The notes below the pieces were generated by a model. The model had not been told where the DNA came from, made no database searches, and was given only the letters and a program-made list of their open reading frames with translations. From NCBI RefSeq assembly GCF_024169245.1, contig NZ_JALJWP010000001.1, forward strand, positions 4,589,501 to 4,653,500: a DNA stretch of 64,000 nt. The letters run 5' to 3'. Every line of letters starts with the position of its first letter. Within the stretch, counting starts at the first letter, position 1. A program made the translations under genes and the position numbers. The DNA comes from Pseudomonas koreensis. GTDB lineage: Bacteria > Pseudomonadota > Gammaproteobacteria > Pseudomonadales > Pseudomonadaceae. This document shows, one piece after another, positions 1-64,000 of this stretch.

Positions 1-1
1 G

Positions 2-1012
2 ATCATCCAGGGCCCGATGGCCGGCGCGACCAACTCTTCGATGGTGATTGCCGTATGCAATGCCGGCGGCCTCGGTTCAATGCCGGCGGCGATGCTGAGC
101 ATCGAGCAATTGCGCGAGGAGCTGAAGACGATTCGCCAGCAGACCAGCAAGCCGTTCAACGTCAATTTCTTCTGCCATCAGCCGCCGGCGCCTGATGAGC
201 AGCGAGCCCGTGACTGGAAAAATCTGCTGGAACCTTACTACCGCGAACTGGGCGCCGATTTCGACGCGCCGACTCCGGTCTCCAACCGCGCTCCATTCGA
301 CGAAGCCGCATGTGCAGTGCTCGAAGAATTCCGGCCCGAGGTGGTGAGTTTTCATTTCGGTCTGCCGGAGAAAAACCTGCTCGATCGGGTCAAGGCCACC
401 GGGGCGAAAATTCTTTCGTCCGCCACCACGGTCGAAGAAGCGATCTGGCTGGAGCAGCACGGCTGCGACGCGATCATCGCTATGGGTTATGAGGCAGGCG
501 GGCATCGCGGGATGTTTCTCAGCGATGATTTGAGCACGCAGGTCGGCACTTTCGCGCTGGTGCCGCAGGTGGTTGACGCGGTGAAAGTGCCGGTGATTGC
601 GGCTGGCGCGATCAGCGATGCCCGGGGTGTTGCAGCGGCGTTGATGCTCGGCGCCTCGGCGGTGCAAGTCGGCACGGCGTACCTGTTTACTCCTGAAGCG
701 AAAGTCAGCGCCTCGCACCACAAGGCCCTGCGCACCGCCAAGGAAAGCCAGACCGCCATCACCAATATTTTCACCGGCCGTCCGGCACGGGGCATTGTCA
801 ATCGGGCGATGCGCGAACTTGGCCCGATATCAGCGCAGGCGCCGGCTTTTCCATTGGCCGGCGGTGCACTGATGCCACTGCGGGCCAAGGATGACGCCGA
901 CTTTGCCAATCTCTGGGCTGGTCAGGCGTTGACGCTGGGCAAGGATATCGGCAGCGCTGAACTGACCCGGCAACTGGCCGAGGGCGCATTGGCGAAACTC
1001 AGCCGTCACTGA
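2..1012 (+). CDS. Nitronate monooxygenase (5' end outside window)
   Basis: This is a flavin-dependent nitronate monooxygenase (2-nitropropane dioxygenase family), which oxidises alkyl nitronates to carbonyl compounds and nitrite in the cytoplasm. The open frame already runs at base 2 and reads IIQGPMAGATNSS, the FMN-binding N-terminus of the family, so only a few residues are missing upstream. The central EAGGHRG stretch carries the family's active-site histidine region. The later AGAISDARG and GASAVQVGTAYLF segments match the phosphate-binding part of the TIM barrel. About 336 residues are visible, close to the usual length of roughly 350. The true start cannot be seen. Which nitronate it uses is not readable from the sequence. 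Confidence 0.9.
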   Translation: MIQGPMAGATNSSMVIAVCNAGGLGSMPAAMLSIEQLREELKTIRQQTSKPFNVNFFCHQPPAPDEQRARDWKNLLEPYYRELGADFDAPTPVSNRAPFDEAACAVLEEFRPEVVSFHFGLPEKNLLDRVKATGAKILSSATTVEEAIWLEQHGCDAIIAMGYEAGGHRGMFLSDDLSTQVGTFALVPQVVDAVKVPVIAAGAISDARGVAAALMLGASAVQVGTAYLFTPEAKVSASHHKALRTAKESQTAITNIFTGRPARGIVNRAMRELGPISAQAPAFPLAGGALMPLRAKDDADFANLWAGQALTLGKDIGSAELTRQLAEGALAKLSRH

Positions 1013-1017
1013 ATTAA

Positions 1018-1914
<897 letters not shown>

Positions 1915-2595
1915 ATGTCGCTGACCAGTGCCGACTTCGCCGCCATCTGGCTGACCCTGAAACTGGCGTCGCTGACGACCGTGATCCTGCTGGTAATAGG
2001 CACGCCGATCGCCTTATGGCTGTCGCGCACATCGTCGTGGATGCGCGGCCCGATTGGCGCCATCGTCGCCCTGCCGCTGGTGTTGCCGCCGACGGTGATC
2101 GGCTTTTATCTGTTGCTGGCACTGGGGCCGCACGGGTTTCTAGGTCAGTTCACCCAGTGGCTCGGCTTGGGCACGTTGACGTTCAGCTTCACCGGACTAG
2201 TGATCGGCTCGGTGATCTACTCCCTGCCGTTCGTGGTGCAACCGTTGCAGAATGCCTTTTCGGCGATCGGCACCCGACCGCTGGAAGTCGCTGCGACGTT
2301 GCGCGCCAATCCCTGGGACACTTTCTTCAGCGTGATCCTGCCGCTGGCGCGCCCCGGCTTCATCACTGCCGCGATCCTTGGATTCGCTCACACCGTCGGT
2401 GAATTCGGTGTGGTACTGATGATCGGCGGCAACATTCCCGACAAGACCCGCGTGGTCTCGGTGCAGATCTACGACCACGTTGAGGCGCTGGAATATGCCC
2501 AGGCGCACTGGCTGTCCGGGGCGATGCTGGTGTTCTCGTTTCTGGTGTTGCTGGCGCTGTATTCCAGCCGCAAGACCCGCGCAGACTGGAGCTGA
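1915..2595 (+). CDS. modB: Molybdate ABC transporter permease ModB
   Basis: ModB is the inner-membrane channel subunit for molybdate. The 226-aa protein has about five hydrophobic segments. The cytoplasmic EAA loop that contacts the ATPase is visible around residues 120-160 ([20 protein letters not shown], followed by a GEFG motif typical of ModB/CysTW permeases). It begins immediately after the modA stop codon and is followed three bases later by modC, so the three genes form one operon. Length and motifs are complete and nothing is unusual. Confidence 0.96.
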
Positions 2596-2598
2596 TCG

Positions 2599-3678
2599 AT
2601 GATTGATGTACGTCTGAAACGCGCTTATCCGGGGTTCGAACTGGATGTCGATCTGCAGGTGCCGGGCCGTGGCGTCACCGCGCTGTTTGGCGATTCCGGC
2701 TCCGGCAAAACCACCTGCCTGCGCTGCATCGCCGGGCTGGAGCGCGCGGAACAAGGTTTCGTGCAGATCAATGACGAGGTCTGGCAGGACAGCGCCAACG
2801 GCATCTTCGTGTCGCCGCATAAACGCGCGCTCGGCTACGTGTTTCAGGAGGCCAGCCTGTTTCCGCACCTGTCGGTAATGGCCAATCTGCAGTTTGGCCT
2901 CAAACGCATCGCCAGGTCACAACGCCGGGTCGACATGAACCAGGCCACCGAACTGCTCGGCATCGGCCACTTGCTTGAGCGTCATCCGCAACATCTGTCC
3001 GGTGGCGAGCGGCAGCGCGTCGGCATCGCCCGTGCTCTGCTGACCAGTCCGAAACTGCTGCTGATGGACGAACCACTGGCGGCTCTCGACAGCCGGCGCA
3101 AAAGCGAAATCCTGCCGTACCTGCAACGTCTGCACGACGAACTGGATGTTCCGCTGCTGTACGTCAGCCATGCGCAGGATGAAGTCGCGCGTCTGGCTGA
3201 TCATCTGGTCTTGCTCCGCGATGGCAAAGCCCTCGCCAGCGGCCCGATCGGCGAGACCCTCGCGCGTCTGGATCTGCCCCTGGCAATGGGTGATGACGCC
3301 GGGGTCATCATCGAAGGCCAGGTCAGCGCCTACGACGCCACCTATCAATTGCTCAGTCTGCAACTGCCGGCCACTGAAATGAACATTCGCGTCACCCATG
3401 CGCCGATGGCCGTGGGTCAGGCCTTGCGCTGCAAAGTACACGCGCGCGACATCAGTCTGGCGCTGAACAACGATGCCGCCAGCAGCATTCTCAATCGTCT
3501 GCCGGTTACGGTGGTCAGCGAACAGGCGGCTGACAACAGTGCGCACGTGCTGATCCGCCTGGACGCTGGTGGCACGCCGCTGCTGGCGCGGATCACGCGG
3601 TTTTCCAAGGATCAACTGAACGTGCATCCGGGCCAGCGGCTCTGGGCGCAGATCAAGGCGGTGGCGGTGCTCGCGTAA
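2599..3678 (+). CDS. modC: Molybdate ABC transporter ATPase ModC
   Basis: ModC hydrolyses ATP to drive molybdate import through ModB. The 359-aa protein has Walker [10 protein letters not shown] at residues 31-39, the ABC signature [16 protein letters not shown], Walker [13 protein letters not shown], and a switch histidine in YVSHAQDE. The C-terminal region after about residue 290 ([14 protein letters not shown]...) is the Mop/TOBE domain that binds molybdate and distinguishes ModC from other ATPases. It is the last gene of modABC. Confidence 0.96.
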
Positions 3679-3750
3679 ATCATTCGGCACGACGGCCGGC
3701 GCCTGCGGTCAATCCAGTTACAGACTGCCGTATGACCGAAGGAAGCCGCC

Positions 3751-4788
3751 ATGCCCGATACCGTGCTGACAGATGCCCTGCCCGCCGATCTGCATTACGT
3801 CGATGACACTCAGCCTGGTATCACCCGGAAGAAACTGCGCGGCAAGTTCGTCTATTTCGAACCGTCCGGGCAGCGCATCACCGACCCGGAGGAAATCAAA
3901 CGCATCAATGCCCTCGCAGTGCCGCCGGCTTACACCGATGTGTGGATCTGCGCCGACCCGTGCGGCCATTTGCAAGCCACCGGGCGCGATGCGCGCGGCC
4001 GCAAACAGTACCGTTATCACGCGCGCTGGCGTGAAGTGCGTGATGCGGACAAATACTCGCGCCTGCGCGACTTCGGCCAGGCCCTGCCAAAACTGCGGCG
4101 CCAGCTTGAGGCGCTGCTCGATGCGCCGGGCTTCAGCCGTGACAAGGTCATGGCCACGGTCATTACCTTGCTCGACGCCACGCTGATCCGCGTCGGCAAT
4201 ACCCAATATGCGCGGGACAATCGCTCTTATGGCCTGACCACACTGCGCAGCCGTCACGTCGAGGTCAACGGCAGCGCGATCCTGTTCCAGTTCCGTGGCA
4301 AGAGCGGCATCGAACATCAGATCACGGTCAAGGATCGCCGCTTGGCGCGAATCATCAAGCGCTGTCTGGAAATTCCCGGGCAGAACCTTTTTCAGTACCT
4401 CGATGAACACGGCGAACGGCATACCGTCACCTCTTCCGACGTCAACGCCTATCTGCAAAAGCTCACTGGCGCTGCGTTCACCGCCAAGGATTACCGCACC
4501 TGGGCGGGCAGCGCCCTGGCCTTGTCGGTGCTGCGCGAGTTGCAGCATGAGTCGGAAACCGAAGCCAAGCGCCATGTGGTCGAAGCGGTGAAGAACGTCG
4601 CCAAGCAGCTGGGCAACACACCGGCGGTGTGCCGCAAGTGCTACATCCACCCCGCCGTGGTCGAACATTTCATGCTCGGCGCCCTCGCTGAACTGCCGCG
4701 CCCGCGAGTGCGCAAAGGCCTGCGCGCCGAGGAAGTTGCACTTGCGATGTTTCTCGAAAGCATGTGCGAAGTGACCGAGGCGTCCTGA
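3751..4788 (+). CDS. Type IB DNA topoisomerase
   Basis: This 345-aa protein is a bacterial, poxvirus-like type IB topoisomerase, which relaxes supercoils through a transient 3'-phosphotyrosyl bond. The catalytic set is visible: arginine in YGLTTLRSRH, lysine in FRGKSGIEHQ, a second arginine in KDYRTWAGS, and the probable nucleophilic tyrosine in CRKCYIHPAVVEHF near residue 300. The N-terminal part (RKKLRGKFVYFEPSGQRITD and LAVPPAYTDVWI) is the usual small N-terminal domain. An AAGGA motif precedes the start. It is a single gene and lies 72 bp after modC. The family is widespread in Pseudomonas and its physiological role is unclear. Confidence 0.93.
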   Translation: MPDTVLTDALPADLHYVDDTQPGITRKKLRGKFVYFEPSGQRITDPEEIKRINALAVPPAYTDVWICADPCGHLQATGRDARGRKQYRYHARWREVRDADKYSRLRDFGQALPKLRRQLEALLDAPGFSRDKVMATVITLLDATLIRVGNTQYARDNRSYGLTTLRSRHVEVNGSAILFQFRGKSGIEHQITVKDRRLARIIKRCLEIPGQNLFQYLDEHGERHTVTSSDVNAYLQKLTGAAFTAKDYRTWAGSALALSVLRELQHESETEAKRHVVEAVKNVAKQLGNTPAVCRKCYIHPAVVEHFMLGALAELPRPRVRKGLRAEEVALAMFLESMCEVTEAS

Positions 4789-4806
4789 TTCGCACGTACC
4801 CCCTGT

Positions 4807-4890
4807 AGGAGTGAGCCTGCTCGCGATAGCGGTCTGTCAGTTGATGAAGATGTCGACTGACACACCGCCATCGCGAGCAGGCTCACTCCT
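4807..4890. repeat. REPIN-type inverted repeat
   Basis: Two long arms face each other: AGGAGTGAGCCTGCTCGCGA with its continuation ATAGCGGT, and the reverse complement ending in GAGCAGGCTCACTCCT. The short spacer contains a second small palindrome (CTGTCAG/CTGACA). This is the common Pseudomonas REP doublet. It lies downstream of the topoisomerase gene and may protect or end that transcript. Confidence 0.9.
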
Positions 4891-4927
4891 GAAAAGGATT
4901 TCGCCGACGAGCTGATCTGGGTATTTT

Positions 4928-4955
4928 TTGCACGATCGCACAGGTCTTCTATAGT
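4928..4955 (+). promoter_or_regulatory. Putative promoter for the 76-aa gene
   Basis: TTGCAC (4928-4933) and TATAGT (4950-4955) are separated by 16 bases, about 70 bp before the small gene. The bases TCTATAGT also resemble a stationary-phase (RpoS) -10 element. This is a visual match only. Confidence 0.4.
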
Positions 4956-5024
4956 TGATCTGAAGGTTCGCGCCACGCGCACTTTTTGTTGCAACTCAGC
5001 CGTTTCAGCGAACGGAGGTGTTCC

Positions 5025-5255
5025 ATGTCAGAAAAAGAGTCCATCACCACTCTCCTCACCCTGCTCGACGCCCGCCAGGCGCGCCTCGCAGCCGCCTGCA
5101 AAGAGATCGCCGACTGGGTTGATCATCAAGGCGGGCATCCGACGGCACTGCGCATCCGCGATCGGCTGCACGACATCGAAAAGGATGCGCCGCTGATCCG
5201 CCAGACGCTGTCGACGCTCAAGCCGCTGGATCGGCCGCTGCCACGGTTCAGATAG
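5025..5255 (+). CDS. Small conserved-looking protein of unknown function
   Basis: The 76-aa product begins MSEKESITTLLTLLDARQAR. It appears fully alpha-helical and charged, with no signal peptide, membrane segment or cysteine. The start at 5025 is preferred over an in-frame ATG at 4986 because GGAGG sits seven bases before it. It is followed by a hairpin shared with the convergent KGG-protein gene. No family is recognised. Its position beside stress-protein genes suggests, but does not prove, a stress-related role. Confidence 0.7.
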   Translation: MSEKESITTLLTLLDARQARLAAACKEIADWVDHQGGHPTALRIRDRLHDIEKDAPLIRQTLSTLKPLDRPLPRFR

Positions 5256-5268
5256 AGTCAGCGTAGAA

Positions 5269-5296
5269 GTCCTCTCTGCATTGGCACAGAGAGGAC
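5269..5296. terminator. Hairpin between convergent genes
   Basis: The arms GTCCTCTCTG and CAGAGAGGAC (10 bp perfect, 8-base loop) lie between the 76-aa gene on plus and the KGG gene on minus. No long U tract follows on either strand, so it may work as a weak bidirectional terminator. Confidence 0.5.
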
Positions 5297-5319
5297 GGCG
5301 ATTGTTGGTTTCCAGCGCC

Positions 5320-5487
5320 TCAGTCACCCTTGCCCGTGCGCGCACCGCCATGGCTGTGTTGCCCACCGACGCGCGCTTTCTCCGCCCGATCGACTTTCAC
5401 GTTGACTGAAGCTCCGCCTTTCTTGCCGGCCTCCTTGATTTTTTGTGGATCTTCAGCGAACGGTTGATCCTTGTGATGATTGGTCAT
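5320..5487 (-). CDS. KGG-motif stress-induced protein (short)
   Basis: This is a 55-aa hydrophilic protein, MTNHHKDQPFAEDPQKIKEA and onwards, with AGKKGGAS and a final HSHGGARTGKGD. It belongs with the KGG (stress-induced bacterial acidophilic repeat, YciG/GsiB-like) proteins, presumed intrinsically disordered desiccation or stress protectants. The ATG at 5487 is chosen over the one at 5493 because GAGG lies eight bases upstream of it, against only two for the other. It carries one degenerate repeat, unlike the fuller repeats of the two relatives at 5802 and 6447. Confidence 0.8.
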   Translation of the reverse strand: MTNHHKDQPFAEDPQKIKEAGKKGGASVNVKVDRAEKARVGGQHSHGGARTGKGD

Positions 5488-5801
5488 GTTCATATCCTCG
5501 ACATAGATGTGACATACACTTCAAAGACTCTAGATCGTGCGAATTACGCTTCAACTTCCCGCCGACAAACGGTTGAACAAACGAAGCAAAACGGTAATAA
5601 ACCCGGACCTCTTCAATACTTTAGAAAGTTATACGAAGCGGCGAGAAACCAACAAGTTGTATAAGTTTCATCACTATCTTACCGTTCATCGGGCTGAGTA
5701 AAAATTTTCAAAACATTTTTCGCCGGCTCGTAATCGGAGTAGATGTCCGGTGCGACAACGGACATAACTAGCGAAACGTTAATTGATATCGGAGAGCTAT
5801 C
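5488..5801. other. Intergenic region, no gene seen
   Basis: This AT-richer stretch lies between divergent KGG genes. It must hold their promoters, but no clear -35/-10 pair stands out. A 73-codon plus-strand frame beginning at 5443 crosses it and antisenses the first KGG gene; it has no ribosome site and is not credible. Confidence 0.5.
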
Positions 5802-5978
5802 ATGACCACAGGAAATAAAAATCCAGGTAACTTCGCAAACGATCGTGAAAAGGCATCTGAAGCCGGCAAGAAAGGCGGTCAGTCGTCCGGCGGCAACTTC
5901 GCCAATGATCGTGAAAAGGCATCCGAGGCTGGCCGCAAAGGCGGACAGAACAGCCACGGCGGCGGTCGCAAATCCTGA
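5802..5978 (+). CDS. KGG-repeat stress-induced protein
   Basis: This 58-aa protein is built from two almost identical units of GNFANDREKASEAGxKGGQ, ending NSHGGGRKS. This is the KGG repeat of general-stress proteins such as E. coli YciG. It is extremely hydrophilic, lacks cysteine and is probably disordered. GGAG lies about eight bases before the ATG. A hairpin at 5990-6010 follows closely, so it is probably a single transcript. Family members are typically induced in stationary phase or by osmotic stress; that regulation is inferred here. Confidence 0.88.
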   Translation: MTTGNKNPGNFANDREKASEAGKKGGQSSGGNFANDREKASEAGRKGGQNSHGGGRKS

Positions 5979-5989
5979 GTAAGCGGTAC

Positions 5990-6010
5990 AAGGGCAGCCT
6001 CGCTGCCCTT
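5990..6010 (+). terminator. Hairpin terminator after KGG gene
   Basis: AAGGGCAGC and GCTGCCCTT pair perfectly around a three-base loop, 11 bases after the stop codon. The trailing T run is short. Confidence 0.6.
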
Positions 6011-6035
6011 TGAAATCAGCTGATGGAGCGCAATC

Positions 6036-6293
6036 ATGGGTATGGCAAGCGATTTCGCACGAAGCGAAGTGCAACGAAACAAGGGAGCGGAAGTGTATCC
6101 CGAAGCAGCGCGCAGTTCGCACGTGACGAGGTCGGATATCCCACCGGTGTCACCTTGTGTTGAACGACAGCAGATCAGTCCGAGGCACAGGGAAAGCGTT
6201 CAGCAGGAATGTTATGAACGCCGGGAATTGACAGTAAACTCTGAAAACTCCCGGACACCTGATGCAACGCCAACTTATGAGCGCTCTTCTTAG
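6036..6293 (+). CDS. Doubtful 85-aa open frame
   Basis: An open frame of 85 codons starts MGMASDFARSEVQRNK, with GGAG about nine bases upstream. It is rich in arginine, serine and glutamate, has no recognisable motif and resembles no family known to me. It sits between two KGG genes after a terminator-like hairpin. It may be a small real protein or chance; coding bias looks weaker than in its neighbours. Confidence 0.25.
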   Translation: MGMASDFARSEVQRNKGAEVYPEAARSSHVTRSDIPPVSPCVERQQISPRHRESVQQECYERRELTVNSENSRTPDATPTYERSS

Positions 6294-6446
6294 CACAACG
6301 GCCAAACTTGTAGTTATAAGACAAGCCAGACCAAGCAAAGCAAACGACATCAATAAACTATATGAGTACTTGGCGGATAATGACGGCACGCAGTGTGTGC
6401 ATCCTTGATTCGCAAGTGCCTGTACAGAGAAATGAGGAAGTTTGAA

Positions 6447-6731
6447 ATGGCACAGGATAAACAACAAGGCAGCATGTCAGTCAACGAAGCAGGTAAAAAA
6501 GGTGGTGAAGCCACTTCGGCTTCGCACGACAAAGAGTTCTATCAGGAAATCGGCAGTAAAGGCGGCCAGAACAGTGGCGGCAACTTTGCGAACGATCGGG
6601 ACAGAGCGTCCGAAGCCGGCAGCAAGGGCGGCCAGGGCAGTGGCGGCAATTTTGCCAATGATCGGGAAAAGGCCTCTGAAGCCGGACAGAAAGGTGGTCA
6701 AAACAGCCATGGTGGCGGGCGCAACAGTTGA
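6447..6731 (+). CDS. KGG-repeat stress-induced protein (long form)
   Basis: This 94-aa protein starts MAQDKQQGSMSVNEAGKKGG and contains a divergent unit (SHDKEFYQEIGSKGGQ) followed by two copies of GNFANDRxxASEAGxKGGQ and the tail NSHGGGRNS. It is a KGG/acidophilic-repeat protein closely related to the one at 5802. The first part resembles the longer YciG-like form common in enterobacteria. The start at 6447 follows GAGG by about nine bases; upstream in-frame ATGs lack ribosome sites. A strong hairpin (6742-6764) follows. Confidence 0.88.
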   Translation: MAQDKQQGSMSVNEAGKKGGEATSASHDKEFYQEIGSKGGQNSGGNFANDRDRASEAGSKGGQGSGGNFANDREKASEAGQKGGQNSHGGGRNS

Positions 6732-6741
6732 TGCGCCGGGT

Positions 6742-6764
6742 GCAGGGGAGCTCGGCTCCCCTGC
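6742..6764 (+). terminator. Hairpin terminator after long KGG gene
   Basis: GCAGGGGAGC and GCTCCCCTGC form a 10-bp perfect stem with a TCG loop, 10 bases after the stop codon. There is only a weak T-rich tail. Confidence 0.6.
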
Positions 6765-6828
6765 CCACTTTCACTCAACCGAAATTACAGCTATTGCTTA
6801 GGAGTCCTGACCAGCCGAGGGAATCGCC

Positions 6829-7380
6829 ATGCCTGTTCACGTCATTAACTTTACCGGGCCGATCAACGCCTCGACCTGCGGCCAATTGATCGATAAAGCC
6901 TCGCTCGCCGTAAAGGAAGATGCACCGAGACTCATCCTCAACATCGCCACAATGGGCGGTGAGTGCAGCTACGGCTTCACCATGTACAACTTCCTGCTGG
7001 CCCTGCCGATTCCAGTGCATACCCACAATCTGGGGACCGTCGAATCGATGGGCAACATAGTTTTTCTGGCCGGCCAGCGCCGCACCGCCTGTACTCACAG
7101 CAAGTTTCTCTTTCACCCATTCCATTGGCACCTGCAAGGTTCAGTCGATCACTCGCGCATGTCGGAATACGCCATGAGCCTGGATTACGACTTGCACCTC
7201 TACGCGCAGATCGTCGCCGAACGTACGAGTCACGGGAAAAACGCGTTGGAGACGGAGAAATATCTGACCGCAGCTCCGCGCATCATCAATCCTGAAGAAG
7301 CCTTGCATTCGGGTTTGATCACGGCAGTAGAAGAAACCGAGGTTCATGCGGACTTTGTCTGCTCGTGCATTTACTCCTGA
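6829..7380 (+). CDS. ClpP-like serine peptidase (family S14), stand-alone
   Basis: The 183-aa protein has the crotonase-like fold signatures of ClpP. It shows N-terminal INFTGPINA, oxyanion-hole glycines in IATMGGECSYGF, the nucleophile-serine region GTVESMGNIVFLAG, and the catalytic histidine in SKFLFHPFH. It is clearly divergent from housekeeping ClpP and has no AAA+ partner next to it. GGAG lies upstream (about 6800) and the first in-frame ATG is used. It follows the KGG stress genes, suggesting a role in stress proteolysis, which is inference. Whether it forms an active protease or needs ClpA/ClpX cannot be told. Confidence 0.78.
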   Translation: MPVHVINFTGPINASTCGQLIDKASLAVKEDAPRLILNIATMGGECSYGFTMYNFLLALPIPVHTHNLGTVESMGNIVFLAGQRRTACTHSKFLFHPFHWHLQGSVDHSRMSEYAMSLDYDLHLYAQIVAERTSHGKNALETEKYLTAAPRIINPEEALHSGLITAVEETEVHADFVCSCIYS

Positions 7381-7586
7381 AAGGTCCCACTGAATAACGC
7401 GTCGTAGCGGGCGCGTTCCTGTCTGAATACCCTGCAAAACGATCGAAATGCCGGCCGAACTTGTACAGCCTCAGCGAGGCGTACAGCCTTCGAGCTGCGT
7501 AATCAGCCGGTCATCCCGCCCGCGTCAATTTCTCTGAATTATTCATTTCGCCAGACATCCCTCTTCTTAACAGCCGGAGGAAATGT

Positions 7587-7844
7587 ATGAGCGGAGCGGA
7601 TTTGTACGTGATCGATTACCTGTTACATGGAAAGCCCAGGTCATTCGTCATTCGCACAAAAAACATGAACAATGCCGAAGCGTGGCAGTGGGCAAGTTGC
7701 GACGCGGGAATCGCGCCCATTCCCCGCCCCGGTCGGCCTCCGTTGAAACGTTTTTCCAAACCGATGGCGGAACGCTTTGGCGTGACCGAGGTGCAATGGC
7801 GAGAATCAGTGCCTCTGGTCTGGGAGGAGGATCACGTGAAATGA
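7587..7844 (+). CDS. Small Pseudomonas protein of unknown function
   Basis: This 85-aa protein begins MSGADLYVIDYLLHGKPRSF and ends VPLVWEEDHVK. It resembles short Pseudomonas-restricted proteins that I recall under a DUF number (possibly DUF6555), with no known activity. GGAGG lies seven to ten bases before the ATG. It has no signal peptide. Its last four bases, ATGA, are shared with the start of the next gene, so the two are translationally coupled and probably work together. Confidence 0.75.
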   Translation: MSGADLYVIDYLLHGKPRSFVIRTKNMNNAEAWQWASCDAGIAPIPRPGRPPLKRFSKPMAERFGVTEVQWRESVPLVWEEDHVK

Positions 7845-8092
7845 CAGAACACACATTGAAATTCGGTTTCGGCCGCTCCTGGGACGACGAGATGGCGGAA
7901 AACGCCGCGATGTTCCGCGAGGCGGACCTGCTGGAAGAAGCGGCCTACAGAATCATCGAGCATGACACCGACAGCCCTGAGGCCTGGGCCCGTTTCAGTG
8001 AAGCCAAGGCTCTGGCCGACGCGAAACGAACGGCGGCCTATCAGGACTGGATGCGCATCAAGCGCGCGATGAGCAAGCCCCGCTCGAACTAG
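7841..8092 (+). CDS. Small hypothetical protein coupled to its upstream neighbour
   Basis: The 83-aa product starts MTEHTLKFGFGRSWDDEMAE. It is acidic and helical, with a pattern (READLLEEAAYRIIEHDTDS) that looks like a short TPR-like or helical-bundle segment. There is no membrane or export signal. The start at 7841 overlaps the preceding stop codon by four bases and is preceded by GGAGG. A longer frame open from 7583 merely shadows the preceding gene. The function is unknown. Confidence 0.7.
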   Translation: MTEHTLKFGFGRSWDDEMAENAAMFREADLLEEAAYRIIEHDTDSPEAWARFSEAKALADAKRTAAYQDWMRIKRAMSKPRSN

Positions 8093-8104
8093 CGGACTCG
8101 TGCA

Positions 8105-8518
8105 TCATGGCTTGAGGATCAGCAGGGGCTCGCCTTTCGGGACGACGTAGGTGGCCAGTTCGACGCCTTTCTCGTTGCCGATGTTTTTCGCCACGTGCGC
8201 TACACCCGCCGGGATAAACAGGGAGTCGCCCGCCTTGAGCGTCACCGGCGCCTGCCCTTCGAGCTGATATTCAAACGTGCCACTGATGACGTAGGCGACC
8301 TCGACGCCAGGGTGCGCATGCCGAGGCGCACTGACGCCAGCGTCAAAGTCGATGCGCGCCTGAATCACTTCACGGTTGTCAGCGCCGAGGTCCTGACGGA
8401 CCAGATCGGTGCGGCTCAAGCCTTTCTGCCAGTTCGTCGCCGGCGCATCGGCCGCATGAGCGAAGCCGGTCAGGGAAGCAAAGACAACGGCAGAAGCCAG
8501 AAACAGTGGACGGTACAT
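8105..8518 (-). CDS. Exported cupin-fold protein
   Basis: The 137-aa protein has a clear Sec signal peptide (ending GFAHA, about residue 22) and a single cupin_2 domain. The metal-binding histidines are in APRHAHPGVEVAYVISG and the second cupin motif is GDSLFIPAGVAHVAKN. Such small periplasmic cupins often bind a divalent metal and act on small molecules, but the substrate here is unknown. It is transcribed alone and converges with the preceding gene pair. Confidence 0.82.
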   Translation of the reverse strand: MYRPLFLASAVVFASLTGFAHAADAPATNWQKGLSRTDLVRQDLGADNREVIQARIDFDAGVSAPRHAHPGVEVAYVISGTFEYQLEGQAPVTLKAGDSLFIPAGVAHVAKNIGNEKGVELATYVVPKGEPLLILKP

Positions 8519-8641
8519 GGTGGTGCCCTCTCAAACGTAGTGTTGGTGTGAGGGCTACTTTGGGCTCGGCATGTAAGGCAGATGTGTCTCGAAAGCCCGG
8601 TTTGGTGTTGCCGTGTGTATCCGCTCACGGTTGATACACGC

Positions 8642-9535
8642 TTATACAAACGTGTCGCGAGCCACATCCACAAGCCACCGTCTGAACGCGTTGATCTTTG
8701 TCGAGTCAGCGGTTTCATGGGGTGTAACCAGATAGAAGCCGAGATCATCCTGCAGGCGCAGGTCGAACGGTGCGACCAATCGCCCCGCACGCAGATCGTC
8801 GTTTACGTAAGTCGAACGCCCGATACACACGCCCTGCCCGTCAATTGCCGCCTGCACCGCCATCATCGCCAGATCGAAGGTCAGCTTCGCGCCGTCGGCC
8901 AACTGCGCAGGCTGGCCGGCGGCGCTGAGCCAGGCCTGCCAGTCTTTAGCGGTGACGCCACTGACTTGCACGAGGGTGTGACTGGCCAGATCTTGCGGCG
9001 TGTGCAATGTCGTCGCCACTGCTGGACTGCACACGGGAAATACCTCATCGGCCATGAGAAAGTCCGCGCGCAGGCCTTTCCAGTCGCCCCGCCCGTAGCG
9101 AATCGCCGCGTCGATGCCTCCTCGGCGAAAATCCACCAGATCGGTAGCGGCGCTGATGTGCACATCGATGTCCGGAAACGCCTGCTGAAATGCCGGAAGG
9201 CGCGGCAATAGCCATTTCGACGCAACCGAGACCAGCGTGCTGATGGTCAATACGCTGGACCCGCGCGACTCGAATAATTGTTGCGTCGAATGGCGCAACG
9301 CTTGAAACGCAGAACGCACACCCGGCAGGTAGGCGTGGCCTTCTTCGCTGAGCGCCAAGCCATCCTTAAGTCTCAGAAACAATGCGACACCCAGCTCGGC
9401 TTCGAGGCGCCTGATTTGGTGACTGATTGCTGTCTGCGTGACGTTCAACTCAGTGGCGGCCATGGTAAAGCTCATATGCCGCGCGGCCGCTTCGAACGCG
9501 CGCAGGCCGTTGAGGGAAGGAAGTTTGCAAGTCAT
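8642..9535 (-). CDS. LysR-family transcriptional regulator (GcvA-like)
   Basis: The 297-aa protein has an N-terminal winged helix (LPSLNGLRAFEAAARHMSFT... TQTAISHQIRRLEAELG) typical of the GcvA/AmpR branch of LysR regulators and a C-terminal periplasmic-binding-like sensor domain. The start at 9535 is preferred over 9577 because the family begins two to five residues before LPSLNGLRAF. It is divergent from a glutathione S-transferase gene across about 110 bp, the classic arrangement for a LysR regulator controlling its neighbour. The inducer is unknown. Confidence 0.88.
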   Translation of the reverse strand: MTCKLPSLNGLRAFEAAARHMSFTMAATELNVTQTAISHQIRRLEAELGVALFLRLKDGLALSEEGHAYLPGVRSAFQALRHSTQQLFESRGSSVLTISTLVSVASKWLLPRLPAFQQAFPDIDVHISAATDLVDFRRGGIDAAIRYGRGDWKGLRADFLMADEVFPVCSPAVATTLHTPQDLASHTLVQVSGVTAKDWQAWLSAAGQPAQLADGAKLTFDLAMMAVQAAIDGQGVCIGRSTYVNDDLRAGRLVAPFDLRLQDDLGFYLVTPHETADSTKINAFRRWLVDVARDTFV

Positions 9536-9645
9536 AAGGTATGGATTGGCGCATGAGAATTTGTCATACGCTAGCATTGCAAATGACCTTTGCGGAAGTT
9601 TTGCCCGCAGGGGATCGTGGCGCCTTCACTTATAAGGGACACGCC

Positions 9646-10257
9646 ATGAAACTGTACTTTGCACCGATGACCTGCTCGCTTTCCCCACACATCGTCCTGC
9701 GCGAACTCGGCTTGCCGTTCGAGTTGATCCGCGTGAACAACCAGACCAAGCGCACGGCTGACGGCCGTGACTTTCTCGAGATCAATCCGAAAGGCTACGT
9801 GGCCGCGCTGCAACTGGATAACGGCGAAGTGCTGACCGAAGGCCCGGCGATCCTGCAATTTCTCGCCGACCAAGTCCCGGGGAACACCTTGGCGCCCGCA
9901 GTCGGTACGTGGGAGCGCATACGACTGCAGGAGCATCTGAATTTCATCAGCTCGGAGATTCACGGCGCCAGCGCCCCATTGTTCAGCGCGGAGATCCCGC
10001 AAGCGGTCAAAGCGATTTTTCGGCAGAAACTGTGCAAGCGGCTGGATTACCTCGAGCGCATTCTGGCGGATCGGAACTATCTGATGGGTAGCTTTGGCGT
10101 TGCCGATGCCTACCTGTTCACGGTGCTGACCTGGTTGCCGACATTCGACATCGCTATCGCCGAATGGCCAGCGCTGGCCAGCTACTTGAAACGCATCGGT
10201 GCGCGACCCAGTGTGCTTGCGGCTATCGCGGCGGAAGCGGCGACGCAGCCAGTCTGA
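9646..10257 (+). CDS. Glutathione S-transferase, beta-class-like
   Basis: This 203-aa protein has an N-terminal thioredoxin-like domain, MKLYFAPMTCSLSPHIVLRE, with cysteine at residue 10 as in bacterial beta-class GSTs. It also has the cis-proline loop region INPKGYVAAL, the glutathione-binding TEGPAILQFLAD and an all-helical C-terminal domain. It probably conjugates or reduces electrophiles with glutathione in the cytoplasm. AAGGGA precedes the ATG at 9646; an upstream in-frame ATG at 9541 overlaps the LysR promoter region and is rejected. It is likely controlled by the divergent LysR gene. Confidence 0.9.
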   Translation: MKLYFAPMTCSLSPHIVLRELGLPFELIRVNNQTKRTADGRDFLEINPKGYVAALQLDNGEVLTEGPAILQFLADQVPGNTLAPAVGTWERIRLQEHLNFISSEIHGASAPLFSAEIPQAVKAIFRQKLCKRLDYLERILADRNYLMGSFGVADAYLFTVLTWLPTFDIAIAEWPALASYLKRIGARPSVLAAIAAEAATQPV

Positions 10258-10323
10258 ACGCGCGCGGGCCATCGCCGGAGGGAATCTGTAAACTGGCGCG
10301 ACCTTCATTCACTCGAACAAGAG

Positions 10324-10710
10324 ATGCCAATGGCCAATCAAGACATCACCTTCACGCCTGATCCCGACACCGACTCGATTTCTTCCGACGTCGCCACCTT
10401 CGGCGGGATCATGGTCTCGACGCAGATTCCTACCCGCGCCGATGGCAGCCTGGAACTGGGCGGCATCACCGAGCAAAGCGAATGCACCCTGCAAGCGCTG
10501 AAAGTCGCGCTGGAACGTGCCGGCAGTTCGATGGACCGCGTGCTGCACCTGACCATTTACCTGACGGACATGGCTGATCGCGCGGCATTCAACGAAGTCT
10601 ATCAACGCTTTTTTGCCAAGCCGTGGCCAGTGCGGGCAGCGGTGGGCGTGGCCTCGCTGGCGGTTGAAGGGATGCGTGTGGAAGTGACGGCGATGGCGGC
10701 CAAGGGCTGA
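10324..10710 (+). CDS. RidA/YjgF-family protein
   Basis: The 128-aa protein belongs to the Rid superfamily, small trimeric proteins; RidA itself hydrolyses reactive 2-aminoacrylate and other imines. Family features are TLQALKVALERAGSSMDRVLHLTIYLTD and the PVRAAVGVASL segment, whose arginine is the catalytic imine-binding residue of active members, followed by VEVTAMA. Two ATGs six bases apart (10324 and 10330) could start it. It lies 66 bp after the GST gene and could be co-transcribed. Substrate specificity within Rid subgroups is not clear. Confidence 0.85.
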   Translation: MPMANQDITFTPDPDTDSISSDVATFGGIMVSTQIPTRADGSLELGGITEQSECTLQALKVALERAGSSMDRVLHLTIYLTDMADRAAFNEVYQRFFAKPWPVRAAVGVASLAVEGMRVEVTAMAAKG

Positions 10711-10760
10711 TTGAAATTGCACAGCGTCATTTCAATTATTCTGGAATGACACAACCCCCT

Positions 10761-10847
10761 GTAGGAGTGAGCCTGCTCGCGATAGCGGTGTGTCAGGCAA
10801 AGATGCTTTGACTGACCCGGCGCAATCGCGAGCAGGCTCACTCCTAC
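10761..10847. repeat. REPIN-type inverted repeat
   Basis: GTAGGAGTGAGCCTGCTCGC and its inverted partner GCGAGCAGGCTCACTCCTAC flank a ~45-bp spacer. It is the same family as at 4807. The 340-bp gap around it (10711-11051) holds no gene. Confidence 0.9.
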
Positions 10848-10890
10848 AATGTTTTGTGTGTAGCCGCGATTCCGATTACACCGCGAAACC

Positions 10891-10920
10891 CTGTGGGAGC
10901 GGGCTCACCCGCGAAGGGGC
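10891..10920. repeat. Single REP element
   Basis: The sequence CTGTGGGAGCGGGCTCACCC followed by GCGAAGGGGC is a solitary copy of the second common Pseudomonas REP class, 40 bp after the doublet. Confidence 0.8.
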
Positions 10921-11051
10921 CGGAACATTCAACACAATAGCCAACCGAACTGACCCGATCGCCAGCCACCATCGGGCAGCACACACGTGCCCGACGCGCG
11001 TTTCACGGGTAGAATGCGCGCCTTGCCCGTGACCGCCTGACTAAAAAAACT

Positions 11052-13040
11052 ATGTCCTTGCCCAAGCATCACCTGGAATTGCTCAGCCCTGCCCGCGATG
11101 TCGCCATTGCCCGCGAGGCCATCCTGCATGGCGCCGACGCCGTGTACATCGGCGGCCCGAGCTTCGGCGCGCGCCACAATGCCTGCAACGAAGTCAGCGA
11201 AATCGCCGAACTGGTGGAATTCGCACGTCGTTACCACGCGCGCATCTTCACCACCATCAACACCATCCTGCACGACAACGAACTGGAGCCGGCGCGCAAG
11301 CTGATCCATCAGTTGTACGACGCCGGTGTCGATGCGCTGATCGTCCAGGATCTGGGTGTGATGGAGCTGGACATGCCGCCGATCGAGCTGCACGCCTCGA
11401 CCCAGACCGATATCCGCACGCTGGAGCGGGCGAAGTTCCTCGATCAGGCCGGTTTCTCGCAACTGGTGCTGGCCCGCGAGCTGAACCTGAAAGAAATCCG
11501 CGCCATCGCCGATGAAACCGACGCGGCCATCGAGTTCTTCATTCACGGTGCGCTGTGCGTGGCCTTCTCCGGCCAGTGCAACATTTCCCACGCGCAGACC
11601 GGCCGCAGCGCCAACCGTGGCGACTGCTCCCAGGCGTGCCGCTTGCCGTACACCCTGAAAGATGAAAAGGGTGGCGTGATCGCTTACGAAAAGCACTTGC
11701 TGTCGATGAAAGACAACAACCAGAGCGCCAACATCCGCGCGCTGGTCGAGGCCGGCGTGCGTTCGTTCAAGATCGAAGGTCGTTACAAAGACATGGGCTA
11801 TGTGAAGAACATCACTGCCTATTACCGCCAGCGCCTCGACGACGTGCTCGAAGACCGCCCGGACCTGGCCCGCGCTTCCAGCGGCCGCACCGTGCATTTC
11901 TTCCTGCCCGATCCGGAAAAAACCTTCCACCGTGGCAGCACCGATTATTTCGTCACTGATCGCAAGATCGACATCGGCGCCTTCGATTCGCCGACCTTCA
12001 CCGGCCTGCCGGTCGGTACGGTAGAAAAAGTCGGCAAGCGTGACATGCAGGTCATCACCCATGAGCCGCTCTCAAACGGTGACGGCCTGAACGTGCTGGT
12101 CAAACGCGAAGTGGTCGGTTTCCGCGCCAATATCGCCGAGGCCAAAGGCGAGTTCGAAGAAGATGGCGAGAAGCGCTACCGCTATCGCGTCGAGCCGAAC
12201 GAAATGCCCGAAGGCCTGTTCAAGCTGCGTCCAAGCCATCCGCTGAATCGCAACCTCGATCACAACTGGCAGCAGGCGCTGCAGAAGACCTCTTCGGAAC
12301 GTCGCGTGGCCCTGAGCTGGTTCGCCCGTCTGCGCGAAGAACAGCTGGAAGTGACCGCGACCAGCGAAGAAGGCATCAGCGCCAGCGTCACCCTCAACGG
12401 GCCGTTTGGTGTCGCCAACAAGCCTGAGCAAGCGCTGGAGCAATTGCGCGACCTGCTCGGCCAGCTCGGCACCACGCAGTATCACGCCACCGACATCAAG
12501 CTGGATGCGCCGCAAGCGTTCTTCATTCCCAACTCGCAGCTCAAATCCCTGCGTCGTGAAGTGATCGAAGCGCTGACGGCGGCCCGCGTCGCCGCGCATC
12601 CGCGTGGCAGCCGCAAGGCCGAAACCACGCCGCCACCGGTGTACCCGGATTCGCACCTGACCTTCCTCGCCAACGTCTACAACCAGAAGGCGCGCGACTT
12701 CTACCATCGTCACGGCGTCAAGCTGATCGACGCGGCGTACGAAGCCCACGAAGAACCGGGCGAAGTGCCGGTGATGATCACCAAGCATTGCCTGCGCTTC
12801 TCCTTCAACCTGTGCCCGAAACAGGCCAAAGGCGTGACCGGCGTGCGCACCAAGGTCGCGCCGATGCAGTTGATCCACGGCGATGAAGTGCTGACGCTGA
12901 AGTTCGATTGCAAGCCGTGCGAGATGCACATCATCGGCAAGATGAAAGGCCACATCCTCAACCTGCCGCAGCCGGGCAGCGTGGTCGGTCACATCAGCCC
13001 TGAAGACCTGATGAAAACCATTCCGCGCGCGCCGCACTGA
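11052..13040 (+). CDS. rlhA: U32-family 23S rRNA hydroxylase RlhA (YdcP)
   Basis: The 662-aa protein matches E. coli RlhA/YdcP nearly throughout, as I recall that sequence: ELLSPARDxAIAREAILHGA, IELHASTQTDIRT, the U32 signature IEFFIHGALCVAFSGQCNIS, RGDCSQACRLPYTL, and a cysteine-containing C-terminus (KFDCKPCEMHIIGKMK). E. coli RlhA makes 5-hydroxycytidine at 23S rRNA C2501 and depends on prephenate and iron. The clustered cysteines fit an iron-sulfur enzyme. Its length separates it from the shorter tRNA hydroxylase TrhP (about 450 aa). Older annotations call it a collagenase-like peptidase, but no peptidase activity is implied. It is monocistronic and ends at a strong hairpin. Confidence 0.9.
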   Translation: MSLPKHHLELLSPARDVAIAREAILHGADAVYIGGPSFGARHNACNEVSEIAELVEFARRYHARIFTTINTILHDNELEPARKLIHQLYDAGVDALIVQDLGVMELDMPPIELHASTQTDIRTLERAKFLDQAGFSQLVLARELNLKEIRAIADETDAAIEFFIHGALCVAFSGQCNISHAQTGRSANRGDCSQACRLPYTLKDEKGGVIAYEKHLLSMKDNNQSANIRALVEAGVRSFKIEGRYKDMGYVKNITAYYRQRLDDVLEDRPDLARASSGRTVHFFLPDPEKTFHRGSTDYFVTDRKIDIGAFDSPTFTGLPVGTVEKVGKRDMQVITHEPLSNGDGLNVLVKREVVGFRANIAEAKGEFEEDGEKRYRYRVEPNEMPEGLFKLRPSHPLNRNLDHNWQQALQKTSSERRVALSWFARLREEQLEVTATSEEGISASVTLNGPFGVANKPEQALEQLRDLLGQLGTTQYHATDIKLDAPQAFFIPNSQLKSLRREVIEALTAARVAAHPRGSRKAETTPPPVYPDSHLTFLANVYNQKARDFYHRHGVKLIDAAYEAHEEPGEVPVMITKHCLRFSFNLCPKQAKGVTGVRTKVAPMQLIHGDEVLTLKFDCKPCEMHIIGKMKGHILNLPQPGSVVGHISPEDLMKTIPRAPH

Positions 13041-13110
13041 GTGATTGATGTGCGCGGTGCTTCGGCGCCGCGCACATCGACTTCGCTACCCCTGGCCAAA
13101 TCGCAGGCAT

Positions 13111-13147
13111 AAAAAAACGCCAACTTCGCAAGAAGTTGGCGTTTTTT
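13111..13147. terminator. Bidirectional Rho-independent terminator
   Basis: The perfect 10-bp stem CGCCAACTTC / GAAGTTGGCG around GCAA is flanked by seven A's on the left and six T's on the right. It therefore terminates both the rlhA transcript (plus) and the tRNA-Gln transcript (minus). Confidence 0.92.
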
Positions 13148-13153
13148 CGTAGA

Positions 13154-13228
13154 TGGCAGGGGCGGCTGGATTCGAACCAACGCATGGCAGGATCAAAACC
13201 TGCTGCCTTACCGCTTGGCGACGCCCCT
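13154..13228 (-). tRNA. tRNA-Gln (anticodon UUG)
   Basis: The 75-base gene on the minus strand has acceptor stem AGGGGCG / CGCCCCT with discriminator G and an encoded CCA. The D arm is GCCAAGCGGTAAGGC. The anticodon stem GCAGG/CCTGC carries loop TTTTGAT, giving anticodon TTG (glutamine, CAA codons), and the T arm contains GGTTCGAATCC. It ends seven bases before the shared terminator hairpin. No integrase or attachment-site duplication is visible beside it. Confidence 0.95.
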
Positions 13229-13535
13229 GTAGCTCTGATCAGCGGCTCCGTGAGGATCGCTGTGAGAACGGGGCGCAATTTATCAACATTCATTTCATTT
13301 GGGAAGCCCGGGATGAAATATTTTTTGTTTTAAAACAGCCACTTATTATTTTCCCGCGAAAACGTTGGGTTCGGCCGCCGTGTATCACATTGTGTACGCG
13401 CCCCGCTGCTACACAACCCAATGCAAAAACGCTCTCTTGCGACACAGAGTGGATACCTCGCCACGCTTCAATGCACCCAAGGTTTCAAGGGTTCATCCAG
13501 CCCCTTGGCCACAGGCTCGCAAAGGAGACGTCAGC
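13229..13535. other. Intergenic region between tRNA-Gln and the hydrolase gene
   Basis: There are about 300 bases without a gene. The part nearest the tRNA must hold its minus-strand promoter; around 13270-13300 the minus strand reads TTCCCA, 17 bases, TAAATT, a modest match. The remainder leads to the hydrolase. In-frame codons from 13365 extend the hydrolase upstream but lack a ribosome site. Confidence 0.5.
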
Positions 13536-14570
13536 ATGAAACAGGCTCTGCACACTTCTAAAATCACCCACGCGCTCGGCTTGTCGGTTCTGGCGCTATC
13601 GCTGCTCGGCGCGGTCGGCAGCGCTCAGGCGCAAACCACAGAACCCGTCGCCGTCAGCTATTCAGCGCCCTCGCCTTTCGGCGCGCTGAAGCACATCAAG
13701 GCTGGCGTACTCGATGTGGCCTACGCCGAAACCGGCCCTGCCGATGGCCCGGTGGTGATCCTGCTGCACGGCTGGCCCTACGACATTCACAGCTATGACG
13801 AGGTCGCACCGCTGCTGGCTGCCCAGGGTTACCGCGTGCTGATGCCCTATGCGCGCGGTTATGGCGACACGCAGTTCCTGTCCCAGGATACCCCGCGCAA
13901 CGGCCAGCCGGCAGCGCTGGCCAGCGATGTGATCGACTTCATGGACGCGCTGAAAATCAAGCAAGCGGTGCTGGGCGGTTATGACTGGGGCGCGCGTTCG
14001 GCGGACATCGTCGCAGCGCTGTGGCCAGAGCGCGTCAAGGCCCTGGTGGCGGTCAGCGGCTATCTGATCGGCAATCAGGCCGCCGGGCAGAACCCGCTGC
14101 CGCCGAAAGCCGAATTGCAGTGGTGGTACCAGTTCTATTTCGCCACCGAGCGCGGCCGCGCCGGCTATGAAAAGAACACCCACGATTTCGCGAAACTGAT
14201 CTGGCAACTGGCTTCACCGCAATGGAAATTCGACGACGCCACCTTCGACCGCAGCGCCAAGGCGCTGCAGAACCCGGATCACGTCGAGATCACCGTGTTC
14301 AACTACCGCTGGCGTCTGGGTCTGGTGCAGGGCGAGGCGAAATACGCAGCGCTGGAGCAGAAGCTTGCCACCGCGCCGTCCATCAGCGTGCCGACCATTA
14401 CGCTGGAAGGCGATGCCAATGGCGCTCCGCACCCGGCGCCGGAGGATTACGCCAAACGCTTTACCGGGAAATATCAGTTCCGGTTGATCGAGGGCGGGGT
14501 CGGGCATAACTTGCCGCAGGAAAGCCCGGCGGCGTTTGCGCAGGCTGTGATCGATGCTGACCGTCTCTGA
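13536..14570 (+). CDS. Exported alpha/beta hydrolase (epoxide-hydrolase-like)
   Basis: The 344-aa protein has a Sec signal peptide of about 32 residues (ending GSAQAQ) and an alpha/beta-hydrolase fold. The oxyanion motif is LLHGWPYD, the nucleophile elbow GGYDWGARS has aspartate, and the catalytic histidine is in GGVGHNLPQE. An aspartate nucleophile points to epoxide hydrolase or dehalogenase chemistry rather than an esterase. AAGGAG lies nine bases before the ATG at 13536. It is a single gene. Because it is predicted to act in the periplasm, its substrate may be an environmental compound; that is inference. Confidence 0.85.
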   Translation: MKQALHTSKITHALGLSVLALSLLGAVGSAQAQTTEPVAVSYSAPSPFGALKHIKAGVLDVAYAETGPADGPVVILLHGWPYDIHSYDEVAPLLAAQGYRVLMPYARGYGDTQFLSQDTPRNGQPAALASDVIDFMDALKIKQAVLGGYDWGARSADIVAALWPERVKALVAVSGYLIGNQAAGQNPLPPKAELQWWYQFYFATERGRAGYEKNTHDFAKLIWQLASPQWKFDDATFDRSAKALQNPDHVEITVFNYRWRLGLVQGEAKYAALEQKLATAPSISVPTITLEGDANGAPHPAPEDYAKRFTGKYQFRLIEGGVGHNLPQESPAAFAQAVIDADRL

Positions 14571-14587
14571 CAGACCCGCCCTCAGAA

Positions 14588-14768
14588 GCCCCTCACCCTA
14601 GCCCTCTCCCGGAGGGAGAGGGAACTGATTGGGGGATGCTGAAGATTTACGCCGACCTGAAAGTGCTGTATTGAATCCATAATCGACCTCCATCTTTCAG
14701 GTCGATGTACAGCGCAAGACACCTCGGTCGGCTCCCTCTCCCTCTGGGAGAGGGCTGGGGTGAGGGCT
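14588..14768. repeat. Long inverted repeat with CCCTCACCC(T/C)AGCCCTCTCCC arms
   Basis: The left arm CCCTCACCCTAGCCCTCTCC and the right arm GGAGAGGGCTGGGGTGAGGG face each other about 150 bp apart. Each is followed or preceded by its own small GGGAGAGGG palindrome. Between them lies another inverted pair, CGACCTGAAAG and CTTTCAGGTCG. This is a widespread Pseudomonas intergenic repeat, found here between convergent genes. Confidence 0.8.
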
Positions 14769-14821
14769 TTCGAGGGTTACACCGGCCTGAAATCCGAAAT
14801 GACCTCAGATTGATCAATGAT

Positions 14822-15847
14822 CTATTTGACCAGCCGTTTTTCCTTCGAAGGCCGATACCCGAAATACGAGCTGTAGCACTTGCTGAAATGGCTCGGTGAG
14901 ACAAAACCACAAGCCACCAGCACTTCCACCTGCGAAAGCTCGGTGTGCTGCAGCAGGCGCCGTGCTTCGGTGATGCGCAGTTCCAGGTAATAGCGCTGCG
15001 GCGTGGTGCCCAGCTGCTCCTTGAACAAGCGCTCGAGCTGACGCCGTGAGCGGCCGGCGTATACGGCCAGCTGTTCCAGCTCCAGCGGTTCTTCGAGATT
15101 GGCGTCCATCAGCTTGATCACTTCACGCAACGGCGCGCTGACGCAGATGTTCTCATCCGGTTTGATCCGCCGATAGCGCGACTCCTCGAAGGCGAGGATG
15201 TCCTCAATGCCTTCGACCAACGCCTTGCCGTGCAAGCCCTTGATCCAGTCCAGCGCCATATGAAACGCGCCTGATGGGCTCGACGCGGTGAGCCGGTCGC
15301 GGTCGATCACATAGGGTTCGCTGCTGACGTGAGTGCTCTTGGCGATTTCGGTGAGCGCCGGGCGATGTTCCGGGTGGATTGAGCAGCGGTAGCCATCGAG
15401 CAAACCGGCGCGGCCGAGAAACCACGAACCGTTCCACAATCCGGCCAGGCTCACGCCCCGCTCCGCCGCGGCCTTGAGCAAACCGATGAACTCATCGCTA
15501 GCGCGCAGTTCGGTGCGGTAGCCACCGCATATCACCAGCAGGTCAAGCTCGTTAAGCGCAGCAGAACCCAGGCGCGCATCGGGGCGGATGACCAGTCCCA
15601 GATCGCTGATCACCTCGCCATCGCCCAGGCCGAAAGTGCGCGACGAGAACAGTCCCGGGCGCAACAGGTTGGTGGTGACTACCGTGTCCAGCGCCTGGGT
15701 AAAGGCCGGCAGCGAAAAGTGTTCAAGCAACAGGAAACCGGTGCGGGTCACGCCGGTGTTATCGGTGTTCTGCTCATTCAGATAGCGAAGGTTCTTGCCC
15801 TTCATGCCACCGCTGAATTGACGTCGTTCAATCAAGGTCGGGTCCAT
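14822..15847 (-). CDS. GlxA-family regulator (DJ-1/PfpI domain plus AraC helix-turn-helix)
   Basis: The 341-aa protein has an N-terminal amidotransferase-like (DJ-1/PfpI) domain (GFLLLEHFSLPAFTQALDT, LLVICGGYRTEL, SLAGLWNGSWFLGRAGLLDG) and a C-terminal AraC domain (LEQLAVYAGRSRRQLERLFK and GFVSPSHFSKCYSSYFGYRP). The cysteine usual at the nucleophile elbow of enzymatic relatives is replaced (LWNGSWFL), so the domain senses a ligand rather than catalyses. Relatives regulate carnitine, choline or arginine catabolism, but the target here is not evident. It lies next to an unrelated LysR gene. Confidence 0.87.
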   Translation of the reverse strand: MDPTLIERRQFSGGMKGKNLRYLNEQNTDNTGVTRTGFLLLEHFSLPAFTQALDTVVTTNLLRPGLFSSRTFGLGDGEVISDLGLVIRPDARLGSAALNELDLLVICGGYRTELRASDEFIGLLKAAAERGVSLAGLWNGSWFLGRAGLLDGYRCSIHPEHRPALTEIAKSTHVSSEPYVIDRDRLTASSPSGAFHMALDWIKGLHGKALVEGIEDILAFEESRYRRIKPDENICVSAPLREVIKLMDANLEEPLELEQLAVYAGRSRRQLERLFKEQLGTTPQRYYLELRITEARRLLQHTELSQVEVLVACGFVSPSHFSKCYSSYFGYRPSKEKRLVK

Positions 15848-15896
15848 CGGTCGTTGTTATGCGAGCGATAGTTGGCTGGTTCTGCGCAAGAGTCAA

Positions 15897-16826
15897 TCAT
15901 GGCCGTGACTGGCGCGTCACGACTGGCGCCGGCGTAGCCATCAACCCCACCACCCAATCAATAAAAACCCGCAACTTGAGACTCACATGCCGACTCGGCG
16001 GATAGGCCAGATAAAGCGGCATCGACTCAAGCTCCCAGCCTGCAAACAACTGCACCAACTCGCCACGCGCCACATGCGCATCAGACATATACGTCGGCAG
16101 CCACAGCACACCCATGCCGGCCAGGCCCGCCGCCAGATAGGCATTGCCATCATCCACCGCAAGCGCATGCCGGCCCTTGATCTGCAGGCGTTCGGCGCCA
16201 TTGTGCAACGTGTACGGAAGAGGTTTACCAGTGCGAGCCCAAAGAAAGGCGACCACCCGATGATGGGAGTCTTCCAGTTCGCGCGGATGGTCGGGCGTAC
16301 CTTCGCGGGCCAGATAAGCCGGTGCGGCAAACACGCCCAATGGCAGATCGGCGATCTTGCGCGCCATCAATGATTGGTCGAGCAACTCACCACCGCGAAC
16401 CACGCAGTCGACGTTTTCATCAATGATGTCGACGATGCGGTCGCTGACGCCCATGTCGATCTGGATGTCCGGGTAGCGCGCGTGAAACTCCGGCAGCGCC
16501 GGAACCAGAATCAGCCGTGCGAACGGGCTGGGCACGTCGATGCGCAAACGTCCGCGTGGCCGTGCAGCGGCGCCGGGCAGGCTGGTTTCGGCGTCGTCCA
16601 TGTCGGCGAGCAGCTTGACCACCCGCTCGTAATACGCCGCACCGTCGGCGGTAACGTTGACCTTGCGCGTGGTGCGGTTGAGCAGCTTGACCCGCAGCCG
16701 CGCCTCCAGTTGCTGCACCAGTTGCGTCACCGTGGTCTTGCTCATGTGCAAGGTTTCGGCAGCCTTGGTGAAACTGCCCGCCTCGACCACCCGGGCAAAG
16801 GCCTGCATCGCATCGAACCGGTCCAT
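15897..16826 (-). CDS. LysR-family transcriptional regulator
   Basis: The 309-aa protein has the LysR winged-helix N-terminus (MDRFDAMQAFARVVEAGSFT ... AAETLHMSKTTVTQLVQQLE) and a substrate-binding-like C-terminal domain. It belongs to the large CrgA-like branch that begins MDxFxAMxxFxRVVExGSF. It is divergent from the RidA-type gene at 16940 across 113 bp, so it probably regulates it. The effector is not recognisable. Confidence 0.88.
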   Translation of the reverse strand: MDRFDAMQAFARVVEAGSFTKAAETLHMSKTTVTQLVQQLEARLRVKLLNRTTRKVNVTADGAAYYERVVKLLADMDDAETSLPGAAARPRGRLRIDVPSPFARLILVPALPEFHARYPDIQIDMGVSDRIVDIIDENVDCVVRGGELLDQSLMARKIADLPLGVFAAPAYLAREGTPDHPRELEDSHHRVVAFLWARTGKPLPYTLHNGAERLQIKGRHALAVDDGNAYLAAGLAGMGVLWLPTYMSDAHVARGELVQLFAGWELESMPLYLAYPPSRHVSLKLRVFIDWVVGLMATPAPVVTRQSRP

Positions 16827-16939
16827 CCACGCCCCTCGATTGTTTGGGATTCACAAACAGTGAACGCCAAGCTTGCGCGTTTATCCGGCAGCTGCAAATA
16901 CCTAAAGTCACTCCATCAACCACTGATGGAGTCAGCCCC

Positions 16940-17338
16940 ATGTCCAAGCGCGATGTAGTTTTTCCACCCGCCCGCCACGCCCTGTATGAGCGCCACCGTT
17001 ATTCGCCGGCGATCCGTTCCAACGGCTTTCTCTTTGTCTCCGGCCAGGTCGGCAGCCGCGAGGACGGTTCGCCCGAGGCGGATCTGCGCGATCAGGTCCG
17101 CACGGCGTTCAACAACCTCAACGCAATCCTCGCTGCGGCCGGTTGCAGCTTCGACGACGCAGTGGATGTCACCGTGTTCATGGTCGACCCGCACTCGACG
17201 TTCGAAACGATCTGGAGCGTGGTGCCGGAGTTCTGGGGCGAAGCGCCGTTTCCGACGGTGACGGCGGTCGGCGTGACCTGGCTGGCGGGTTTCGATTTTG
17301 AGATCAAGGTGATCGCCAGACTGCCCGAAGCGGCTTGA
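16940..17338 (+). CDS. RidA-family protein
   Basis: The 132-aa protein is of the YjgF/YER057c/UK114 (Rid) superfamily: SNGFLFVSGQVGSREDGSPE, a central DQVRTAFNNLNAILAAAGCS and the C-terminal TVTAVGVTWLAGFDFEIKVI. It lacks an arginine at the usual catalytic position (PTVTAVGV), so it may belong to a Rid subgroup without classic imine deaminase activity. GGAG lies upstream of the ATG at 16940. It is divergent from a LysR gene that probably controls it. Confidence 0.83.
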   Translation: MSKRDVVFPPARHALYERHRYSPAIRSNGFLFVSGQVGSREDGSPEADLRDQVRTAFNNLNAILAAAGCSFDDAVDVTVFMVDPHSTFETIWSVVPEFWGEAPFPTVTAVGVTWLAGFDFEIKVIARLPEAA

Positions 17339-17495
17339 CCCGTACAGCACACAAACAGACACAACGCGCCGGCACGGAGGCTGGCCAATCTCCTCGCGAA
17401 TGCGTATAACCTCGCCGTTTCGTCTACCCTGACGTGGCGCGCCGCTCTGTAGTGGCAGCCCTTCGAATGTTGACGCTTACGAAACGGAGAATTCT

Positions 17496-18359
17496 ATGTT
17501 CAAGCGTACCCTCGCCCTCACCGCCGGCCTGGCCCTGTCCTTTTCTGCCCTGATGACGCAAGCCGCTGATGTCCTGCGCGTCAGCGCGATTCCCGACGAA
17601 GCGCCGACCGAGCTGCTGCGCAAGTTCGAACCGCTGGGCGCCTATCTTGAGCAGCAGTTGGGCATGAAGGTGCAGTTTGTTCCCGTCGCCGACTACCCGG
17701 CGGTGGTTGAAGCCCTGGCCACCGATCGCCTCGACATGGCCTGGCTCGGCGGTTTCACTTTTGTGCAGGCACGTTTGAAGACTGACGCCACCACCCCTGT
17801 GATCCCACTGGTGCAGCGCGAACAGGATGCGCAGTTCACCAGCAAATTCATCACCGCCGACCCGAACGTGAAGAGCCTCGCCGACCTCAAGGGCAAGACC
17901 TTCGCCTTCGGTTCGGTGTCGTCCACCTCGGGCAGCCTGATGCCGCGTTACTTCATGCTGAAGAACGACGGCATCAAACCTGAGGCCTATTTCAGCCGCG
18001 TCGCCTACTCCGGCGCCCATGACGCCACCGTTGCCTGGGTGCAGGCCGGCAAGGTCGATGCCGGTGTGTTGAACGCCAGCGTCTGGCAGAAACTGGTCGA
18101 CGCCGGCAAGGTTGACACCACCAAGGTCAAGGTCTTCGCCACCACGCCGACCTACTTCGATTACAACTGGACCGTGCGCGGCACCCTTGATCCGAAGCTG
18201 GCCGCGAAGATCAAGAAAGCCTTCCTCGACCTCGACCCGGCCAATCCAGAGCAGAAGAAGATTCTTGATCTGCAGGCCGCCAGTCGTTTCATCGAGACCA
18301 AGCCCGAGAACTACAAGGGCATCGAGGAAGCCGCCCGCGCCGCCGAACTGCTGAAATGA
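17496..18359 (+). CDS. PhnD-family ABC transporter substrate-binding protein (selenate/phosphonate type)
   Basis: The 287-aa protein has a Sec signal peptide (ending [11 protein letters not shown]) and the PhnD/PtxB-type fold: [33 protein letters not shown], and the anion-loop region [17 protein letters not shown]. It would capture an oxyanion in the periplasm. From memory, Pseudomonas proteins almost identical to this are annotated as putative selenate binding proteins; phosphonate or phosphite is the alternative. GGAG lies before the ATG. It is the first of four overlapping genes encoding a full importer. No phn catabolic gene or selD is nearby to settle the substrate. Confidence 0.85.
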
Positions 18360-19153
18360 CCCTACGCCTCACCCAGGGCAGCCTGCGCCACGCCAATGGC
18401 GTCGATGCCCTTCGCAACATCGACGTGCAGATCGATGCCGGCGAACAGGTCGCGATCATCGGCCCGTCCGGCGCAGGCAAATCGAGCCTGCTCAACCTGC
18501 TCGCAACCGCGCTCAAGCCCAGCAGTGGCGACATCCAAGTGCTCGGCGAACGCGCCTGGCACTTGTCGGCGCGCCAGCGTCAGCGCCTGCGTGCGCGCAT
18601 CGGCCTGGTGCATCAGGCGCCGCCGATTCCGCCACGTCAGCGGGTGATCACGGCGGTGCTGGCCGGCAAACTTGGCCAGTGGAGTCTGGGCAAAAGTCTG
18701 TTGAATCTGCTGCATCCGCTGGATGTGGCAGGCGCCCGCGCGGCGTTGGCACGGCTGGATCTGGGCGACAAACTGTTCGCCCACTGCCAGCAATTGTCCG
18801 GCGGGCAATTGCAGCGCGTCGGCATTGCGCGGGTGCTGTATCAGGCGCCGGAAATCTTGCTCGCCGACGAACCGGTCTCGGCGATGGACCCGGTGCTCGC
18901 CGGTCATACGTTGTCGATCCTCTCGCGCCACGCCCGTGAGCACAACGTCACGCTGGTGGCGAGCCTGCACGCGGTGGATCTGGCGCTGGCGCACTTTCCG
19001 CGGATCATCGGTTTGCGCGACGGGCAGATTCTGTTCGATTGCCGTTCTGATGAGGTCAGCCGCGACAAGCTCGATGCGCTGTACGCCAATGAACAATTGC
19101 AATCGCCGGCCCCGATGGTCGCGCCTTTGATTGTGCAGATTCCGCGATGCTGA
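18356..19153 (+). CDS. PhnC-type ABC transporter ATPase
   Basis: The 265-aa ATPase has Walker [10 protein letters not shown], signature [16 protein letters not shown], Walker [15 protein letters not shown] and the H-loop [11 protein letters not shown]. It energises the two permeases encoded downstream. Its ATG overlaps the stop codon of the binding-protein gene (ATGA), showing translational coupling. The protein is normal in length. Confidence 0.92.
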
Positions 19154-19974
19154 AAGCTGACTCACGGGATCCGGCGGCGTGGCCGCGATTGTTGCTGACG
19201 CTGCTGGCGCTGGCCCTGTTGTGGCCGGGCATTCAGCTCAGTGAGCTGGACCTGGGCGTGCTGTTTCAGGCCGATAGCCAGAACGAAATGGGCCGTTTCG
19301 TTTCGGCATTCTGGCCACCGGCGCACGATCAAGCGTTCCTGCAATTACTTTTCAAAGCGACCCTGCAAACCCTGGCGATTGCCACGGCCGGCATGGCCTT
19401 GGCCCTGCTGCTGGCGGTGCCGGCGAGCCTGATCGCCAGCCGCGCGCTGTCACTCTCGGCGGCGTCACGAGGTGGCGTGCCGAGCCTGCCGGGGCGTTTG
19501 TTGCGCTGGCCGGTTCGCGGCTTGCTGATTTTTCTGCGCAGCGTGCCGGAAATCGTCTGGGCGCTGTTGTTCGTCCGTGCCGTCGGCCTTGGCCCGGCGG
19601 CGGGCGTGCTGGCCATCGCCATCACCTACAGCGGTATGCTCGGCAAGGTTTACGCCGAGATTTTCGAATCCACCGACCAGCGCCCGGCGCACGCGTTGTT
19701 GCAGGCCGGCAGCGGTCGTTTGGCGGCGTTTGCCTACGGCACGCTGCCGAATGTCGCCGCCGAATTGCTCTCGTACACGGTGTATCGCTGGGAGTGCGCG
19801 ATCCGTGCGTCAGTGGTGATGGGCTTTGTCGGTGCCGGTGGATTGGGACAGCAGATCGACCTGTCGATTCGCATGTTTGCCGGCGGTGAAGTCGCCAGCA
19901 TGTTGCTGACGTTTCTGCTGCTGGTGCTGTGCGCCGATCAGCTCAGCCGCTTGCTGCGCTGGAGGCTGACATGA
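19147..19974 (+). CDS. PhnE-type ABC transporter permease, first copy
   Basis: This is a 275-aa polytopic inner-membrane protein with about six hydrophobic segments. Its permease loop includes a conserved acidic [16 protein letters not shown] region and the ending [19 protein letters not shown] typical of PhnE. It overlaps the ATPase gene by seven bases and the next permease gene by four. With the second permease it probably forms a heterodimeric channel. Confidence 0.9.
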
Positions 19975-20738
19975 GGCGTCTGATCAACCTGCTGCTGATC
20001 GTCGCCATCGCGCTCTCGGTAGTCGCATCTTTCGCCTATCTGGAATTGGACCTCGCCGAACTGGGCAGCGCCAACAGCCTCAAGCAAATGGGGAGTTATG
20101 TGCAGCGCTTTCTCAGCCCTGACTTAAGCGCCGGCTACCTGAAAGCCATCGCCCACGGCTCACTGGAAACCCTGGCCATGTCCGCGCTGGGCACCTTGCT
20201 CGCGGCATTGTTCGGCATCGTCCTCGCGCTGCCCGCTGCAGGGCGTTTCGGCTGGCCGCTGCAAAGTGCGGCGCGTCTGCTGCTCAACGGCTTGCGGGCG
20301 ATTCCGGAGCTGGTCTGGGCGGCGCTGATGGTGCTTGCCGCCGGCCTCGGGCCGAACGCCGGCACCCTCGCCCTCGCCTTGCACACCACCGGCGTGCTCG
20401 GTCGGCTGTTCGCCGAAGCCTTGGAAAACACTCCGCCACAACCCGCCGAGGCGATTCGCTTGCAGGGCGGCAATCCGATTCTGGCGTTCTGCTACGGCAC
20501 CTTGCCGAACCTCGCCCCGCAACTGCTCGCCTACTGCCTGTATCGCTGGGAAAACAACATCCGCATGGCCAGCGTGCTGGGTTTTGTCGGCGCTGGCGGC
20601 CTGGGCCAGATGCTGTATGTCAGCCTGAGCCTGTTCCAGGAAGCGCAGGCCAGCACGGTGATTCTGGCGATGCTGTTGCTGGTGTTTCTGGTCGACTGGC
20701 TGAGTGCCTGGAGCCGACAGCGTTGGGTCAAAGCGTAG
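19971..20738 (+). CDS. PhnE-type ABC transporter permease, second copy
   Basis: This 255-aa permease is homologous to the previous one (LLNGLRAIPELVWAALMVLA versus [20 protein letters not shown], and [19 protein letters not shown] near the C-terminus). The ATG at 19971 overlaps the previous stop codon (ATGA). Paired permease genes are usual in phosphonate/phosphite/selenate-type importers. It is the last gene of the operon. Confidence 0.9.
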   Translation: MRRLINLLLIVAIALSVVASFAYLELDLAELGSANSLKQMGSYVQRFLSPDLSAGYLKAIAHGSLETLAMSALGTLLAALFGIVLALPAAGRFGWPLQSAARLLLNGLRAIPELVWAALMVLAAGLGPNAGTLALALHTTGVLGRLFAEALENTPPQPAEAIRLQGGNPILAFCYGTLPNLAPQLLAYCLYRWENNIRMASVLGFVGAGGLGQMLYVSLSLFQEAQASTVILAMLLLVFLVDWLSAWSRQRWVKA

Positions 20739-20916
20739 GCCCAGTGGATATTCGCCAAAAGCTGATTATGCTTCAGGAAACCTTGCAGCCCTGCGAGGCG
20801 GTCAGACTGTGCAAGCTTCACGCTAGAGCAACGGCGGCAGATGCCAACGGGCCAGAGTGCGACAGGCAGTAACGGGGGACTCCGGCCTACAACAATAAGC
20901 ACGACGGAGAACACCC

Positions 20917-22596
20917 ATGGCCACAATCGACACAGCATCCACCGGCACACCGCCCCGCAGCGGCGGCATCACCAGGGAGGAGCGCAAGGTCATCTTCGCT
21001 TCCTCGCTGGGCACGGTTTTCGAGTGGTACGACTTTTACCTCTACGGCTCACTGGCGGCGATCATCGCCAAGCACTTCTTCGCCGGTGTCAACGAAACCA
21101 CTGCATTCATCTTTGCCCTGCTGGCGTTCGCCGCCGGGTTCGCAGTGCGGCCGTTCGGCGCCATCGTCTTCGGGCGACTCGGCGACATGATCGGGCGCAA
21201 GCACACATTCCTGATCACCATCGTGATCATGGGGGTGTCGACGGCAATCGTCGGTCTGCTGCCCGGCTATGCGACCATCGGCGTTGCCGCACCGGTCATC
21301 CTGATCACCCTGCGTCTGCTGCAAGGTCTGGCGCTGGGCGGGGAATACGGCGGGGCCGCGACCTACGTGGCCGAGCATGCACCACGCAACCGGCGCGGCT
21401 TTTTCACGTCGTGGATTCAAACCACCGCCACCCTCGGTCTGTTCATGTCGCTGCTGGTGATTCTCGCCTGCCGCACGGCGCTGGGCACCGAAGCGTTCGA
21501 GGCGTGGGGCTGGCGGATTCCGTTTCTGCTGTCGATCATTCTGCTGGCCGTGTCGGTGTACATCCGCCTGCAACTGAGCGAGTCACCGGTGTTCCAGAAA
21601 ATGAAGGACGAAGGCAAGGCCTCGAAGGCGCCGCTGACCGAATCCTTTGCGCGTTGGGACAACCTCAAAGTGGTGATCATGTCGCTGCTTGGCGGTACCG
21701 CCGGGCAAGCGGTGGTCTGGTACACCGGGCAGTTCTATGCGCTGTTCTTCCTGTTGCAAACCCTGAAGATCGACGCGCAGACCGCCAACCTGCTGATCGC
21801 CGGTTCGCTGTTGATCGGCACACCGTTCTTCGTGATCTTCGGCAGCCTGTCCGATCGCATCGGGCGCAAGCCGATCATCATGGCCGGATGCCTACTGGCG
21901 GCACTGACGTACTTTCCGATCTTTCATGCGCTGACCCAGTACGGCAACCCGGACGTGTTCGTCGCCCAGGAAAAAAATCCGGTCAAAGTCATCGCCAACC
22001 CTGATCAGTGTTCGTTCCAGTTCGATCCGGTCGGCAAGGCCAAATTCACCAGTTCCTGCGACCTGGCGAAAACCCTGCTGGCGAAACGCGCGATCCCGTA
22101 CGAGAACGTCGCCGCCGAACCGAACACCGTCGCGCAGGTGCGCATCGGTGACCGCGTCGTCGAGAGCTTCGAAGGCAGCGCCCTCCCCGCCGCCGACTTC
22201 AAGACCCGCAACGACGCCTTCACCGCCAACCTCGCCGCGGCGCTGAAAGACGCCGGTTACCCGGAAAAAGCCGACCCGGCGAAAATCAACTACCCGATGA
22301 TGCTGCTCCTGCTGACCGTGCTGGTGATCTACGTGACCATGGTGTATGGCCCGATCGCCGCGTGGCTGGTCGAACTGTTCCCGACGCGCATCCGCTACAC
22401 CTCGATGTCTCTGCCCTATCACATCGGCAACGGCTGGTTCGGTGGCTTCCTGCCGACCGTGGCCTTCGCCATGGTCGCGGCCACCGGCGATATCTACTAC
22501 GGGCTGTGGTACCCGATCGTCATTGCAGTGGCGACGGCGATACTCGGCACCTTCTTCCTCCCGGAAACCAAGGACCGCGACATTCTCAAGGACTGA
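20917..22596 (+). CDS. MHS-family MFS transporter with a large extramembrane insertion
   Basis: The 559-aa protein is a major facilitator of the metabolite:H+ symporter type: GTVFEWYDFYLYGSLAA in helix 1, GRLGDMIGRKHTFL in the loop 2-3, LALGGEYGGAATYVAEHAP in helix 4-5, and SDRIGRKPIIM in loop 8-9. Roughly residues 345-450 form a hydrophilic insertion (after YGNPDVFVAQEKNPVKV, containing CSFQF and SSCDLAKTLLAKRAIP) before the last helices resume at YPMMLLLLTVL. The two cysteines there could form a disulfide. The transported compound is unknown; relatives carry shikimate, alpha-ketoglutarate or proline/betaine. It is a single gene. Confidence 0.87.
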   Translation: MATIDTASTGTPPRSGGITREERKVIFASSLGTVFEWYDFYLYGSLAAIIAKHFFAGVNETTAFIFALLAFAAGFAVRPFGAIVFGRLGDMIGRKHTFLITIVIMGVSTAIVGLLPGYATIGVAAPVILITLRLLQGLALGGEYGGAATYVAEHAPRNRRGFFTSWIQTTATLGLFMSLLVILACRTALGTEAFEAWGWRIPFLLSIILLAVSVYIRLQLSESPVFQKMKDEGKASKAPLTESFARWDNLKVVIMSLLGGTAGQAVVWYTGQFYALFFLLQTLKIDAQTANLLIAGSLLIGTPFFVIFGSLSDRIGRKPIIMAGCLLAALTYFPIFHALTQYGNPDVFVAQEKNPVKVIANPDQCSFQFDPVGKAKFTSSCDLAKTLLAKRAIPYENVAAEPNTVAQVRIGDRVVESFEGSALPAADFKTRNDAFTANLAAALKDAGYPEKADPAKINYPMMLLLLTVLVIYVTMVYGPIAAWLVELFPTRIRYTSMSLPYHIGNGWFGGFLPTVAFAMVAATGDIYYGLWYPIVIAVATAILGTFFLPETKDRDILKD

Positions 22597-22608
22597 AATC
22601 GCCGCTGG

Positions 22609-22630
22609 GCCCTCTCCTGCGGGAGAGGGC
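22609..22630 (+). terminator. Hairpin after the MFS gene
   Basis: GCCCTCTCC and GGAGAGGGC pair perfectly around TGCG, 13 bases after the stop. No U tract follows, so termination strength is uncertain; it also resembles a solitary half of the CCCTCTCC repeat at 14.6 kb. Confidence 0.45.
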
Positions 22631-22703
22631 CTTGGCGCTGAAAAATTTCGAACGTCTGTCGCCGCGCTGTCTCCAATGTGTACACCAACAGGAGGCCAGC
22701 GCC

Positions 22704-22922
22704 ATGAACCCCAACGACGACAAAACCCCCAACGCCCCGCCCACCGATGCCAGCGGCAAACCGGTGAACGTGGTCGAGCGGGACCTGCAGGACCGCGACG
22801 GCAAAACCGAAGGCGTGGACAAGGTCATCACGCCCTCTTCCACTCGGGTCAAAGAGCAGGAAGCGGAAGAGCTGCAGCGCAAAGTCGATGAGATCGAGCG
22901 CAAGGTCGCGGACGGCAACTGA
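22704..22922 (+). CDS. Small charged protein of unknown function
   Basis: The 72-aa product starts MNPNDDKTPNAPPTDASGKP. It is very hydrophilic, with a disordered proline-rich first half and a helical, possibly coiled-coil end (EQEAEELQRKVDEIERKVAD). GGAGG lies nine bases before the ATG at 22704; the longer frame upstream lies in another frame of the transporter gene and is ignored. No family is recognised. Confidence 0.7.
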   Translation: MNPNDDKTPNAPPTDASGKPVNVVERDLQDRDGKTEGVDKVITPSSTRVKEQEAEELQRKVDEIERKVADGN

Positions 22923-23152
22923 GTGCGGCGTGGCTGTGGCCGCTGCTTTGAGCGGCGGCTCTCAGTCCGATGACCAAAAGCTGATTTCCTACAGAATCGA
23001 ACTACACCCCTGATCGACTTCACGTGCATCACAAGCGAAGCGTCTGACAGATTTGCATCGTCTGTTTGGAGATGATGAGTCCCTCGTCCCGCCAGTGACG
23101 ACAACGAGCCCACATCCCCTTAGACTGCTTCACATTGATCATGGAGGTCATT

Positions 23153-23347
23153 ATGAGCGCTGAACTTTCACTTATCGTTTCAGACTTCGAAACTGAAGAA
23201 GAGGCTGCGAGCTATGACCTTTGGTATCGCGCCAAGGTACAAGCCGCACTTGATGATCCACGCCCGCCTATCCCCCACGATGAGGCAATGGTGCTGCTAG
23301 GTCAGATGCTGGAAGAGAGACGCAAGAATCGACGCGCTGCCGGTTAG
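23153..23347 (+). CDS. Antitoxin of a ParDE/RelBE-type module
   Basis: The 64-aa protein begins MSAELSLIVSDFETEEEAAS and continues YDLWYRAKVQAALDDPRPPI and PHDEAMVLLGQMLEERR. The xxALDDPRPPIPHDEAM segment is typical of PaaA2/StbD-like antitoxins that precede ParE toxins. GGAGG lies five bases before the ATG at 23153; an in-frame ATG 18 bases upstream has no ribosome site. It should bind and neutralise the toxin and repress its own promoter. Its 3' end overlaps the toxin reading frame. Confidence 0.82.
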   Translation: MSAELSLIVSDFETEEEAASYDLWYRAKVQAALDDPRPPIPHDEAMVLLGQMLEERRKNRRAAG

Positions 23348-23606
23348 CTGGAGTAAACCGGCTCTTGGAGATCTGGCTGACATCATCGAATACGTTGAAC
23401 AACGCAACACTGTCGCTTCAGTTGCACTGCACCAAAAACTCAGCGCGGCAGCGCGAAGGCTTTCCGGGATACCGCATGGTTTCCGCTCCGGCCGAATACC
23501 GGGCACTCGCGAAATGGTCATTAACTCGAATTATTTACTGGTCTATCGGGTGACAGACCACATCAAAATTCTGACCGTGTTGCACGCCCGTAAAAAATAT
23601 CCATAA
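23328..23606 (+). CDS. ParE/RelE-family toxin with no canonical start codon
   Basis: An open frame from 23301 to 23606, offset by one base from the antitoxin, encodes a clear ParE-type toxin: LPVSWSKPALGDLADIIEYV near the start, RSGRIPGTREMVINSNYLLV in the core and the terminal KILTVLHARKKYP. The frame has no ATG, GTG or TTG between its upstream stop (23298-23300) and the conserved core. Candidate starts are ATC at 23328 (eight bases after GAGAGA, and one base away from ATG) and CTG at 23337. Translation would rely on coupling to the antitoxin, or the toxin is disarmed. About 90 residues is normal for the family. Relatives poison gyrase or cleave mRNA. Confidence 0.72.
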   Translation: MDALPVSWSKPALGDLADIIEYVEQRNTVASVALHQKLSAAARRLSGIPHGFRSGRIPGTREMVINSNYLLVYRVTDHIKILTVLHARKKYP

Positions 23607-23613
23607 CCACTCA

Positions 23614-23640
23614 TAAAAAAAAGGCGGCCAACCGGCCGCC
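23614..23640. terminator. Terminator of the giant exoprotein gene
   Basis: The stem GGCGGCC / GGCCGCC with loop AACC has nine A's on its left, which become a U tract in the minus-strand transcript. It closes the exoprotein gene and may also receive the toxin-antitoxin transcript. Confidence 0.85.
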
Positions 23641-23664
23641 CAAACGTACTGCACGAGAGTCCTT

Positions 23665-26600
23665 TTACAACGTCAACTGACCACGCTCCTCCTCGGTCAG
23701 CTGCTGTTTCGCCTGTTCATCCAGCGCCCCGGCACCGAGCACCTGCACCGGGCTGTCCGGGTTATAACCCGTCGCCGGGGCGCGATTGGCACCATCACGC
23801 GACGGTGCCAGTTGCTCGTTGCCGAAGCTGAGCACCTGCACGGTGAACACCGAGGCCTGGTTCTGCCGCGCCGCTGCCTGTTGCTGACGAGCGACATCTT
23901 CCGCCGCTTGGGTGGCGGATGAAGCCGCTGAACTGGCCGAGGTGATTGCGCCGGTGTTGACCGCCGACACCACGGGCACGCCGGTCGCCTTGCCCTGCAC
24001 GGAAATGTTTGCGGCGTTGACCACCGTCAGCGCGGCGATGTTGACGTTGCCCGACACGCGAATCCCCGCCTCGCCGGCATCGATGGTGCCCAGTGGCGCG
24101 ATCAGGTCGATGTTGCCCGGTGCCACTTCGGCGATCGGGTTGAGCGTGGCGATACCGGCCCCGGTACTCGGTACCGACGGCGACAGCGTGACGTTGCCCC
24201 AGGTGTCGTACACACGCTTCGGCGGTGTGTAGACCACGGTGGTTTTCGAGCCGCGACCGGCGTTGATATCGCCCTCGGCGGACCAGCCGAGAATCGAGCC
24301 GCCGAAGGTGGTCATGATCCGGCTCTGGCCGAGCAAAATGCTGCCCTGCGAGTACAACTGAATGTCGCCTGAGCCTTGGGTGATGATCCCCGCCGTGGAC
24401 GGCGGCGCCGCGCCTTCGATGCCGAACACCTGAGCGCCACCAGGCGTGAGCATCTGAATGTCGCCGCCAAACAATGTCTTGACCCCGGCGCCGCCGTACA
24501 TCGTTATATCGCCGTCGTAGCGAATCGGATTGCCGGCGACATCGGTGGTCGGGAACAGCGCTGCAATGGCATTGCGACCGCGCAGGTAACTGCCGGTACG
24601 CGGGCCATCGGCATCTGTATATTCCAGGCCGCCGGCGCGCAGTTCGGCGAAATACACCTGGCGGGCGAAGATCGCTTGCTCGGCGCTCGACAGCGTAGCG
24701 TAGAAGGCTTGCGCCTGTTCCTGGTTGCCACTGAAGCCGTAACCGAGGGTCAGCCAGTTCTGCAATTCATCGACGTAGGTCTTGATCACTTTGCCCGGTT
24801 GCGCGCTGAGAGCCAGCGTCGAGTCGGCCACGTTCTGCGGGTTCAGGTAACGGGCAATGAAGCGCGAGTAATCCGGCCCCTGCGCGCCCACGCCCGCCTG
24901 CATCACGATACTCGCCCCTGGACGATGATCCCCCGCCACCACAGGCCCGATACTGGTGATGCTGCTGCGGTCTTCCATCAGCAGGTGACGCCCGGCGCTG
25001 ACGTCCAGAACACCCGGGCCGGCAATGTCGAAGCTGCTGTACAGAATGTCGCGCCCAGCCGAAACCCGCGATACATCGTTTGGCCGGTTGTGCATGAACA
25101 GGTTACCCGTGGACTGAATTTCTTCGTTGCTGTAGCTCACCTCATTCGGTGCGACGGTGGGCTGGCCCAGATTGGTGCCGGAAGCGACGATGTCCCGACC
25201 GGCAAGCATCCACACCGGGCCGGCCGCTTCGTACCAGGTACGCTGCGGTACGCCAGCCTGCATGAATGTCAGGGTTTCGCCACTGCGGACTCCGACCAGA
25301 TCGCCGGACAACGCATAAAACCGCGCTGGGCCTCGCACGCTACTCAAACCGGAATAGCTATTGGCACCAAAAGCGAACAACGGGTAACGCGAATTGCGTT
25401 GCGCCGCCACGCCATCGACACTGTTATTGGTCATGACCGGCTTGCTGGCGATGTCGCTGGCAAACCCATTGAAGGACGGCGCAAACGCTGAGGAAATCGC
25501 CGCAGGGCTTGCACCCGACTGAGTGATCGCATATCCGCCGGCGTAAATGGAATCCCCGGCCAGCAGTTCCAGCTGTCCTGCCGAAGACGGCGCCAACAAC
25601 AAGGAGTAGCCCACCGCCGGCGGCAGATTGCCGGTGCCATAAGCGGCCGAGGCCCCCGCGTAAATCGAGCCTTGGGCCGCCACGGCCCGCAGCACAGATG
25701 GGTAAACAAAGCGACCATCGGTGGGCGATGTGTTGTAAGTGGAGGACAACAGATTCTCGACTTCGGCGACTTGTGTACTCGGCGTGAGGTTACCCCCCGC
25801 CGCAAACAGGTCGATCGCAGTGTGATCGGTCCACAGCGAGAAACTGCTCAAGCCGCCTCCCGCATGGGCCACTCCGCTGGCATCGGTAAAAGCCGTGGAG
25901 TTCTGCAAGCGCACACGTCCCGGGTCTGCCGCGCCCCCCAATACGAGGTCGCCACGTGTGCTCAAACGCATCGCCGAATCGCCCGGAATCAGCACCAGAC
26001 CGCCGCTGGCACTGCTCAACGTCGACTTGAAGGGGTCGAAGGCGCGGACTTCGCGTGAATCCTGATCCTGCGCAAACGCGCCGTAGTGCAGATTCACGCC
26101 CCCCACGGCGCTGGCGCTGATTTGCGCGGCGCCGCGCAGGTTGATGACGGCACCTTGCAAATCGTGGCGCGGCATCTCCGTTCCGGATTCCCGCGCACGA
26201 GCTTGCAGCGATGGATTGAGCGAACCTCCCAGGCGTAAATCGATATCACCGCCCCCGGTCAATTGCAGGCTGCCGTCGCGGCCCACCCGGCCGGTGCTGC
26301 CCACGGCCACGATCAGGCCTTGACCACGCGGGTACAGATTGATGCGGCCATCACCGACCGGCTCGAGCATGCCGCCGTCTGCGCCGGCATGCAGGCTGAT
26401 GTTACCGCCGCCCAGCGTGCCGAATCCGGTGAAGCCCACCAGATATGGCGCCGTACTGCGGCCTGGATCCGTCAACGGTTGACTCGCGTAGCTGCCGAAA
26501 TTGATCCACCAGGAGGTCGGTATTTCATCGTTCCCCGTGCCTTGACGCCACAGCCAGTTGCCCACAGCGACACTCGGAACCTGTTCGCGCGTGTCCACCT

Positions 26601-29600
26601 GCGTACCGACGCTACGCCGTCCCAGGACATCCCCGGAAACCGAGCCACCGGCGCCGATCACGAGGTTGCCGCCCAACTGCGGATACCACGCCTGGTACAG
26701 ACTGTCACTGCCGCCATCGACCCATTTCTCGTTGACGCTGCCAGCGCTGCCGAGCACCGAACCGTCGTCTGACAGGCGCCCGCGTTTCTGGTTGAAACGC
26801 TCGTCGATATCACTGGACTGTGTACCGGCGGTGTAGACGCCGTAAGGCGATTCCATGCTCAGGTTGCCCGCCGCCAATACGTCCAGATCACCAGTGCCGG
26901 TGCGCAGCACGCTGAACATCTGCGTATGCGTCGACACCGTGGTGCCGCCGACATTGGGCAGGCACGAATTGGGGTCGATATCGCACCAGAACAAATCACC
27001 CTCGGAAACCGGGGTGCCGGTCGGCATGCCCAACATGTTGCCATCCGCCCAGAGGAACTTGGCGGGCGCGACACAGACACCAGGAATGTAATCGCACCAG
27101 AACATTTCATCTTCCTTGACCACCTCCCCGGCCGGGAACCCCAACGGGTTGTCCACCGCCCAGGTGGTGTCGAGAACTTTCGTGGTGACGAGCATGCCGT
27201 AATGCGTATCCGCCAGACGCAAATGACCTTCGCTGGTCAGCGGTTTGACGATACGAGTGTCGGCAGCGTCGAGGTCTGCCCCGGCGACCACGCGCATTGA
27301 CCACGATGTGCTGCCCGACGGCAGCATGCTCGCCAGGGCCCAGTTGCGTCCCTGTTGCGTGCCGTTCAACGGACGCAAATCGATGTAGGCCGTGCCGTCA
27401 GCCAGCACAACGTTGGTCATCGACGGAATCAGCGAGCCGCGCAACAACGCCAATTCGGCGCTTAATTTCACCCCGACGATCTGGTTATCGGCAAACGTGC
27501 CCGGCAACGGCACGCCCTTGGGCCACAGCATCGCCTGCATGTCTGTGGCGGCGTCCAACCGGGTTCCGGCCCCCAGACGGCTGCCGGCCGGCAGGGTCAC
27601 GTTGTCATTGAGCACGGTGCCGGCGGCGTATAGCAGGTTGCCAGCGGCGTCATGCACCGCCCCCGCCAACACCGTGCCGGCCGTCATGGTGTAAGGTCCG
27701 GCGAGGATGCCCTGGGTTGGCAGCAGCGTGCCGCTGGCCAGCGTCGCGCCCTGTATCGGCAAGTCGTAATTGAGAGTCGTGCCGACCGGAAACAAAGTGC
27801 CTGCTGCCAGCGTCACCCCAGCGCCGGGAACGATCAAGTCGCCACCGAAGGGCTGGATACCCGGCACCAGTTTCCACCCGGCGTCGTCAGCGGTTTCCGG
27901 TGGCGGTGCGAAGCCGTCGTTGATGCTGCCGTAGATATCGAGATTGCCACCCGCGCGAATGAGCAGACTGCCGGATTCTCCCGAGCCATAAACGGAGGTT
28001 TTTGGCGTGTGTGGATTGAGGCTGGCATAGCGGTAACCGGACAAATCCAGATCGCCCTGCACCACCAGATCGCCATCGGCGGTGTTGCTGGCGATCTCTA
28101 CGCCAGGGCGCACATGGAAAGCATCGGTGTAGGTGGCATTGTTCAGCCCGGCGAGTTTGCCCTCAAGCAATTGGCTGTTGCCCAGCGCAGCATCGATGAA
28201 CGCAGTGCTGTCGGCATGGATACGGTCCAGATAAGCCTGATCGATCAGCTGATACGGGCGTCCGCTGACTGCCGCATCGGTGCCGTCGGCAGCATCGGTA
28301 TAGCGCCGCATGGCATTCAGGCCGATGGAACGCGCGCCTTGAATATTCAGCACGCCACTGGCATCGATGGCAATGTCACCTGCGCCGATACGCGGTGCAT
28401 TAAGCTCCAGCGTTCCGCGCGGCAAACCATCGTTCTGACCGGCCGCGCTGCCCAACGGAGCGTCGGTGCCATGGCGCAAATCGATTCGTGCGTCAGCGGC
28501 CAGCGTTAGCAGGCCATCCCCGGAATCGAGTTCGACCATGGCGCGGTTGGGGGCATCAATGATCTTGCCGTAGCTGTCGACGCGCAGCACCCGACCGTGG
28601 GCGTCGAGCACGGCATTGCCGGTCAGGGTCAGACCGTTATTGGCGGAAAGACGAATGCTGCCGACCCGTTCGCCACTGGCGTCGATCAGGCCGTTCACGC
28701 GCAGACTGCCGTTGTCCACCGAGACGCTGACCTCACCGGCCTTGAGCCCGTCGCCAATCAGCAGATCGCCCTGCTTGAGCTGGAAGCTGCGGCTGCCGAA
28801 CACCTGACCGCGATTCAGACGCTGGTTCAGCGCGGTAAACGCTTCGTTCAGATCGGCGCCCAAATGCTGCGCACGGATGTCCACGCCGCCGGCCTTGTAC
28901 GGCACGAGCGTGCCACCGGCATCGTAATAACCACTGCTGGCGCCAAGGATCTCACCCAGCAGATCGACCGTTCCCGCGTCCGCTGCCAGTGCGACGGCAC
29001 TGAGATGACCAGCCTGATTGTTCTGCGCCGAGAGGTCGATACGCGACCCGCTGGCCTGGCGGATATTGCCGCGATCGCTGTACAGCGCAACGTCGCCGCC
29101 CCAGCTGTACTTTGTGACGTCGTTGAACGGCAGCGCGCGTCCGGCCATGTCCAGTTGCGCAGCACCGGTCAGGGTCAGATCGTTCTCGGACCTGACCACC
29201 AGCTTGCCGCTGGCCAGCGCAATGCGACCGTCGAGCAGCACATTGCGCCCTTGCAGAGTCAACTCGGCTCCCAGAGCGTCAGCCACCGCTGCGTTGGCCA
29301 CGCCCCGCACAGTCAGGTTATCGCCGGCCTTGAGCAGGTTGACCGAGGCCGCCTCCCCCGTAAGCAACGGCGTGACCAGACTGAGGTTGCCGCCGCTGTA
29401 GGCATAACCGGTCAGCGGATCGTAAGCCCCCTGCGTCTGGTACACCGCGAGGCTACCCTTGTGATTGGCCGTGATGCGCTCGCTGGCAGTCAGATTGACG
29501 TTGGCAAAGCCCAGCGCCAGACGATTGTTCTGATCCAGGCCGTTGGGCTGCGGGTTCGGGCCGTAGCCGAGTTCGATACGTCGCGCCTGGATATCCAGCG

Positions 29601-32600
29601 TGCCGCTCCCGGTTCCCGCACCGTTGCTGGCCACCGCACCCGGCGCCTGAGTCGCGCCGTTCCAGATCAGGTTGGCTGTGCGAAGGGTGGCCACATCGCT
29701 GGCCTGGCCCATGCCGTAAATGGCGGGGGTGGCAAGGACCAGATTCTGCAAGCGACTGACCCCGGTCTGTGGATCGAGCGTATCGAGGCTGACGTTACCG
29801 TAGAAATTGAACGCGTCACGCGCGGTCAGGCTCAGCGTTTCCAGAGCAGGCGCACCGAATTGCGTGTCGCCGCGCAGCAGACGATCCAGCACGTTCTGGT
29901 TCAGGGTCAGACCACTGGGCACCCGGCCCGCTTTCGCGAACGCATCCGAGCTGCCGGCGTTGACCGCACCGACCGCCAGCGCGAGGTGACGGGTTCCGAA
30001 ACGAACGGCCTCGTTGAGTTCGAAGCGGTTATCGGTGGCGGCGCTGATACTGCCATTGGAATACAGCAGCGACGGCTGGCTGCACGGCTGCACTGCGCAA
30101 GTGCCGATGCGGATACTGCCGGCCCCTTCAATACTGTTCCCGGCCGTCGGCGCGAGGACATTGGTCCAGCCGTTGGACACGACCAGCAGGCTGGCGGCGC
30201 CCGGTTGATAAATGAAACCGTCGTTCGAATCGTAAGGTGCTTTGCCAAGACCGAGAGTGTTGATCCCCGCCCCCGCTTCGACGGTAATGCCGCCGCTGGT
30301 GGTGGTTGTGCGTAGCAGCACCTCGGGCGCAGACAACACCGCGCCATTACGCAAAGCGATGTCGGACGCATTACCGTCAAACCGTATGAAGTTACCCGCC
30401 GTGCCGTACTCAACTGTCGGCGTCGCGCCGAGGCTCAGGCGACCGGCACCGAGACGATTGAGGCTGTCGGCGTACACCGAAACGCCGCCAAAGCCTGGCG
30501 TGTGCGACTGTCCCGGACCGAGCACTTCCAGCTGCGTGGCCGACACCGCAGCCGTGCCGGCAACGCCGCCTGCACCGGGAGCAAACATGGCATTGCCGTG
30601 GAAATTCATGCCGATGTCGTATTGATCGTCGGCAGTCAGTTTGAATATCAGCGACTTCGCATCCATCGGCGCCAAAGCCCGTGGCACACCCCGCCGGGCT
30701 GCATCGCTCTGGACAAACTGGGTGAAGCTGGTTTCGTTGTACTGCGAATAGCGGCGCAGAACATCGGCCGAAGTCAGGATCACCTGGCTCGGCAGACTGT
30801 CGCGTAAAGCGCTGTTGGCAATCGACATCACACCGGCACTGGACCAGGAACCATTGCGCATTTTCAGCGCACCGGTGGTCATGCCCGGAGTTGCCTGGCC
30901 ATTGACCTCGACCCGGAACGCGCCGGGCAGCAAGGCAAAAGTTGAAGGCAGCAAGGTGTAGGTTCCGGCGGCCAGGCCAGGTACACCGGCGCCGATGGTG
31001 ATTTGCTGGCCAAGACGCGGATCGCTCGCACCCGCCTCGGCAAGCGCCGGAGCAAAAGTACTTTGGTTGCCCGGGACGATGGCGTACACCGGGTTACTGC
31101 CAAGCCCCGGAAAGCTGAACGTGCCATCGGCAGCGTTGCGCACCAGCGGATTGAAGCGGGCGTCGGTGGAACCGCCGCGCCCGGAAACGAAACCTGCGCC
31201 GCGCAGATCACCGCCGCCCGACAAATCAATCACCGCCTCGCTTTGTACATCGACGTACTGCCCGGTGAGGATCACGCCGTCCAGCGCTCCGGCGATCCCG
31301 TGCAACGCCACGGATTTGCCGTTGTAGCGATAGTCGATGCCATCGGTGGTGCCGCCGTAGGGCATGACCAGACCCGCGCCGCTGACCGAGGTGACACTGC
31401 CTGGCAAGAGGTGCAGCTCGCGGGTTTTACCCAGTGAGCTCTCTCCCAACTGGATCAACCCCAACGGGGCGCGAATGACGCCGCCCTGCTCGATATTCCC
31501 GGCCACCAGCAACAGGCTGCCAAACGCGGAATACGGCAAGGCCCGCGGCGCTTCGCCATGGCCGCTGATGCGCAATGTGCGGGCATCCTCCGCGATCGGG
31601 ATCGGGCCCTGATAACCGACACGGACATCGGCCGACACCCCGGTGGCGGGATAAATCTGCGCCGCGCGCAAGTTGAGGTCGCCGGCTGTCCACAAGCGCG
31701 AGCTGCGTTCGTTGTCGTTCGGTGCGAGAAACCGCATGTCGCCACGACTGTCGAGAGTGACCTGATCGAAACCTCGACGGACAACGGCAAGGGCCGGCGC
31801 ACCGAGCTGCGCAATCGTGCCTTCGGCGCCGAACGACAAGGTGTTGCTCAGATCGAGCAAATCAGCGGTGGCGGTAAATCGAGCGTTCGATACCTGTGTG
31901 GTCGGGGTGGCCAGCACCCGTGGACGCATGCTGATATCCGACGACAAGTAAAAACCCAGCCCCGACAAGCGCATGTTCGGCGCGGCGAGATTGACCCGCG
32001 CCGTATCGCTGGCAGCCTGTGCCAGCGAGATCGAGCCGGTGTACAGATTCAAGCTTTGATTCATGCGCAGATCGACGTCGCCGGCGAAGGTGAGCAAGCC
32101 GTTACTCAACAGGCTCAGGTGATCGAAACCACCCGACATCAAACGCTCCGCGCTCAAGCGAGTCTGACCGTAACGCAACTGCGTCGCGCCTTCGCCGGCC
32201 TGCAGATTCGCCGGCAGCAGCGAGCCATCCGAGCCTTGGCTGATGATCATTTCACGCGGCGCACGCACTTCGTTATTCGCCAGATTCATCTGGTAGAGCG
32301 GCGCGTCCTGGACAATCTCCAGACGCCCGCCCGAGGCTCCGATGCCGCCCGCAGCAGCCTTCAACTGGCCGTCGAGAAACACGCCGTTGTATGAACTCAA
32401 GGCAATGCGCCCGCCATCGCTGGCGACGTCGGTCATTCCCAGCCCGGCGATGTCCAGGACTGCGTGCGTGCCGGAGGCGTCCAGTCGCGCACCGTCGCGC
32501 ACGATCACGTACGCGTCGGCTGATGTCGCGGTGAGTTTCTTCGAATCGATTTCGCCACCGAGAATAATGCTGCCGCCCTTGCCGACCTGGCCATACACCC

Positions 32601-35600
32601 GACCCAACGCATCCACGGCGGTATAAGCGCGACCGGCAACATCCAGCACCGCGTCTTCGCCGATCCAGATCGAACGGTTATGGGCCTGCGGGTCGGCGTT
32701 CTGCAGCCGGGTCGCCACGTCCAGCGAGCCGAACTGTTGCTGACGAATATCGAGGGTGCCGCCCCAGGCGTTCAATTGCCCGTTGACCGTAATCTGTCCG
32801 GCACCGCGCAGATTGATGCGCTGCCCCGGGTCGACGCTGATACGTGCACCGTGGCCGATCGACAGCGGACTGTTCGCCGGGTCAAGCAGCGCGAGATCAC
32901 TGGAACCGGCCTGGAGCGTCAGACTGGCGCCGCCACGCTGAGTCAGAATGCCTTTGGCGGGGTTCTCCTGAAACAGTGCGGGGGTCCACAATTCGAGCGC
33001 TGTGCGCGGATCGACGCCGCTGGGTTGGTGCGGCGCTGCATCGCCGAACCGATAAACCGGCATCACCACATCGACCTGAGCGCCTTCAGCGACTTCCAGA
33101 CCGTTCAGGCCGGTGACGCTGTAACTGGCAAAACCTGTGCTGAACAGACTCGGGGCCAGATGCAGCGTGTTGTCGGCGAGTGCCCCGCCGGATCCACCGA
33201 TCACAACCTTGCCGGACTGAATCGTCAGGCTGCCGCCCCCGGTCACACCGTAGCCACGCACGCCACCATCAAGGATCACCTGTGACGGCGTCGCGCCAGT
33301 CAGCGGCGTCGACTCAACGGTCACGTCGCCACCCTTGCCACCGCGCGTCTTGCCATTGGCCAACAGCGCCGCGCCGGACGATACGTCAAGCAGACTGCCG
33401 CTGCCCAGGCTGACCTTGCCGGTACTGCGCAACGACACCACACCGCCATTGAGATAGGCCAGACTGTTGACGTCGTCCGGGTCGGTGCCCAGATTGCTCC
33501 ACAGACCGCGCGCATCGAGTTGCACATCCCTGGCCACCGTGACCCCGACAGGCGCCCCGGCTGGCGTCGTCAATCCGGGGTTACCCGTCAAGACATCACC
33601 CAGATTCAGGCTGCCGCCGCGCGCCGTCAGGTTCGCATTGACCTGCACTTGCGGCCCGAACAAGGTGATGTCGCCACCAGAATCAACGGTGAGTGCCTGA
33701 TCGATGACAATGGATTTCGCGGCGGCGACCTTCAACGCGCCGAGGTGAAAGCCGTTGAGCAGATCGCTGTCGAGAAACAGTTTACCGACCCGTTCCTGGG
33801 CCACGGCATCCGCCAAGCCGGGCGTTGTGAGCGCCGCCGCAGGGTTTGCGCCGATCTGCACTTGATTCAATAGCGCATCGAGCTGGTATTGCAGGCCACC
33901 AGCAGTCGCCGACCAGGCCGGATCGTATTGCCCGACGATCAACTGGGCCCGGCGAGCCCGCGCGGTCTGACTCTGCTCATAGCCATCAAGCACCGCGCGA
34001 GGGGCCTGGGTCTGGCGGTCGCCCTGGTACACGTCGCCGAGAATCTGCCCATCGACCATCGCGTTGCGGGTGCCTATCACCAATTGACCAGCGTCGCGGC
34101 CGACGGTGTAGCCCGACTCCTGGCGCGACGTCGGTGCAATCAGCGGGTTATGGTAAAACTGCGTCTGGCCCCAACGCTCGCTGCTGTCTTCATAACCTTT
34201 ATACAACCCGGTATAGAGCAGATCCCCCGGCGCCCGCGAGACTTCGTACAAACGTCCGTCGGCCCCTCGCAACCAGCTCTGACGAATCTCGCCGCTCTGC
34301 ACGTCAAGGGTGCCACCCGACAAATTGATCAGCGAACCTTTCTCGGTAACCACGTCGTTACCGGAAAAATTCACGCTGCCGCCCTGGGCCATCCATTCGC
34401 CGATGGTGTGGCCCTGAGTGCCCAGATAACCACCGACTTCGAGCAGACCGCCGGCGGTGTACCAACGGTCGGTGGCGTAGCCGTTGGTGCCGGCCGGCAC
34501 GTACACCAGTTCGCGGACATCAACCCAGATATCGTTACTGTTGAGTGCGCCGCCTTCGCGATTGACCGGTGCATCGCGTTGCTCGTTGCCCTGCACGTTG
34601 ATCTTGATGTTGTTGGCTTCCATCGCCACTTTCACCCCGACAGCGCCGGCCACATCAATCAACGCGCCATCGCGCACCAGGCTGCGACGCCCCGCCGCTA
34701 CCGCGACCTGGCCACCGGTGGCGAGGGTGATCGAACCGTTCTGAAATTCGACGCTGCCGCCACTGCCGATGTCGATGCGCGACTGATCACCACGGATACG
34801 GTTGTTGGCACTGACCGCCTGTAGCGATGCGTCACGCTGACTGTCGAGCGCGGTGAGGTCGCTGCTGTCGAGCATGATCGCGGTAACGCTGCCCTGAGCG
34901 AGCGTGACGCTGCCGGCGCTGTCGCTCGCCGGGTTGAGCAAGTGCACAGTGCCGCGCGTGGCCACCGAGGTGCTCGCCAGCAATACACCGTTTTGCAGTA
35001 CTTCATGGCCGGTCAGGGTGATGTCGCCAGTGGCGGCCTGAATCAAGCCATTGTTGCTGACCTTGCCGGCCACGGCGCCGGCCTTGAAGCCCGGTGTCAC
35101 TTCGTTGCCGAAGGTCGTGGACGCGGCGTTGCCATCGGTACCTGAGCCCTTGCGGATGTAAAAGCGCTCGCCTGCACCGAGTAGCGTCTGGCCTTTGGGG
35201 GTGCTGATGTTGCCATCGTTCTGCACCTCGTTGCCCAACAGCAAGGCGTAACCACCCGCGTCCGTCGACGCTTTCGGTGAATGGGTCTGGATCCTCGCGC
35301 CACGTTCCACCAGCACCTTGCCGGCCGCGTCAGTGAAGGTCGGCTGGGTGGCGTTGCTGTCGAAATACAGGCCCCGGTCGCGGAACTGGATATCGGTGAT
35401 GTTGGCCGCGGCGGCCACCAGATTGCGCACGTTGACCTGGCTGCTGCCACTGAACACGATGCCGTTGCGGTTGATCAGCATCACCGTGCCGTCGCCCTTG
35501 ATCTGTCCCTGGATCTGACTGGCGCGCGCGTTCGGATCATTGACCCGGTTGAGGACCGCCCAGTTGGACTGCTGAGCGAATTCGACCGTGGTGTTGCGGC

Positions 35601-36138
35601 CGACGTTAAAGGTTTCCCAGTTGAGAATTGCCTTGTCGGCGGTCTGCTCGATTTGCACCGTGGTCTTGCCGTCAGCCTGAGTCTGCTGCGGCCCCTTGGC
35701 GTTCAGCCAACCCTGGGTGAGGCTGTTGTCGACCTTCAAGCCACCCTCGCCCAGCCCGTCCGGCACGTTTTGCACACTGCCCAACGCCACTGCACGCCCG
35801 GCCGCCTGAGCCGCCTGTTGCGCGGCAATCGCCGCCACGGTGTTGTTGAGCGTCTGCAATGAACGCTGCAATTGCTGATTGGCTTTTTGCTGCTGCGCCA
35901 GCGGCGGCGTCATACCCGGCAGCCCTCCCATACTCGGTCGAGCGGCTGTCGCTTGTTGCGCAGCGCCCTTGGCGGCAAACCAGCTGGAACTGAACGCCGT
36001 TTGCGCCTGCGCACTGCCCGCCACCAGACACAACGCCACCGCGTGCGCCAGCGGCTTGAGCAGCCACAAGGCCGGGTCGGCGGCCTCACGCTTGAGAATC
36101 CGGGCACGGGTACTGCGACGGGACGGGCGAGCGAGCAT
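23665..36138 (-). CDS. pdtA: Giant filamentous-haemagglutinin-like exoprotein (PdtA-like TpsA)
   Basis: This protein of about 4157 aa has the architecture of a two-partner secretion exoprotein. It has a long N-terminal signal region (hydrophobic core WLLKPLAHAVALCLVAGSAQ), a TPS/haemagglutination-activity domain at roughly residues 140-290 (NWETFNVGRNTTVEF, INRNGIVFSGSSQVNVRNLV), thousands of residues of beta-helix-type repeats, and a C-terminal DUF3739-like end. The ATG at 36138 follows AAGGA; GTG at 36141 is an alternative and the frame stays open to 36165. Length and neighbours match P. aeruginosa PdtA (about 4180 aa, as I recall), which is expressed under phosphate starvation. Two similar short Cys pairs occur late in the protein (FWCDYIPGVC and FWCDIDPNSC). 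No TpsB outer-membrane transporter gene is in this window. Confidence 0.85.
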   Translation of the reverse strand: MLARPSRRSTRARILKREAADPALWLLKPLAHAVALCLVAGSAQAQTAFSSSWFAAKGAAQQATAARPSMGGLPGMTPPLAQQQKANQQLQRSLQTLNNTVAAIAAQQAAQAAGRAVALGSVQNVPDGLGEGGLKVDNSLTQGWLNAKGPQQTQADGKTTVQIEQTADKAILNWETFNVGRNTTVEFAQQSNWAVLNRVNDPNARASQIQGQIKGDGTVMLINRNGIVFSGSSQVNVRNLVAAAANITDIQFRDRGLYFDSNATQPTFTDAAGKVLVERGARIQTHSPKASTDAGGYALLLGNEVQNDGNISTPKGQTLLGAGERFYIRKGSGTDGNAASTTFGNEVTPGFKAGAVAGKVSNNGLIQAATGDITLTGHEVLQNGVLLASTSVATRGTVHLLNPASDSAGSVTLAQGSVTAIMLDSSDLTALDSQRDASLQAVSANNRIRGDQSRIDIGSGGSVEFQNGSITLATGGQVAVAAGRRSLVRDGALIDVAGAVGVKVAMEANNIKINVQGNEQRDAPVNREGGALNSNDIWVDVRELVYVPAGTNGYATDRWYTAGGLLEVGGYLGTQGHTIGEWMAQGGSVNFSGNDVVTEKGSLINLSGGTLDVQSGEIRQSWLRGADGRLYEVSRAPGDLLYTGLYKGYEDSSERWGQTQFYHNPLIAPTSRQESGYTVGRDAGQLVIGTRNAMVDGQILGDVYQGDRQTQAPRAVLDGYEQSQTARARRAQLIVGQYDPAWSATAGGLQYQLDALLNQVQIGANPAAALTTPGLADAVAQERVGKLFLDSDLLNGFHLGALKVAAAKSIVIDQALTVDSGGDITLFGPQVQVNANLTARGGSLNLGDVLTGNPGLTTPAGAPVGVTVARDVQLDARGLWSNLGTDPDDVNSLAYLNGGVVSLRSTGKVSLGSGSLLDVSSGAALLANGKTRGGKGGDVTVESTPLTGATPSQVILDGGVRGYGVTGGGSLTIQSGKVVIGGSGGALADNTLHLAPSLFSTGFASYSVTGLNGLEVAEGAQVDVVMPVYRFGDAAPHQPSGVDPRTALELWTPALFQENPAKGILTQRGGASLTLQAGSSDLALLDPANSPLSIGHGARISVDPGQRINLRGAGQITVNGQLNAWGGTLDIRQQQFGSLDVATRLQNADPQAHNRSIWIGEDAVLDVAGRAYTAVDALGRVYGQVGKGGSIILGGEIDSKKLTATSADAYVIVRDGARLDASGTHAVLDIAGLGMTDVASDGGRIALSSYNGVFLDGQLKAAAGGIGASGGRLEIVQDAPLYQMNLANNEVRAPREMIISQGSDGSLLPANLQAGEGATQLRYGQTRLSAERLMSGGFDHLSLLSNGLLTFAGDVDLRMNQSLNLYTGSISLAQAASDTARVNLAAPNMRLSGLGFYLSSDISMRPRVLATPTTQVSNARFTATADLLDLSNTLSFGAEGTIAQLGAPALAVVRRGFDQVTLDSRGDMRFLAPNDNERSSRLWTAGDLNLRAAQIYPATGVSADVRVGYQGPIPIAEDARTLRISGHGEAPRALPYSAFGSLLLVAGNIEQGGVIRAPLGLIQLGESSLGKTRELHLLPGSVTSVSGAGLVMPYGGTTDGIDYRYNGKSVALHGIAGALDGVILTGQYVDVQSEAVIDLSGGGDLRGAGFVSGRGGSTDARFNPLVRNAADGTFSFPGLGSNPVYAIVPGNQSTFAPALAEAGASDPRLGQQITIGAGVPGLAAGTYTLLPSTFALLPGAFRVEVNGQATPGMTTGALKMRNGSWSSAGVMSIANSALRDSLPSQVILTSADVLRRYSQYNETSFTQFVQSDAARRGVPRALAPMDAKSLIFKLTADDQYDIGMNFHGNAMFAPGAGGVAGTAAVSATQLEVLGPGQSHTPGFGGVSVYADSLNRLGAGRLSLGATPTVEYGTAGNFIRFDGNASDIALRNGAVLSAPEVLLRTTTTSGGITVEAGAGINTLGLGKAPYDSNDGFIYQPGAASLLVVSNGWTNVLAPTAGNSIEGAGSIRIGTCAVQPCSQPSLLYSNGSISAATDNRFELNEAVRFGTRHLALAVGAVNAGSSDAFAKAGRVPSGLTLNQNVLDRLLRGDTQFGAPALETLSLTARDAFNFYGNVSLDTLDPQTGVSRLQNLVLATPAIYGMGQASDVATLRTANLIWNGATQAPGAVASNGAGTGSGTLDIQARRIELGYGPNPQPNGLDQNNRLALGFANVNLTASERITANHKGSLAVYQTQGAYDPLTGYAYSGGNLSLVTPLLTGEAASVNLLKAGDNLTVRGVANAAVADALGAELTLQGRNVLLDGRIALASGKLVVRSENDLTLTGAAQLDMAGRALPFNDVTKYSWGGDVALYSDRGNIRQASGSRIDLSAQNNQAGHLSAVALAADAGTVDLLGEILGASSGYYDAGGTLVPYKAGGVDIRAQHLGADLNEAFTALNQRLNRGQVFGSRSFQLKQGDLLIGDGLKAGEVSVSVDNGSLRVNGLIDASGERVGSIRLSANNGLTLTGNAVLDAHGRVLRVDSYGKIIDAPNRAMVELDSGDGLLTLAADARIDLRHGTDAPLGSAAGQNDGLPRGTLELNAPRIGAGDIAIDASGVLNIQGARSIGLNAMRRYTDAADGTDAAVSGRPYQLIDQAYLDRIHADSTAFIDAALGNSQLLEGKLAGLNNATYTDAFHVRPGVEIASNTADGDLVVQGDLDLSGYRYASLNPHTPKTSVYGSGESGSLLIRAGGNLDIYGSINDGFAPPPETADDAGWKLVPGIQPFGGDLIVPGAGVTLAAGTLFPVGTTLNYDLPIQGATLASGTLLPTQGILAGPYTMTAGTVLAGAVHDAAGNLLYAAGTVLNDNVTLPAGSRLGAGTRLDAATDMQAMLWPKGVPLPGTFADNQIVGVKLSAELALLRGSLIPSMTNVVLADGTAYIDLRPLNGTQQGRNWALASMLPSGSTSWSMRVVAGADLDAADTRIVKPLTSEGHLRLADTHYGMLVTTKVLDTTWAVDNPLGFPAGEVVKEDEMFWCDYIPGVCVAPAKFLWADGNMLGMPTGTPVSEGDLFWCDIDPNSCLPNVGGTTVSTHTQMFSVLRTGTGDLDVLAAGNLSMESPYGVYTAGTQSSDIDERFNQKRGRLSDDGSVLGSAGSVNEKWVDGGSDSLYQAWYPQLGGNLVIGAGGSVSGDVLGRRSVGTQVDTREQVPSVAVGNWLWRQGTGNDEIPTSWWINFGSYASQPLTDPGRSTAPYLVGFTGFGTLGGGNISLHAGADGGMLEPVGDGRINLYPRGQGLIVAVGSTGRVGRDGSLQLTGGGDIDLRLGGSLNPSLQARARESGTEMPRHDLQGAVINLRGAAQISASAVGGVNLHYGAFAQDQDSREVRAFDPFKSTLSSASGGLVLIPGDSAMRLSTRGDLVLGGAADPGRVRLQNSTAFTDASGVAHAGGGLSSFSLWTDHTAIDLFAAGGNLTPSTQVAEVENLLSSTYNTSPTDGRFVYPSVLRAVAAQGSIYAGASAAYGTGNLPPAVGYSLLLAPSSAGQLELLAGDSIYAGGYAITQSGASPAAISSAFAPSFNGFASDIASKPVMTNNSVDGVAAQRNSRYPLFAFGANSYSGLSSVRGPARFYALSGDLVGVRSGETLTFMQAGVPQRTWYEAAGPVWMLAGRDIVASGTNLGQPTVAPNEVSYSNEEIQSTGNLFMHNRPNDVSRVSAGRDILYSSFDIAGPGVLDVSAGRHLLMEDRSSITSIGPVVAGDHRPGASIVMQAGVGAQGPDYSRFIARYLNPQNVADSTLALSAQPGKVIKTYVDELQNWLTLGYGFSGNQEQAQAFYATLSSAEQAIFARQVYFAELRAGGLEYTDADGPRTGSYLRGRNAIAALFPTTDVAGNPIRYDGDITMYGGAGVKTLFGGDIQMLTPGGAQVFGIEGAAPPSTAGIITQGSGDIQLYSQGSILLGQSRIMTTFGGSILGWSAEGDINAGRGSKTTVVYTPPKRVYDTWGNVTLSPSVPSTGAGIATLNPIAEVAPGNIDLIAPLGTIDAGEAGIRVSGNVNIAALTVVNAANISVQGKATGVPVVSAVNTGAITSASSAASSATQAAEDVARQQQAAARQNQASVFTVQVLSFGNEQLAPSRDGANRAPATGYNPDSPVQVLGAGALDEQAKQQLTEEERGQLTL

Positions 36139-36278
36139 CACTACGAGATCCTTTTTGATTGCCACACAAAGCTGCAGGCCGGCAAAACCCTGCTGTCACG
36201 ACATAGGCAGTTGGCAGCAGGCGCGACCGAACGGATGTCACACAAACTTCATGATTGAGGAGTAGATCGGCGAAAAAA

Positions 36279-36308
36279 AATGGCAGCAGCCCGAAGGCTG
36301 CTGCCATT
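36279..36308 (-). terminator. Rho-independent terminator after the phosphate-binding-protein gene
   Basis: A 13-bp perfect stem (AATGGCAGCAGCC / GGCTGCTGCCATT, loop CGAA) is followed on the minus strand by eight U's. It separates the DING-like gene from the exoprotein gene, so the latter probably has its own promoter within 36139-36278. Confidence 0.9.
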
Positions 36309-36329
36309 TCATTGCGCGTTTAGCAGGAC

Positions 36330-37433
36330 TTACAAAGGACGACCCACGGCGTTGCAGACGCTGGCGTTGTTGATGTTCAGGTTGTTGCCGGTGGAGTTGG
36401 TGATGAAGTTGGCGGTTACAGCGGTTTTCCAGTTGGTCGGAACCGGAATGAAACCGTGAGCGGCAGTGGCCACGGCGTTGCCCGGAGTGCTGTAGTGCTG
36501 GGTCAGGAACGCTTTGACATCAGCGGCCACGGCTGCGTCCTTGTAGCACTGGCCGAAGATGAAGTTGGTGTAAGCCGCCATGGCGTAACCGCTGGACGGG
36601 TTGGCGACCACTGGCGACCACTGCGCAGGATTGGCCGGGTTGGTTGGCAGCTGGGCCGATGCCAGTGCCGTGTTGACGTTGGCGCTGGTTGGCTGAACGC
36701 CGTTGATGCGGGCAACGACAGCGTTGCTCGCAGCGTTGACACCATCCGGACCGACGTAACCGATCGAGCCGTCAACCGCATTGACTGCGGTGGCGACATC
36801 AGCGGTGTTGGCCACACCTACCCAGTTCGACGGCAGCGCGGAACCGGCTGGCAGACGGGCGTTGGTGAAGGTGGTGTTGACCGCGAATTTGGTCGGGCAG
36901 ATCGCGTTCAGGTGACGGCTGAGGATTTCGGTGGTGCCGCTCGAAGTGCTGCGATAAACCACGCGGATGGCGGTGGTGTCGGCGGTACCCAACAACGCGC
37001 CCCAGGTAGTCTTGGTGCCAGACAACGCGTCGCACAACTGGGCGCTGGTGAGGTTGAGGGTGGTGTTGCCGGCTTTTTTGTACGGGATGGCTACCGAAGT
37101 GGCCACCGATGGCAGCTGGATCAACGGACCGTACGAAGCACCGAAGTTGGTGTTGTAGGTGCTGAGTTCCGCAGCGCTGAGGATCGAGTCGCTAGCGGCG
37201 AAATGAACAGTACCGGTGGTGCTGAACTGGGCAGCGTTGTTGGTCAGGAAAGCACTTTTGCCGATGCCGCTGCCGGTCACGGCGTAGCTGAAGTTGGCAG
37301 GCAGGATGCTGTTGGCAGAACCTTTGTACAGAGCGGCAGGCAGGGAAGCACCACCACCGGTAACGGCCATGGCTTGAGCGGAAGCCAGAGCGGCGACGGT
37401 CAGTGAGGCGGCGATCAGAGTGCGCTTGAACAT
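36330..37433 (-). CDS. PstS/DING-like phosphate-binding protein, probable Hxc substrate (LapA-like)
   Basis: The 367-aa protein has a Sec signal peptide (ending SAQAMA) and a PstS-type fold: VTGGGASLPAALY at the mature N-terminus, TGSGIGKSAFLT, and a phosphate-loop region VYRSTSSGTTEILSRHLN. DING-family proteins begin DINGGGA; here the motif is VTGGGA. In P. aeruginosa the gene beside hxcS is LapA, a DING-type low-molecular-weight alkaline phosphatase exported by Hxc (from memory). Position and family suggest the same role. GGAGA lies before the ATG at 37433; the frame extends far upstream without a ribosome site and includes REP sequence, so that extension is rejected. Confidence 0.85.
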   Translation of the reverse strand: MFKRTLIAASLTVAALASAQAMAVTGGGASLPAALYKGSANSILPANFSYAVTGSGIGKSAFLTNNAAQFSTTGTVHFAASDSILSAAELSTYNTNFGASYGPLIQLPSVATSVAIPYKKAGNTTLNLTSAQLCDALSGTKTTWGALLGTADTTAIRVVYRSTSSGTTEILSRHLNAICPTKFAVNTTFTNARLPAGSALPSNWVGVANTADVATAVNAVDGSIGYVGPDGVNAASNAVVARINGVQPTSANVNTALASAQLPTNPANPAQWSPVVANPSSGYAMAAYTNFIFGQCYKDAAVAADVKAFLTQHYSTPGNAVATAAHGFIPVPTNWKTAVTANFITNSTGNNLNINNASVCNAVGRPL

Positions 37434-37771
37434 GAAGAATCTCCTTTTCAACTTGGTTTGGAACACAGGTTTCGGAAGGCTTGCATGACACCGGGAGGGT
37501 CCACCGCAGTGGAGCCGCAGGGAGAAATTCGCAGTTTCCGGTGACAGATAAAGGAAAAAACCTCGGGAGCTGCGGGGGGATTTTTGCGCGGGTTTCTCGG
37601 GTGTTTGCGGTGATCGGCGGGCGCTCTGGAGCGGGGTTTTCGCTGAATCGGGCTGGAGCCGGTGACGGGTCGTTGCAGATGACAGAATGGAGAACCCGAG
37701 GATGGTTCTTTTGAGGCTCGGGTGATGCTGAAGTCCTGGAAAAAAATTGGATTGTTTGTTGCCCTCTCTGG

Positions 37772-37870
37772 CCTCTTCGCGAGCAAGCTCGCTCCCACAG
37801 GGATTGATGTTGTTAATGCAATTTACTTCACAACACCGAACACTGTGGGAGCGAGCTTGCTCGCGAAGGG
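37772..37870. repeat. REPIN-type inverted repeat
   Basis: CTTCGCGAGCAAGCTCGCTC with CCACAG and the inverse CTGTGGGAGCGAGCTTGCTC with GCGAAG flank a ~40-bp spacer. It lies in the ~470-bp gap between hxcS and the phosphate-binding-protein gene. That gap holds no other gene but must contain the latter's promoter. Confidence 0.9.
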
Positions 37871-37906
37871 GCCGGCCCAAACAGCATCAGTACTTCAGAC
37901 ACACCG

Positions 37907-39118
37907 CTACTGGACCAACTGATTGATCTCAATAATCGGCAACAACACCGCCATCACAATCACCAGTACCACCCCGCCCATCACCACAATCATCAGCGGC
38001 TCGAGCAACGCGGTCATGCCCATCGCCCGCCGTTCGATATCCCGCGACAACGTCTGCGCCGCGCGCTCGAGCATCGGCGGCAGCGAGCCGGTTTTCTCGC
38101 CGCTGGCGATCAGGTGAATCAGCACCGGCGGGAAAACATTCTCCACCCGCAACGCGGCGGCGAGGTTGACGCCTTCGCGCACTTTAGCCGTGGCCTCGCT
38201 GACACTCAGGCTCAAGCGGTCGTTGGACAGCGTCTGCCGCGCCGCTTCCAGTGCGCGCAACAACGGCACGCCGGCGCCGCCGAGGATCGCCAGAGTGGAT
38301 GCGAATCGCGCGGTGTTCAGCCCGAGAATGAAACGCCCGAACAGCGGCAACTTCAGCACCCGGTGATGCCAACTCAGGCGCGCTGCCGGATTGCGCAAAT
38401 ACAAACGCCAACTCCAGAACGCCCCGGCGATGACCGCTGCGCACAACCAACCCCACGCCCGGATGAAATCACTGGCGGTGAGCATCGCCAGCGTCAGCCC
38501 CGGCAAATCCTGCCGCGCCTGAGAAAACGCGCTGACCACCTGCGGCACCACGTAGCTGAGCAGGAAAATCACAATGCCGATCGACACCAGCCCGACCACA
38601 CCCGGATAGATGAACGCGGTAAGAATCTTGCCGCGCAGGTTGTTGCGTTCCTCGATGTAGTCAGCCAGTCGCTCCATCACCTGGGCCAGATCGCCGGACT
38701 CTTCGCCAGCGGCAATCAGCGCGCGGTAAATTTCGGGAAAATCCCGTGGCCGCGACGCCAGCGATTCCGCCAGACGCATGCCGCTGCGCACATCGGCGCG
38801 CACGGCGCTGAGGGTGTGGGCGATGTGTTTTTTCTCGGCCTGCTCGACCGTCGCGCTCAGCGCTGCTTCGAGCGGCAGACTGGCGCCGAGCAGGCTCGCC
38901 AGTTGCCGCGTGGCCCAAGCGAGGTCGTTGTCGGAGAGTTTGGCGCTGAACAATCCGCCGCCACCGTGTCGGGCAACGTTGCTTTCTTCGTGCACCGACA
39001 ATGCCGTCAAACCGCGTCCGCGCAAGGCACTGAACGCCGCGCTCTGGCTGTCCGCCTCCAAGTGCCCGGACTCGATTTTTCCGCTGGCATCCGCCGCTTC
39101 AAAGCGATAGCGATTCAT
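37907..39118 (-). CDS. hxcS: Type II secretion inner-membrane platform protein GspF (HxcS)
   Basis: The 403-aa GspF-type protein forms the inner-membrane platform that the secretion ATPase acts on. It has an N-terminal cytoplasmic segment ([20 protein letters not shown]) and two repeated GspF domains, each with LAWATRQLASLLGASLPLEA- or FASTLAILGGAGVPLLRALE-like openings. Three hydrophobic segments are visible (near residues 170-195, 220-240 and the last 30 residues). It is the last gene of the hxcTXYZQRS operon, overlapping hxcR by one base. The symbol is given by synteny with P. aeruginosa. Confidence 0.93.
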   Translation of the reverse strand: MNRYRFEAADASGKIESGHLEADSQSAAFSALRGRGLTALSVHEESNVARHGGGGLFSAKLSDNDLAWATRQLASLLGASLPLEAALSATVEQAEKKHIAHTLSAVRADVRSGMRLAESLASRPRDFPEIYRALIAAGEESGDLAQVMERLADYIEERNNLRGKILTAFIYPGVVGLVSIGIVIFLLSYVVPQVVSAFSQARQDLPGLTLAMLTASDFIRAWGWLCAAVIAGAFWSWRLYLRNPAARLSWHHRVLKLPLFGRFILGLNTARFASTLAILGGAGVPLLRALEAARQTLSNDRLSLSVSEATAKVREGVNLAAALRVENVFPPVLIHLIASGEKTGSLPPMLERAAQTLSRDIERRAMGMTALLEPLMIVVMGGVVLVIVMAVLLPIIEINQLVQ

Positions 39119-40533
39119 CAGGCGTCCCGTGTCACACGAAGGATTTCTTCCGGCGCGGTGGCACCGCTGCGAATCCAGCGTTCACCGTCCTCGCGCAGGC
39201 TAAACATCCCCGCTTTCGATGCCGCCGCGCGCAAGGCCTGCTCCCCTGCCCCTTGGTGAATCAGCGTGCGGATGTCGTCGTCGATGCAAAACAATTCGTG
39301 GATCCCGGTGCGGCCGCTGTAACCGGTGTGATTGCACGCCGCGCAACCGACCGGGCGCCAGGTGCCGGGCGTGGCTGGGTCTTCCTGTTTGCACTGATTG
39401 CACAGGCGGCGCACCAAGCGTTGCGCAAGCACGCCGAGCATCGACGAGGCCAGCAGAAACGGTTCGACGCCCATGTCGACCAAGCGGTTGACCGCCGACA
39501 CCGCGTCGTTGGTGTGCAGCGTCGCCAGCACCAAGTGCCCGGTGAGCGAAGCCTGCACCGCGATTTGCGCGGTCTCGAGATCGCGGATCTCGCCGATCAT
39601 GATGATGTCCGGGTCCTGGCGCAGAATCGCCCGCAGCGCCAGGGCAAAGGTCATGTCGATCTTGGCGTTGACCTGAATCTGGCTGATCCCCGGCAGGTCG
39701 TATTCGACCGGATCTTCCACGGTGAGGATGTTACTGGTGCTCGCATCCAGCCGCGCCAGCGCCGCGTACAGGCTGGTGGTTTTGCCGCTGCCGGTCGGCC
39801 CCGTGACGAGGACGATGCCGTGGGGCTGGCGGATCAGGTGGTCGAGTTTGGCCAGCACCTGCGCATCCATGCCGAGGGTTTCCAGATGCAAGCGCCCGGC
39901 CTGTTTGTCGAGCAGGCGCATCACCACGCGTTCGCCATGGCCGGTCGGCACCGTCGACACACGAATATCGATCGGCCGCCCCGCTACGCGCAACGCGATG
40001 CGACCGTCCTGGGGCAGGCGTTTTTCGGCGATGTCGAGCTGGGCCATGATCTTGATCCGCGACACCAGCGCACCGTGCAACGCCTTGCGCGGCGAGACCA
40101 CATCACGCAGGGTGCCGTCGACGCGGTAGCGCACCACTGAATGGGTTTCGAACGGCTCGATATGAATGTCGCTGGCCTCGTCGCGCGCGGCTTGGGTGAG
40201 CAAGGCGTTGATCATGCGAATCACCGGCGCGCCGTCCTGGGTGTCGAGCAGGTCGGTGATTTCCGGCATGTCCTGCATCAGCCGATCGAGATCGACTTCG
40301 TTTTCCGCCGCGCCGACCACCGCCGCCGCACTGCCGGTGTCGGCGTAAGCGCTGGCGAGCAATCCATCCAGTTCATCGTCGCGCACGCGCTGTATCGTGG
40401 TCGCACCGAACTGACGCCGCGCCTCACTGATCGACCAGCCCGGTGTCGATGGGCACACCGTCAGCACATCGTCGCGCAGCAGAATCCGCTGCGCCTTGGC
40501 CCAGGCATACGGCAACCGACTCACGACAAGCAC
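39118..40533 (-). CDS. hxcR: Type II secretion ATPase GspE (HxcR)
   Basis: The 471-aa protein is the cytoplasmic motor of type II secretion. It has Walker [11 protein letters not shown] near residue 248, the Asp box [14 protein letters not shown], Walker [13 protein letters not shown], the His box [13 protein letters not shown], and a C-terminal tetracysteine zinc element (CNQC ... CAAC). The N-terminus is short compared with XcpR. It lies about 155 bp after hxcQ, and this gap is filled by a REP inverted repeat, so expression of hxcRS may differ from that of the upstream genes. Confidence 0.94.
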
Positions 40534-40538
40534 CTCCG

Positions 40539-40653
40539 TGTAGGAGCTGCCGAAGGCTGCGATCTTTTGATCTTGATCTTGATCTTGATCTTGATCTGCA
40601 GCGGCATCGAAAAAAGCAAAAGCAAAAGATCGCAGCCTTCGGCAGCTCCTACA
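40539..40653. repeat. REP inverted repeat with TTGATC hexamer tract, inside the hxc operon
   Basis: TGTAGGAGCTGCCGAAGGCT with GCGATCTTTTG, and its exact inverse ending TCGGCAGCTCCTACA, frame a spacer. The left arm runs into five tandem TTGATC units (40567-40596). The whole element sits between hxcQ and hxcR within the secretion operon and can fold into a long hairpin in the mRNA. Confidence 0.92.
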
Positions 40654-40687
40654 GGTCCGTTTTCCAAATCAAGAGGTGTCGTCAGAG

Positions 40688-43054
40688 TCATTGAATGGGC
40701 ACCGCTTTGATCGTTGCGCGCGGGCCTGACGTGGGTAAAACCGCCGGCACACCTTGCGCCGCCGCTGGCAATTGCGGCGCCTGCATGTCCGGCATCGCCC
40801 AGCTGCGTTCCGGTTGCAAGCCGCCCTGGGCGCGGCGCATGAAGTCGTAGCGGTTGAGGGTGATGCTGCGCCCCGCTTCGCTGTCGCGGATGATGTACGG
40901 GCGCAGGAACACCATCAGGTTGGTCTTGGTGATCGCCCGGCGTTCGTTGCGAAACAGCGCGCCGAGTCCCGGGATCGTCGACAGCCACGGCACCGCATCA
41001 TTGCTCTGGCTGTAACCGTCCTGGAGCAAACCACCGAGGACCATGATCTGCCCGTCGTCGAGCAGAATGCTGGTGTCGATCGCCCGTTTGTTGGTGACGA
41101 TGCCCGCCGAGGTCACGCTGTTGGACGCGCGCTCATCGATGCTGCTGACTTCCTGATAGATATCCAGCTTGACCGTGCCGCCCTCGGAAATCTGCGGGCG
41201 CACGTTGAGCTTGAGGCCGACCTCTTCGCGGGTCACGGTCTGGAACGGGTTGTTGCTGGTGCCCCCGCCGCCAGTGACGTAGCTGCCGCTGACAAACGGA
41301 ATGGTCTGGCCGACAAAGATGCTCGCTGCTTCGTTGTCCAGGGTCAGCAGGTTCGGCGTCGACAGCACGTTGGTACCGCCCTTGCTCTTCAGCGCCCGCG
41401 CCAGCACTTTCAGGTCGAGAATCTTGCCGATGCCCGGGATGTCGACCGTGCCGTTGACGTAGCCGAGGTTCAAACCCTGCGGCAGTACGTCGATGCTGTT
41501 CTTGGCACCGGTGTTGAGCCCCGCGCCTCCCAAATTGGCGCCACCGATCACGCCTTTGCCGCCGAGGTTACCGGTCTGCCATTGCACACCGAATTCACTG
41601 GCATCGTCCTCGCCAACCTCGACGATCAGGCTTTCGATCACCACTTGCGCACGGCGCTGGTCGAGCAGATCGATAACCTCACGCAAGTTGCGATATAGCG
41701 GCTCTGGCGCGGAAATCAGTAGCGTGTTGGTGGTGGCATCCGCCTGAATCGTCACCCCGCCGGCGCTGAAGGCAACGTTCTGTTCGCTGCTCTGCGTACC
41801 ACCACTACTGCTGCTGCCGCCACTGCCCTGCGCATAGCTGCCGCCAGTTCCGCCGCTGCCAGTCGTCGTTGAAGTGCCGGTGCTCGGCGTACTGCTCTGG
41901 CCGTTTTGCCCGGCATTGCCGCCAGTGCTGCTGCCCATGGCGCTGAGCACCGAACGCGCCGCGTCGCTGCTGCCGCTGTCACTCTCGCCGGTGAGCAAAC
42001 CGCGCAACGCCTGCGCCAGTTTCGCTGCCTGGGCGTTGCGCAGATACACCACATGCAGATTGCTCGGATTGCTCTGCGCGTTGTCGAGTTTGTAGATCAG
42101 GTTGCGCGCCAGCTCGGTGCGCTCGGGGCTGCCGGCGCGGATGATGATGGTGTTCGAGCGCGGGTCGCCGATCACGGCGATTTTCTGCGTCGGATCATTG
42201 CCCGGCGCGTCGAGCAAGTCGGCCACCATCGGTGCGATGTCGGCGGCGATGCCGTTCTGGATCTGCACCACATCGGTGTCGATCGCGCTCGGCGTGTCGA
42301 TGCTCTCGATCAGCTGCGCAACGCGGGTTAGGTTCTCGGCGTAATCAGTGATTACCACGGTGTTGTTGCCCGGATAGGCATTGATCGGATTGTTCGGCGA
42401 AACGATCGGGCGCAGCACCGGGATCAGGTTTACCGCGTTTTCGTATTGCAGGCGAAACGTGCGCGTGAGCATGCCGTTGCCGGCCGGTTTGTCGGCGCTG
42501 TAGATCGGCCCGCCGAGCAGTTTGGCGTCGGCCTCGGGAACCACCTGCGCAACGCCGCCGACATCGACCACACTGAAGCCTTGCATGCGCAACGCCGCGA
42601 GCAGCATGTCGTAAGCCTGCCGCGCCGGCACCTGACCTTCCGAGACCAGGGTCAGATTGCCCTTGACCCGAGGATCAACGAGAAACTGCTGCCCGGTAGC
42701 ACGCGACAGCGCCCGTACCACCGCCTGAATATCCGCCTCGACAAAATTCAGCGTCACCGGTTGCTCGCCCAACGGATTGCGCGCCACCGCGTTGCTCGGC
42801 GCGCCACCGCTACTGCGCCCGCGCTGACTGATGTTGTGCAATTGCTTCGGCACCGGCCGCGCCTGGGCCTGCGCGCGCTCGCGATCAGCCACCGCATCGC
42901 CGCTGCGCTGGGTGTTGGCCAGCGGCCTGCCGAGTTCACTGTCGACCAACAGCGGCGGCTGATTCTGCGGCGCCGTGGTGCTGTTGCACGCGCTCAATGC
43001 CATCAGCAACAACGGCAGCGCCAGACGTGCCGGTTTGCAGCGTGACTCCTTCAT
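40688..43054 (-). CDS. hxcQ: Type II secretion outer-membrane liposecretin GspD (HxcQ)
   Basis: The 788-aa secretin forms the outer-membrane channel. It starts with a lipoprotein signal (LLLMALSAC, lipidated cysteine about residue 23), matching the self-piloted liposecretin HxcQ of P. aeruginosa rather than an ordinary secretin. N0 (VTLNFVEADIQAVVRALSRA), N1, N2 and N3 modules follow, N3 interrupted by a Gly/Ser/Thr-rich loop. The secretin core is IVTNKRAIDTSILLDDGQIM ... VPWLSTIPGLGALFRNER. The start overlaps hxcZ (ATGA). Confidence 0.95.
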   Translation of the reverse strand: MKESRCKPARLALPLLLMALSACNSTTAPQNQPPLLVDSELGRPLANTQRSGDAVADRERAQAQARPVPKQLHNISQRGRSSGGAPSNAVARNPLGEQPVTLNFVEADIQAVVRALSRATGQQFLVDPRVKGNLTLVSEGQVPARQAYDMLLAALRMQGFSVVDVGGVAQVVPEADAKLLGGPIYSADKPAGNGMLTRTFRLQYENAVNLIPVLRPIVSPNNPINAYPGNNTVVITDYAENLTRVAQLIESIDTPSAIDTDVVQIQNGIAADIAPMVADLLDAPGNDPTQKIAVIGDPRSNTIIIRAGSPERTELARNLIYKLDNAQSNPSNLHVVYLRNAQAAKLAQALRGLLTGESDSGSSDAARSVLSAMGSSTGGNAGQNGQSSTPSTGTSTTTGSGGTGGSYAQGSGGSSSSGGTQSSEQNVAFSAGGVTIQADATTNTLLISAPEPLYRNLREVIDLLDQRRAQVVIESLIVEVGEDDASEFGVQWQTGNLGGKGVIGGANLGGAGLNTGAKNSIDVLPQGLNLGYVNGTVDIPGIGKILDLKVLARALKSKGGTNVLSTPNLLTLDNEAASIFVGQTIPFVSGSYVTGGGGTSNNPFQTVTREEVGLKLNVRPQISEGGTVKLDIYQEVSSIDERASNSVTSAGIVTNKRAIDTSILLDDGQIMVLGGLLQDGYSQSNDAVPWLSTIPGLGALFRNERRAITKTNLMVFLRPYIIRDSEAGRSITLNRYDFMRRAQGGLQPERSWAMPDMQAPQLPAAAQGVPAVLPTSGPRATIKAVPIQ

Positions 43055-43599
43055 GAAGCTTCCTTAGCGCCCTGCGCCTGATCCATGCGAACGGTGCCTG
43101 ACAATGTGCCGGCGGTGACATCGGTCGAGGTTTCGTTTGCGCGTTGCAACTGCGCCTCGACCACCTGCAGAGAAAGTTGTGACGGCTGGCTGAGCAGCCA
43201 GTCGAGCAGCGCATCGGCCGGCGCGGCGTCGACATTCAACTGCCACGCCCCGCCGTCTGCTGCTTGTAATTGGTAATGCCCGGCCAGCCCCGCCGCTTGC
43301 AGACTTTGCTCCAGCGACTGGCCAACGCTTTGCCCCTGCGGCCGCACGTTGACGCTGCGCAACAGCACTTCCAGCGCCTCGGTTTGTGCGCGCAACTTGG
43401 GCGTTTCGCTCTGCCAAAAAGTGATCCTGGCCAATGGCGGCTGGACCAGCGTCAGCCAGATCAACAGACCGACAAGCACCAGCGCCATGCCGCCGACCAT
43501 GCGTTTTTCGCGCAGCGCCAATGGCTGCCAACGCGCCTGCAACTGGCTGCTGAAGCGCTGCCAGCGCGCACGGTAAATCGCCAGCGTCGCCCTACTCAT
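43051..43599 (-). CDS. hxcZ: Type II secretion protein GspM (HxcZ)
   Basis: The 182-aa protein has a short cytoplasmic N-terminus (MSRATLAIYRARWQRFSSQL), one transmembrane segment (GGMALVLVGLLIWLTLV) and a periplasmic domain, as GspM proteins do; it would pair with HxcY. The start at 43599 overlaps the hxcY stop by eight bases (ATGAGTAG); an upstream in-frame ATG at 43617 is also possible. Its end overlaps hxcQ. Confidence 0.88.
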   Translation of the reverse strand: MSRATLAIYRARWQRFSSQLQARWQPLALREKRMVGGMALVLVGLLIWLTLVQPPLARITFWQSETPKLRAQTEALEVLLRSVNVRPQGQSVGQSLEQSLQAAGLAGHYQLQAADGGAWQLNVDAAPADALLDWLLSQPSQLSLQVVEAQLQRANETSTDVTAGTLSGTVRMDQAQGAKEAS

Positions 43600-44713
43600 C
43601 GTCTGCTCCGCTGTCATCGTCTTCGTTGGTGTTGGCGCTGGATTCATCGCTCGGCCGCAGCGTCCAGCCTTGGTCATCGGCAGTGACGCTGATGCCGGCC
43701 TGGGCCAACGTGCTTTGCCAGTCCTTGTCGTTGCCGCCACGGTTTGCGTCGCTGAGCAGCGCCAGTTGCAAGACGCCGTCGCGATAGGTCAGGCGCTCGA
43801 CACTGCCGGCCATAAACGGCATGCCTGTACCGGCCTGCAACACCAGCCGATTGAAGTTCTGCGCCGGATCATCGACCACGCCTTTTTGCCGCTGCTCCAG
43901 CTGCTGACGCGCCTGTTGCAGCGGGTTGAGAATCACCGGTAATTCGGGAAACGCCTGCTTCACCCGCTGACTCATCTGCGCCTTCAACTGCTGCCCCTGC
44001 CGCGCTTCGCGGGCGGCGTACAGATTCAGCCCGACCACCCAGACTGCCACCGCCAAAGCCACACAGCCGACCGCACGACCCCAGCCACGTTGCTCGCCGC
44101 CGCTTTGCTGCAGACCGCCGTGCAAACCCCAACCGGGCAAGGGACCGATCCAGCGCTGTGCTGATCCGGCTTCGAACGACGCCTCGTCAACTTCGTCACC
44201 GAGCAACGGCTCGACCTGCGCACTGTTCAAACTCTCGCGCCGGAGCAGATGACCGTCCGCCACACAAGCGACAACCCCCGGCAGCACCGGCAAGCTGTAC
44301 GGCGCCGGATACAAACCGCGCAGGCTCAACCCCGCCTGCTTGAGCACCGCCACCAGACCCTGCAAATGCTGCCGCGAAACCCAGGCAATCTGCACCTGCC
44401 CGCTCGCATCGCGAGGGCTGTGAGCGATATGCATCTGGCTGCTGTCGCCGAGCATCAACGCCTGCGCCGCGCACTGCACAGCGGCTGCCGTTTTGTTCGC
44501 GGGCAGCGGCGGCAGATCAATGCTGGCGAGCAGGCTGTCGGCCGGATGCAGAAAACACAGCAATGGCGGCTGTTTCGGCCGTTGCCCCAACTGACTCAAA
44601 GTGAGCCGCTCCTCACGGATGACCTGCCCCTGACGATCCAGCCAGGCGCAGCTCAATTCGCTGTGCAACTCCAGCTCCGCCAATGGCGGCAACGCGACGC
44701 GCAACTGGCTCAT
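43592..44713 (-). CDS. hxcY: Type II secretion protein GspL (HxcY)
   Basis: The 373-aa protein has an actin-like cytoplasmic domain (MSQLRVALPPLAELELHSEL onward), one transmembrane segment near residues 215-235 (AVGCVALAVAVWVVGLNLYA) and a periplasmic ferredoxin-like domain, the layout of GspL. GspL docks the ATPase HxcR to the membrane platform. Its C-terminus ends in an acidic tail (NTNEDDDSGADDE). It overlaps both neighbours, hxcX and hxcZ. Confidence 0.9.
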   Translation of the reverse strand: MSQLRVALPPLAELELHSELSCAWLDRQGQVIREERLTLSQLGQRPKQPPLLCFLHPADSLLASIDLPPLPANKTAAAVQCAAQALMLGDSSQMHIAHSPRDASGQVQIAWVSRQHLQGLVAVLKQAGLSLRGLYPAPYSLPVLPGVVACVADGHLLRRESLNSAQVEPLLGDEVDEASFEAGSAQRWIGPLPGWGLHGGLQQSGGEQRGWGRAVGCVALAVAVWVVGLNLYAAREARQGQQLKAQMSQRVKQAFPELPVILNPLQQARQQLEQRQKGVVDDPAQNFNRLVLQAGTGMPFMAGSVERLTYRDGVLQLALLSDANRGGNDKDWQSTLAQAGISVTADDQGWTLRPSDESSANTNEDDDSGADDE

Positions 44714-45669
44714 GCGCCCACCCGCGACCAGATCACCTGCGGCAGCCGATCCTCACTGCGATGCAGCAACGCGTCGAGGCTGACCCGGCGCTGATCACGC
44801 CGCGCTTCACCGCGCAAACGAAACCAGTCACTGGTGATGCCGACCTTGACGCTGCTCACTTCCAACTGCGGCATGCGCAAGCGGTTCACAAAATCGCCGC
44901 GATTGATAAACCAGCGCCCGGCGTCACGCTCGGCAATCAACGCCGTCGCCCGCTCCAGCGAAAGCCCCGGCACATACGCCGCCAGCACCTGCGCCGTGGC
45001 GGTGTTGCCGTTGATCCACGTCGTCGCCGGAATCACCGTCACGTACGGCGCCAGTTGGCCGATCAGCGCATCCGTCACGCCTTCGACGCTGCGCAAATCA
45101 TCCAGCGTGCGCAGCATCGGCACCTTCGGCTGTGGCGGTTTGTGATCGGCATCGGGCGAAGTCGCGCGGCCACTGTCGAAACCGGCTTTGCCCGTCGCGC
45201 CAATCTGCGCATTCAGCAGATGCGGATACCCGGCAATCACCCGCTGACGAATGCGCTGCCCGACAACGGCGCTCACACCAATCAGCTCGCACAAACGCTC
45301 AAACGCCTGCACCTGCGCCTCATCGATGCGCTCATTGGCGACCAGATTGCGCAGGTTGAACTTGCCCTGCTCGTCCTCCAGCCGCCCGGCAAAACCCGCA
45401 GCCAGCAACGGCTGCGCCCAAGGCTGGTCACGCCGGGTCAACGGATCACGCAGCCGCGCATCCCAGAGCAACTGCCGGCTGATCTCCAGACCACCCTGCG
45501 TCACCCAACGCCCCTGCACCCGCTGCTGATCGGCCTCCAGTGCACGGGTCGCCACGCTCTGGCGCGTCAACATCCCCGCCGCAATCACCGCCACCACCGC
45601 CGCAATCAACAACGCGCTGATAATCGCCATGCCCCGTTGCTTCGCCCCGTTGAGCGAACCTGTGTTCAC
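44710..45669 (-). CDS. hxcX: Type II secretion minor pseudopilin GspK (HxcX)
   Basis: The protein is about 319 aa. It has a prepilin-type N-terminus in which the cleavage glycine is followed by MAIISALLIAAVVAVIAAG; as in GspK proteins there is no glutamate at +5. The globular part includes GGLEISRQLLWDARLRDPLT and repeated helix-hairpin-helix-like segments (LRSVEGVTDALIGQLAPYVT). GTG at 45669 is the likely start, with AAGG upstream; the frame is open to 45690. It caps the tip of the pseudopilus. Translation overlaps hxcY. Confidence 0.88.
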   Translation of the reverse strand: MNTGSLNGAKQRGMAIISALLIAAVVAVIAAGMLTRQSVATRALEADQQRVQGRWVTQGGLEISRQLLWDARLRDPLTRRDQPWAQPLLAAGFAGRLEDEQGKFNLRNLVANERIDEAQVQAFERLCELIGVSAVVGQRIRQRVIAGYPHLLNAQIGATGKAGFDSGRATSPDADHKPPQPKVPMLRTLDDLRSVEGVTDALIGQLAPYVTVIPATTWINGNTATAQVLAAYVPGLSLERATALIAERDAGRWFINRGDFVNRLRMPQLEVSSVKVGITSDWFRLRGEARRDQRRVSLDALLHRSEDRLPQVIWSRVGA

Positions 45670-45677
45670 GGCCGGCC

Positions 45678-46136
45678 TTACAACTGCCAAGAACCGATAT
45701 CGGCATTCACGCCATCGCCGTCAGGCTGGCCATCGGCGCCGAGGGAAAAGATATCGACCTCACCATTCGCGCCCGGGTTGAGGTACTGATAAGGCCGGCC
45801 CCACGGGTCATTCGGCAAACGCTCCAGATACGAACGCCAGTTGCTGTTCTTCGCATCCGCCGGCCGCTCGACCAGCACCTTCAGCCCCTGATTCATGCTC
45901 GGATACGTGCCGTGATCGAGTCGATACAACTTCAACGCCTGCATCAACCCACCGATATCCTGCTTCGCCGCCGTCGCCCGCGCCTGATCCGGCCGGTCGA
46001 GCACCTTGGGCACCACCATCGCCGCCAGAATCCCCAGAATCACCACCACCACCATGATCTCGATCAAGGTAAAACCCTGCTGCCCACGCGGCATGCGCGG
46101 CGACTGACTGAGCGTTTTCAAAGGTGCGATATCCAT
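45678..46136 (-). CDS. hxcT: Type II secretion major pseudopilin GspG (HxcT)
   Basis: The 152-aa major pseudopilin has the prepilin-peptidase site QQG^FTLIEIMVVVVILGILA with glutamate at +5. It also has the GspG-specific C-terminus (KVLDRPDQARATAAKQDIGG, LPNDPWGRPYQYLNPGANGE, FSLGADGQPDGDGVNADI), including the calcium-binding aspartates. It is the first gene of the minus-strand hxcTXYZQRS operon and diverges from hxcV across 149 bp, which should hold both promoters. The prepilin peptidase is not in the window; PilD elsewhere would process it. Confidence 0.94.
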   Translation of the reverse strand: MDIAPLKTLSQSPRMPRGQQGFTLIEIMVVVVILGILAAMVVPKVLDRPDQARATAAKQDIGGLMQALKLYRLDHGTYPSMNQGLKVLVERPADAKNSNWRSYLERLPNDPWGRPYQYLNPGANGEVDIFSLGADGQPDGDGVNADIGSWQL

Positions 46137-46285
46137 CTCGACATTCCCTGGCTTGACCTGATTTCGACGCGCAGTGTTGCAAGAAGATATGTCAGGGATG
46201 TTGAAAATCCTCGGGTGTTTTAGTCGTCAAGCCGTCAAGGACGGGGGTTAGCGTCGAGGGCTGGGTTTTGGTTTTTGGGCCATGT

Positions 46286-46660
46286 ATGCGCGCGCGAACG
46301 CGAGAGAAAGGATTCACCCTGATTGAAGTGCTGGTGGCACTGGCGATCATCGCCGTCGCCATGTCCGCCGCCGTGCGCGTCGCGGGGTTGATGACGCAGA
46401 GTAATGGGGTGTTGCGGGATAGATCGATCGCGCTGATTGCCGCGCAGAGCCGGATGGCTGAACTACGCCTGGAAGGCCGGTTGCCGAATGGGATGAAGGC
46501 TGTTGAATGTGATCAAGGAAGATTGTTGTTGCGCTGTGAACAGGTGATCGCTACCGCAGAAAATGGACGGCTGCTCAGGATTGGAATCCAAGTATTTGAT
46601 CGCAACCAGGATGCGCCGCCACTCGCAAAACTAGAAACCCTGCTAACCCACCCCCAGTAG
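46286..46660 (+). CDS. hxcV: Type II secretion minor pseudopilin GspI (HxcV)
   Basis: The 124-aa minor pseudopilin has a processing site KG^FTLIEVLVALAIIAVAMS after a short leader (MRARTRE) and a GspI-like body (SIALIAAQSRMAELRLEGRL). The start at 46286 is the first ATG; a TTG frame extends to 46268. Its TAG stop codon lies within a REP element (GTAGGAGCTGCCG), and immediately beyond begins the accessory island. It is divergent from hxcT and on the same strand as hxcU and hxcW 14.5 kb away. Confidence 0.9.
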   Translation: MRARTREKGFTLIEVLVALAIIAVAMSAAVRVAGLMTQSNGVLRDRSIALIAAQSRMAELRLEGRLPNGMKAVECDQGRLLLRCEQVIATAENGRLLRIGIQVFDRNQDAPPLAKLETLLTHPQ

Positions 46661-46745
46661 GAGCTGCCGAAGGCTGCGATCTTTTGATCTTCCCTCCCGC
46701 AACCAACAAAAATCCCCTGTGGGAGCGAGCCTGCTCGCGAAGGCG
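46657..46745. repeat. Two different REP elements at the left edge of the island
   Basis: GTAGGAGCTGCCGAAGGCTG followed by CGATCTTTTGATC starts inside the hxcV stop codon. A second class, CTGTGGGAGCGAGCCTGCTC with GCGAAGGCG, follows at 46717. Both point the same way and lack inverted partners nearby. Confidence 0.85.
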
Positions 46746-47056
46746 CAGTATCAGGCACCGAAATGGTCACATGTGCCTCCGCCAGCCTTACCAGCCAGGT
46801 TCTACAAATCTCAGCGACCATGACGGTCTCCAATCCGGCTTCAAAATCATGCGAAGCGCAGGGAATCGATGGCTGCGATCGACGAAGCTGCACTGGCGTA
46901 GGTCAGTCGACTACCAAAGTCTGCAACCCTGCCTGATAGCAGCTCCCCTTCTCCCCGACAGTTACTGAGCCATAAGCAGACCTTCAAGCCATTGACCATA
47001 TACACTCGCAAAATTGCTCAAAGTCTGATGCAACTGTTCAGGGAGAAAAGGGATTC
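46746..47056. other. Gene-free stretch at the left island edge
   Basis: About 310 bases between the REPs and the first island gene carry no credible reading frame. Frames here are short and lack ribosome sites. The last 20 bases provide the ribosome site (AGGGAGAAAAGGG) of the next gene. Confidence 0.5.
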
Positions 47057-47443
47057 ATGAGTCTTGATCTGCACTTGGAAGCCGATAGCGCGCTCACAAT
47101 CTCAGCGCTGAAAAGCGCCCTTGAGAATGCAGGAGCTCTAGAAATAGATGTAGCGGGTGATGGCTTGTTCGCCATATTTGCCTCGGGACTTAGGGTGAGC
47201 GGCGGCGACGTAACAGATGACTCTACGATCTACGCTGAGAATAAAAAGGGTATCGAGTTTCCTGTCGCTTTGCGTTGCACCATCAGAATAAAAGGGGCTG
47301 ACGCTGAGGGACACTCGCCTATGGAGGATTTGGATAAAATCGCTGAATCAATATCGCAGTCATGTCCCGCCTTCTTTCTAATTAGCTTTCAATTCGAACA
47401 AACCTTGTACTGGCGGGATGCGAAAGGGCTGCATCGACCTTGA
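47057..47443 (+). CDS. Hypothetical island protein (128 aa)
   Basis: The protein begins MSLDLHLEADSALTISALKS and ends FEQTLYWRDAKGLHRP. It looks like a compact soluble alpha/beta protein with no export signal. Short acidic proteins of this sort are often immunity proteins to contact-dependent or type VI toxins, but no toxin gene is next to it and I recognise no family. A purine-rich ribosome site precedes the ATG. It lies 45 bp before another small gene on the same strand and is probably co-transcribed with it. Confidence 0.7.
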   Translation: MSLDLHLEADSALTISALKSALENAGALEIDVAGDGLFAIFASGLRVSGGDVTDDSTIYAENKKGIEFPVALRCTIRIKGADAEGHSPMEDLDKIAESISQSCPAFFLISFQFEQTLYWRDAKGLHRP

Positions 47444-47488
47444 GATCGGTGCCCGCGCGTGCGCCATAAAGGCAGGGGAAAACGAGCT

Positions 47489-47734
47489 ATGAGTATGAAA
47501 CATGAACTTTGGTTGGAACCTGATGGTTGCCAGACTTTCTGCCTGGCCGGAATTCACGGTGATGACGCGCGCAGTCTACTTTCACCAAACTCCCAGCTGA
47601 TCTGGACAGTCGAAGCTGACAGTTACTTCGAGGCGATGACCAAATACTATTCCTTCATGGAGTGGGGTGAATACCGGACAGACTTTCCGGAGCATGATCA
47701 GATGTCCTACGCAGAGCACGGATGGGATGAGTAA
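47489..47734 (+). CDS. Hypothetical island protein (81 aa)
   Basis: The small acidic protein starts MSMKHELWLEPDGCQTFCLA and is rich in aromatic residues (EADSYFEAMTKYYSFMEWGE), ending YAEHGWDE. This composition is reminiscent of small immunity proteins, but the assignment is only by impression. ATGs at 47489 and 47495 are both possible starts. It follows the 128-aa gene and precedes, convergently, the first DUF6124-like gene. Confidence 0.65.
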   Translation: MSMKHELWLEPDGCQTFCLAGIHGDDARSLLSPNSQLIWTVEADSYFEAMTKYYSFMEWGEYRTDFPEHDQMSYAEHGWDE

Positions 47735-47810
47735 CGGGGCCACGAGATAGGATCGCGAAGGCGCCAGCTCTGACGACAAATCACCTATCTGGCGCCCCCG
47801 GTCATTTACC

Positions 47811-48170
47811 TCACCCCGCCACCTCCAAATTATCCATCACCCGATTCACCGCCAGCTCCCCCAACATGATCAGTTGAGCAACCCCCAACAACGCCCGCCG
47901 CTGCGGCGCCGGCAACAGACTGGAAATGTCCTGAGCAATCGTCTTCGCCGAAGCCAGCGTTTCACTCGCATCAGCCAGCAGTTCTTCATTCTTGGTATCC
48001 GCCGTCACCGCATACATCCCACGCGCCTTGCGCGGCGGAGGCAGGAGATTGTTTGGTGATAGGTAATGATCGAGCGCGCGGTCAGCGGCTTCGTGGAGCT
48101 TGTTGGAATCGAGGGATTCGTAGGGAGACGTGGGATCGGTTTCGGGTGGGTTGGGTGTTGGTTTGATCAT
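47811..48170 (-). CDS. DUF6124-like protein, copy 1
   Basis: The 119-aa protein starts MIKPTPNPPETDPTSPYESL and contains LHEAADRALDHYLSPNNLLP and a helical end ALLGVAQLIMLGELAVNRVM. It belongs to a Pseudomonas-restricted family that I recall as DUF6124 (earlier grouped with DUF3077), of unknown function and usually present in several copies per genome. GGAGC lies six bases before the ATG. The gene and about 340 bp upstream are part of a direct repeat; a near-identical copy is at 54262. Confidence 0.82.
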   Translation of the reverse strand: MIKPTPNPPETDPTSPYESLDSNKLHEAADRALDHYLSPNNLLPPPRKARGMYAVTADTKNEELLADASETLASAKTIAQDISSLLPAPQRRALLGVAQLIMLGELAVNRVMDNLEVAG

Positions 48171-48513
48171 GGTGAAGCTCCATTTTTATACCTGGTGGAA
48201 CCACCAAAACCTGTCGCTAAACAAGTAAGGGTGGCAGCTGTGCGCGGGTTAGCGAACCGAGAGGTATAAGACCCGGCAGACCCGAAGGTCTCCCACGCAC
48301 AGCCACCATAGCGTCATCGCAAACGCGACAAACTGGAGCGTCGTTGAACTTATACCTGGTCGAGTCGCTAAACCCGGTCGCTGGATTGCCAGCGGCCCAT
48401 AGACGATATAGACCAGGTACAAAGCCCACAAGCCGGCGGATTCTGGCGTAGCTGTAGGCAAAGGCGCAAGGATATGTAGCCTGAGAGCGTGACTGGAGAT
48501 GTCTTTTTAAACA
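47829..48513. repeat. ~685-bp direct repeat, left copy
   Basis: From ATTATCCATCACCCGATTCA to GGAGATGTCTTT, this stretch is nearly identical to 54280-54966, in the same orientation, with scattered substitutions and a few one- to three-base indels. It carries most of a DUF6124-like gene plus its upstream region. Together the copies bracket the helicase-nuclease gene. Confidence 0.9.
48217..48429 (-). CDS. Conserved 70-codon frame in the direct repeat, copy 1 (uncertain)
   Basis: A minus-strand frame opening with GTG reads VGFVPGLYRLWAAGNPATGF (GTG as Met if used) and ends GSLTRAQLPPLLV. In the second repeat copy the same frame is 71 codons: the differing segment changes by exactly one codon (PVCRVCDD versus PVVADVCDD) through several compensating base changes, which suggests selection on the protein. 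I do not recognise a family and no strong ribosome site is obvious. It could instead be part of a structured leader of the DUF6124-like gene, since ATACCTGG/CCAGGTA inverted segments occur in it. Confidence 0.4.
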   Translation of the reverse strand: MGFVPGLYRLWAAGNPATGFSDSTRYKFNDAPVCRVCDDAMVAVRGRPSGLPGLIPLGSLTRAQLPPLLV

Positions 48514-48677
48514 TCGGGTTTATCTAGACATCGTTGCGCCACGTCTTCCGAATAAAGACATTCCATCCCTGATCTCTTCAGCTGCCATTTATGCGTGATG
48601 ACGAAGGCCGCTCTCGGTTAAAAGCGGCGAGCCTTCGATTCGCCTGGATGGTCCATTTGAAGCTTGAATGGCGACTA
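48514..48677. other. Short non-coding gap between repeat and helicase gene
   Basis: No gene was seen. It lies between the left direct repeat and the 3' end of the helicase-nuclease gene. A 70-codon plus-strand frame at 48591 is unconvincing. Confidence 0.5.
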
Positions 48678-51600
48678 CTAAAGCAAGGGCGAATCAAGAG
48701 TCACCATCCCACCTACCAACTTCAAACGCCCGGTGCTGACCAGAAAAATAATCCTTTGGTCAATCATCCCAGTTATCTTCGTGGTTGCCCGTCCAAAGCC
48801 TAGAAGCGCCAGCGCTCCCGAAATTGCTTCTTCCCGACTCATCGAGAATCCAAGGGTGACCGTATCTACTAGTGCCTGATCAAGTTCTTCCGGGGCGACC
48901 CACTCCACCTTACGTTCCGAAGATTCAAAATGAGCCCGGCTACGGATAGGAATAGACGTGTTTTCAATTGAATATATGAAGCCGCCTCGCCCATGGAATA
49001 ATCGGTGCTGCACGCCAAGTCGAATAGCCTGTTCGACCGCGCTGGTGATCCTCGAGCCTGCCCTTGTCACACCGAATGCATCCATGAGTCGGCGGGTGAC
49101 TTCAGTGGTGTGCACCGGAGATTCGACCTCGACCACAGTACAAATCATCTGCATCAAGTGCTCTGGCTTTTCCTGATGTAGTTCATTCAACGAGGCTACG
49201 GGTGCGAGTCGAGCTTTCACGTATTGCCTAGTTGCGCTTGGCATAGTTTCAACGGCCGGGACGTCCCGGAAGATCTCATGCTTCGGTTCTGGCACCACTT
49301 GGGGAAGCGCTTGCCGCCCCTCAGCGATTTTGGCACGAGCCGCTTCGATCGCTGCGACGACACGTATGATTTCCTGCTGAGGATTGCGAAACCAATCCGT
49401 GCTCCAAATCCTGTGAAAATTCCAGCCCAGCCCCTCCAGCACACCTTGGCGCAGGCGATCACGATCACGCGCTGATCGTGAGCTGTGATAAGCGGCTCCA
49501 TCACATTCGATCGCCAGGACATACCGCCCCGGATACTCGGGATCCTTAACGGCAATATCGATGAAGTAACCTGCGGTTCCTACTTGAGGCTCCACCACAT
49601 AGTCTCGGTCTCGCAGCGCCTCGATCACTTCCAGCTCGAATGGTGAGTCCGCTGCTTTACCGGTCTCGCATGCGACTTCGAGTTCGCCCGTCTCAGCATA
49701 TTTCAGGAAATTCTTCAGCGCCCTGACGCCTTGCGGCGCGTTGGAGTCGAGTTCAAGCTCTTCGGCCTTGAAGTTGCTGAATACGCGCATAGCCAATTTG
49801 GCCCGGGTGATCAGAACGTTGAGACGGCGATGGCCGCCTTCGCGGTTTACCGGACCAAATTCCTTAGCAATGCGGCCGGACTCGTTACGCCCGTAGCCGA
49901 TGCTGATAAATATCTTGTCACGCTCATCGCCCTGTATGTTCTCGAGGTTTTTGACGAAAAATGGCTCACTTCCTTGGGCGGTAAAGAACGCTTCCGCTTC
50001 CGGGGTTTGACGACGCAATAATTCGATTTCCACCTGAATCAGATCACGCTGCGCAACGCTGAAGGCAGCTACTCCCAGCGATAAATCGGGCGTGCGAATC
50101 GCGTGTTCCATAACCGCGTTCGCGACAGCCTTGGCTTCCCCCTTGTTCGTGCGGGTACGACCCCGGTCATAGATTGCATCGGGCAGGTAGTCAAAGCTGA
50201 TGCCCGTTGCGTCAGGATGTTGTCCCGCCGATGGGAAAACCACCAATTTGCTGTCGTAAAACTCGACATTAGAGACCGCGATCAACGACTCGTGTCGGCT
50301 CCTATAGTGCCAGCGTAAATAGCGCTCCTGGCTACCGGCGGCCTTGAACATGCTCAGGATACTTTCAACGTCGGCAGTGGCGCCCTCCTCGTCTTCCATC
50401 TCGACCTCTCGACTGAAGAAGTCGGTAGGTGGCATCTGGCGGGTGTCCCCCACAACCACGACTTGCTTGCCGCGCATGATTGCACCAAATGCGTCGACTG
50501 CTTTCACTTGGGAGGCTTCGTCGAATACCACCACGTCGAACTCGACTTTGCCCGGTGGGAGGAAGTTGGCGATCGACATGGGGCTCATCATGAACACCGG
50601 TTTAATTTGCTGGATCGCTCGCCCCGCTTTCTCGATCATCTGCCGAATGGGCATATGGCGGCGCTTCTTGTTAAGCTCTCCTCGCAGCACAGCCATCTCG
50701 CCGGGCTGGTTGATATTGGGCATTTCCTCCCACGCCTGCTTAGCGAGGGAGGTCTGAGCGTGATTGAGGGAGGCAAGATCAAGCGACTTGAAACGCGCGA
50801 TCTGGTGCTCGTGCTTGATTCTGTCGAACTGCTGGAGCGCCGGATTATGGGCGTAAACCGATTGGACCAGGCCTGCGTACCAAGAGAGATCCAGAATAGC
50901 GGTGAGGTTTTCGTGCTGGTCGCTCTTGATGGCGATGCTAAGCAGCTCGCCCAGATTGGCAGTGAGCATCTGGCCCGCGAGCACGTTGAATCGCGACATT
51001 TGATAGAGCGCGGTGAGGTTGCTCTGCCATTCCTGCAGACGCGCCTCCAGTGTAGCCAGAGAGAGTTTTCTCACATCAGCTTTAGCGTTCTCCTCCTGCA
51101 GGCCAGTAACTTCCAGCGAATCACGAATCGCTTTGTCCAGCCCGCTGACATGCTGCTCTACATCAGCTACTGCATCGCCCAATCCCGTGGCATCGGCGTG
51201 ACCGGCCAAGAAGGCAATGATGCCCTGAGGAATCTGTCCCTGCCCCAAGTCGTCATGCAGCTGAATCACCCAAGCACTTAAGCGCTCAAGCACAAGCCAA
51301 TCGGTCTTCTGGCGTTGCCACTGGGCGCCAAAAAGCGCACCACCCAAGCCTTCGTGCTGGTCGTAAATCTTCTTGTTTTGTTGATAGGTCAAGACCGCAT
51401 CAACCAGCTCCAGCATGCCTGCGTTGCTTTTCGGCAATACCTCGCGGACAAGTCCCTGTAATCGGGTACGCGACGCTCGGAAGCGCCCCGAAAAAACTCT
51501 CCACCATTTCTCACCGTAAGCTTGCAGGCTCTGGCGGACCTCCAGAAGATCTTGTTCCCAAGCCGCATCGATCAACTGTTTGTCGAACTGATCGCGACAG

Positions 51601-53459
51601 GCAGACATCTTCTCGCCCGACTCGAGCAATTCATGAATGGAATCGCGACGCGACTGCCACTCCCCCGTGGAAATTTTGATGCCCTCAAGTCGCGGAGCTT
51701 CCGCCGCCCGGCGCGCGGCTCGGCAGATAACATCAACGTCTGCCAAAGTAGCCGGCTCGGTTAGCATCAATCGCTCGGACAGCGCGCTAGTCGCGGATTG
51801 CAAGGCATGGAGGTGAGAGATCGCCAACTGCAAAGCATCATTGGCATTGCTTTGTTCGATCGGAGAGAAAAAAGTCCGCTGGCTGCCCCAGAACGGGCTG
51901 CGATCCGGTCGCCCCATTACGTTGAGATGTAGCACTAGTTCTTCGACCAACTCTCGCAGCTTTCGCTGTTGGATGAAGGTCCAGCCGGACATTGGCCCAA
52001 ACGGGATCAAAGGAAGCCCCGGATAAACTCGCTTCAACTTTAGGTAACGACCAAGCGCATCGAGAAAGGGCAAGCCACTCGCCCCGGCCGAAGCGCTGAC
52101 GGCTTCGCAATATTTATTAAGGGAATCCTGCAGCTCTTTCAGACTTGCGAGATCTCCTTCTACGCCTTTGGTCATTGGCCGCCCTTGGCTAAGGGTTCGC
52201 CCCAACTCCTTGAGTACAGACTGTTTGGTGGATTTGTGGGAATGCAGCTCAAGTACCGCGTCGCCGAGATGGCTCTCATCCAGGCGGCGCTTCACCACCT
52301 CCAAGGCCGCCATCTTCTCGGCCACGAACAGTACCTTTTTCTTCTGACCAATCAGCTCGGCGATGATGTTGGTAATTGTCTGGGACTTGCCGGTACCGGG
52401 TGGCCCCTGGATCACTAGGTTGGAGCCTTCGCGTACTTCCAGGATCGCTTCGGTCTGGCTGCTATCGGCGTCCTTCACGAAACGGACTTCACCCGGACTG
52501 ATCACCGAGTCGATATTCAAGTCCTCGGGATAGGCCGCGCGCAGATCGCCGAATCCCGCGCCCAGCAAGCGCTTCATTACCGGGTTGGCATCGGGTTGTT
52601 TGTCTTCTGGCCAGCTTTTCGGATCGAGATCTTTGAACATCAGGAACTTGCCGAACGAGAAAAAGCCCAGTGCAATCTCGTTGCTGGCAACCTTCCATCG
52701 CGATTGTTTACTGACTACAGCAGCAACATCGCTAAAAAAACGTTCCAGACTTTCGTCGTCCGTATCGAAGGTTTCCTCGTCGACCGCACAAGAACTCAGA
52801 TCTAGCCCAAAGTCGGTCTTGAGCTTGGCGACCAGAGATAAGTTCGGCATCAGCTCGTCACCGGAGTACCTCAGTTTGAACGCATCTTTGGCCCCACTGC
52901 GTTCGAGGCTGACGGGTAGCAAGATCAGAGGCGCCTTCCGCAGGTTCTCAGAGCTGTCAGCCTCGTACCAATGCAGGAAACCAAGGGACAGGAACAGCGT
53001 ATTGACGCCCTGCTCTTCGATAAAGCCTTTGGCCTCGGTATGGATTTTCAGTAACTGGAGGAAAAGCCGATCATCTTCGATGGTGGTCTGCAAGCGCGTA
53101 TCGAGGTGACGTCGAGGCTTGCCAGTTTCAATCTCGCCTGCGTCGCCAGCAGCGGTATCCCAGTCCAGGCTATCGAGCTCATACAACAACTCTTCATCGC
53201 CGGGGCTATCGCTAGCATCCTCCCCCTCCTCGACCGACTTGGAGGTCTTCACCAACTCCGCCAGCGCTTTGCGAGCCATCGGCGCAAAAGTCATGGCTTT
53301 GTCCTGGCGATAAAGGATCTTGAAAACCTCTTCGGACCGCTCGTCGACCACCATAAGGGTCTTGGCGGTCTTGCGGAAATTGAGCATGTTGTTGCGAAGC
53401 CCGATATCCAGAAGCTCTTTGCGACTGCTCTGTAGCTTCTGGCCGATCACTGCACTCAT
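48678..53459 (-). CDS. DUF4011-type superfamily 1 helicase fused to a PD-(D/E)XK-like nuclease; candidate single-gene defence protein
   Basis: The 1593-aa protein has four parts. An N-terminal DUF4011-like segment (SSRKELLDIGLRNNMLNF, residues 11-28) is followed by a superfamily 1 helicase split around a long helical insertion: Walker A GPPGTGKSQTITNIIAELI at 352, Walker B VVFDEASQ near 978, VVGDTRQMPPT, and NVLITRAKL near 1215. Next comes a nuclease domain near 1290-1390 (GTAGYFIDIAV, AIECDGAAYHSS, WNFHRIWSTDWF), which fits a Vsr/MTES_1575 endonuclease. The C-terminus resembles DUF3320. From memory, this architecture is the single-protein antiphage system called Hhe by Gao and colleagues (2020). 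It is monocistronic and flanked by direct repeats. Confidence 0.85.
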   Translation of the reverse strand: MSAVIGQKLQSSRKELLDIGLRNNMLNFRKTAKTLMVVDERSEEVFKILYRQDKAMTFAPMARKALAELVKTSKSVEEGEDASDSPGDEELLYELDSLDWDTAAGDAGEIETGKPRRHLDTRLQTTIEDDRLFLQLLKIHTEAKGFIEEQGVNTLFLSLGFLHWYEADSSENLRKAPLILLPVSLERSGAKDAFKLRYSGDELMPNLSLVAKLKTDFGLDLSSCAVDEETFDTDDESLERFFSDVAAVVSKQSRWKVASNEIALGFFSFGKFLMFKDLDPKSWPEDKQPDANPVMKRLLGAGFGDLRAAYPEDLNIDSVISPGEVRFVKDADSSQTEAILEVREGSNLVIQGPPGTGKSQTITNIIAELIGQKKKVLFVAEKMAALEVVKRRLDESHLGDAVLELHSHKSTKQSVLKELGRTLSQGRPMTKGVEGDLASLKELQDSLNKYCEAVSASAGASGLPFLDALGRYLKLKRVYPGLPLIPFGPMSGWTFIQQRKLRELVEELVLHLNVMGRPDRSPFWGSQRTFFSPIEQSNANDALQLAISHLHALQSATSALSERLMLTEPATLADVDVICRAARRAAEAPRLEGIKISTGEWQSRRDSIHELLESGEKMSACRDQFDKQLIDAAWEQDLLEVRQSLQAYGEKWWRVFSGRFRASRTRLQGLVREVLPKSNAGMLELVDAVLTYQQNKKIYDQHEGLGGALFGAQWQRQKTDWLVLERLSAWVIQLHDDLGQGQIPQGIIAFLAGHADATGLGDAVADVEQHVSGLDKAIRDSLEVTGLQEENAKADVRKLSLATLEARLQEWQSNLTALYQMSRFNVLAGQMLTANLGELLSIAIKSDQHENLTAILDLSWYAGLVQSVYAHNPALQQFDRIKHEHQIARFKSLDLASLNHAQTSLAKQAWEEMPNINQPGEMAVLRGELNKKRRHMPIRQMIEKAGRAIQQIKPVFMMSPMSIANFLPPGKVEFDVVVFDEASQVKAVDAFGAIMRGKQVVVVGDTRQMPPTDFFSREVEMEDEEGATADVESILSMFKAAGSQERYLRWHYRSRHESLIAVSNVEFYDSKLVVFPSAGQHPDATGISFDYLPDAIYDRGRTRTNKGEAKAVANAVMEHAIRTPDLSLGVAAFSVAQRDLIQVEIELLRRQTPEAEAFFTAQGSEPFFVKNLENIQGDERDKIFISIGYGRNESGRIAKEFGPVNREGGHRRLNVLITRAKLAMRVFSNFKAEELELDSNAPQGVRALKNFLKYAETGELEVACETGKAADSPFELEVIEALRDRDYVVEPQVGTAGYFIDIAVKDPEYPGRYVLAIECDGAAYHSSRSARDRDRLRQGVLEGLGWNFHRIWSTDWFRNPQQEIIRVVAAIEAARAKIAEGRQALPQVVPEPKHEIFRDVPAVETMPSATRQYVKARLAPVASLNELHQEKPEHLMQMICTVVEVESPVHTTEVTRRLMDAFGVTRAGSRITSAVEQAIRLGVQHRLFHGRGGFIYSIENTSIPIRSRAHFESSERKVEWVAPEELDQALVDTVTLGFSMSREEAISGALALLGFGRATTKITGMIDQRIIFLVSTGRLKLVGGMVTLDSPLL

Positions 53460-54261
53460 AAGGAACCCTGCTATCTGAATTTACAAATCGACGGCTTCGA
53501 TCGTGTCCACCGCTTGGGAGAAACCCAGTGAAAAGCGGCCGAAATATGACCTAAGCGGGGACAACTCATCGGATATAAAGATTGCTGAGCTTAGCTTGCT
53601 AAGCTGACAAGGATCAGGGAAAGGAATGCAGGCGGGTGAGCCGGTCGAGTAATCACTCTTGAGCGCCTTTCCTTGGAAGTCGAATACTTAATATCCTTTT
53701 GCCAGCAACATATCCGCAGCATGAATATTGGTAAAGAAATAAGTGATCCCCAGTCATCGCCTTTAGCTTGGTGCAGATGCTTCGAGATCACCCGATCACT
53801 TAATTCGTAGAGGGACGAGTGATGAGGGAGTCGTTCTGCGGGGCAGGTAAGTAGACTTGATTCAGCGACCAAGCGTAACGGCTAGAAGGAGAAGGAGGAG
53901 TTTGCGAAGTAGATCGTTAAAGGGGGCGGAGATCTTACGCCGTTCGGCCAATTCCATTTATTTAGAAATCCTTGCCGCCAGCACGCTAAATGAGTCTAAC
54001 CCACTCGAAACGGGCTGCTGGCTCCCCCAACATAGTGGGCAAGCGCAGCCCCACCGGTTCAGCTTAGGGCTGAATACTAGTGCTGATTTAGAGCCTCGAA
54101 TCAATAGTTATTTTGGACGGATCGAAGCCGAGAACGACCGCTTATTGCAGATGAAAAAACGCGATCAAGGGAACTGATTTATTTCCGAGCAAAATAATCA
54201 GTCCCCGCAAAATTGCCAAGGGGCTCTCCCCCCGCAAACCGTTCGGATGTCGTGACCCGCA
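53460..54261. other. Gene-poor 800 bp upstream of the helicase gene
   Basis: No confident gene is present. A plus-strand frame at 53857-54177 ends INSYFGRIEAENDRLLQMKK RDQGN, which looks protein-like and stops exactly within an imperfect inverted repeat (54169-54206), so it may be the 3' remnant of a lost gene. A minus frame at 53591-53872 has no ribosome site. The helicase promoter must lie within the first few hundred bases. Confidence 0.5.
54169..54206. repeat. Imperfect inverted repeat GGG(A)ACTGATT(T)ATT
   Basis: The arms GGGAACTGATTTATT and AATAATCAGTCCCC are separated by nine bases. Similar GGGGACxGATTTATT palindromes often follow REP-associated transposase-type or other orphan genes in gamma-proteobacteria, as I recall. 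It sits about 75 bp outside the right direct repeat and could be a terminator or a scar. Confidence 0.5.
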
Positions 54262-54621
54262 TTAGCCCGGCATTTCGAGATTATCCATCACCCGATTCAC
54301 CGCCAGCTCCCCCAGCATGATCAGTTGAGCGACCCCCAACAACGCCCGCCGTTGCGGCGCCGACAACAGACTGGAAATGTCCTGAGCAATCGTCTTCGCC
54401 GAAGCAAGGGTTTCACTCGCATCAGCCAGCAATTCTTCATTCTTGGTATCCGCCGTCACCGCATACATCCCACGCGCCTTACGCGGCGGAGGCAGGAGAT
54501 TGTTGGGCGACAGGTAATGATCGAGCGCGCGGTCAGCGGCTTCGTGGAGTTTGTTGGAATCGAGGGATTCGTAGGGAGATGTGGGATCGGTTTCGGGCGG
54601 GTTGGGTGTTGGTTTGATCAT
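54262..54621 (-). CDS. DUF6124-like protein, copy 2
   Basis: The 119-aa protein is nearly identical to the product of the copy at 47811: the differences seen are SSLLPAPQ to SSLLSAPQ and the C-terminus NLEVAG to NLEMPG. The start at 54621 follows GGAGC by six bases, as in copy 1; an in-frame extension to 54657 is an artefact of a frame open through the leader. The function is unknown. That both copies stay intact suggests recent duplication or continued selection. Confidence 0.82.
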   Translation of the reverse strand: MIKPTPNPPETDPTSPYESLDSNKLHEAADRALDHYLSPNNLLPPPRKARGMYAVTADTKNEELLADASETLASAKTIAQDISSLLSAPQRRALLGVAQLIMLGELAVNRVMDNLEMPG

Positions 54622-54966
54622 GGTGAAGCTCCATTTTATACCTGGTGGAACCACCAAAACCTGTCGCTAAACAAGTAAGGGTGGCAGCTGTGCGCGGGTT
54701 AGCGAACCGAGAGGTATAAGACCCGGCAGACCCGAAGGTCTCCCACGCACAGCCACCATAGCGTCATCGCAAACATCTGCGACAACTGGAGCGTCGTTGA
54801 ACTTATACCTGGTCGGGTCGCTAAACCCGGTCGCTGGATTGCCAGCGACCCATAGACGATATAGACCAGGTACAAAGCCCACAAGCCGGCGGATTCTGGC
54901 TTAGCTGTAGGCAAAGGCGCAAGGACATGTACCCTGGGAGCGTGACCGGAGATGTCTTTCTAAACA
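54280..54966. repeat. ~687-bp direct repeat, right copy
   Basis: This is the partner of 47829-48513. The identical order of gene, leader and conserved 70-codon frame shows that a single unit was duplicated, or that two modules bearing it were joined. Homologous recombination between the copies would delete the 6.5-kb helicase segment. Confidence 0.9.
54667..54882 (-). CDS. Conserved 71-codon frame in the direct repeat, copy 2 (uncertain)
   Basis: This is the counterpart of 48217-48429, differing by a few residues (YRLWVAGNP, FSDPTRYKF) and one extra codon (PVVADVCDDAMVA). The preserved frame across an indel-bearing segment is the main support for coding. It lies upstream of, and on the same strand as, the DUF6124-like gene, so it may be a leader peptide or an overlapping part of a structured RNA. 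Confidence 0.4.
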   Translation of the reverse strand: MGFVPGLYRLWVAGNPATGFSDPTRYKFNDAPVVADVCDDAMVAVRGRPSGLPGLIPLGSLTRAQLPPLLV

Positions 54967-55299
54967 AGGATGTTTAACGAAACGTCATCCGTCTCGAACC
55001 TTAGCGAAATACGTGCTCTAGTCACGCGCTTAAAATATGCACCCTTCCTCCTAACCATTGATTTAAAACAACAGATTTAGCAAATCTGGTCGCCATCGTA
55101 CGATAGTCATTGGTGACGTCCCTCCTGATTTCGGTCATTTCCAGCTATTGGTGCCCGCCAGAAACGTACCTTGGGGTTAGGAGTCAGTCCGATCACCCGG
55201 AAAATTTCCTGCCTACCCAAAACGCTAAGGGTTGTTTATTGACATAACCACTAATGCTGCTTAGCTATTGAATAATCCGCGTCTAATCAGGGGATAACC
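54967..55299. other. AT-rich gap with probable promoter for the DUF6119-like gene
   Basis: No gene was seen. Base composition falls sharply here, marking the start of AT-rich foreign DNA. TTGACA at 55239-55244 is a good -35 box; a matching -10 is unclear (TAGCTA after 17 bases). The next gene's ribosome site is GGGGATAACC. Confidence 0.45.
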
Positions 55300-57033
55300 A
55301 TGGCCGACCAAGGAGTTGAAATCGCCCAAATATCATTTTTTCTCTCAAGAGAAGAAAGAAAAGTCGACTCTATACTCGACAAAAAAAAAGATGTTTTAAA
55401 AAACTCATCTGCGCGAGAATTCATGTTTTCGGTCAATGAAACAGATTGTCACTTCATTTATTTTGAGACAACGAGCGCAAAATCAAATCCGCCCTGGTTG
55501 AACTTCATCAATGAAAAACTTCCATCGGTAGCAGCACCTCTCTTCAGCTCGAAAACCAAAAACCCAAATGGAATTTTATTTTTAACCGTCAACGAAAGGG
55601 TGTTTGCTGCGACCTTTGGCCGCAGTGCCGCAAGCTATCTAGATCGAAGTGCTTTCGAGCCGGATTTTGGAATAAAAACAGCTATGAACATGTGCGGCAA
55701 CGAAGAAATACGTCAGACAAAAAGCGAGAGCCACGCAATTACCCCTACACACATCGACAGACAAGTAAACAAGCCGATTGACTCTTTCGCTTTCGGCCTT
55801 AGCGAAGCGGAGGACCTTAGGTATATATCGGCTCACATGAAAGACCACAGAAATATAACTCTACAAGGTCGCAATAACTTAACAATAAAAATCATTGGAC
55901 AAGATAAGCTGAATTGGCAGCTATTGATTGGCTATTGCGAAGATTTTTTAGTTGCCTATGCAAGCAAGGATTACACCAAGCTTTTCCCAAACTACAAGCA
56001 TTTTGACGAAGCAACGGAGTCAGAAAGCACAACACTAGATGAGCACCTGCTCACTCACCTTCGATCAAAAAACACAAGCAGTATTAGTCTAGGGATTCCC
56101 GAAGTACTAATTGATCCGGATTACGGATTCTCATATTCAAATAACAAACGGTCCGGCGATAGGACTTATGCATACCTAGACATCTGCCAACTATTCGACC
56201 ACATGAAGGCTGAAAAAATAACATCCACATCATTGAAATCAAAACATATTTATGCGTATTCCCATGAAGAAAACCAAGTGCTAGGCTACAAGAAATGGCC
56301 GATTTACAACTGCATATCTTTTGAACAAGCTTTGGGAGATAAATACTTTGTATTAAGCGACGGGAGATGGTTGGAAGTAGACAACGACTTTTACACCGAG
56401 ATCACAAACTTCACTAAAGCCACACTGCACGAAGAGGCCTGCGAAGAGATATATAGACATATCGATATCAGTGACGATATAAAAATGCAAAACAGAGAGA
56501 GCATTTTTAATAAAAAAATATGTGAGATCCGCCCTTCGTGCGTTTTGTTTGACCAAGCGAAGCTTCAGATCGGATCCGGTCGCAAAGACAAAGAATTTTG
56601 TGACATTTTAGATCTCACGGACGATAATAAGATGAGAATCATTCATTGCAAACCATACAAAAACTCCTCATCAACAAACTATTTGTTCTCACAAGCTCAA
56701 TTCTACTGCCATGCATTCATTAATGACCAAATTTTTCTCGACGAAATCAGGCGCCACACAAGTTTGTCTGTTAGCACACGAAAACTAGAATACCTAGAGT
56801 ACATAAAATCCAATATTGCGGACATCCATGGTAAAGACTACATTGTGTGCCTATGGCTGCTATGCGATCAGCGCGTACCGACGCCAATTAAAACTGACAT
56901 ACCATTGATGGCTCAGTATGAATTAAAATTGATGCACGAACATTTGCGAAACGCATGCAAATTTCAGGATGTAATAATACGATTCATCCCCACCATTAAG
57001 AAGAATTATATCAGAGATATTTCCCACTTATGA
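55300..57033 (+). CDS. DUF6119 / TIGR04141-like sporadically distributed protein
   Basis: The 577-aa protein is AT-rich in its codons, unlike the rest of the window. It matches what I recall of the sporadically distributed TIGR04141/DUF6119 family: the segment ATFGRSAASYLDRSAFEPDF plus GIKTAMN corresponds to the family's FGxGRxLL...EPDFGLxxALN motif, and EFCDILDLTDDNKMRIIHCK PYKNSSSTNYLFSQ to its late core with the conserved lysine and a serine-rich loop. No signal peptide or membrane segment is seen. The biochemical role is unknown; the patchy distribution fits defence islands. It converges with the KAP NTPase gene 240 bp away. Confidence 0.8.
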   Translation: MADQGVEIAQISFFLSREERKVDSILDKKKDVLKNSSAREFMFSVNETDCHFIYFETTSAKSNPPWLNFINEKLPSVAAPLFSSKTKNPNGILFLTVNERVFAATFGRSAASYLDRSAFEPDFGIKTAMNMCGNEEIRQTKSESHAITPTHIDRQVNKPIDSFAFGLSEAEDLRYISAHMKDHRNITLQGRNNLTIKIIGQDKLNWQLLIGYCEDFLVAYASKDYTKLFPNYKHFDEATESESTTLDEHLLTHLRSKNTSSISLGIPEVLIDPDYGFSYSNNKRSGDRTYAYLDICQLFDHMKAEKITSTSLKSKHIYAYSHEENQVLGYKKWPIYNCISFEQALGDKYFVLSDGRWLEVDNDFYTEITNFTKATLHEEACEEIYRHIDISDDIKMQNRESIFNKKICEIRPSCVLFDQAKLQIGSGRKDKEFCDILDLTDDNKMRIIHCKPYKNSSSTNYLFSQAQFYCHAFINDQIFLDEIRRHTSLSVSTRKLEYLEYIKSNIADIHGKDYIVCLWLLCDQRVPTPIKTDIPLMAQYELKLMHEHLRNACKFQDVIIRFIPTIKKNYIRDISHL

Positions 57034-57273
57034 ATCATCGCAGACTGATCGAATAAGAAAATAAATCAATGCCAGATTTTATTAGGATTTCATCAATCGA
57101 AGATCACCTAAGTGGATCCATGCCAGCCACCGACTGATGTGACGAATAATATGTGAAACCAACGAAACTGATTCACTTCTCAGGAAACAGATGCATTATC
57201 GAGCACTTAAAGATCCTCTTCAGACAAGTCAACGCTAGTGCATTAAATATTGGGCTGAGCTATCTACCACATC

Positions 57274-60210
57274 TTAGACGACAGGTTTTTCGGCGAACTC
57301 GTCCAACACAGAAAAAACTCCATCCAAGTCTTCTCTATAGGACGCAGTGTAGGTAGATGTGAACACAAATCGACTTTCGACCTCTTCAATTTTTTTACGG
57401 ATAAGGTCTCGATACTGAAGCCAGTATTGGCGCATTGATTTCGGATCAAACCCAGCTAAGAGTCCTTCTTGCGTAGCAACATATCCCGCTTCATCCGAAC
57501 CAGTGAAGAAGGAATTACTCAAATTAGCTAAGCAGTGATCGATAAAATGGAAAATGTTATCTTCGTGAACATCCGGATTGAAGCAAAATTCAAATACGTA
57601 TTTATTCATCAAGCTCGCAATGCCCGCGGTATCCTTTTTGCCAACCATATCGTAATAACCGCACCCTACCCCCCTACCGTGAGGAAGCGCTGAATTAATA
57701 AGTTGGTAGATTACAAACGACTTCAAATCGCAACGCGCCGACAATACCCTTCTACTGAGTGAATCTTCACCTGAGGAACTAGCCGCATCACTAATTGATT
57801 GAGCTTCACCGAGGAAATCTTCAAAGCGAGTATTGTCGACTGCTGCGAAAAAATTTTCTTTTGCATCAATGTAGTTGGTTTTAAATAGAGCAAAAACTTC
57901 TTGAGAGAGCTTTCTCATGCCCATTAGTGCAAGTTTCTCAACCGAACCGTTTGTAGGCGCACCTGGATCCTGATTTGTTATTAGAGCTGCGTGAAGATTA
58001 TATACCTGTCCCTGTCGATCAGCGCAGCACTGAAGCCTGAACAACATCAAGTCATTCCATCCTAAAACCCCACGACTGCCGCCAACAAGTTGCTTTAACA
58101 AGCCATTGCACACATAAGTTTGCTCACCAAAAATTCTCCATGCAATTTCAACGATATTTTCCGGGGAATTATCTGTCCTCTTTCCAACTGTCTGCCCCCA
58201 CCCCGCCCGGTCTAAAAGCCTAATTAAAGAGTAAACAGATCTTTGCCGCAAACCTATATCTTTGTATCCCACTGTAGAGTATTTAGGCAAGTAGCTGACA
58301 AGAGTATTAAATGCATCCTCTGCGACAGCCGGGGCGATGTCATAAGCTTTATTTACAAATATTCGCCAGAACTGATCATGTGAGTATTGCCCATGTTCTA
58401 GCCGAAAGTGCTGGGACATTAGAACCGAATCTATCGCCGTTCCCTTGCGAACCTGCTCAACCGCATTATGATACAGAACATATGTCTTCTGCGGCTCTGG
58501 CGTGGCGAATCTCACGATGAGCTTCAGGTAGTTCTCTAGATTTCTGAAAGATTCCTGATTGAAGCAAGCACGCGTCGCTAACACCGACTCTTCTACCTCT
58601 CCACGGGCGGGGAGATTAAGTGTCTCCACATCAAAAAGTTGTTTTAATAAAAATTTAGCTGGTTCTGGTTGTCCATCCAGCTCTTTTGAAAACTCAGCTG
58701 AGTTACTGTAGTCAGGCTGCGCATAGATACGACGAAGCGAGAAAAATCCGGCCCGCCCCTCCGTTTCCCCAGCGTAAATACGCCTGAACAACCCAGGGTA
58801 ACTCAAATGTAGCAATATAAGATTAATAAGGTCACGCTTATTAAAGTCTGTCCGAGCCAAATCACTGCGTTCGAGCTGCATGAGTAACATGGCATTCACG
58901 AAACGTTTTATTTTCCGAAGATTTCCAACAAGAGGGAGATAACTAGCAGCATGATCGCCATTAAGAATGCTTGCCAGCTCAATGAGAATTGCCCCTAACT
59001 TCACCATCGTATCAGAAGGGATCGAACCCAGTTGCTTAGTCTCACGCTGCCAGTCCCTTAGTAAGAAGTCCCGAATTCCGGAACTATCGACAAATAAACT
59101 GATCTTCACCGTTACGAATTTCTCTAGAAACTCGCGGGCTCTTGAATCCTCTTCATGATTGCCGGCAAGTATCTCCGTATCGTAACAAAGCACATAAGTC
59201 GCCTGCGATAGCTTGAAGGTACGTCGCGTTGCAAAAAGAACCGAATTTATCGTTTTAGTGTCTAGACGATCAAGGTCATCAATGACAATTATCACCCGAC
59301 GATCAATACGCCTGAGAACCTCATCAACATCATCCAGGAGCTCATCTACGGTTTCCTGAGACGGTTCCAGCGACAACTTAAAACCGAGAAAAGAAATATC
59401 TGCTTTTCCTTTTATTAGTCGCGAGTATCGGGAAGCGGCGGGCCGAAATTCGGGGGCGAATACCTCACGCTGGATTGCAGCTGATAAATCCCTTATCAAG
59501 CGTTCTGCAAGATCTGGCTCTGAGGCGTAACGAAGAGGTTCAAAACGAACAACAATTGCCTTGTCAACAGCATTTTCCCAATGTCGCTCTGCCAGGTTTA
59601 TAAAGCTTGTCTTACCGACTCCCCATGGTCCATCGACTCCGAAAACAAGTCCGGCGTGGGCACCACTTGCGAGCACCGTTTCAGCGAACGACTTAGCCTG
59701 GGTTTCGCTTAAAAGCACGTCCTCGCTTTTGTCAAATATTTCTTCATCCGCAATAAAATAAAGTTGCGGAATCGTTTTCTTAGTTCTAGGCCAGTACTGT
59801 TGTATCAAGGGCGAAATCAGCACCGTACAGAGTAGAACAAGCAACGCTGGTGTCCAATATGGATCCACAGCGCTTAATATCATATGAAACTTTAATAGCA
59901 ACGGGGATATGAGCTCGTTGACCCAGATGCCGACACCGACTGCTATTAATAAATCGACTCGAAAGCTACGAACCATTTTTGCACTCTCGATAAATGCCCC
60001 CCGTGTTAAAGCGTATGAAAAACAAAGCACCAGCACGATTAAAAGAATATGTAATTGCACAACAAGGCCTACATCCCACAACAGCGGAGCAAAGTTTTCT
60101 CCAAGACAGGATGCAACTCTCCATACTTCTGCAGCAACAAACCCTAAAACGAGCGCTCTGAAGAAGACAAGAAACTCAGGCATTTTCATCTTTGGCTTTA
60201 CATTTGCCAT
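57274..60210 (-). CDS. KAP-family P-loop NTPase with N-terminal membrane segments
   Basis: The 978-aa protein has four hydrophobic segments in the first 140 residues (about 13-32, 43-68, 85-105 and 119-138). A KAP-type STAND-like NTPase domain follows: Walker A GVDGPWGVGKTSF at 191-203, and Walker B RVIIVIDDLDRLD at 305-317 with the DDLDRL signature. The remaining ~600 residues are helical and unassigned. KAP NTPases are membrane-associated and include the phage-exclusion protein PifA; many lie in defence islands. The gene is AT-rich and monocistronic. A membrane-bound sensor/effector role is inferred, not shown. Confidence 0.85.
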   Translation of the reverse strand: MANVKPKMKMPEFLVFFRALVLGFVAAEVWRVASCLGENFAPLLWDVGLVVQLHILLIVLVLCFSYALTRGAFIESAKMVRSFRVDLLIAVGVGIWVNELISPLLLKFHMILSAVDPYWTPALLVLLCTVLISPLIQQYWPRTKKTIPQLYFIADEEIFDKSEDVLLSETQAKSFAETVLASGAHAGLVFGVDGPWGVGKTSFINLAERHWENAVDKAIVVRFEPLRYASEPDLAERLIRDLSAAIQREVFAPEFRPAASRYSRLIKGKADISFLGFKLSLEPSQETVDELLDDVDEVLRRIDRRVIIVIDDLDRLDTKTINSVLFATRRTFKLSQATYVLCYDTEILAGNHEEDSRAREFLEKFVTVKISLFVDSSGIRDFLLRDWQRETKQLGSIPSDTMVKLGAILIELASILNGDHAASYLPLVGNLRKIKRFVNAMLLMQLERSDLARTDFNKRDLINLILLHLSYPGLFRRIYAGETEGRAGFFSLRRIYAQPDYSNSAEFSKELDGQPEPAKFLLKQLFDVETLNLPARGEVEESVLATRACFNQESFRNLENYLKLIVRFATPEPQKTYVLYHNAVEQVRKGTAIDSVLMSQHFRLEHGQYSHDQFWRIFVNKAYDIAPAVAEDAFNTLVSYLPKYSTVGYKDIGLRQRSVYSLIRLLDRAGWGQTVGKRTDNSPENIVEIAWRIFGEQTYVCNGLLKQLVGGSRGVLGWNDLMLFRLQCCADRQGQVYNLHAALITNQDPGAPTNGSVEKLALMGMRKLSQEVFALFKTNYIDAKENFFAAVDNTRFEDFLGEAQSISDAASSSGEDSLSRRVLSARCDLKSFVIYQLINSALPHGRGVGCGYYDMVGKKDTAGIASLMNKYVFEFCFNPDVHEDNIFHFIDHCLANLSNSFFTGSDEAGYVATQEGLLAGFDPKSMRQYWLQYRDLIRKKIEEVESRFVFTSTYTASYREDLDGVFSVLDEFAEKPVV

Positions 60211-60637
60211 TTGCCCCCCCTATTGCGCGATTAACAGTCTATTTCTTAACTCAAAAAAACTAACAGAACTGATATTTTCAATACTCTCCCTCATCAACAT
60301 CAACATCAACAACCCATGTGCACACTCCCCCACCAACAGACTGAAGCTTAAAAAATGATAAATAACATCACCCACAAACAACAAATCCAGCCCTAAACAT
60401 ATATAACAAAATACCCCCTACGCAAGAGATATCTAGGAGGTTGCTAGTACGATTCGTTTACGAAAAGACTAGTTGATATTTGAGTCTCTGCCACATACCG
60501 AAAACTGGCGGTATGTGAAGGGCAGGTTTTGACCGAAGACAACCACAAACACCCCTTGCTTGTTCGTTCTCTCTTGCAGAAGCACTTTGACCTGACATCC
60601 GATCAAAGTGAAAAAACAACCAGCTTCAACCTGCAGA
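60211..60637. other. Gene-free right edge of the island
   Basis: The first half is very AT-rich and should hold the KAP gene promoter. A hairpin with arms CACATACCG and CGGTATGTG (60492-60517) lies in the second half. Composition returns to high GC near 60620, marking the boundary with hxcP. No integrase, att-like repeat or transposase remnant was seen. Confidence 0.5.
60492..60517. repeat. Perfect 9-bp hairpin at the right island edge
   Basis: CACATACCG and CGGTATGTG are separated by AAAACTGG. Without a U tract it is not a convincing terminator; it may be an operator or a mobile-element scar. Confidence 0.5.
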
Positions 60638-61066
60638 TCACGGCCTCACCAACCTCGGCAAAACCACCCCCCCCAACCTCTCAACCCCCAACCTAACCCT
60701 CTCCCCACCCCGCTCAATCACCACCCCATCCCCCTCAACCCCCACCAACTTCACCCCAACCCCAACCTTCTCCCCCACCAAAAAACTCCTCGGCGCGCCA
60801 TCATTCAAACTCAATATCGCCACCGTCCCGCTCCCGCCCGCGATCACCCCACTCACCTTGATATCCACCGGCGAAGTCTCATTGGAAAACCACTGCAACG
60901 CCGGGCTATCACTCCTCGCCGCAAGCACTTGCGGGGTGGCTGCGGGGGTGTGCGATTCCGCCGAGGTCAGCAGCAGCGACGACCATGTCGCGACGCCCAC
61001 CAGGGCGGCGAGCAGTGCCAGGGCCTGGATGGTTTGCGCCGGGGTAATCCGTGCGGTGAATTTCAT
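60638..61066 (-). CDS. hxcP: Short type II secretion protein GspC (HxcP)
   Basis: The 142-aa protein has an N-terminal transmembrane segment (TIQALALLAALVGVATWSSL) and a periplasmic homology region (IKVSGVIAGGSGTVAILSLN, FLVGEKVGVGVKLVGVEGDG), the inner-membrane link to the secretin. It stops soon after the HR domain, so there is no room for the PDZ or coiled-coil domain that decides substrate choice in longer GspC proteins. It is divergent from hxcU and separated from the main hxc operon by the island. The symbol is given by gene order. Confidence 0.83.
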   Translation of the reverse strand: MKFTARITPAQTIQALALLAALVGVATWSSLLLTSAESHTPAATPQVLAARSDSPALQWFSNETSPVDIKVSGVIAGGSGTVAILSLNDGAPRSFLVGEKVGVGVKLVGVEGDGVVIERGGERVRLGVERLGGVVLPRLVRP

Positions 61067-61186
61067 GGGTTGTCGCTCCTTGTTGTCCCTGTTGCCAGCC
61101 TACGCGGCAATTCTCTCCGTTTTATTTCACACGCCTTACATGTTGGCCGTGCACGATGGCGCAGGACGCAAAGGAGCGCGCGCGCG

Positions 61187-61633
61187 ATGAACAGGCAACA
61201 GGGTTTTACGTTGATCGAGTTGATGGTGGTGCTGGTGATCATCGGGATTGCCAGTGCGGCGATCAGCCTGAGTATCAGGCCCGATCCGTTGCAGTTGTTG
61301 CGCAAGGATGCCGAGCGGGTTGCGCAGTTGTTGCAGGTGGCGCAGGCCGAGGCTCGCGCGGATGGGCGGCCGATTGTGTGGGTGGCGGATGCCAAGGGGT
61401 TTCGCTTTGGTCGGCGTGGGGATGATGGCGTGGGGTTTGAGTCGTTCAAGGAGGATGCGCAGTTGCGCCCGCGTGCGTGGCAGAGCCCGAAGGTCGAGGT
61501 GCGTGTGGAGCCCCGACAGACGGTGGTGCTGAATGCCGAGTGGATCAATCCGCCGTTGCGGCTGATTTTGTCTGACGGGGCCAATCGGCTGAGTGTGCTG
61601 CGCGATGGCAGTGGGCGGATCAGTATTCAATGA
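61187..61633 (+). CDS. hxcU: Type II secretion minor pseudopilin GspH (HxcU)
   Basis: The 148-aa protein has the prepilin site QQG^FTLIELMVVLVIIGIASA after a six-residue leader and the GspH layout (RKDAERVAQLLQVAQAEARA, IVWVADAKGFRFGRRG). AAGGAG lies ten bases before the ATG at 61187; the open frame upstream overlaps hxcP on the other strand and is spurious. It overlaps hxcW (ATGA), so the two are co-translated. It contributes to the pseudopilus tip. Confidence 0.9.
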   Translation: MNRQQGFTLIELMVVLVIIGIASAAISLSIRPDPLQLLRKDAERVAQLLQVAQAEARADGRPIVWVADAKGFRFGRRGDDGVGFESFKEDAQLRPRAWQSPKVEVRVEPRQTVVLNAEWINPPLRLILSDGANRLSVLRDGSGRISIQ

Positions 61634-62238
61634 AGACTCAGCAAGGGTTCACTCTGATTGAGGTGATGGTCGCGATCCTGCTGATGGCGGTGGTGAGTCT
61701 GATTGCCTGGCGCGGATTGGACAGTGTGACGCGGGCGGACAGTCATTTGCAGGCGAGCAGTGAGCAGAGCGATGGGTTGTTGCGGGTGTTGAATCAGTTG
61801 CAGCGCGATGTGGACATGCGCGCGGGGGTGGAGTTGAGCGAGCCGCGCAAGGTCGGGGCTGAGGATGAGGCGCCGACTGCGCCGGCGGCGGTGACGGTGC
61901 GCAGTAGCGACAGCAAGGGGTTTCGGCTGGACATTATTCGTGGCGCGGCGGATCAGCCGGGAGCGTTGCAGCGGGTGCGCTGGTGGGTCAAGGGGAATAC
62001 GTTGTATCGGGCGGTGGCTGACGCGCGCAGTCGCTATCCGTTGCCGGCGCCTGGGAATGGGGTGGCGGTGTTGAATGAGGTGAGTGATGTGCAAGTGCGG
62101 GTTTGGGAGGTGGATAAAGGCTGGCGGCAACTGAGCGGCAATCGTCAGGAAGATCCGGCCGGACTGGAAATCAGCCTGACCCGTCAGACGTCACAAGGGC
62201 CGGAAAAATACCGACAAGTGATCGGTCCACTCAACTGA
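61630..62238 (+). CDS. hxcW: Type II secretion minor pseudopilin GspJ (HxcW)
   Basis: The 202-aa protein has the processing site QQG^FTLIEVMVAILLMAVVSL and a GspJ-type body (IAWRGLDSVTRADSHLQASS, LLRVLNQLQRDVDMRAGVEL, RWWVKGNTLYRAV). It forms the tip complex with HxcV and HxcX. It overlaps hxcU by four bases. Together with hxcP and hxcU it is the displaced part of the hxc locus. Confidence 0.9.
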   Translation: MKTQQGFTLIEVMVAILLMAVVSLIAWRGLDSVTRADSHLQASSEQSDGLLRVLNQLQRDVDMRAGVELSEPRKVGAEDEAPTAPAAVTVRSSDSKGFRLDIIRGAADQPGALQRVRWWVKGNTLYRAVADARSRYPLPAPGNGVAVLNEVSDVQVRVWEVDKGWRQLSGNRQEDPAGLEISLTRQTSQGPEKYRQVIGPLN

Positions 62239-62277
62239 GCAGCCCCCTTCCTCAGCACGTTTGGCGCTTATGGCAGG

Positions 62278-62949
62278 TTAACTCTCCCGTGCTGCCTCTC
62301 TGAGTTTTTGCACATCGAGAAGGGTGACGGCGCCGTATCGAACAGCCAACAGGCCTTCGGCCTCCCAGATTTTCAGCTGACGGTTGACGCTCTGGCGAGA
62401 CACGCCCAGTTGTTGGGCGATATGTTCCTGGTTGACCTTCAGGCATGGCGCTTCTTCGATACCTGGGCCTTTGATCAAGGAAACGAGTCGGCGGGCCAAC
62501 CTGACAGGCAGAGGATTGCGGATCGTGTTCCCGGCCCAATCGAGCGCCATTCGATATCGGCCACAGACCAGCCGGGTAATGGCTAGCAGGACATCGGGTC
62601 GGCGCTCGATGATTTGCCAGAATGCGCTGGCAGGTAGCACTGCAATACGCGCTTGCGAGACGGCTGCAACGTCATACTTTCTTGGTAAGCCATCGAGAAG
62701 TGGTACTTCGCCGAACCAGTCTCCAGCGACCAATTGAGTAAGCAGCACTTGGTGTCCACTGGCGCCCAGGCTATCGACTCGCAAGGTGCCTTGAATCACA
62801 CGAAACATGCCCAGGGGTTTAGAGCCTTGAGGGAACAGTGCCTCTGACTTTACCAATGTCCTGATCCGCGAGGCCTCGAGCAAAATCGCGTCTATTTCTC
62901 GGGGGAGGGAAAATGATGGAGGTATCGCATCAGCAGACAATTCGGACAT
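62278..62949 (-). CDS. Crp/Fnr-family transcriptional regulator
   Basis: The 223-aa protein has an N-terminal cyclic-nucleotide-binding-type beta barrel (LFPQGSKPLGMFRVIQGTLR, GDWFGEVPLLDG) and a C-terminal Crp-type winged helix (VNQEHIAQQLGVSRQSVNRQ LKIWEAEGL). No cysteine cluster for an iron-sulfur centre is seen, so oxygen sensing of the Fnr type is unlikely. The start at 62949 is chosen over 63057 because the longer form overlaps the divergent gene. It may regulate that divergent membrane-protein gene. Confidence 0.87.
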   Translation of the reverse strand: MSELSADAIPPSFSLPREIDAILLEASRIRTLVKSEALFPQGSKPLGMFRVIQGTLRVDSLGASGHQVLLTQLVAGDWFGEVPLLDGLPRKYDVAAVSQARIAVLPASAFWQIIERRPDVLLAITRLVCGRYRMALDWAGNTIRNPLPVRLARRLVSLIKGPGIEEAPCLKVNQEHIAQQLGVSRQSVNRQLKIWEAEGLLAVRYGAVTLLDVQKLREAARES

Positions 62950-63042
62950 TGCCAAAACCCGACAATCTTGGTTCGAAGGCTCGGATAGTATCAGACGCCT
63001 CTGGCCTGTAGACGACAGGCCTGTCTGGAGCAGGAACGCACA

Positions 63043-63723
63043 ATGTACGTCGGTCACTTCGCCATCGGCCTGGCAATCAAGGCCCGCTATCCCAGGATCC
63101 CCGCGCTACCCATCATGATGGGCGTCGGTTTTCTGGATCTGCTCGATGGGATTTTCATCATTCTTGGCTTCAACACCGTCACCGCAAATTTGAACAGCGG
63201 GCCGTACCTGTTTTTTGATCTGACCTTTATCGACTGGGATCACTCGTTGCTGGCTGCAGTGTTCTGGTCTGCGATTTGGGGACTGCTGTTCATCAAGCAT
63301 CGACCGGTAGCCATCGTGGCAGCGTTGGCCGCCTTCTCTCACTTCATCGCCGACTGGCCGATGCACAACAGCGATTTGGCACTGTATCCGCACTCGGTCG
63401 AGCATTACGGTTATGGGCTTTGGGGCAAGCTGGGGACTGTCTCCTGGGTGCTCGAAGGTGTGTTCTCAGCCGCGCTGGCGGTTTATGCATGGCGGCTCAG
63501 CGCGCGCCGCGGTGTGAACTTGATCTGGCCTTGTGTGGTACTGGTGGTTTTGTTCTTGCAGCTATCGCCAGTGGCTTCACCCATGAAGTTGGTTGCCACA
63601 CTCGATGAACCTTTGGCGCACGTGCTTCATGGGGTTTTGGTTTCGTTGGGCTTTCTGATCCCGGGGCTGCTGTTGTCGTGGCTTTTGGATAGAAGTGAGG
63701 GAGTGAGTATCAAGCGAGGGTGA
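63043..63723 (+). CDS. Polytopic membrane protein with conserved His/Asp motifs
   Basis: The 226-aa protein has about six hydrophobic segments and conserved charged motifs at membrane edges: YVGHFAIGLAIKARYP, MGVGFLDLLDGIF, FIDWDHSLLAAVFW and FSHFIADWPMHNSDLALYP. This pattern of buried His/Asp resembles YdjM-like membrane-bound metal-dependent hydrolases, though identity is uncertain. It is divergent from a Crp/Fnr gene. Confidence 0.72.
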   Translation: MYVGHFAIGLAIKARYPRIPALPIMMGVGFLDLLDGIFIILGFNTVTANLNSGPYLFFDLTFIDWDHSLLAAVFWSAIWGLLFIKHRPVAIVAALAAFSHFIADWPMHNSDLALYPHSVEHYGYGLWGKLGTVSWVLEGVFSAALAVYAWRLSARRGVNLIWPCVVLVVLFLQLSPVASPMKLVATLDEPLAHVLHGVLVSLGFLIPGLLLSWLLDRSEGVSIKRG

Positions 63724-63753
63724 GGTCGGTTGGGGATTGGTGGACTGTGAGGC

Positions 63754-63901
63754 CGTCATCGCGAGCAGGCTCACTCCTACAATGGGATTGGGTGTAGGCA
63801 GTTGGGGATTTGGTGGCCGGAAAACCGCTTTCGCGAGCGGGCTCGCTCCCACAGAAAGCAAAAGCAAGATCAAAAGATCGCGGCCTTCGGCGGCTCCTAC
63901 A
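63754..63901. repeat. Cluster of three REP elements
   Basis: ATCGCGAGCAGGCTCACTCC (63759 on), TTTCGCGAGCGGGCTCGCTC (63829 on) and AAAAGATCGCGGCCTTCGGC with GGCTCCTACA (63872 on) are three REP classes, all in the same orientation, between convergent genes. Confidence 0.85.
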
Positions 63902-63923
63902 TTTGGATTGCGCTGGGCTTTGG

Positions 63924-64000
63924 TTAGCTGAGGACGACCACGCCGCCGGGGAGTTCGGTGCATTTGACGCCGTAGGCATCGCGGATCAGCAATGCGACGC
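63924..64000 (-). CDS. 3' end of an unidentified gene
   Basis: The minus strand is open into the window edge and ends ALLIRDAYGVKCTELPGGVV VLS followed by TAA. Only about 25 codons are visible, so the protein cannot be named. The high-GC codon use matches the core genome. Confidence 0.6.
   Translation of the reverse strand, partial: VALLIRDAYGVKCTELPGGVVVLS

Follow-up and report, generated by a model that had tools for sequence, protein, structure and literature searches.

C4 antisense RNA-DUF6124 units recur in a variable interval between hxcV and hxcP, a candidate turnover hotspot of defence genes in Pseudomonas

The window, a stretch of 64,000 nucleotides of Pseudomonas koreensis DNA, carries an hxc type II secretion locus that is interrupted between hxcV and hxcP. 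These two genes are convergent and lie 13,983 bp apart, in agreement with the earlier note, which described an accessory island splitting the locus. The other components were located where they had been placed before, with GspF, E, D, L, G, M, and K at 37.9–46.1 kb, and GspC, H, and J at 60.6–62.2 kb. All three proteins of the right block scored above the Pfam cut-offs and below the NCBIfam cut-offs (GspC 16.8/101.6, GspH 78.9/80, and GspJ 50.5/64.9 bits). The GC content, determined in 500-bp steps, was 0.39–0.57 within the interval, compared to 0.58–0.67 in the hxc genes. The secretion genes had been described as intact; they are open in the window, whereas stops were found in hxcP of the close relatives G034 and G098. 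The dispersed repeats at the end of hxcV are presumably REP sequences.

The helicase-nuclease, DUF6119, and KAP NTPase genes of the interval were identified by Pfam as previously described. The small genes, formerly listed as orphans, include two DUF6124 genes, each inside a direct repeat of ~700 bp. The two repeats (47811–48513 and 54262–54970) surround the helicase-nuclease gene and contain blocks of 94, 96, and 100% identity. Each repeat is a unit with the order a1b1–C4 RNA–leader–DUF6124 ORF on one strand. Both C4 RNAs cover positions 1–87 of the RF01695 model, which has a gathering score of 45. The fold of the C4 RNA of unit 1 has a z of −5.1 and places the variable a′ segment in the loop of a hairpin, and the a2 site of this unit directly precedes a Shine-Dalgarno-like GGAG. 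The DUF6119 gene together with unit 2 is common to locus L010 (93.7% identity over 54255–57049), and the segment 57167–61500, which contains the KAP NTPase gene, is common to L014 (89%). The interval does not resemble an integrase-driven island, because a Pfam scan of seven interval proteins of the window detected no transposase or integrase, and the direct repeats consist of entire gene units. Phage or satellite core genes were likewise not recognized among these seven proteins.

Table 1. Features of the hxcV–hxcP interval and its edges (window coordinates).
Feature	Position	Strand	Basis
hxcV (GspI pseudopilin), left interval edge	46268..46660	+	NCBIfam TIGR01707, 74 bits vs cut-off 44
REP-like dispersed repeats, abutting/overlapping the hxcV stop codon	46650..46760		86 further matches in the same genome
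~1-kb insert relative to L010	46747..47752		blastn; both flanks adjoin in L010
Orphan ORFs in the ~1-kb insert	47057–47443, 47489–47734		Neither with a Pfam match
C4-DUF6124 unit 1, specificity type A	47811..48514	-	Pfam, Rfam, direct repeat
DUF6124 gene of unit 1 (119 aa)	47811..48170	-	PF19619, 65.7 bits
Leader of unit 1, b2 + a2 complementary to C4 loop	48171..48226	-	Sequence; pairing from row L011 3691
C4 antisense RNA of unit 1	48227..48313	-	RF01695, 78.2 bits, full length
a1, b1 target of C4, unit 1	48357..48409	-	RF03163, 31.5 bits, below gathering score 46.7
Promoter-like TTGCGC-18-CAGAAT, unit 1	48440..48469	-	Motif seen by eye in most units of this genome
Helicase-nuclease (DUF4011, SF1 helicase, MTES_1575 REase, DUF3320)	48678..53459	-	Pfam; PADLOC candidate PDC-S37 2030 bits, Hhe 794 bits
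C4-DUF6124 unit 2, specificity type A	54262..54970	-	Pfam, Rfam, direct repeat
DUF6124 gene of unit 2 (119 aa)	54262..54621	-	PF19619, 66.2 bits
C4 antisense RNA of unit 2	54677..54763	-	RF01695, 78.2 bits
a1, b1 target of C4, unit 2	54810..54862	-	RF03163, 47.3 bits, above gathering score
DUF6119 gene	55300..57033	+	PF19614, 318 bits
KAP-family NTPase	57274..60210	-	PF07693, 194 bits; PADLOC PifA 104 bits, QatA 36 bits
hxcP (GspC), right interval edge	60638..61066	-	Pfam PF11356 (T2SSC), 29.7 bits vs cut-off 27; synteny
hxcU (GspH) + hxcW (GspJ)	61160..62238	+	Pfam; hxcU start not fixed

The earlier note proposed aligning this interval across Pseudomonas genomes. Among 80 other hxcV loci, the hxcV–hxcP gap was tight (7–218 bp) in 43 and longer, with differing cargo, in 36; the remaining locus (L102), with hxcV at a contig end, was undecidable and left out of the tally. 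Of the 36 occupied loci, 30 were assigned to this state on the grounds that the visible 3.9–10 kb contained no hxcP. In the tree, the occupied loci group with the window in a single clade (SH-aLRT 99), and the occupied label requires a single change. This fits one opening of the site followed by cargo turnover rather than a series of integrations into an intact site. The opening thus probably happened a single time, in a lineage to which P. koreensis belongs, and the cargo has been exchanged since then. In eight strains, an occupied hxc copy exists alongside a tight one. The proposed integration hotspot thus stands as a hotspot, but one of turnover after a single opening. The earlier note also held that genes shared by nearly all relatives would make the island ancestral; within the occupied clade, the insertion is ancestral, whereas its content is not.

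When ORFs of 150 aa or more were counted, the cargo of the occupied loci amounted to 321 ORFs, which fell into 179 clusters (125 singletons); islands other than that of the window, including the most basal occupied loci, were only partly annotated. Of 133 cargo representatives of at least 220 aa, 105 were kept and 28 dropped. Many cargo ORFs resemble anti-phage systems, with labels taken from family models only, and we regard them as candidate defence genes. The hxcV–hxcP interval shares with defence hotspots constant flanking core genes, a known empty site, and variable cargo.

Not everything between hxcV and hxcP is accessory, as had been assumed: the cargo varies, but C4-DUF6124 units recur, with a C4 RNA in 34 of the 36 occupied loci of the main set of 80 as well as in the window. 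All 16 occupied loci from further genomes likewise had a C4 RNA on the piece that bears hxcV; six of these repeat main-set assemblies and were left out of the unit tree and junction counts. No unit was detected in L059 (10.0 kb visible) or L078 (3.9 kb visible), and no C4 RNA on the hxcP-bearing contig pieces of G016 and G047 (L021 and L025). The genome of the window contains 31 C4 RNAs, several of which are paired 4–6 kb apart. A DUF6124 gene lies behind 28 of them, one fragmentary row below the cut-off being left out of this count. Across the genus, C4 RNA occurred in 137 of 149 genomes, with up to 42 copies per genome. This abundance and the pairing could suggest that the units themselves move as mobile elements and bring cargo with them. 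We consider this very improbable and rejected it, because all 15 matches covering nearly the whole of unit A (at least 80% identity, 19 genomes) were located in hxcV–hxcP intervals, with two 121-bp partial matches elsewhere. Moreover, the hxc units are separated in the unit tree from the remaining units of this genome, and the seven scanned interval proteins include no transposase or integrase.

The C4 loops are hypervariable, yet complementary to the leader of their own unit. The analysis was based on 111 units, retained after removal of C4 matches too near a locus end, and on 38 of 39 distinct loops, one lacking the GGT anchor being dropped. The mean Watson-Crick run between a′ and a2 was 6.97 for the own leader and 4.56 for swapped pairs (z 14.7). 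The b′/b2, b′/b1, and a′/a1 pairings also exceeded swapped pairs (z 12.5, 10.9, and 9.6, respectively), so the loop segments match their own a and b sites as is characteristic of the C4 family. The type A loop (row L011 3691) forms 9, 8, 7, and 7 consecutive pairs with a1, a2, b1, and b2, respectively. Only 23 of the 38 loops reach at least 7 pairs at a2, and 4.2% of the cross pairs in the genome of the window reach 7 base pairs at this site. RNAduplex over long segments was uninformative for C4-leader pairing, and Watson-Crick runs with swapped pairs were used instead. We infer from this arrangement that one promoter would transcribe a1b1, the C4 RNA, b2a2, and DUF6124. The a′ loop and b′ segment would then pair with a2 and b2 at the ribosome-binding region and repress the unit's own DUF6124 gene, and would also pair with a1 and b1 upstream. 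Given the differing a′ and b′ sequences, each RNA would lock its own gene and not those of its neighbours.

C4 antisense RNA is a phage and satellite RNA; the c4 RNA of P1 and P7 represses by pairing, and P4 has the CI RNA. The chromosomal C4 RNAs could accordingly be captured phage immunity that silences incoming phages or satellites of the same a1b1/a2b2 specificity. Similar stretches were found in 33 Pseudomonas phage records (84–85% identity over ~90–100 bp in the two best listed), and some C4 RNAs of the genus, elsewhere than in the hxc interval, precede a Bro-N antirepressor-like ORF. In a sample of 20 C4 loci from other genomes, mainly top-scoring and phage-like, only six had DUF6124 behind the C4 RNA according to our own profile. 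However, when IMG/VR was searched with the exact type A, B, and C target patterns, 77 stretches matched (12, 63, and 2, respectively), none of which had a C4 RNA or DUF6124 by our own profiles. Direct matching phage immunity is therefore unsupported for these types. Furthermore, DUF6124 was present in one of 50,697 phage records, at the record end, and absent from all 72,556 plasmid records. The interval also differs from a P1 immI-type immunity region, since the target ORF is DUF6124, the location is chromosomal, and no phage gene was recognized among the seven proteins. Overall, captured phage immunity appears unlikely. Slightly less likely still is a founding event by a P4-like satellite or prophage with a decayed core, of which the C4 RNA and cargo were left. 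Satellites do carry defence hotspots, as described in the part of PMC9122126 considered here, but no core gene was recognized among the seven proteins of the window interval, and no PHROG matched DUF6124 better than E 0.22.

The DUF6124 gene is under purifying selection (median dN/dS 0.20 for 78 ORFs of exactly 119 aa, other lengths being dropped). Comparison with solved structures revealed no clear relative (best E 0.22). Of the options for its function, an effector that must stay locked, as in addiction, was judged the most likely, though still doubtful in itself. C4 RNA and DUF6124 are each known families, and the literature searched contained no description of the two together.

Within the same island, units of different type (24 pairs) were 94% identical in the DUF6124 ORF and 66% in the RNA, whereas units of the same type from different genomes (500 pairs) were 96% identical in the RNA and 89% in the ORF. 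These values refer to 62 units, after those without a clear ORF or promoter motif were dropped. The surroundings of the units could be explained if the convergent gene ends, with REP-like repeats at the edge, were merely a harmless landing place, the units conserved residents with an unrelated job, and the cargo moved by any route. Residents kept by selection amid moving cargo would also show non-homologous flanks. However, at an equal median core identity of 93%, both flanks were kept in 78 of 179 cargo-ORF pairs but in only 9 of 504 same-type unit pairs, and homology was absent on both sides in 17 and 369 pairs, respectively, the pairs of loci not being independent. One-sided flank homology is partly hxcV itself, and short stretches beside hxcV may be REP-like repeats; the matches of window unit 1 towards hxcV (~430 bp), for example, are hxcV and its repeats and not the unit's own flank. 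The hxcV-nearest unit is of type A, B, C, or D depending on the species. For 16 such units, the unit-to-hxcV stretch showed homology in 10 of 29 pairs of the same type and in 26 of 91 pairs of different types, indicating that unit type and flank vary independently. In addition, unit 1 of the window has a type A RNA, but the block that includes its 3′ flank (47753–47810) aligns with D units of L010 and L049 and a B unit of L050. The helicase-nuclease gene lies between two type-A units in the window, whereas in L010 another gene lies between a type-D and a type-A unit. A tolerated landing place with unrelated residents therefore seems possible but rather improbable.

We consider it probable, with some reservation, that the interval is a turnover hotspot of candidate defence genes, opened once between the convergent hxcV and hxcP, in which retained, antisense-locked C4-DUF6124 units serve as exchange pegs. 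The units are homology junctions in a mosaic arrangement. Their near-identical DUF6124 genes and promoter parts would supply homology inside an otherwise non-homologous region, and recombination, either of incoming hxc-locus DNA with resident units or between units, would swap the cassette between two units. A broader proposal is only tentative: essentially the same DUF6124 protein may be held under dozens of orthogonal C4 locks per cell across the genus, with specificities resembling old trans-species alleles and with gene and promoter homogenized within each genome. In this proposal, the units would establish and maintain defence hotspots by acting both as exchange pegs and as addiction modules, with anti-phage cassettes swapped between them. 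DUF6124, an uncharacterized family, gains a likely regulator and a context, and the dozens of matched antisense-target pairs per genome offer a natural set for measuring the divergence and insulation of RNA specificity.

P2/P4 elements use C4-type RNA. The antiviral hotspots of P2/P4, in the part of PMC9122126 considered, likewise carry defence cargo; unlike these, the proteins scanned in the hxc interval include none of a phage or satellite core. The window gene at 48678–53459 resembles the Hhe/PDC-S37 helicase-nuclease of PADLOC, and its anti-phage role is that of a candidate. Modular defence hotspots similar to the hxc interval are known in the genus from Pseudomonas genomic islands (PMC12629846), in the main text of which hxc, DUF6124, antisense, and fluorescens do not occur. 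The hotspots cDHS1 and cDHS2 of P. aeruginosa, as presented in the passages of PMC10250203 considered, are bounded by conserved core genes, contain highly variable defence cargo, and have a lower GC content. They are not obviously one mobile element, and homologous recombination via the conserved flanks is one route named. The hxc interval shares these features but has other flanking genes and repeated internal antisense units, which those passages do not name for cDHS; nor does hxc occur in the main text. Its authors name the construction and regulation of core defence hotspots as an open question, and the hxc hotspot offers pegs within the interval that are defined by sequence, an opening whose place on a tree can be given, and an exchange rule that lends itself to testing. 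According to the same paper, cDHS1 contains symE, a type I toxin-antitoxin module in which, likewise within a defence hotspot, an antisense RNA covers the 5′ region of a small ORF; in contrast, C4 and its target ORF share one strand, and DUF6124 is not a known toxin. A close likeness is to RF01695/RF03163 (P1/P7 c4 and P4 CI RNA), with a full-length match, the same order of a1b1, C4, leader, and ORF, and a loop complementary to sites before the ORF. Unlike the phage C4 systems, the units described here are chromosomal, reach 42 copies per genome, mostly precede DUF6124 (28 of 31 in this genome), and have many specificities within one genome.

The earlier note had placed a ~14-kb accessory interval between hxcV and hxcP, with hxc genes on both sides, and the interval was confirmed: 13,983 bp of lower GC separate the two genes in the window. 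The genes of both hxc blocks have open frames and match their families; hxcP, hxcU and hxcW score above the Pfam and below the NCBIfam cut-offs. The note had also proposed comparing the interval across Pseudomonas as a check for an integration hotspot. We searched 149 genomes of the same genus with hxcV and hxcP; a second set, in which each locus was classified, consisted of 80 hxcV loci, the 80 best of 166 relatives found. The interval was short (tight) in 43/80 loci, with hxcP 7–218 bp behind hxcV, and occupied by differing cargo in 36/80, of which 6 were measured at 6.8–9.6 kb and 30 were so classed because hxcP lies beyond the 3.9–10 kb visible; one locus was undecidable. Occupied intervals measured in the 149-genome set spanned 7.1–18.4 kb. 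The site is therefore a hotspot of variable cargo. In a DNA tree of hxcT and hxcV, a single branch (SH-aLRT 99) separates all 43 tight loci from the window and its 36 occupied counterparts, and eight strains carry both an occupied and a tight hxc copy. Changes on this unrooted tree cannot separate gain from loss, and gain of the island is the natural reading of the split because tight loci are widely spread. In the close relatives L010 and L011 (genomes G034 and G098), hxcP contains in-frame stops; therefore, some strains are losing the right-hand side of the split locus to decay.

Positions of features in the window, in other loci (L-numbers) and in their genomes (G-numbers)
Feature	Location	Position	Remark
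Left hxc block	window	37.9–46.7 kb	
Right hxc block (hxcP, hxcU, hxcW)	window	60.6–62.2 kb	
Open reading frame	window	23665–36165	4166 aa; adjoins DING-like gene
DING-like phosphate-binding protein gene	window	36330–37880	PBP_like_2
DUF4011-helicase-MTES_1575 nuclease gene	window, inside interval		PADLOC candidate PDC-S37, 2030 bits
DUF6119 gene, KAP NTPase gene, two orphan ORFs	window, inside interval		
Similar REP-like half-sites	window	46735–46746 / 47753–47764	flank ~1-kb insert
Block matching L010	window	47811–48513	unit A of L010
Block common to L010	window	54255–57049	unit 2 and DUF6119
Block common to L014	window	57167–61500	KAP to hxc
Second hxcV 3'-end fragment	L027 (G029)	5929611–5929712	within occupied interval; 65% identity, 34 residues
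sRNA P10 (RF01668) copy	L013	11898–11969	within hxc island
sRNA P10 (RF01668) copy	L027	6217–6288	within hxc island
C4 RNA, Bro-N antirepressor-like ORF behind	L135 (G005)	2.52 Mb	
C4 RNA, Bro-N antirepressor-like ORF behind	L146 (G011 contig 4)	1.39 Mb	similar by eye
Paired C4-DUF6124 units	L029–L032 (own genome)	2.93, 3.04, 4.15, 4.42 Mb	~900–1400 aa proteins between or beside

The cargo of the occupied islands differs from locus to locus: ORFs of 150 aa or more numbered 321 across 53 loci, in which six assemblies are represented twice, and fell into 179 clusters, 125 of them singletons. Among 105 cargo representatives, Pfam matches comprised AAA_15 (10), SIR2_2 (4), KAP (3), and GmrSD, ABC-3C CTD1 and reverse transcriptase (2 each). 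PADLOC models for AriA (8), PtuA (5) and GajA (4), which are overlapping ATPase models, matched the same set; "defence" is here a label taken from family matches. Single scans added RES-domain protein, Beta protein, LemA and DEAD-box helicase genes. The ~1-kb insert of the window, recognized relative to L010, holds the two orphan ORFs, and its REP-like half-sites suggest insertion or deletion via these repeats.

The constant part of the islands is a small repeated unit. The window interval holds two almost identical direct repeats of ~700 bp, each a full unit of a1b1 target, C4 antisense RNA and DUF6124 gene. The C4 RNA matches RF01695 with 78.2 bits in both, and a1b1 of unit 1 scores under the gathering score. 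In the computed fold (z -5.1), the variable a' segment lies in a hairpin loop. C4 units stood downstream of hxcV in 34 of the 36 occupied loci, with none seen in the stretch visible of L059 and L078, and on the hxcV-bearing piece in all 16 occupied loci from the 149-genome set. Specificity types recur across species; type A mostly follows C or D and is itself followed by B, an order from which L013 departs (B ahead of A). Types A–D all face hxcV; E and F have the opposite orientation and adjoin hxcV in some loci. In the unit tree, the 74 hxc units split into one clade of 65, another of 8 and the single row L076, which branches outside the group formed by the 65 and eight other units of the window's own genome. 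Near-full-length matches to unit A (at least 80% identity) in 19 genomes lay only inside hxcV–hxcP intervals (15/15).

In phages P1 and P7, c4 represses by pairing ahead of an ORF. Over a set of 38 distinct C4 loops, we scored segments a' and b' by longest Watson-Crick run against the leader of their own unit and those of other units. Mean runs were 6.97 (own) versus 4.56 (swapped) for a'/a2 (z 14.7) and 7.13 versus 4.93 for b'/b2 (z 12.5), and the upstream a1 and b1 sites behaved alike (z 9.6 and 10.9). Runs of at least 7 at a2 occurred in 23/38 own pairs compared to 4.8% of swapped pairs, and within the own genome alone in 16/26 compared to 4.2% of cross pairs. In several types, the Shine-Dalgarno-like sequence itself falls within a2. 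Because own-leader complementarity exceeds swapped complementarity, a P1/P7-type circuit with many specificities is predicted to be present in one cell, and each C4 RNA would repress its own DUF6124 gene.

The DUF6124 gene is much the same in units that differ in their RNA. Different types within one island shared 94% median identity in the DUF6124 ORF and 95% in the promoter stretch, but 66% in the RNA stretch (24 pairs). Between genomes, units of the same type shared 96% (RNA), 97% (promoter) and 89% (ORF; 500 pairs), and those of different type 66% (RNA) and 88% (ORF; 300 sampled pairs). The ORF is shared somewhat more within an island than within a type, whereas the RNA follows type. Within-island sharing could come from gene conversion or from selection for a single protein in each strain, and the RNA specificities look like old alleles maintained across species. 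Purifying selection acts on DUF6124 (median dN/dS 0.20; 0/2474 pairs above 1).

Homology between islands tends to break at the units. We compared 700-bp flanks of 504 same-type unit pairs from different loci with those of 179 shared cargo-ORF pairs; median identity was equal (93%), and pairs are not independent. Flank homology was found on neither side, one side and both sides in 369, 126 and 9 of the 504 unit pairs, compared to 17, 84 and 78 of the 179 cargo-ORF pairs; some one-sided unit cases arise because hxcV itself falls inside the 700-bp flank, an effect that runs against the contrast. The 16 units nearest hxcV were of types C (6), D (5), B (3) and A (2). Their stretch up to hxcV was homologous in 10/29 same-type and 26/91 different-type pairs; therefore, the flank of a unit varies independently of its type. 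In the window, most blocks shared with relatives stop ~60 bp or less from a unit edge, the exception being the L014 block, whose ends are not near one. The RNA stretch of unit 1 is 95–100% identical to type A of L010 and 53–75% to type D, and is thus type A, whereas the block across the unit's 3' flank matches type-D units in L010 and L049. Between the units, L010 (D–A) holds a protein with weak HEAT-repeat matches, under the Pfam cut-off, and the window (A–A) the helicase-nuclease. Exchange between units would predict such a mosaic, both of unit 1 and of the cassette between units. Alternatively, units might be kept by selection while the surrounding cargo changes. We regard this as rather unlikely, but give it weight because the pairs are not independent and selection on units would mimic part of the junction pattern.

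C4 RNAs extend well beyond the hxc locus. The own genome carries 31, of which 28 are immediately followed by a DUF6124 gene and one precedes DUF3077; conversely, 28 of its 32 DUF6124 places have a C4 RNA. The large proteins at L029–L032 have long stretches in common, and the one copy scanned was without a Pfam match. At least one C4 RNA occurred in 137/149 genus genomes, in a search that counted at most 27 per genome. A 24-genome search found it in 15/16 genus members (at most 42 copies in one genome) and in 2/8 outside (one copy each), and 14 control genomes had none. Among 20 C4 loci from other genomes, mainly top-scoring, 6 had DUF6124 behind C4; in others, C4 precedes either short phage-like ORFs or an ORF like a Bro-N antirepressor. 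At L135, by a scan of the ORF, and at L146, by eye, the order is the classical phage arrangement. Related C4 stretches are present in Pseudomonas phages, and none of the viral contigs with exact type A, B or C targets had a C4 RNA.

In the literature searched, we found no description of C4 paired with DUF6124, of many C4 specificities in one genome, or of a hotspot framed internally by repeated antisense units. What we describe is a combination, not found described, of known kinds: the RNA of every unit belongs to RF01695, and the hxcV–hxcP locus is a hotspot of the same kind as the core defence hotspots (cDHS) of P. aeruginosa.
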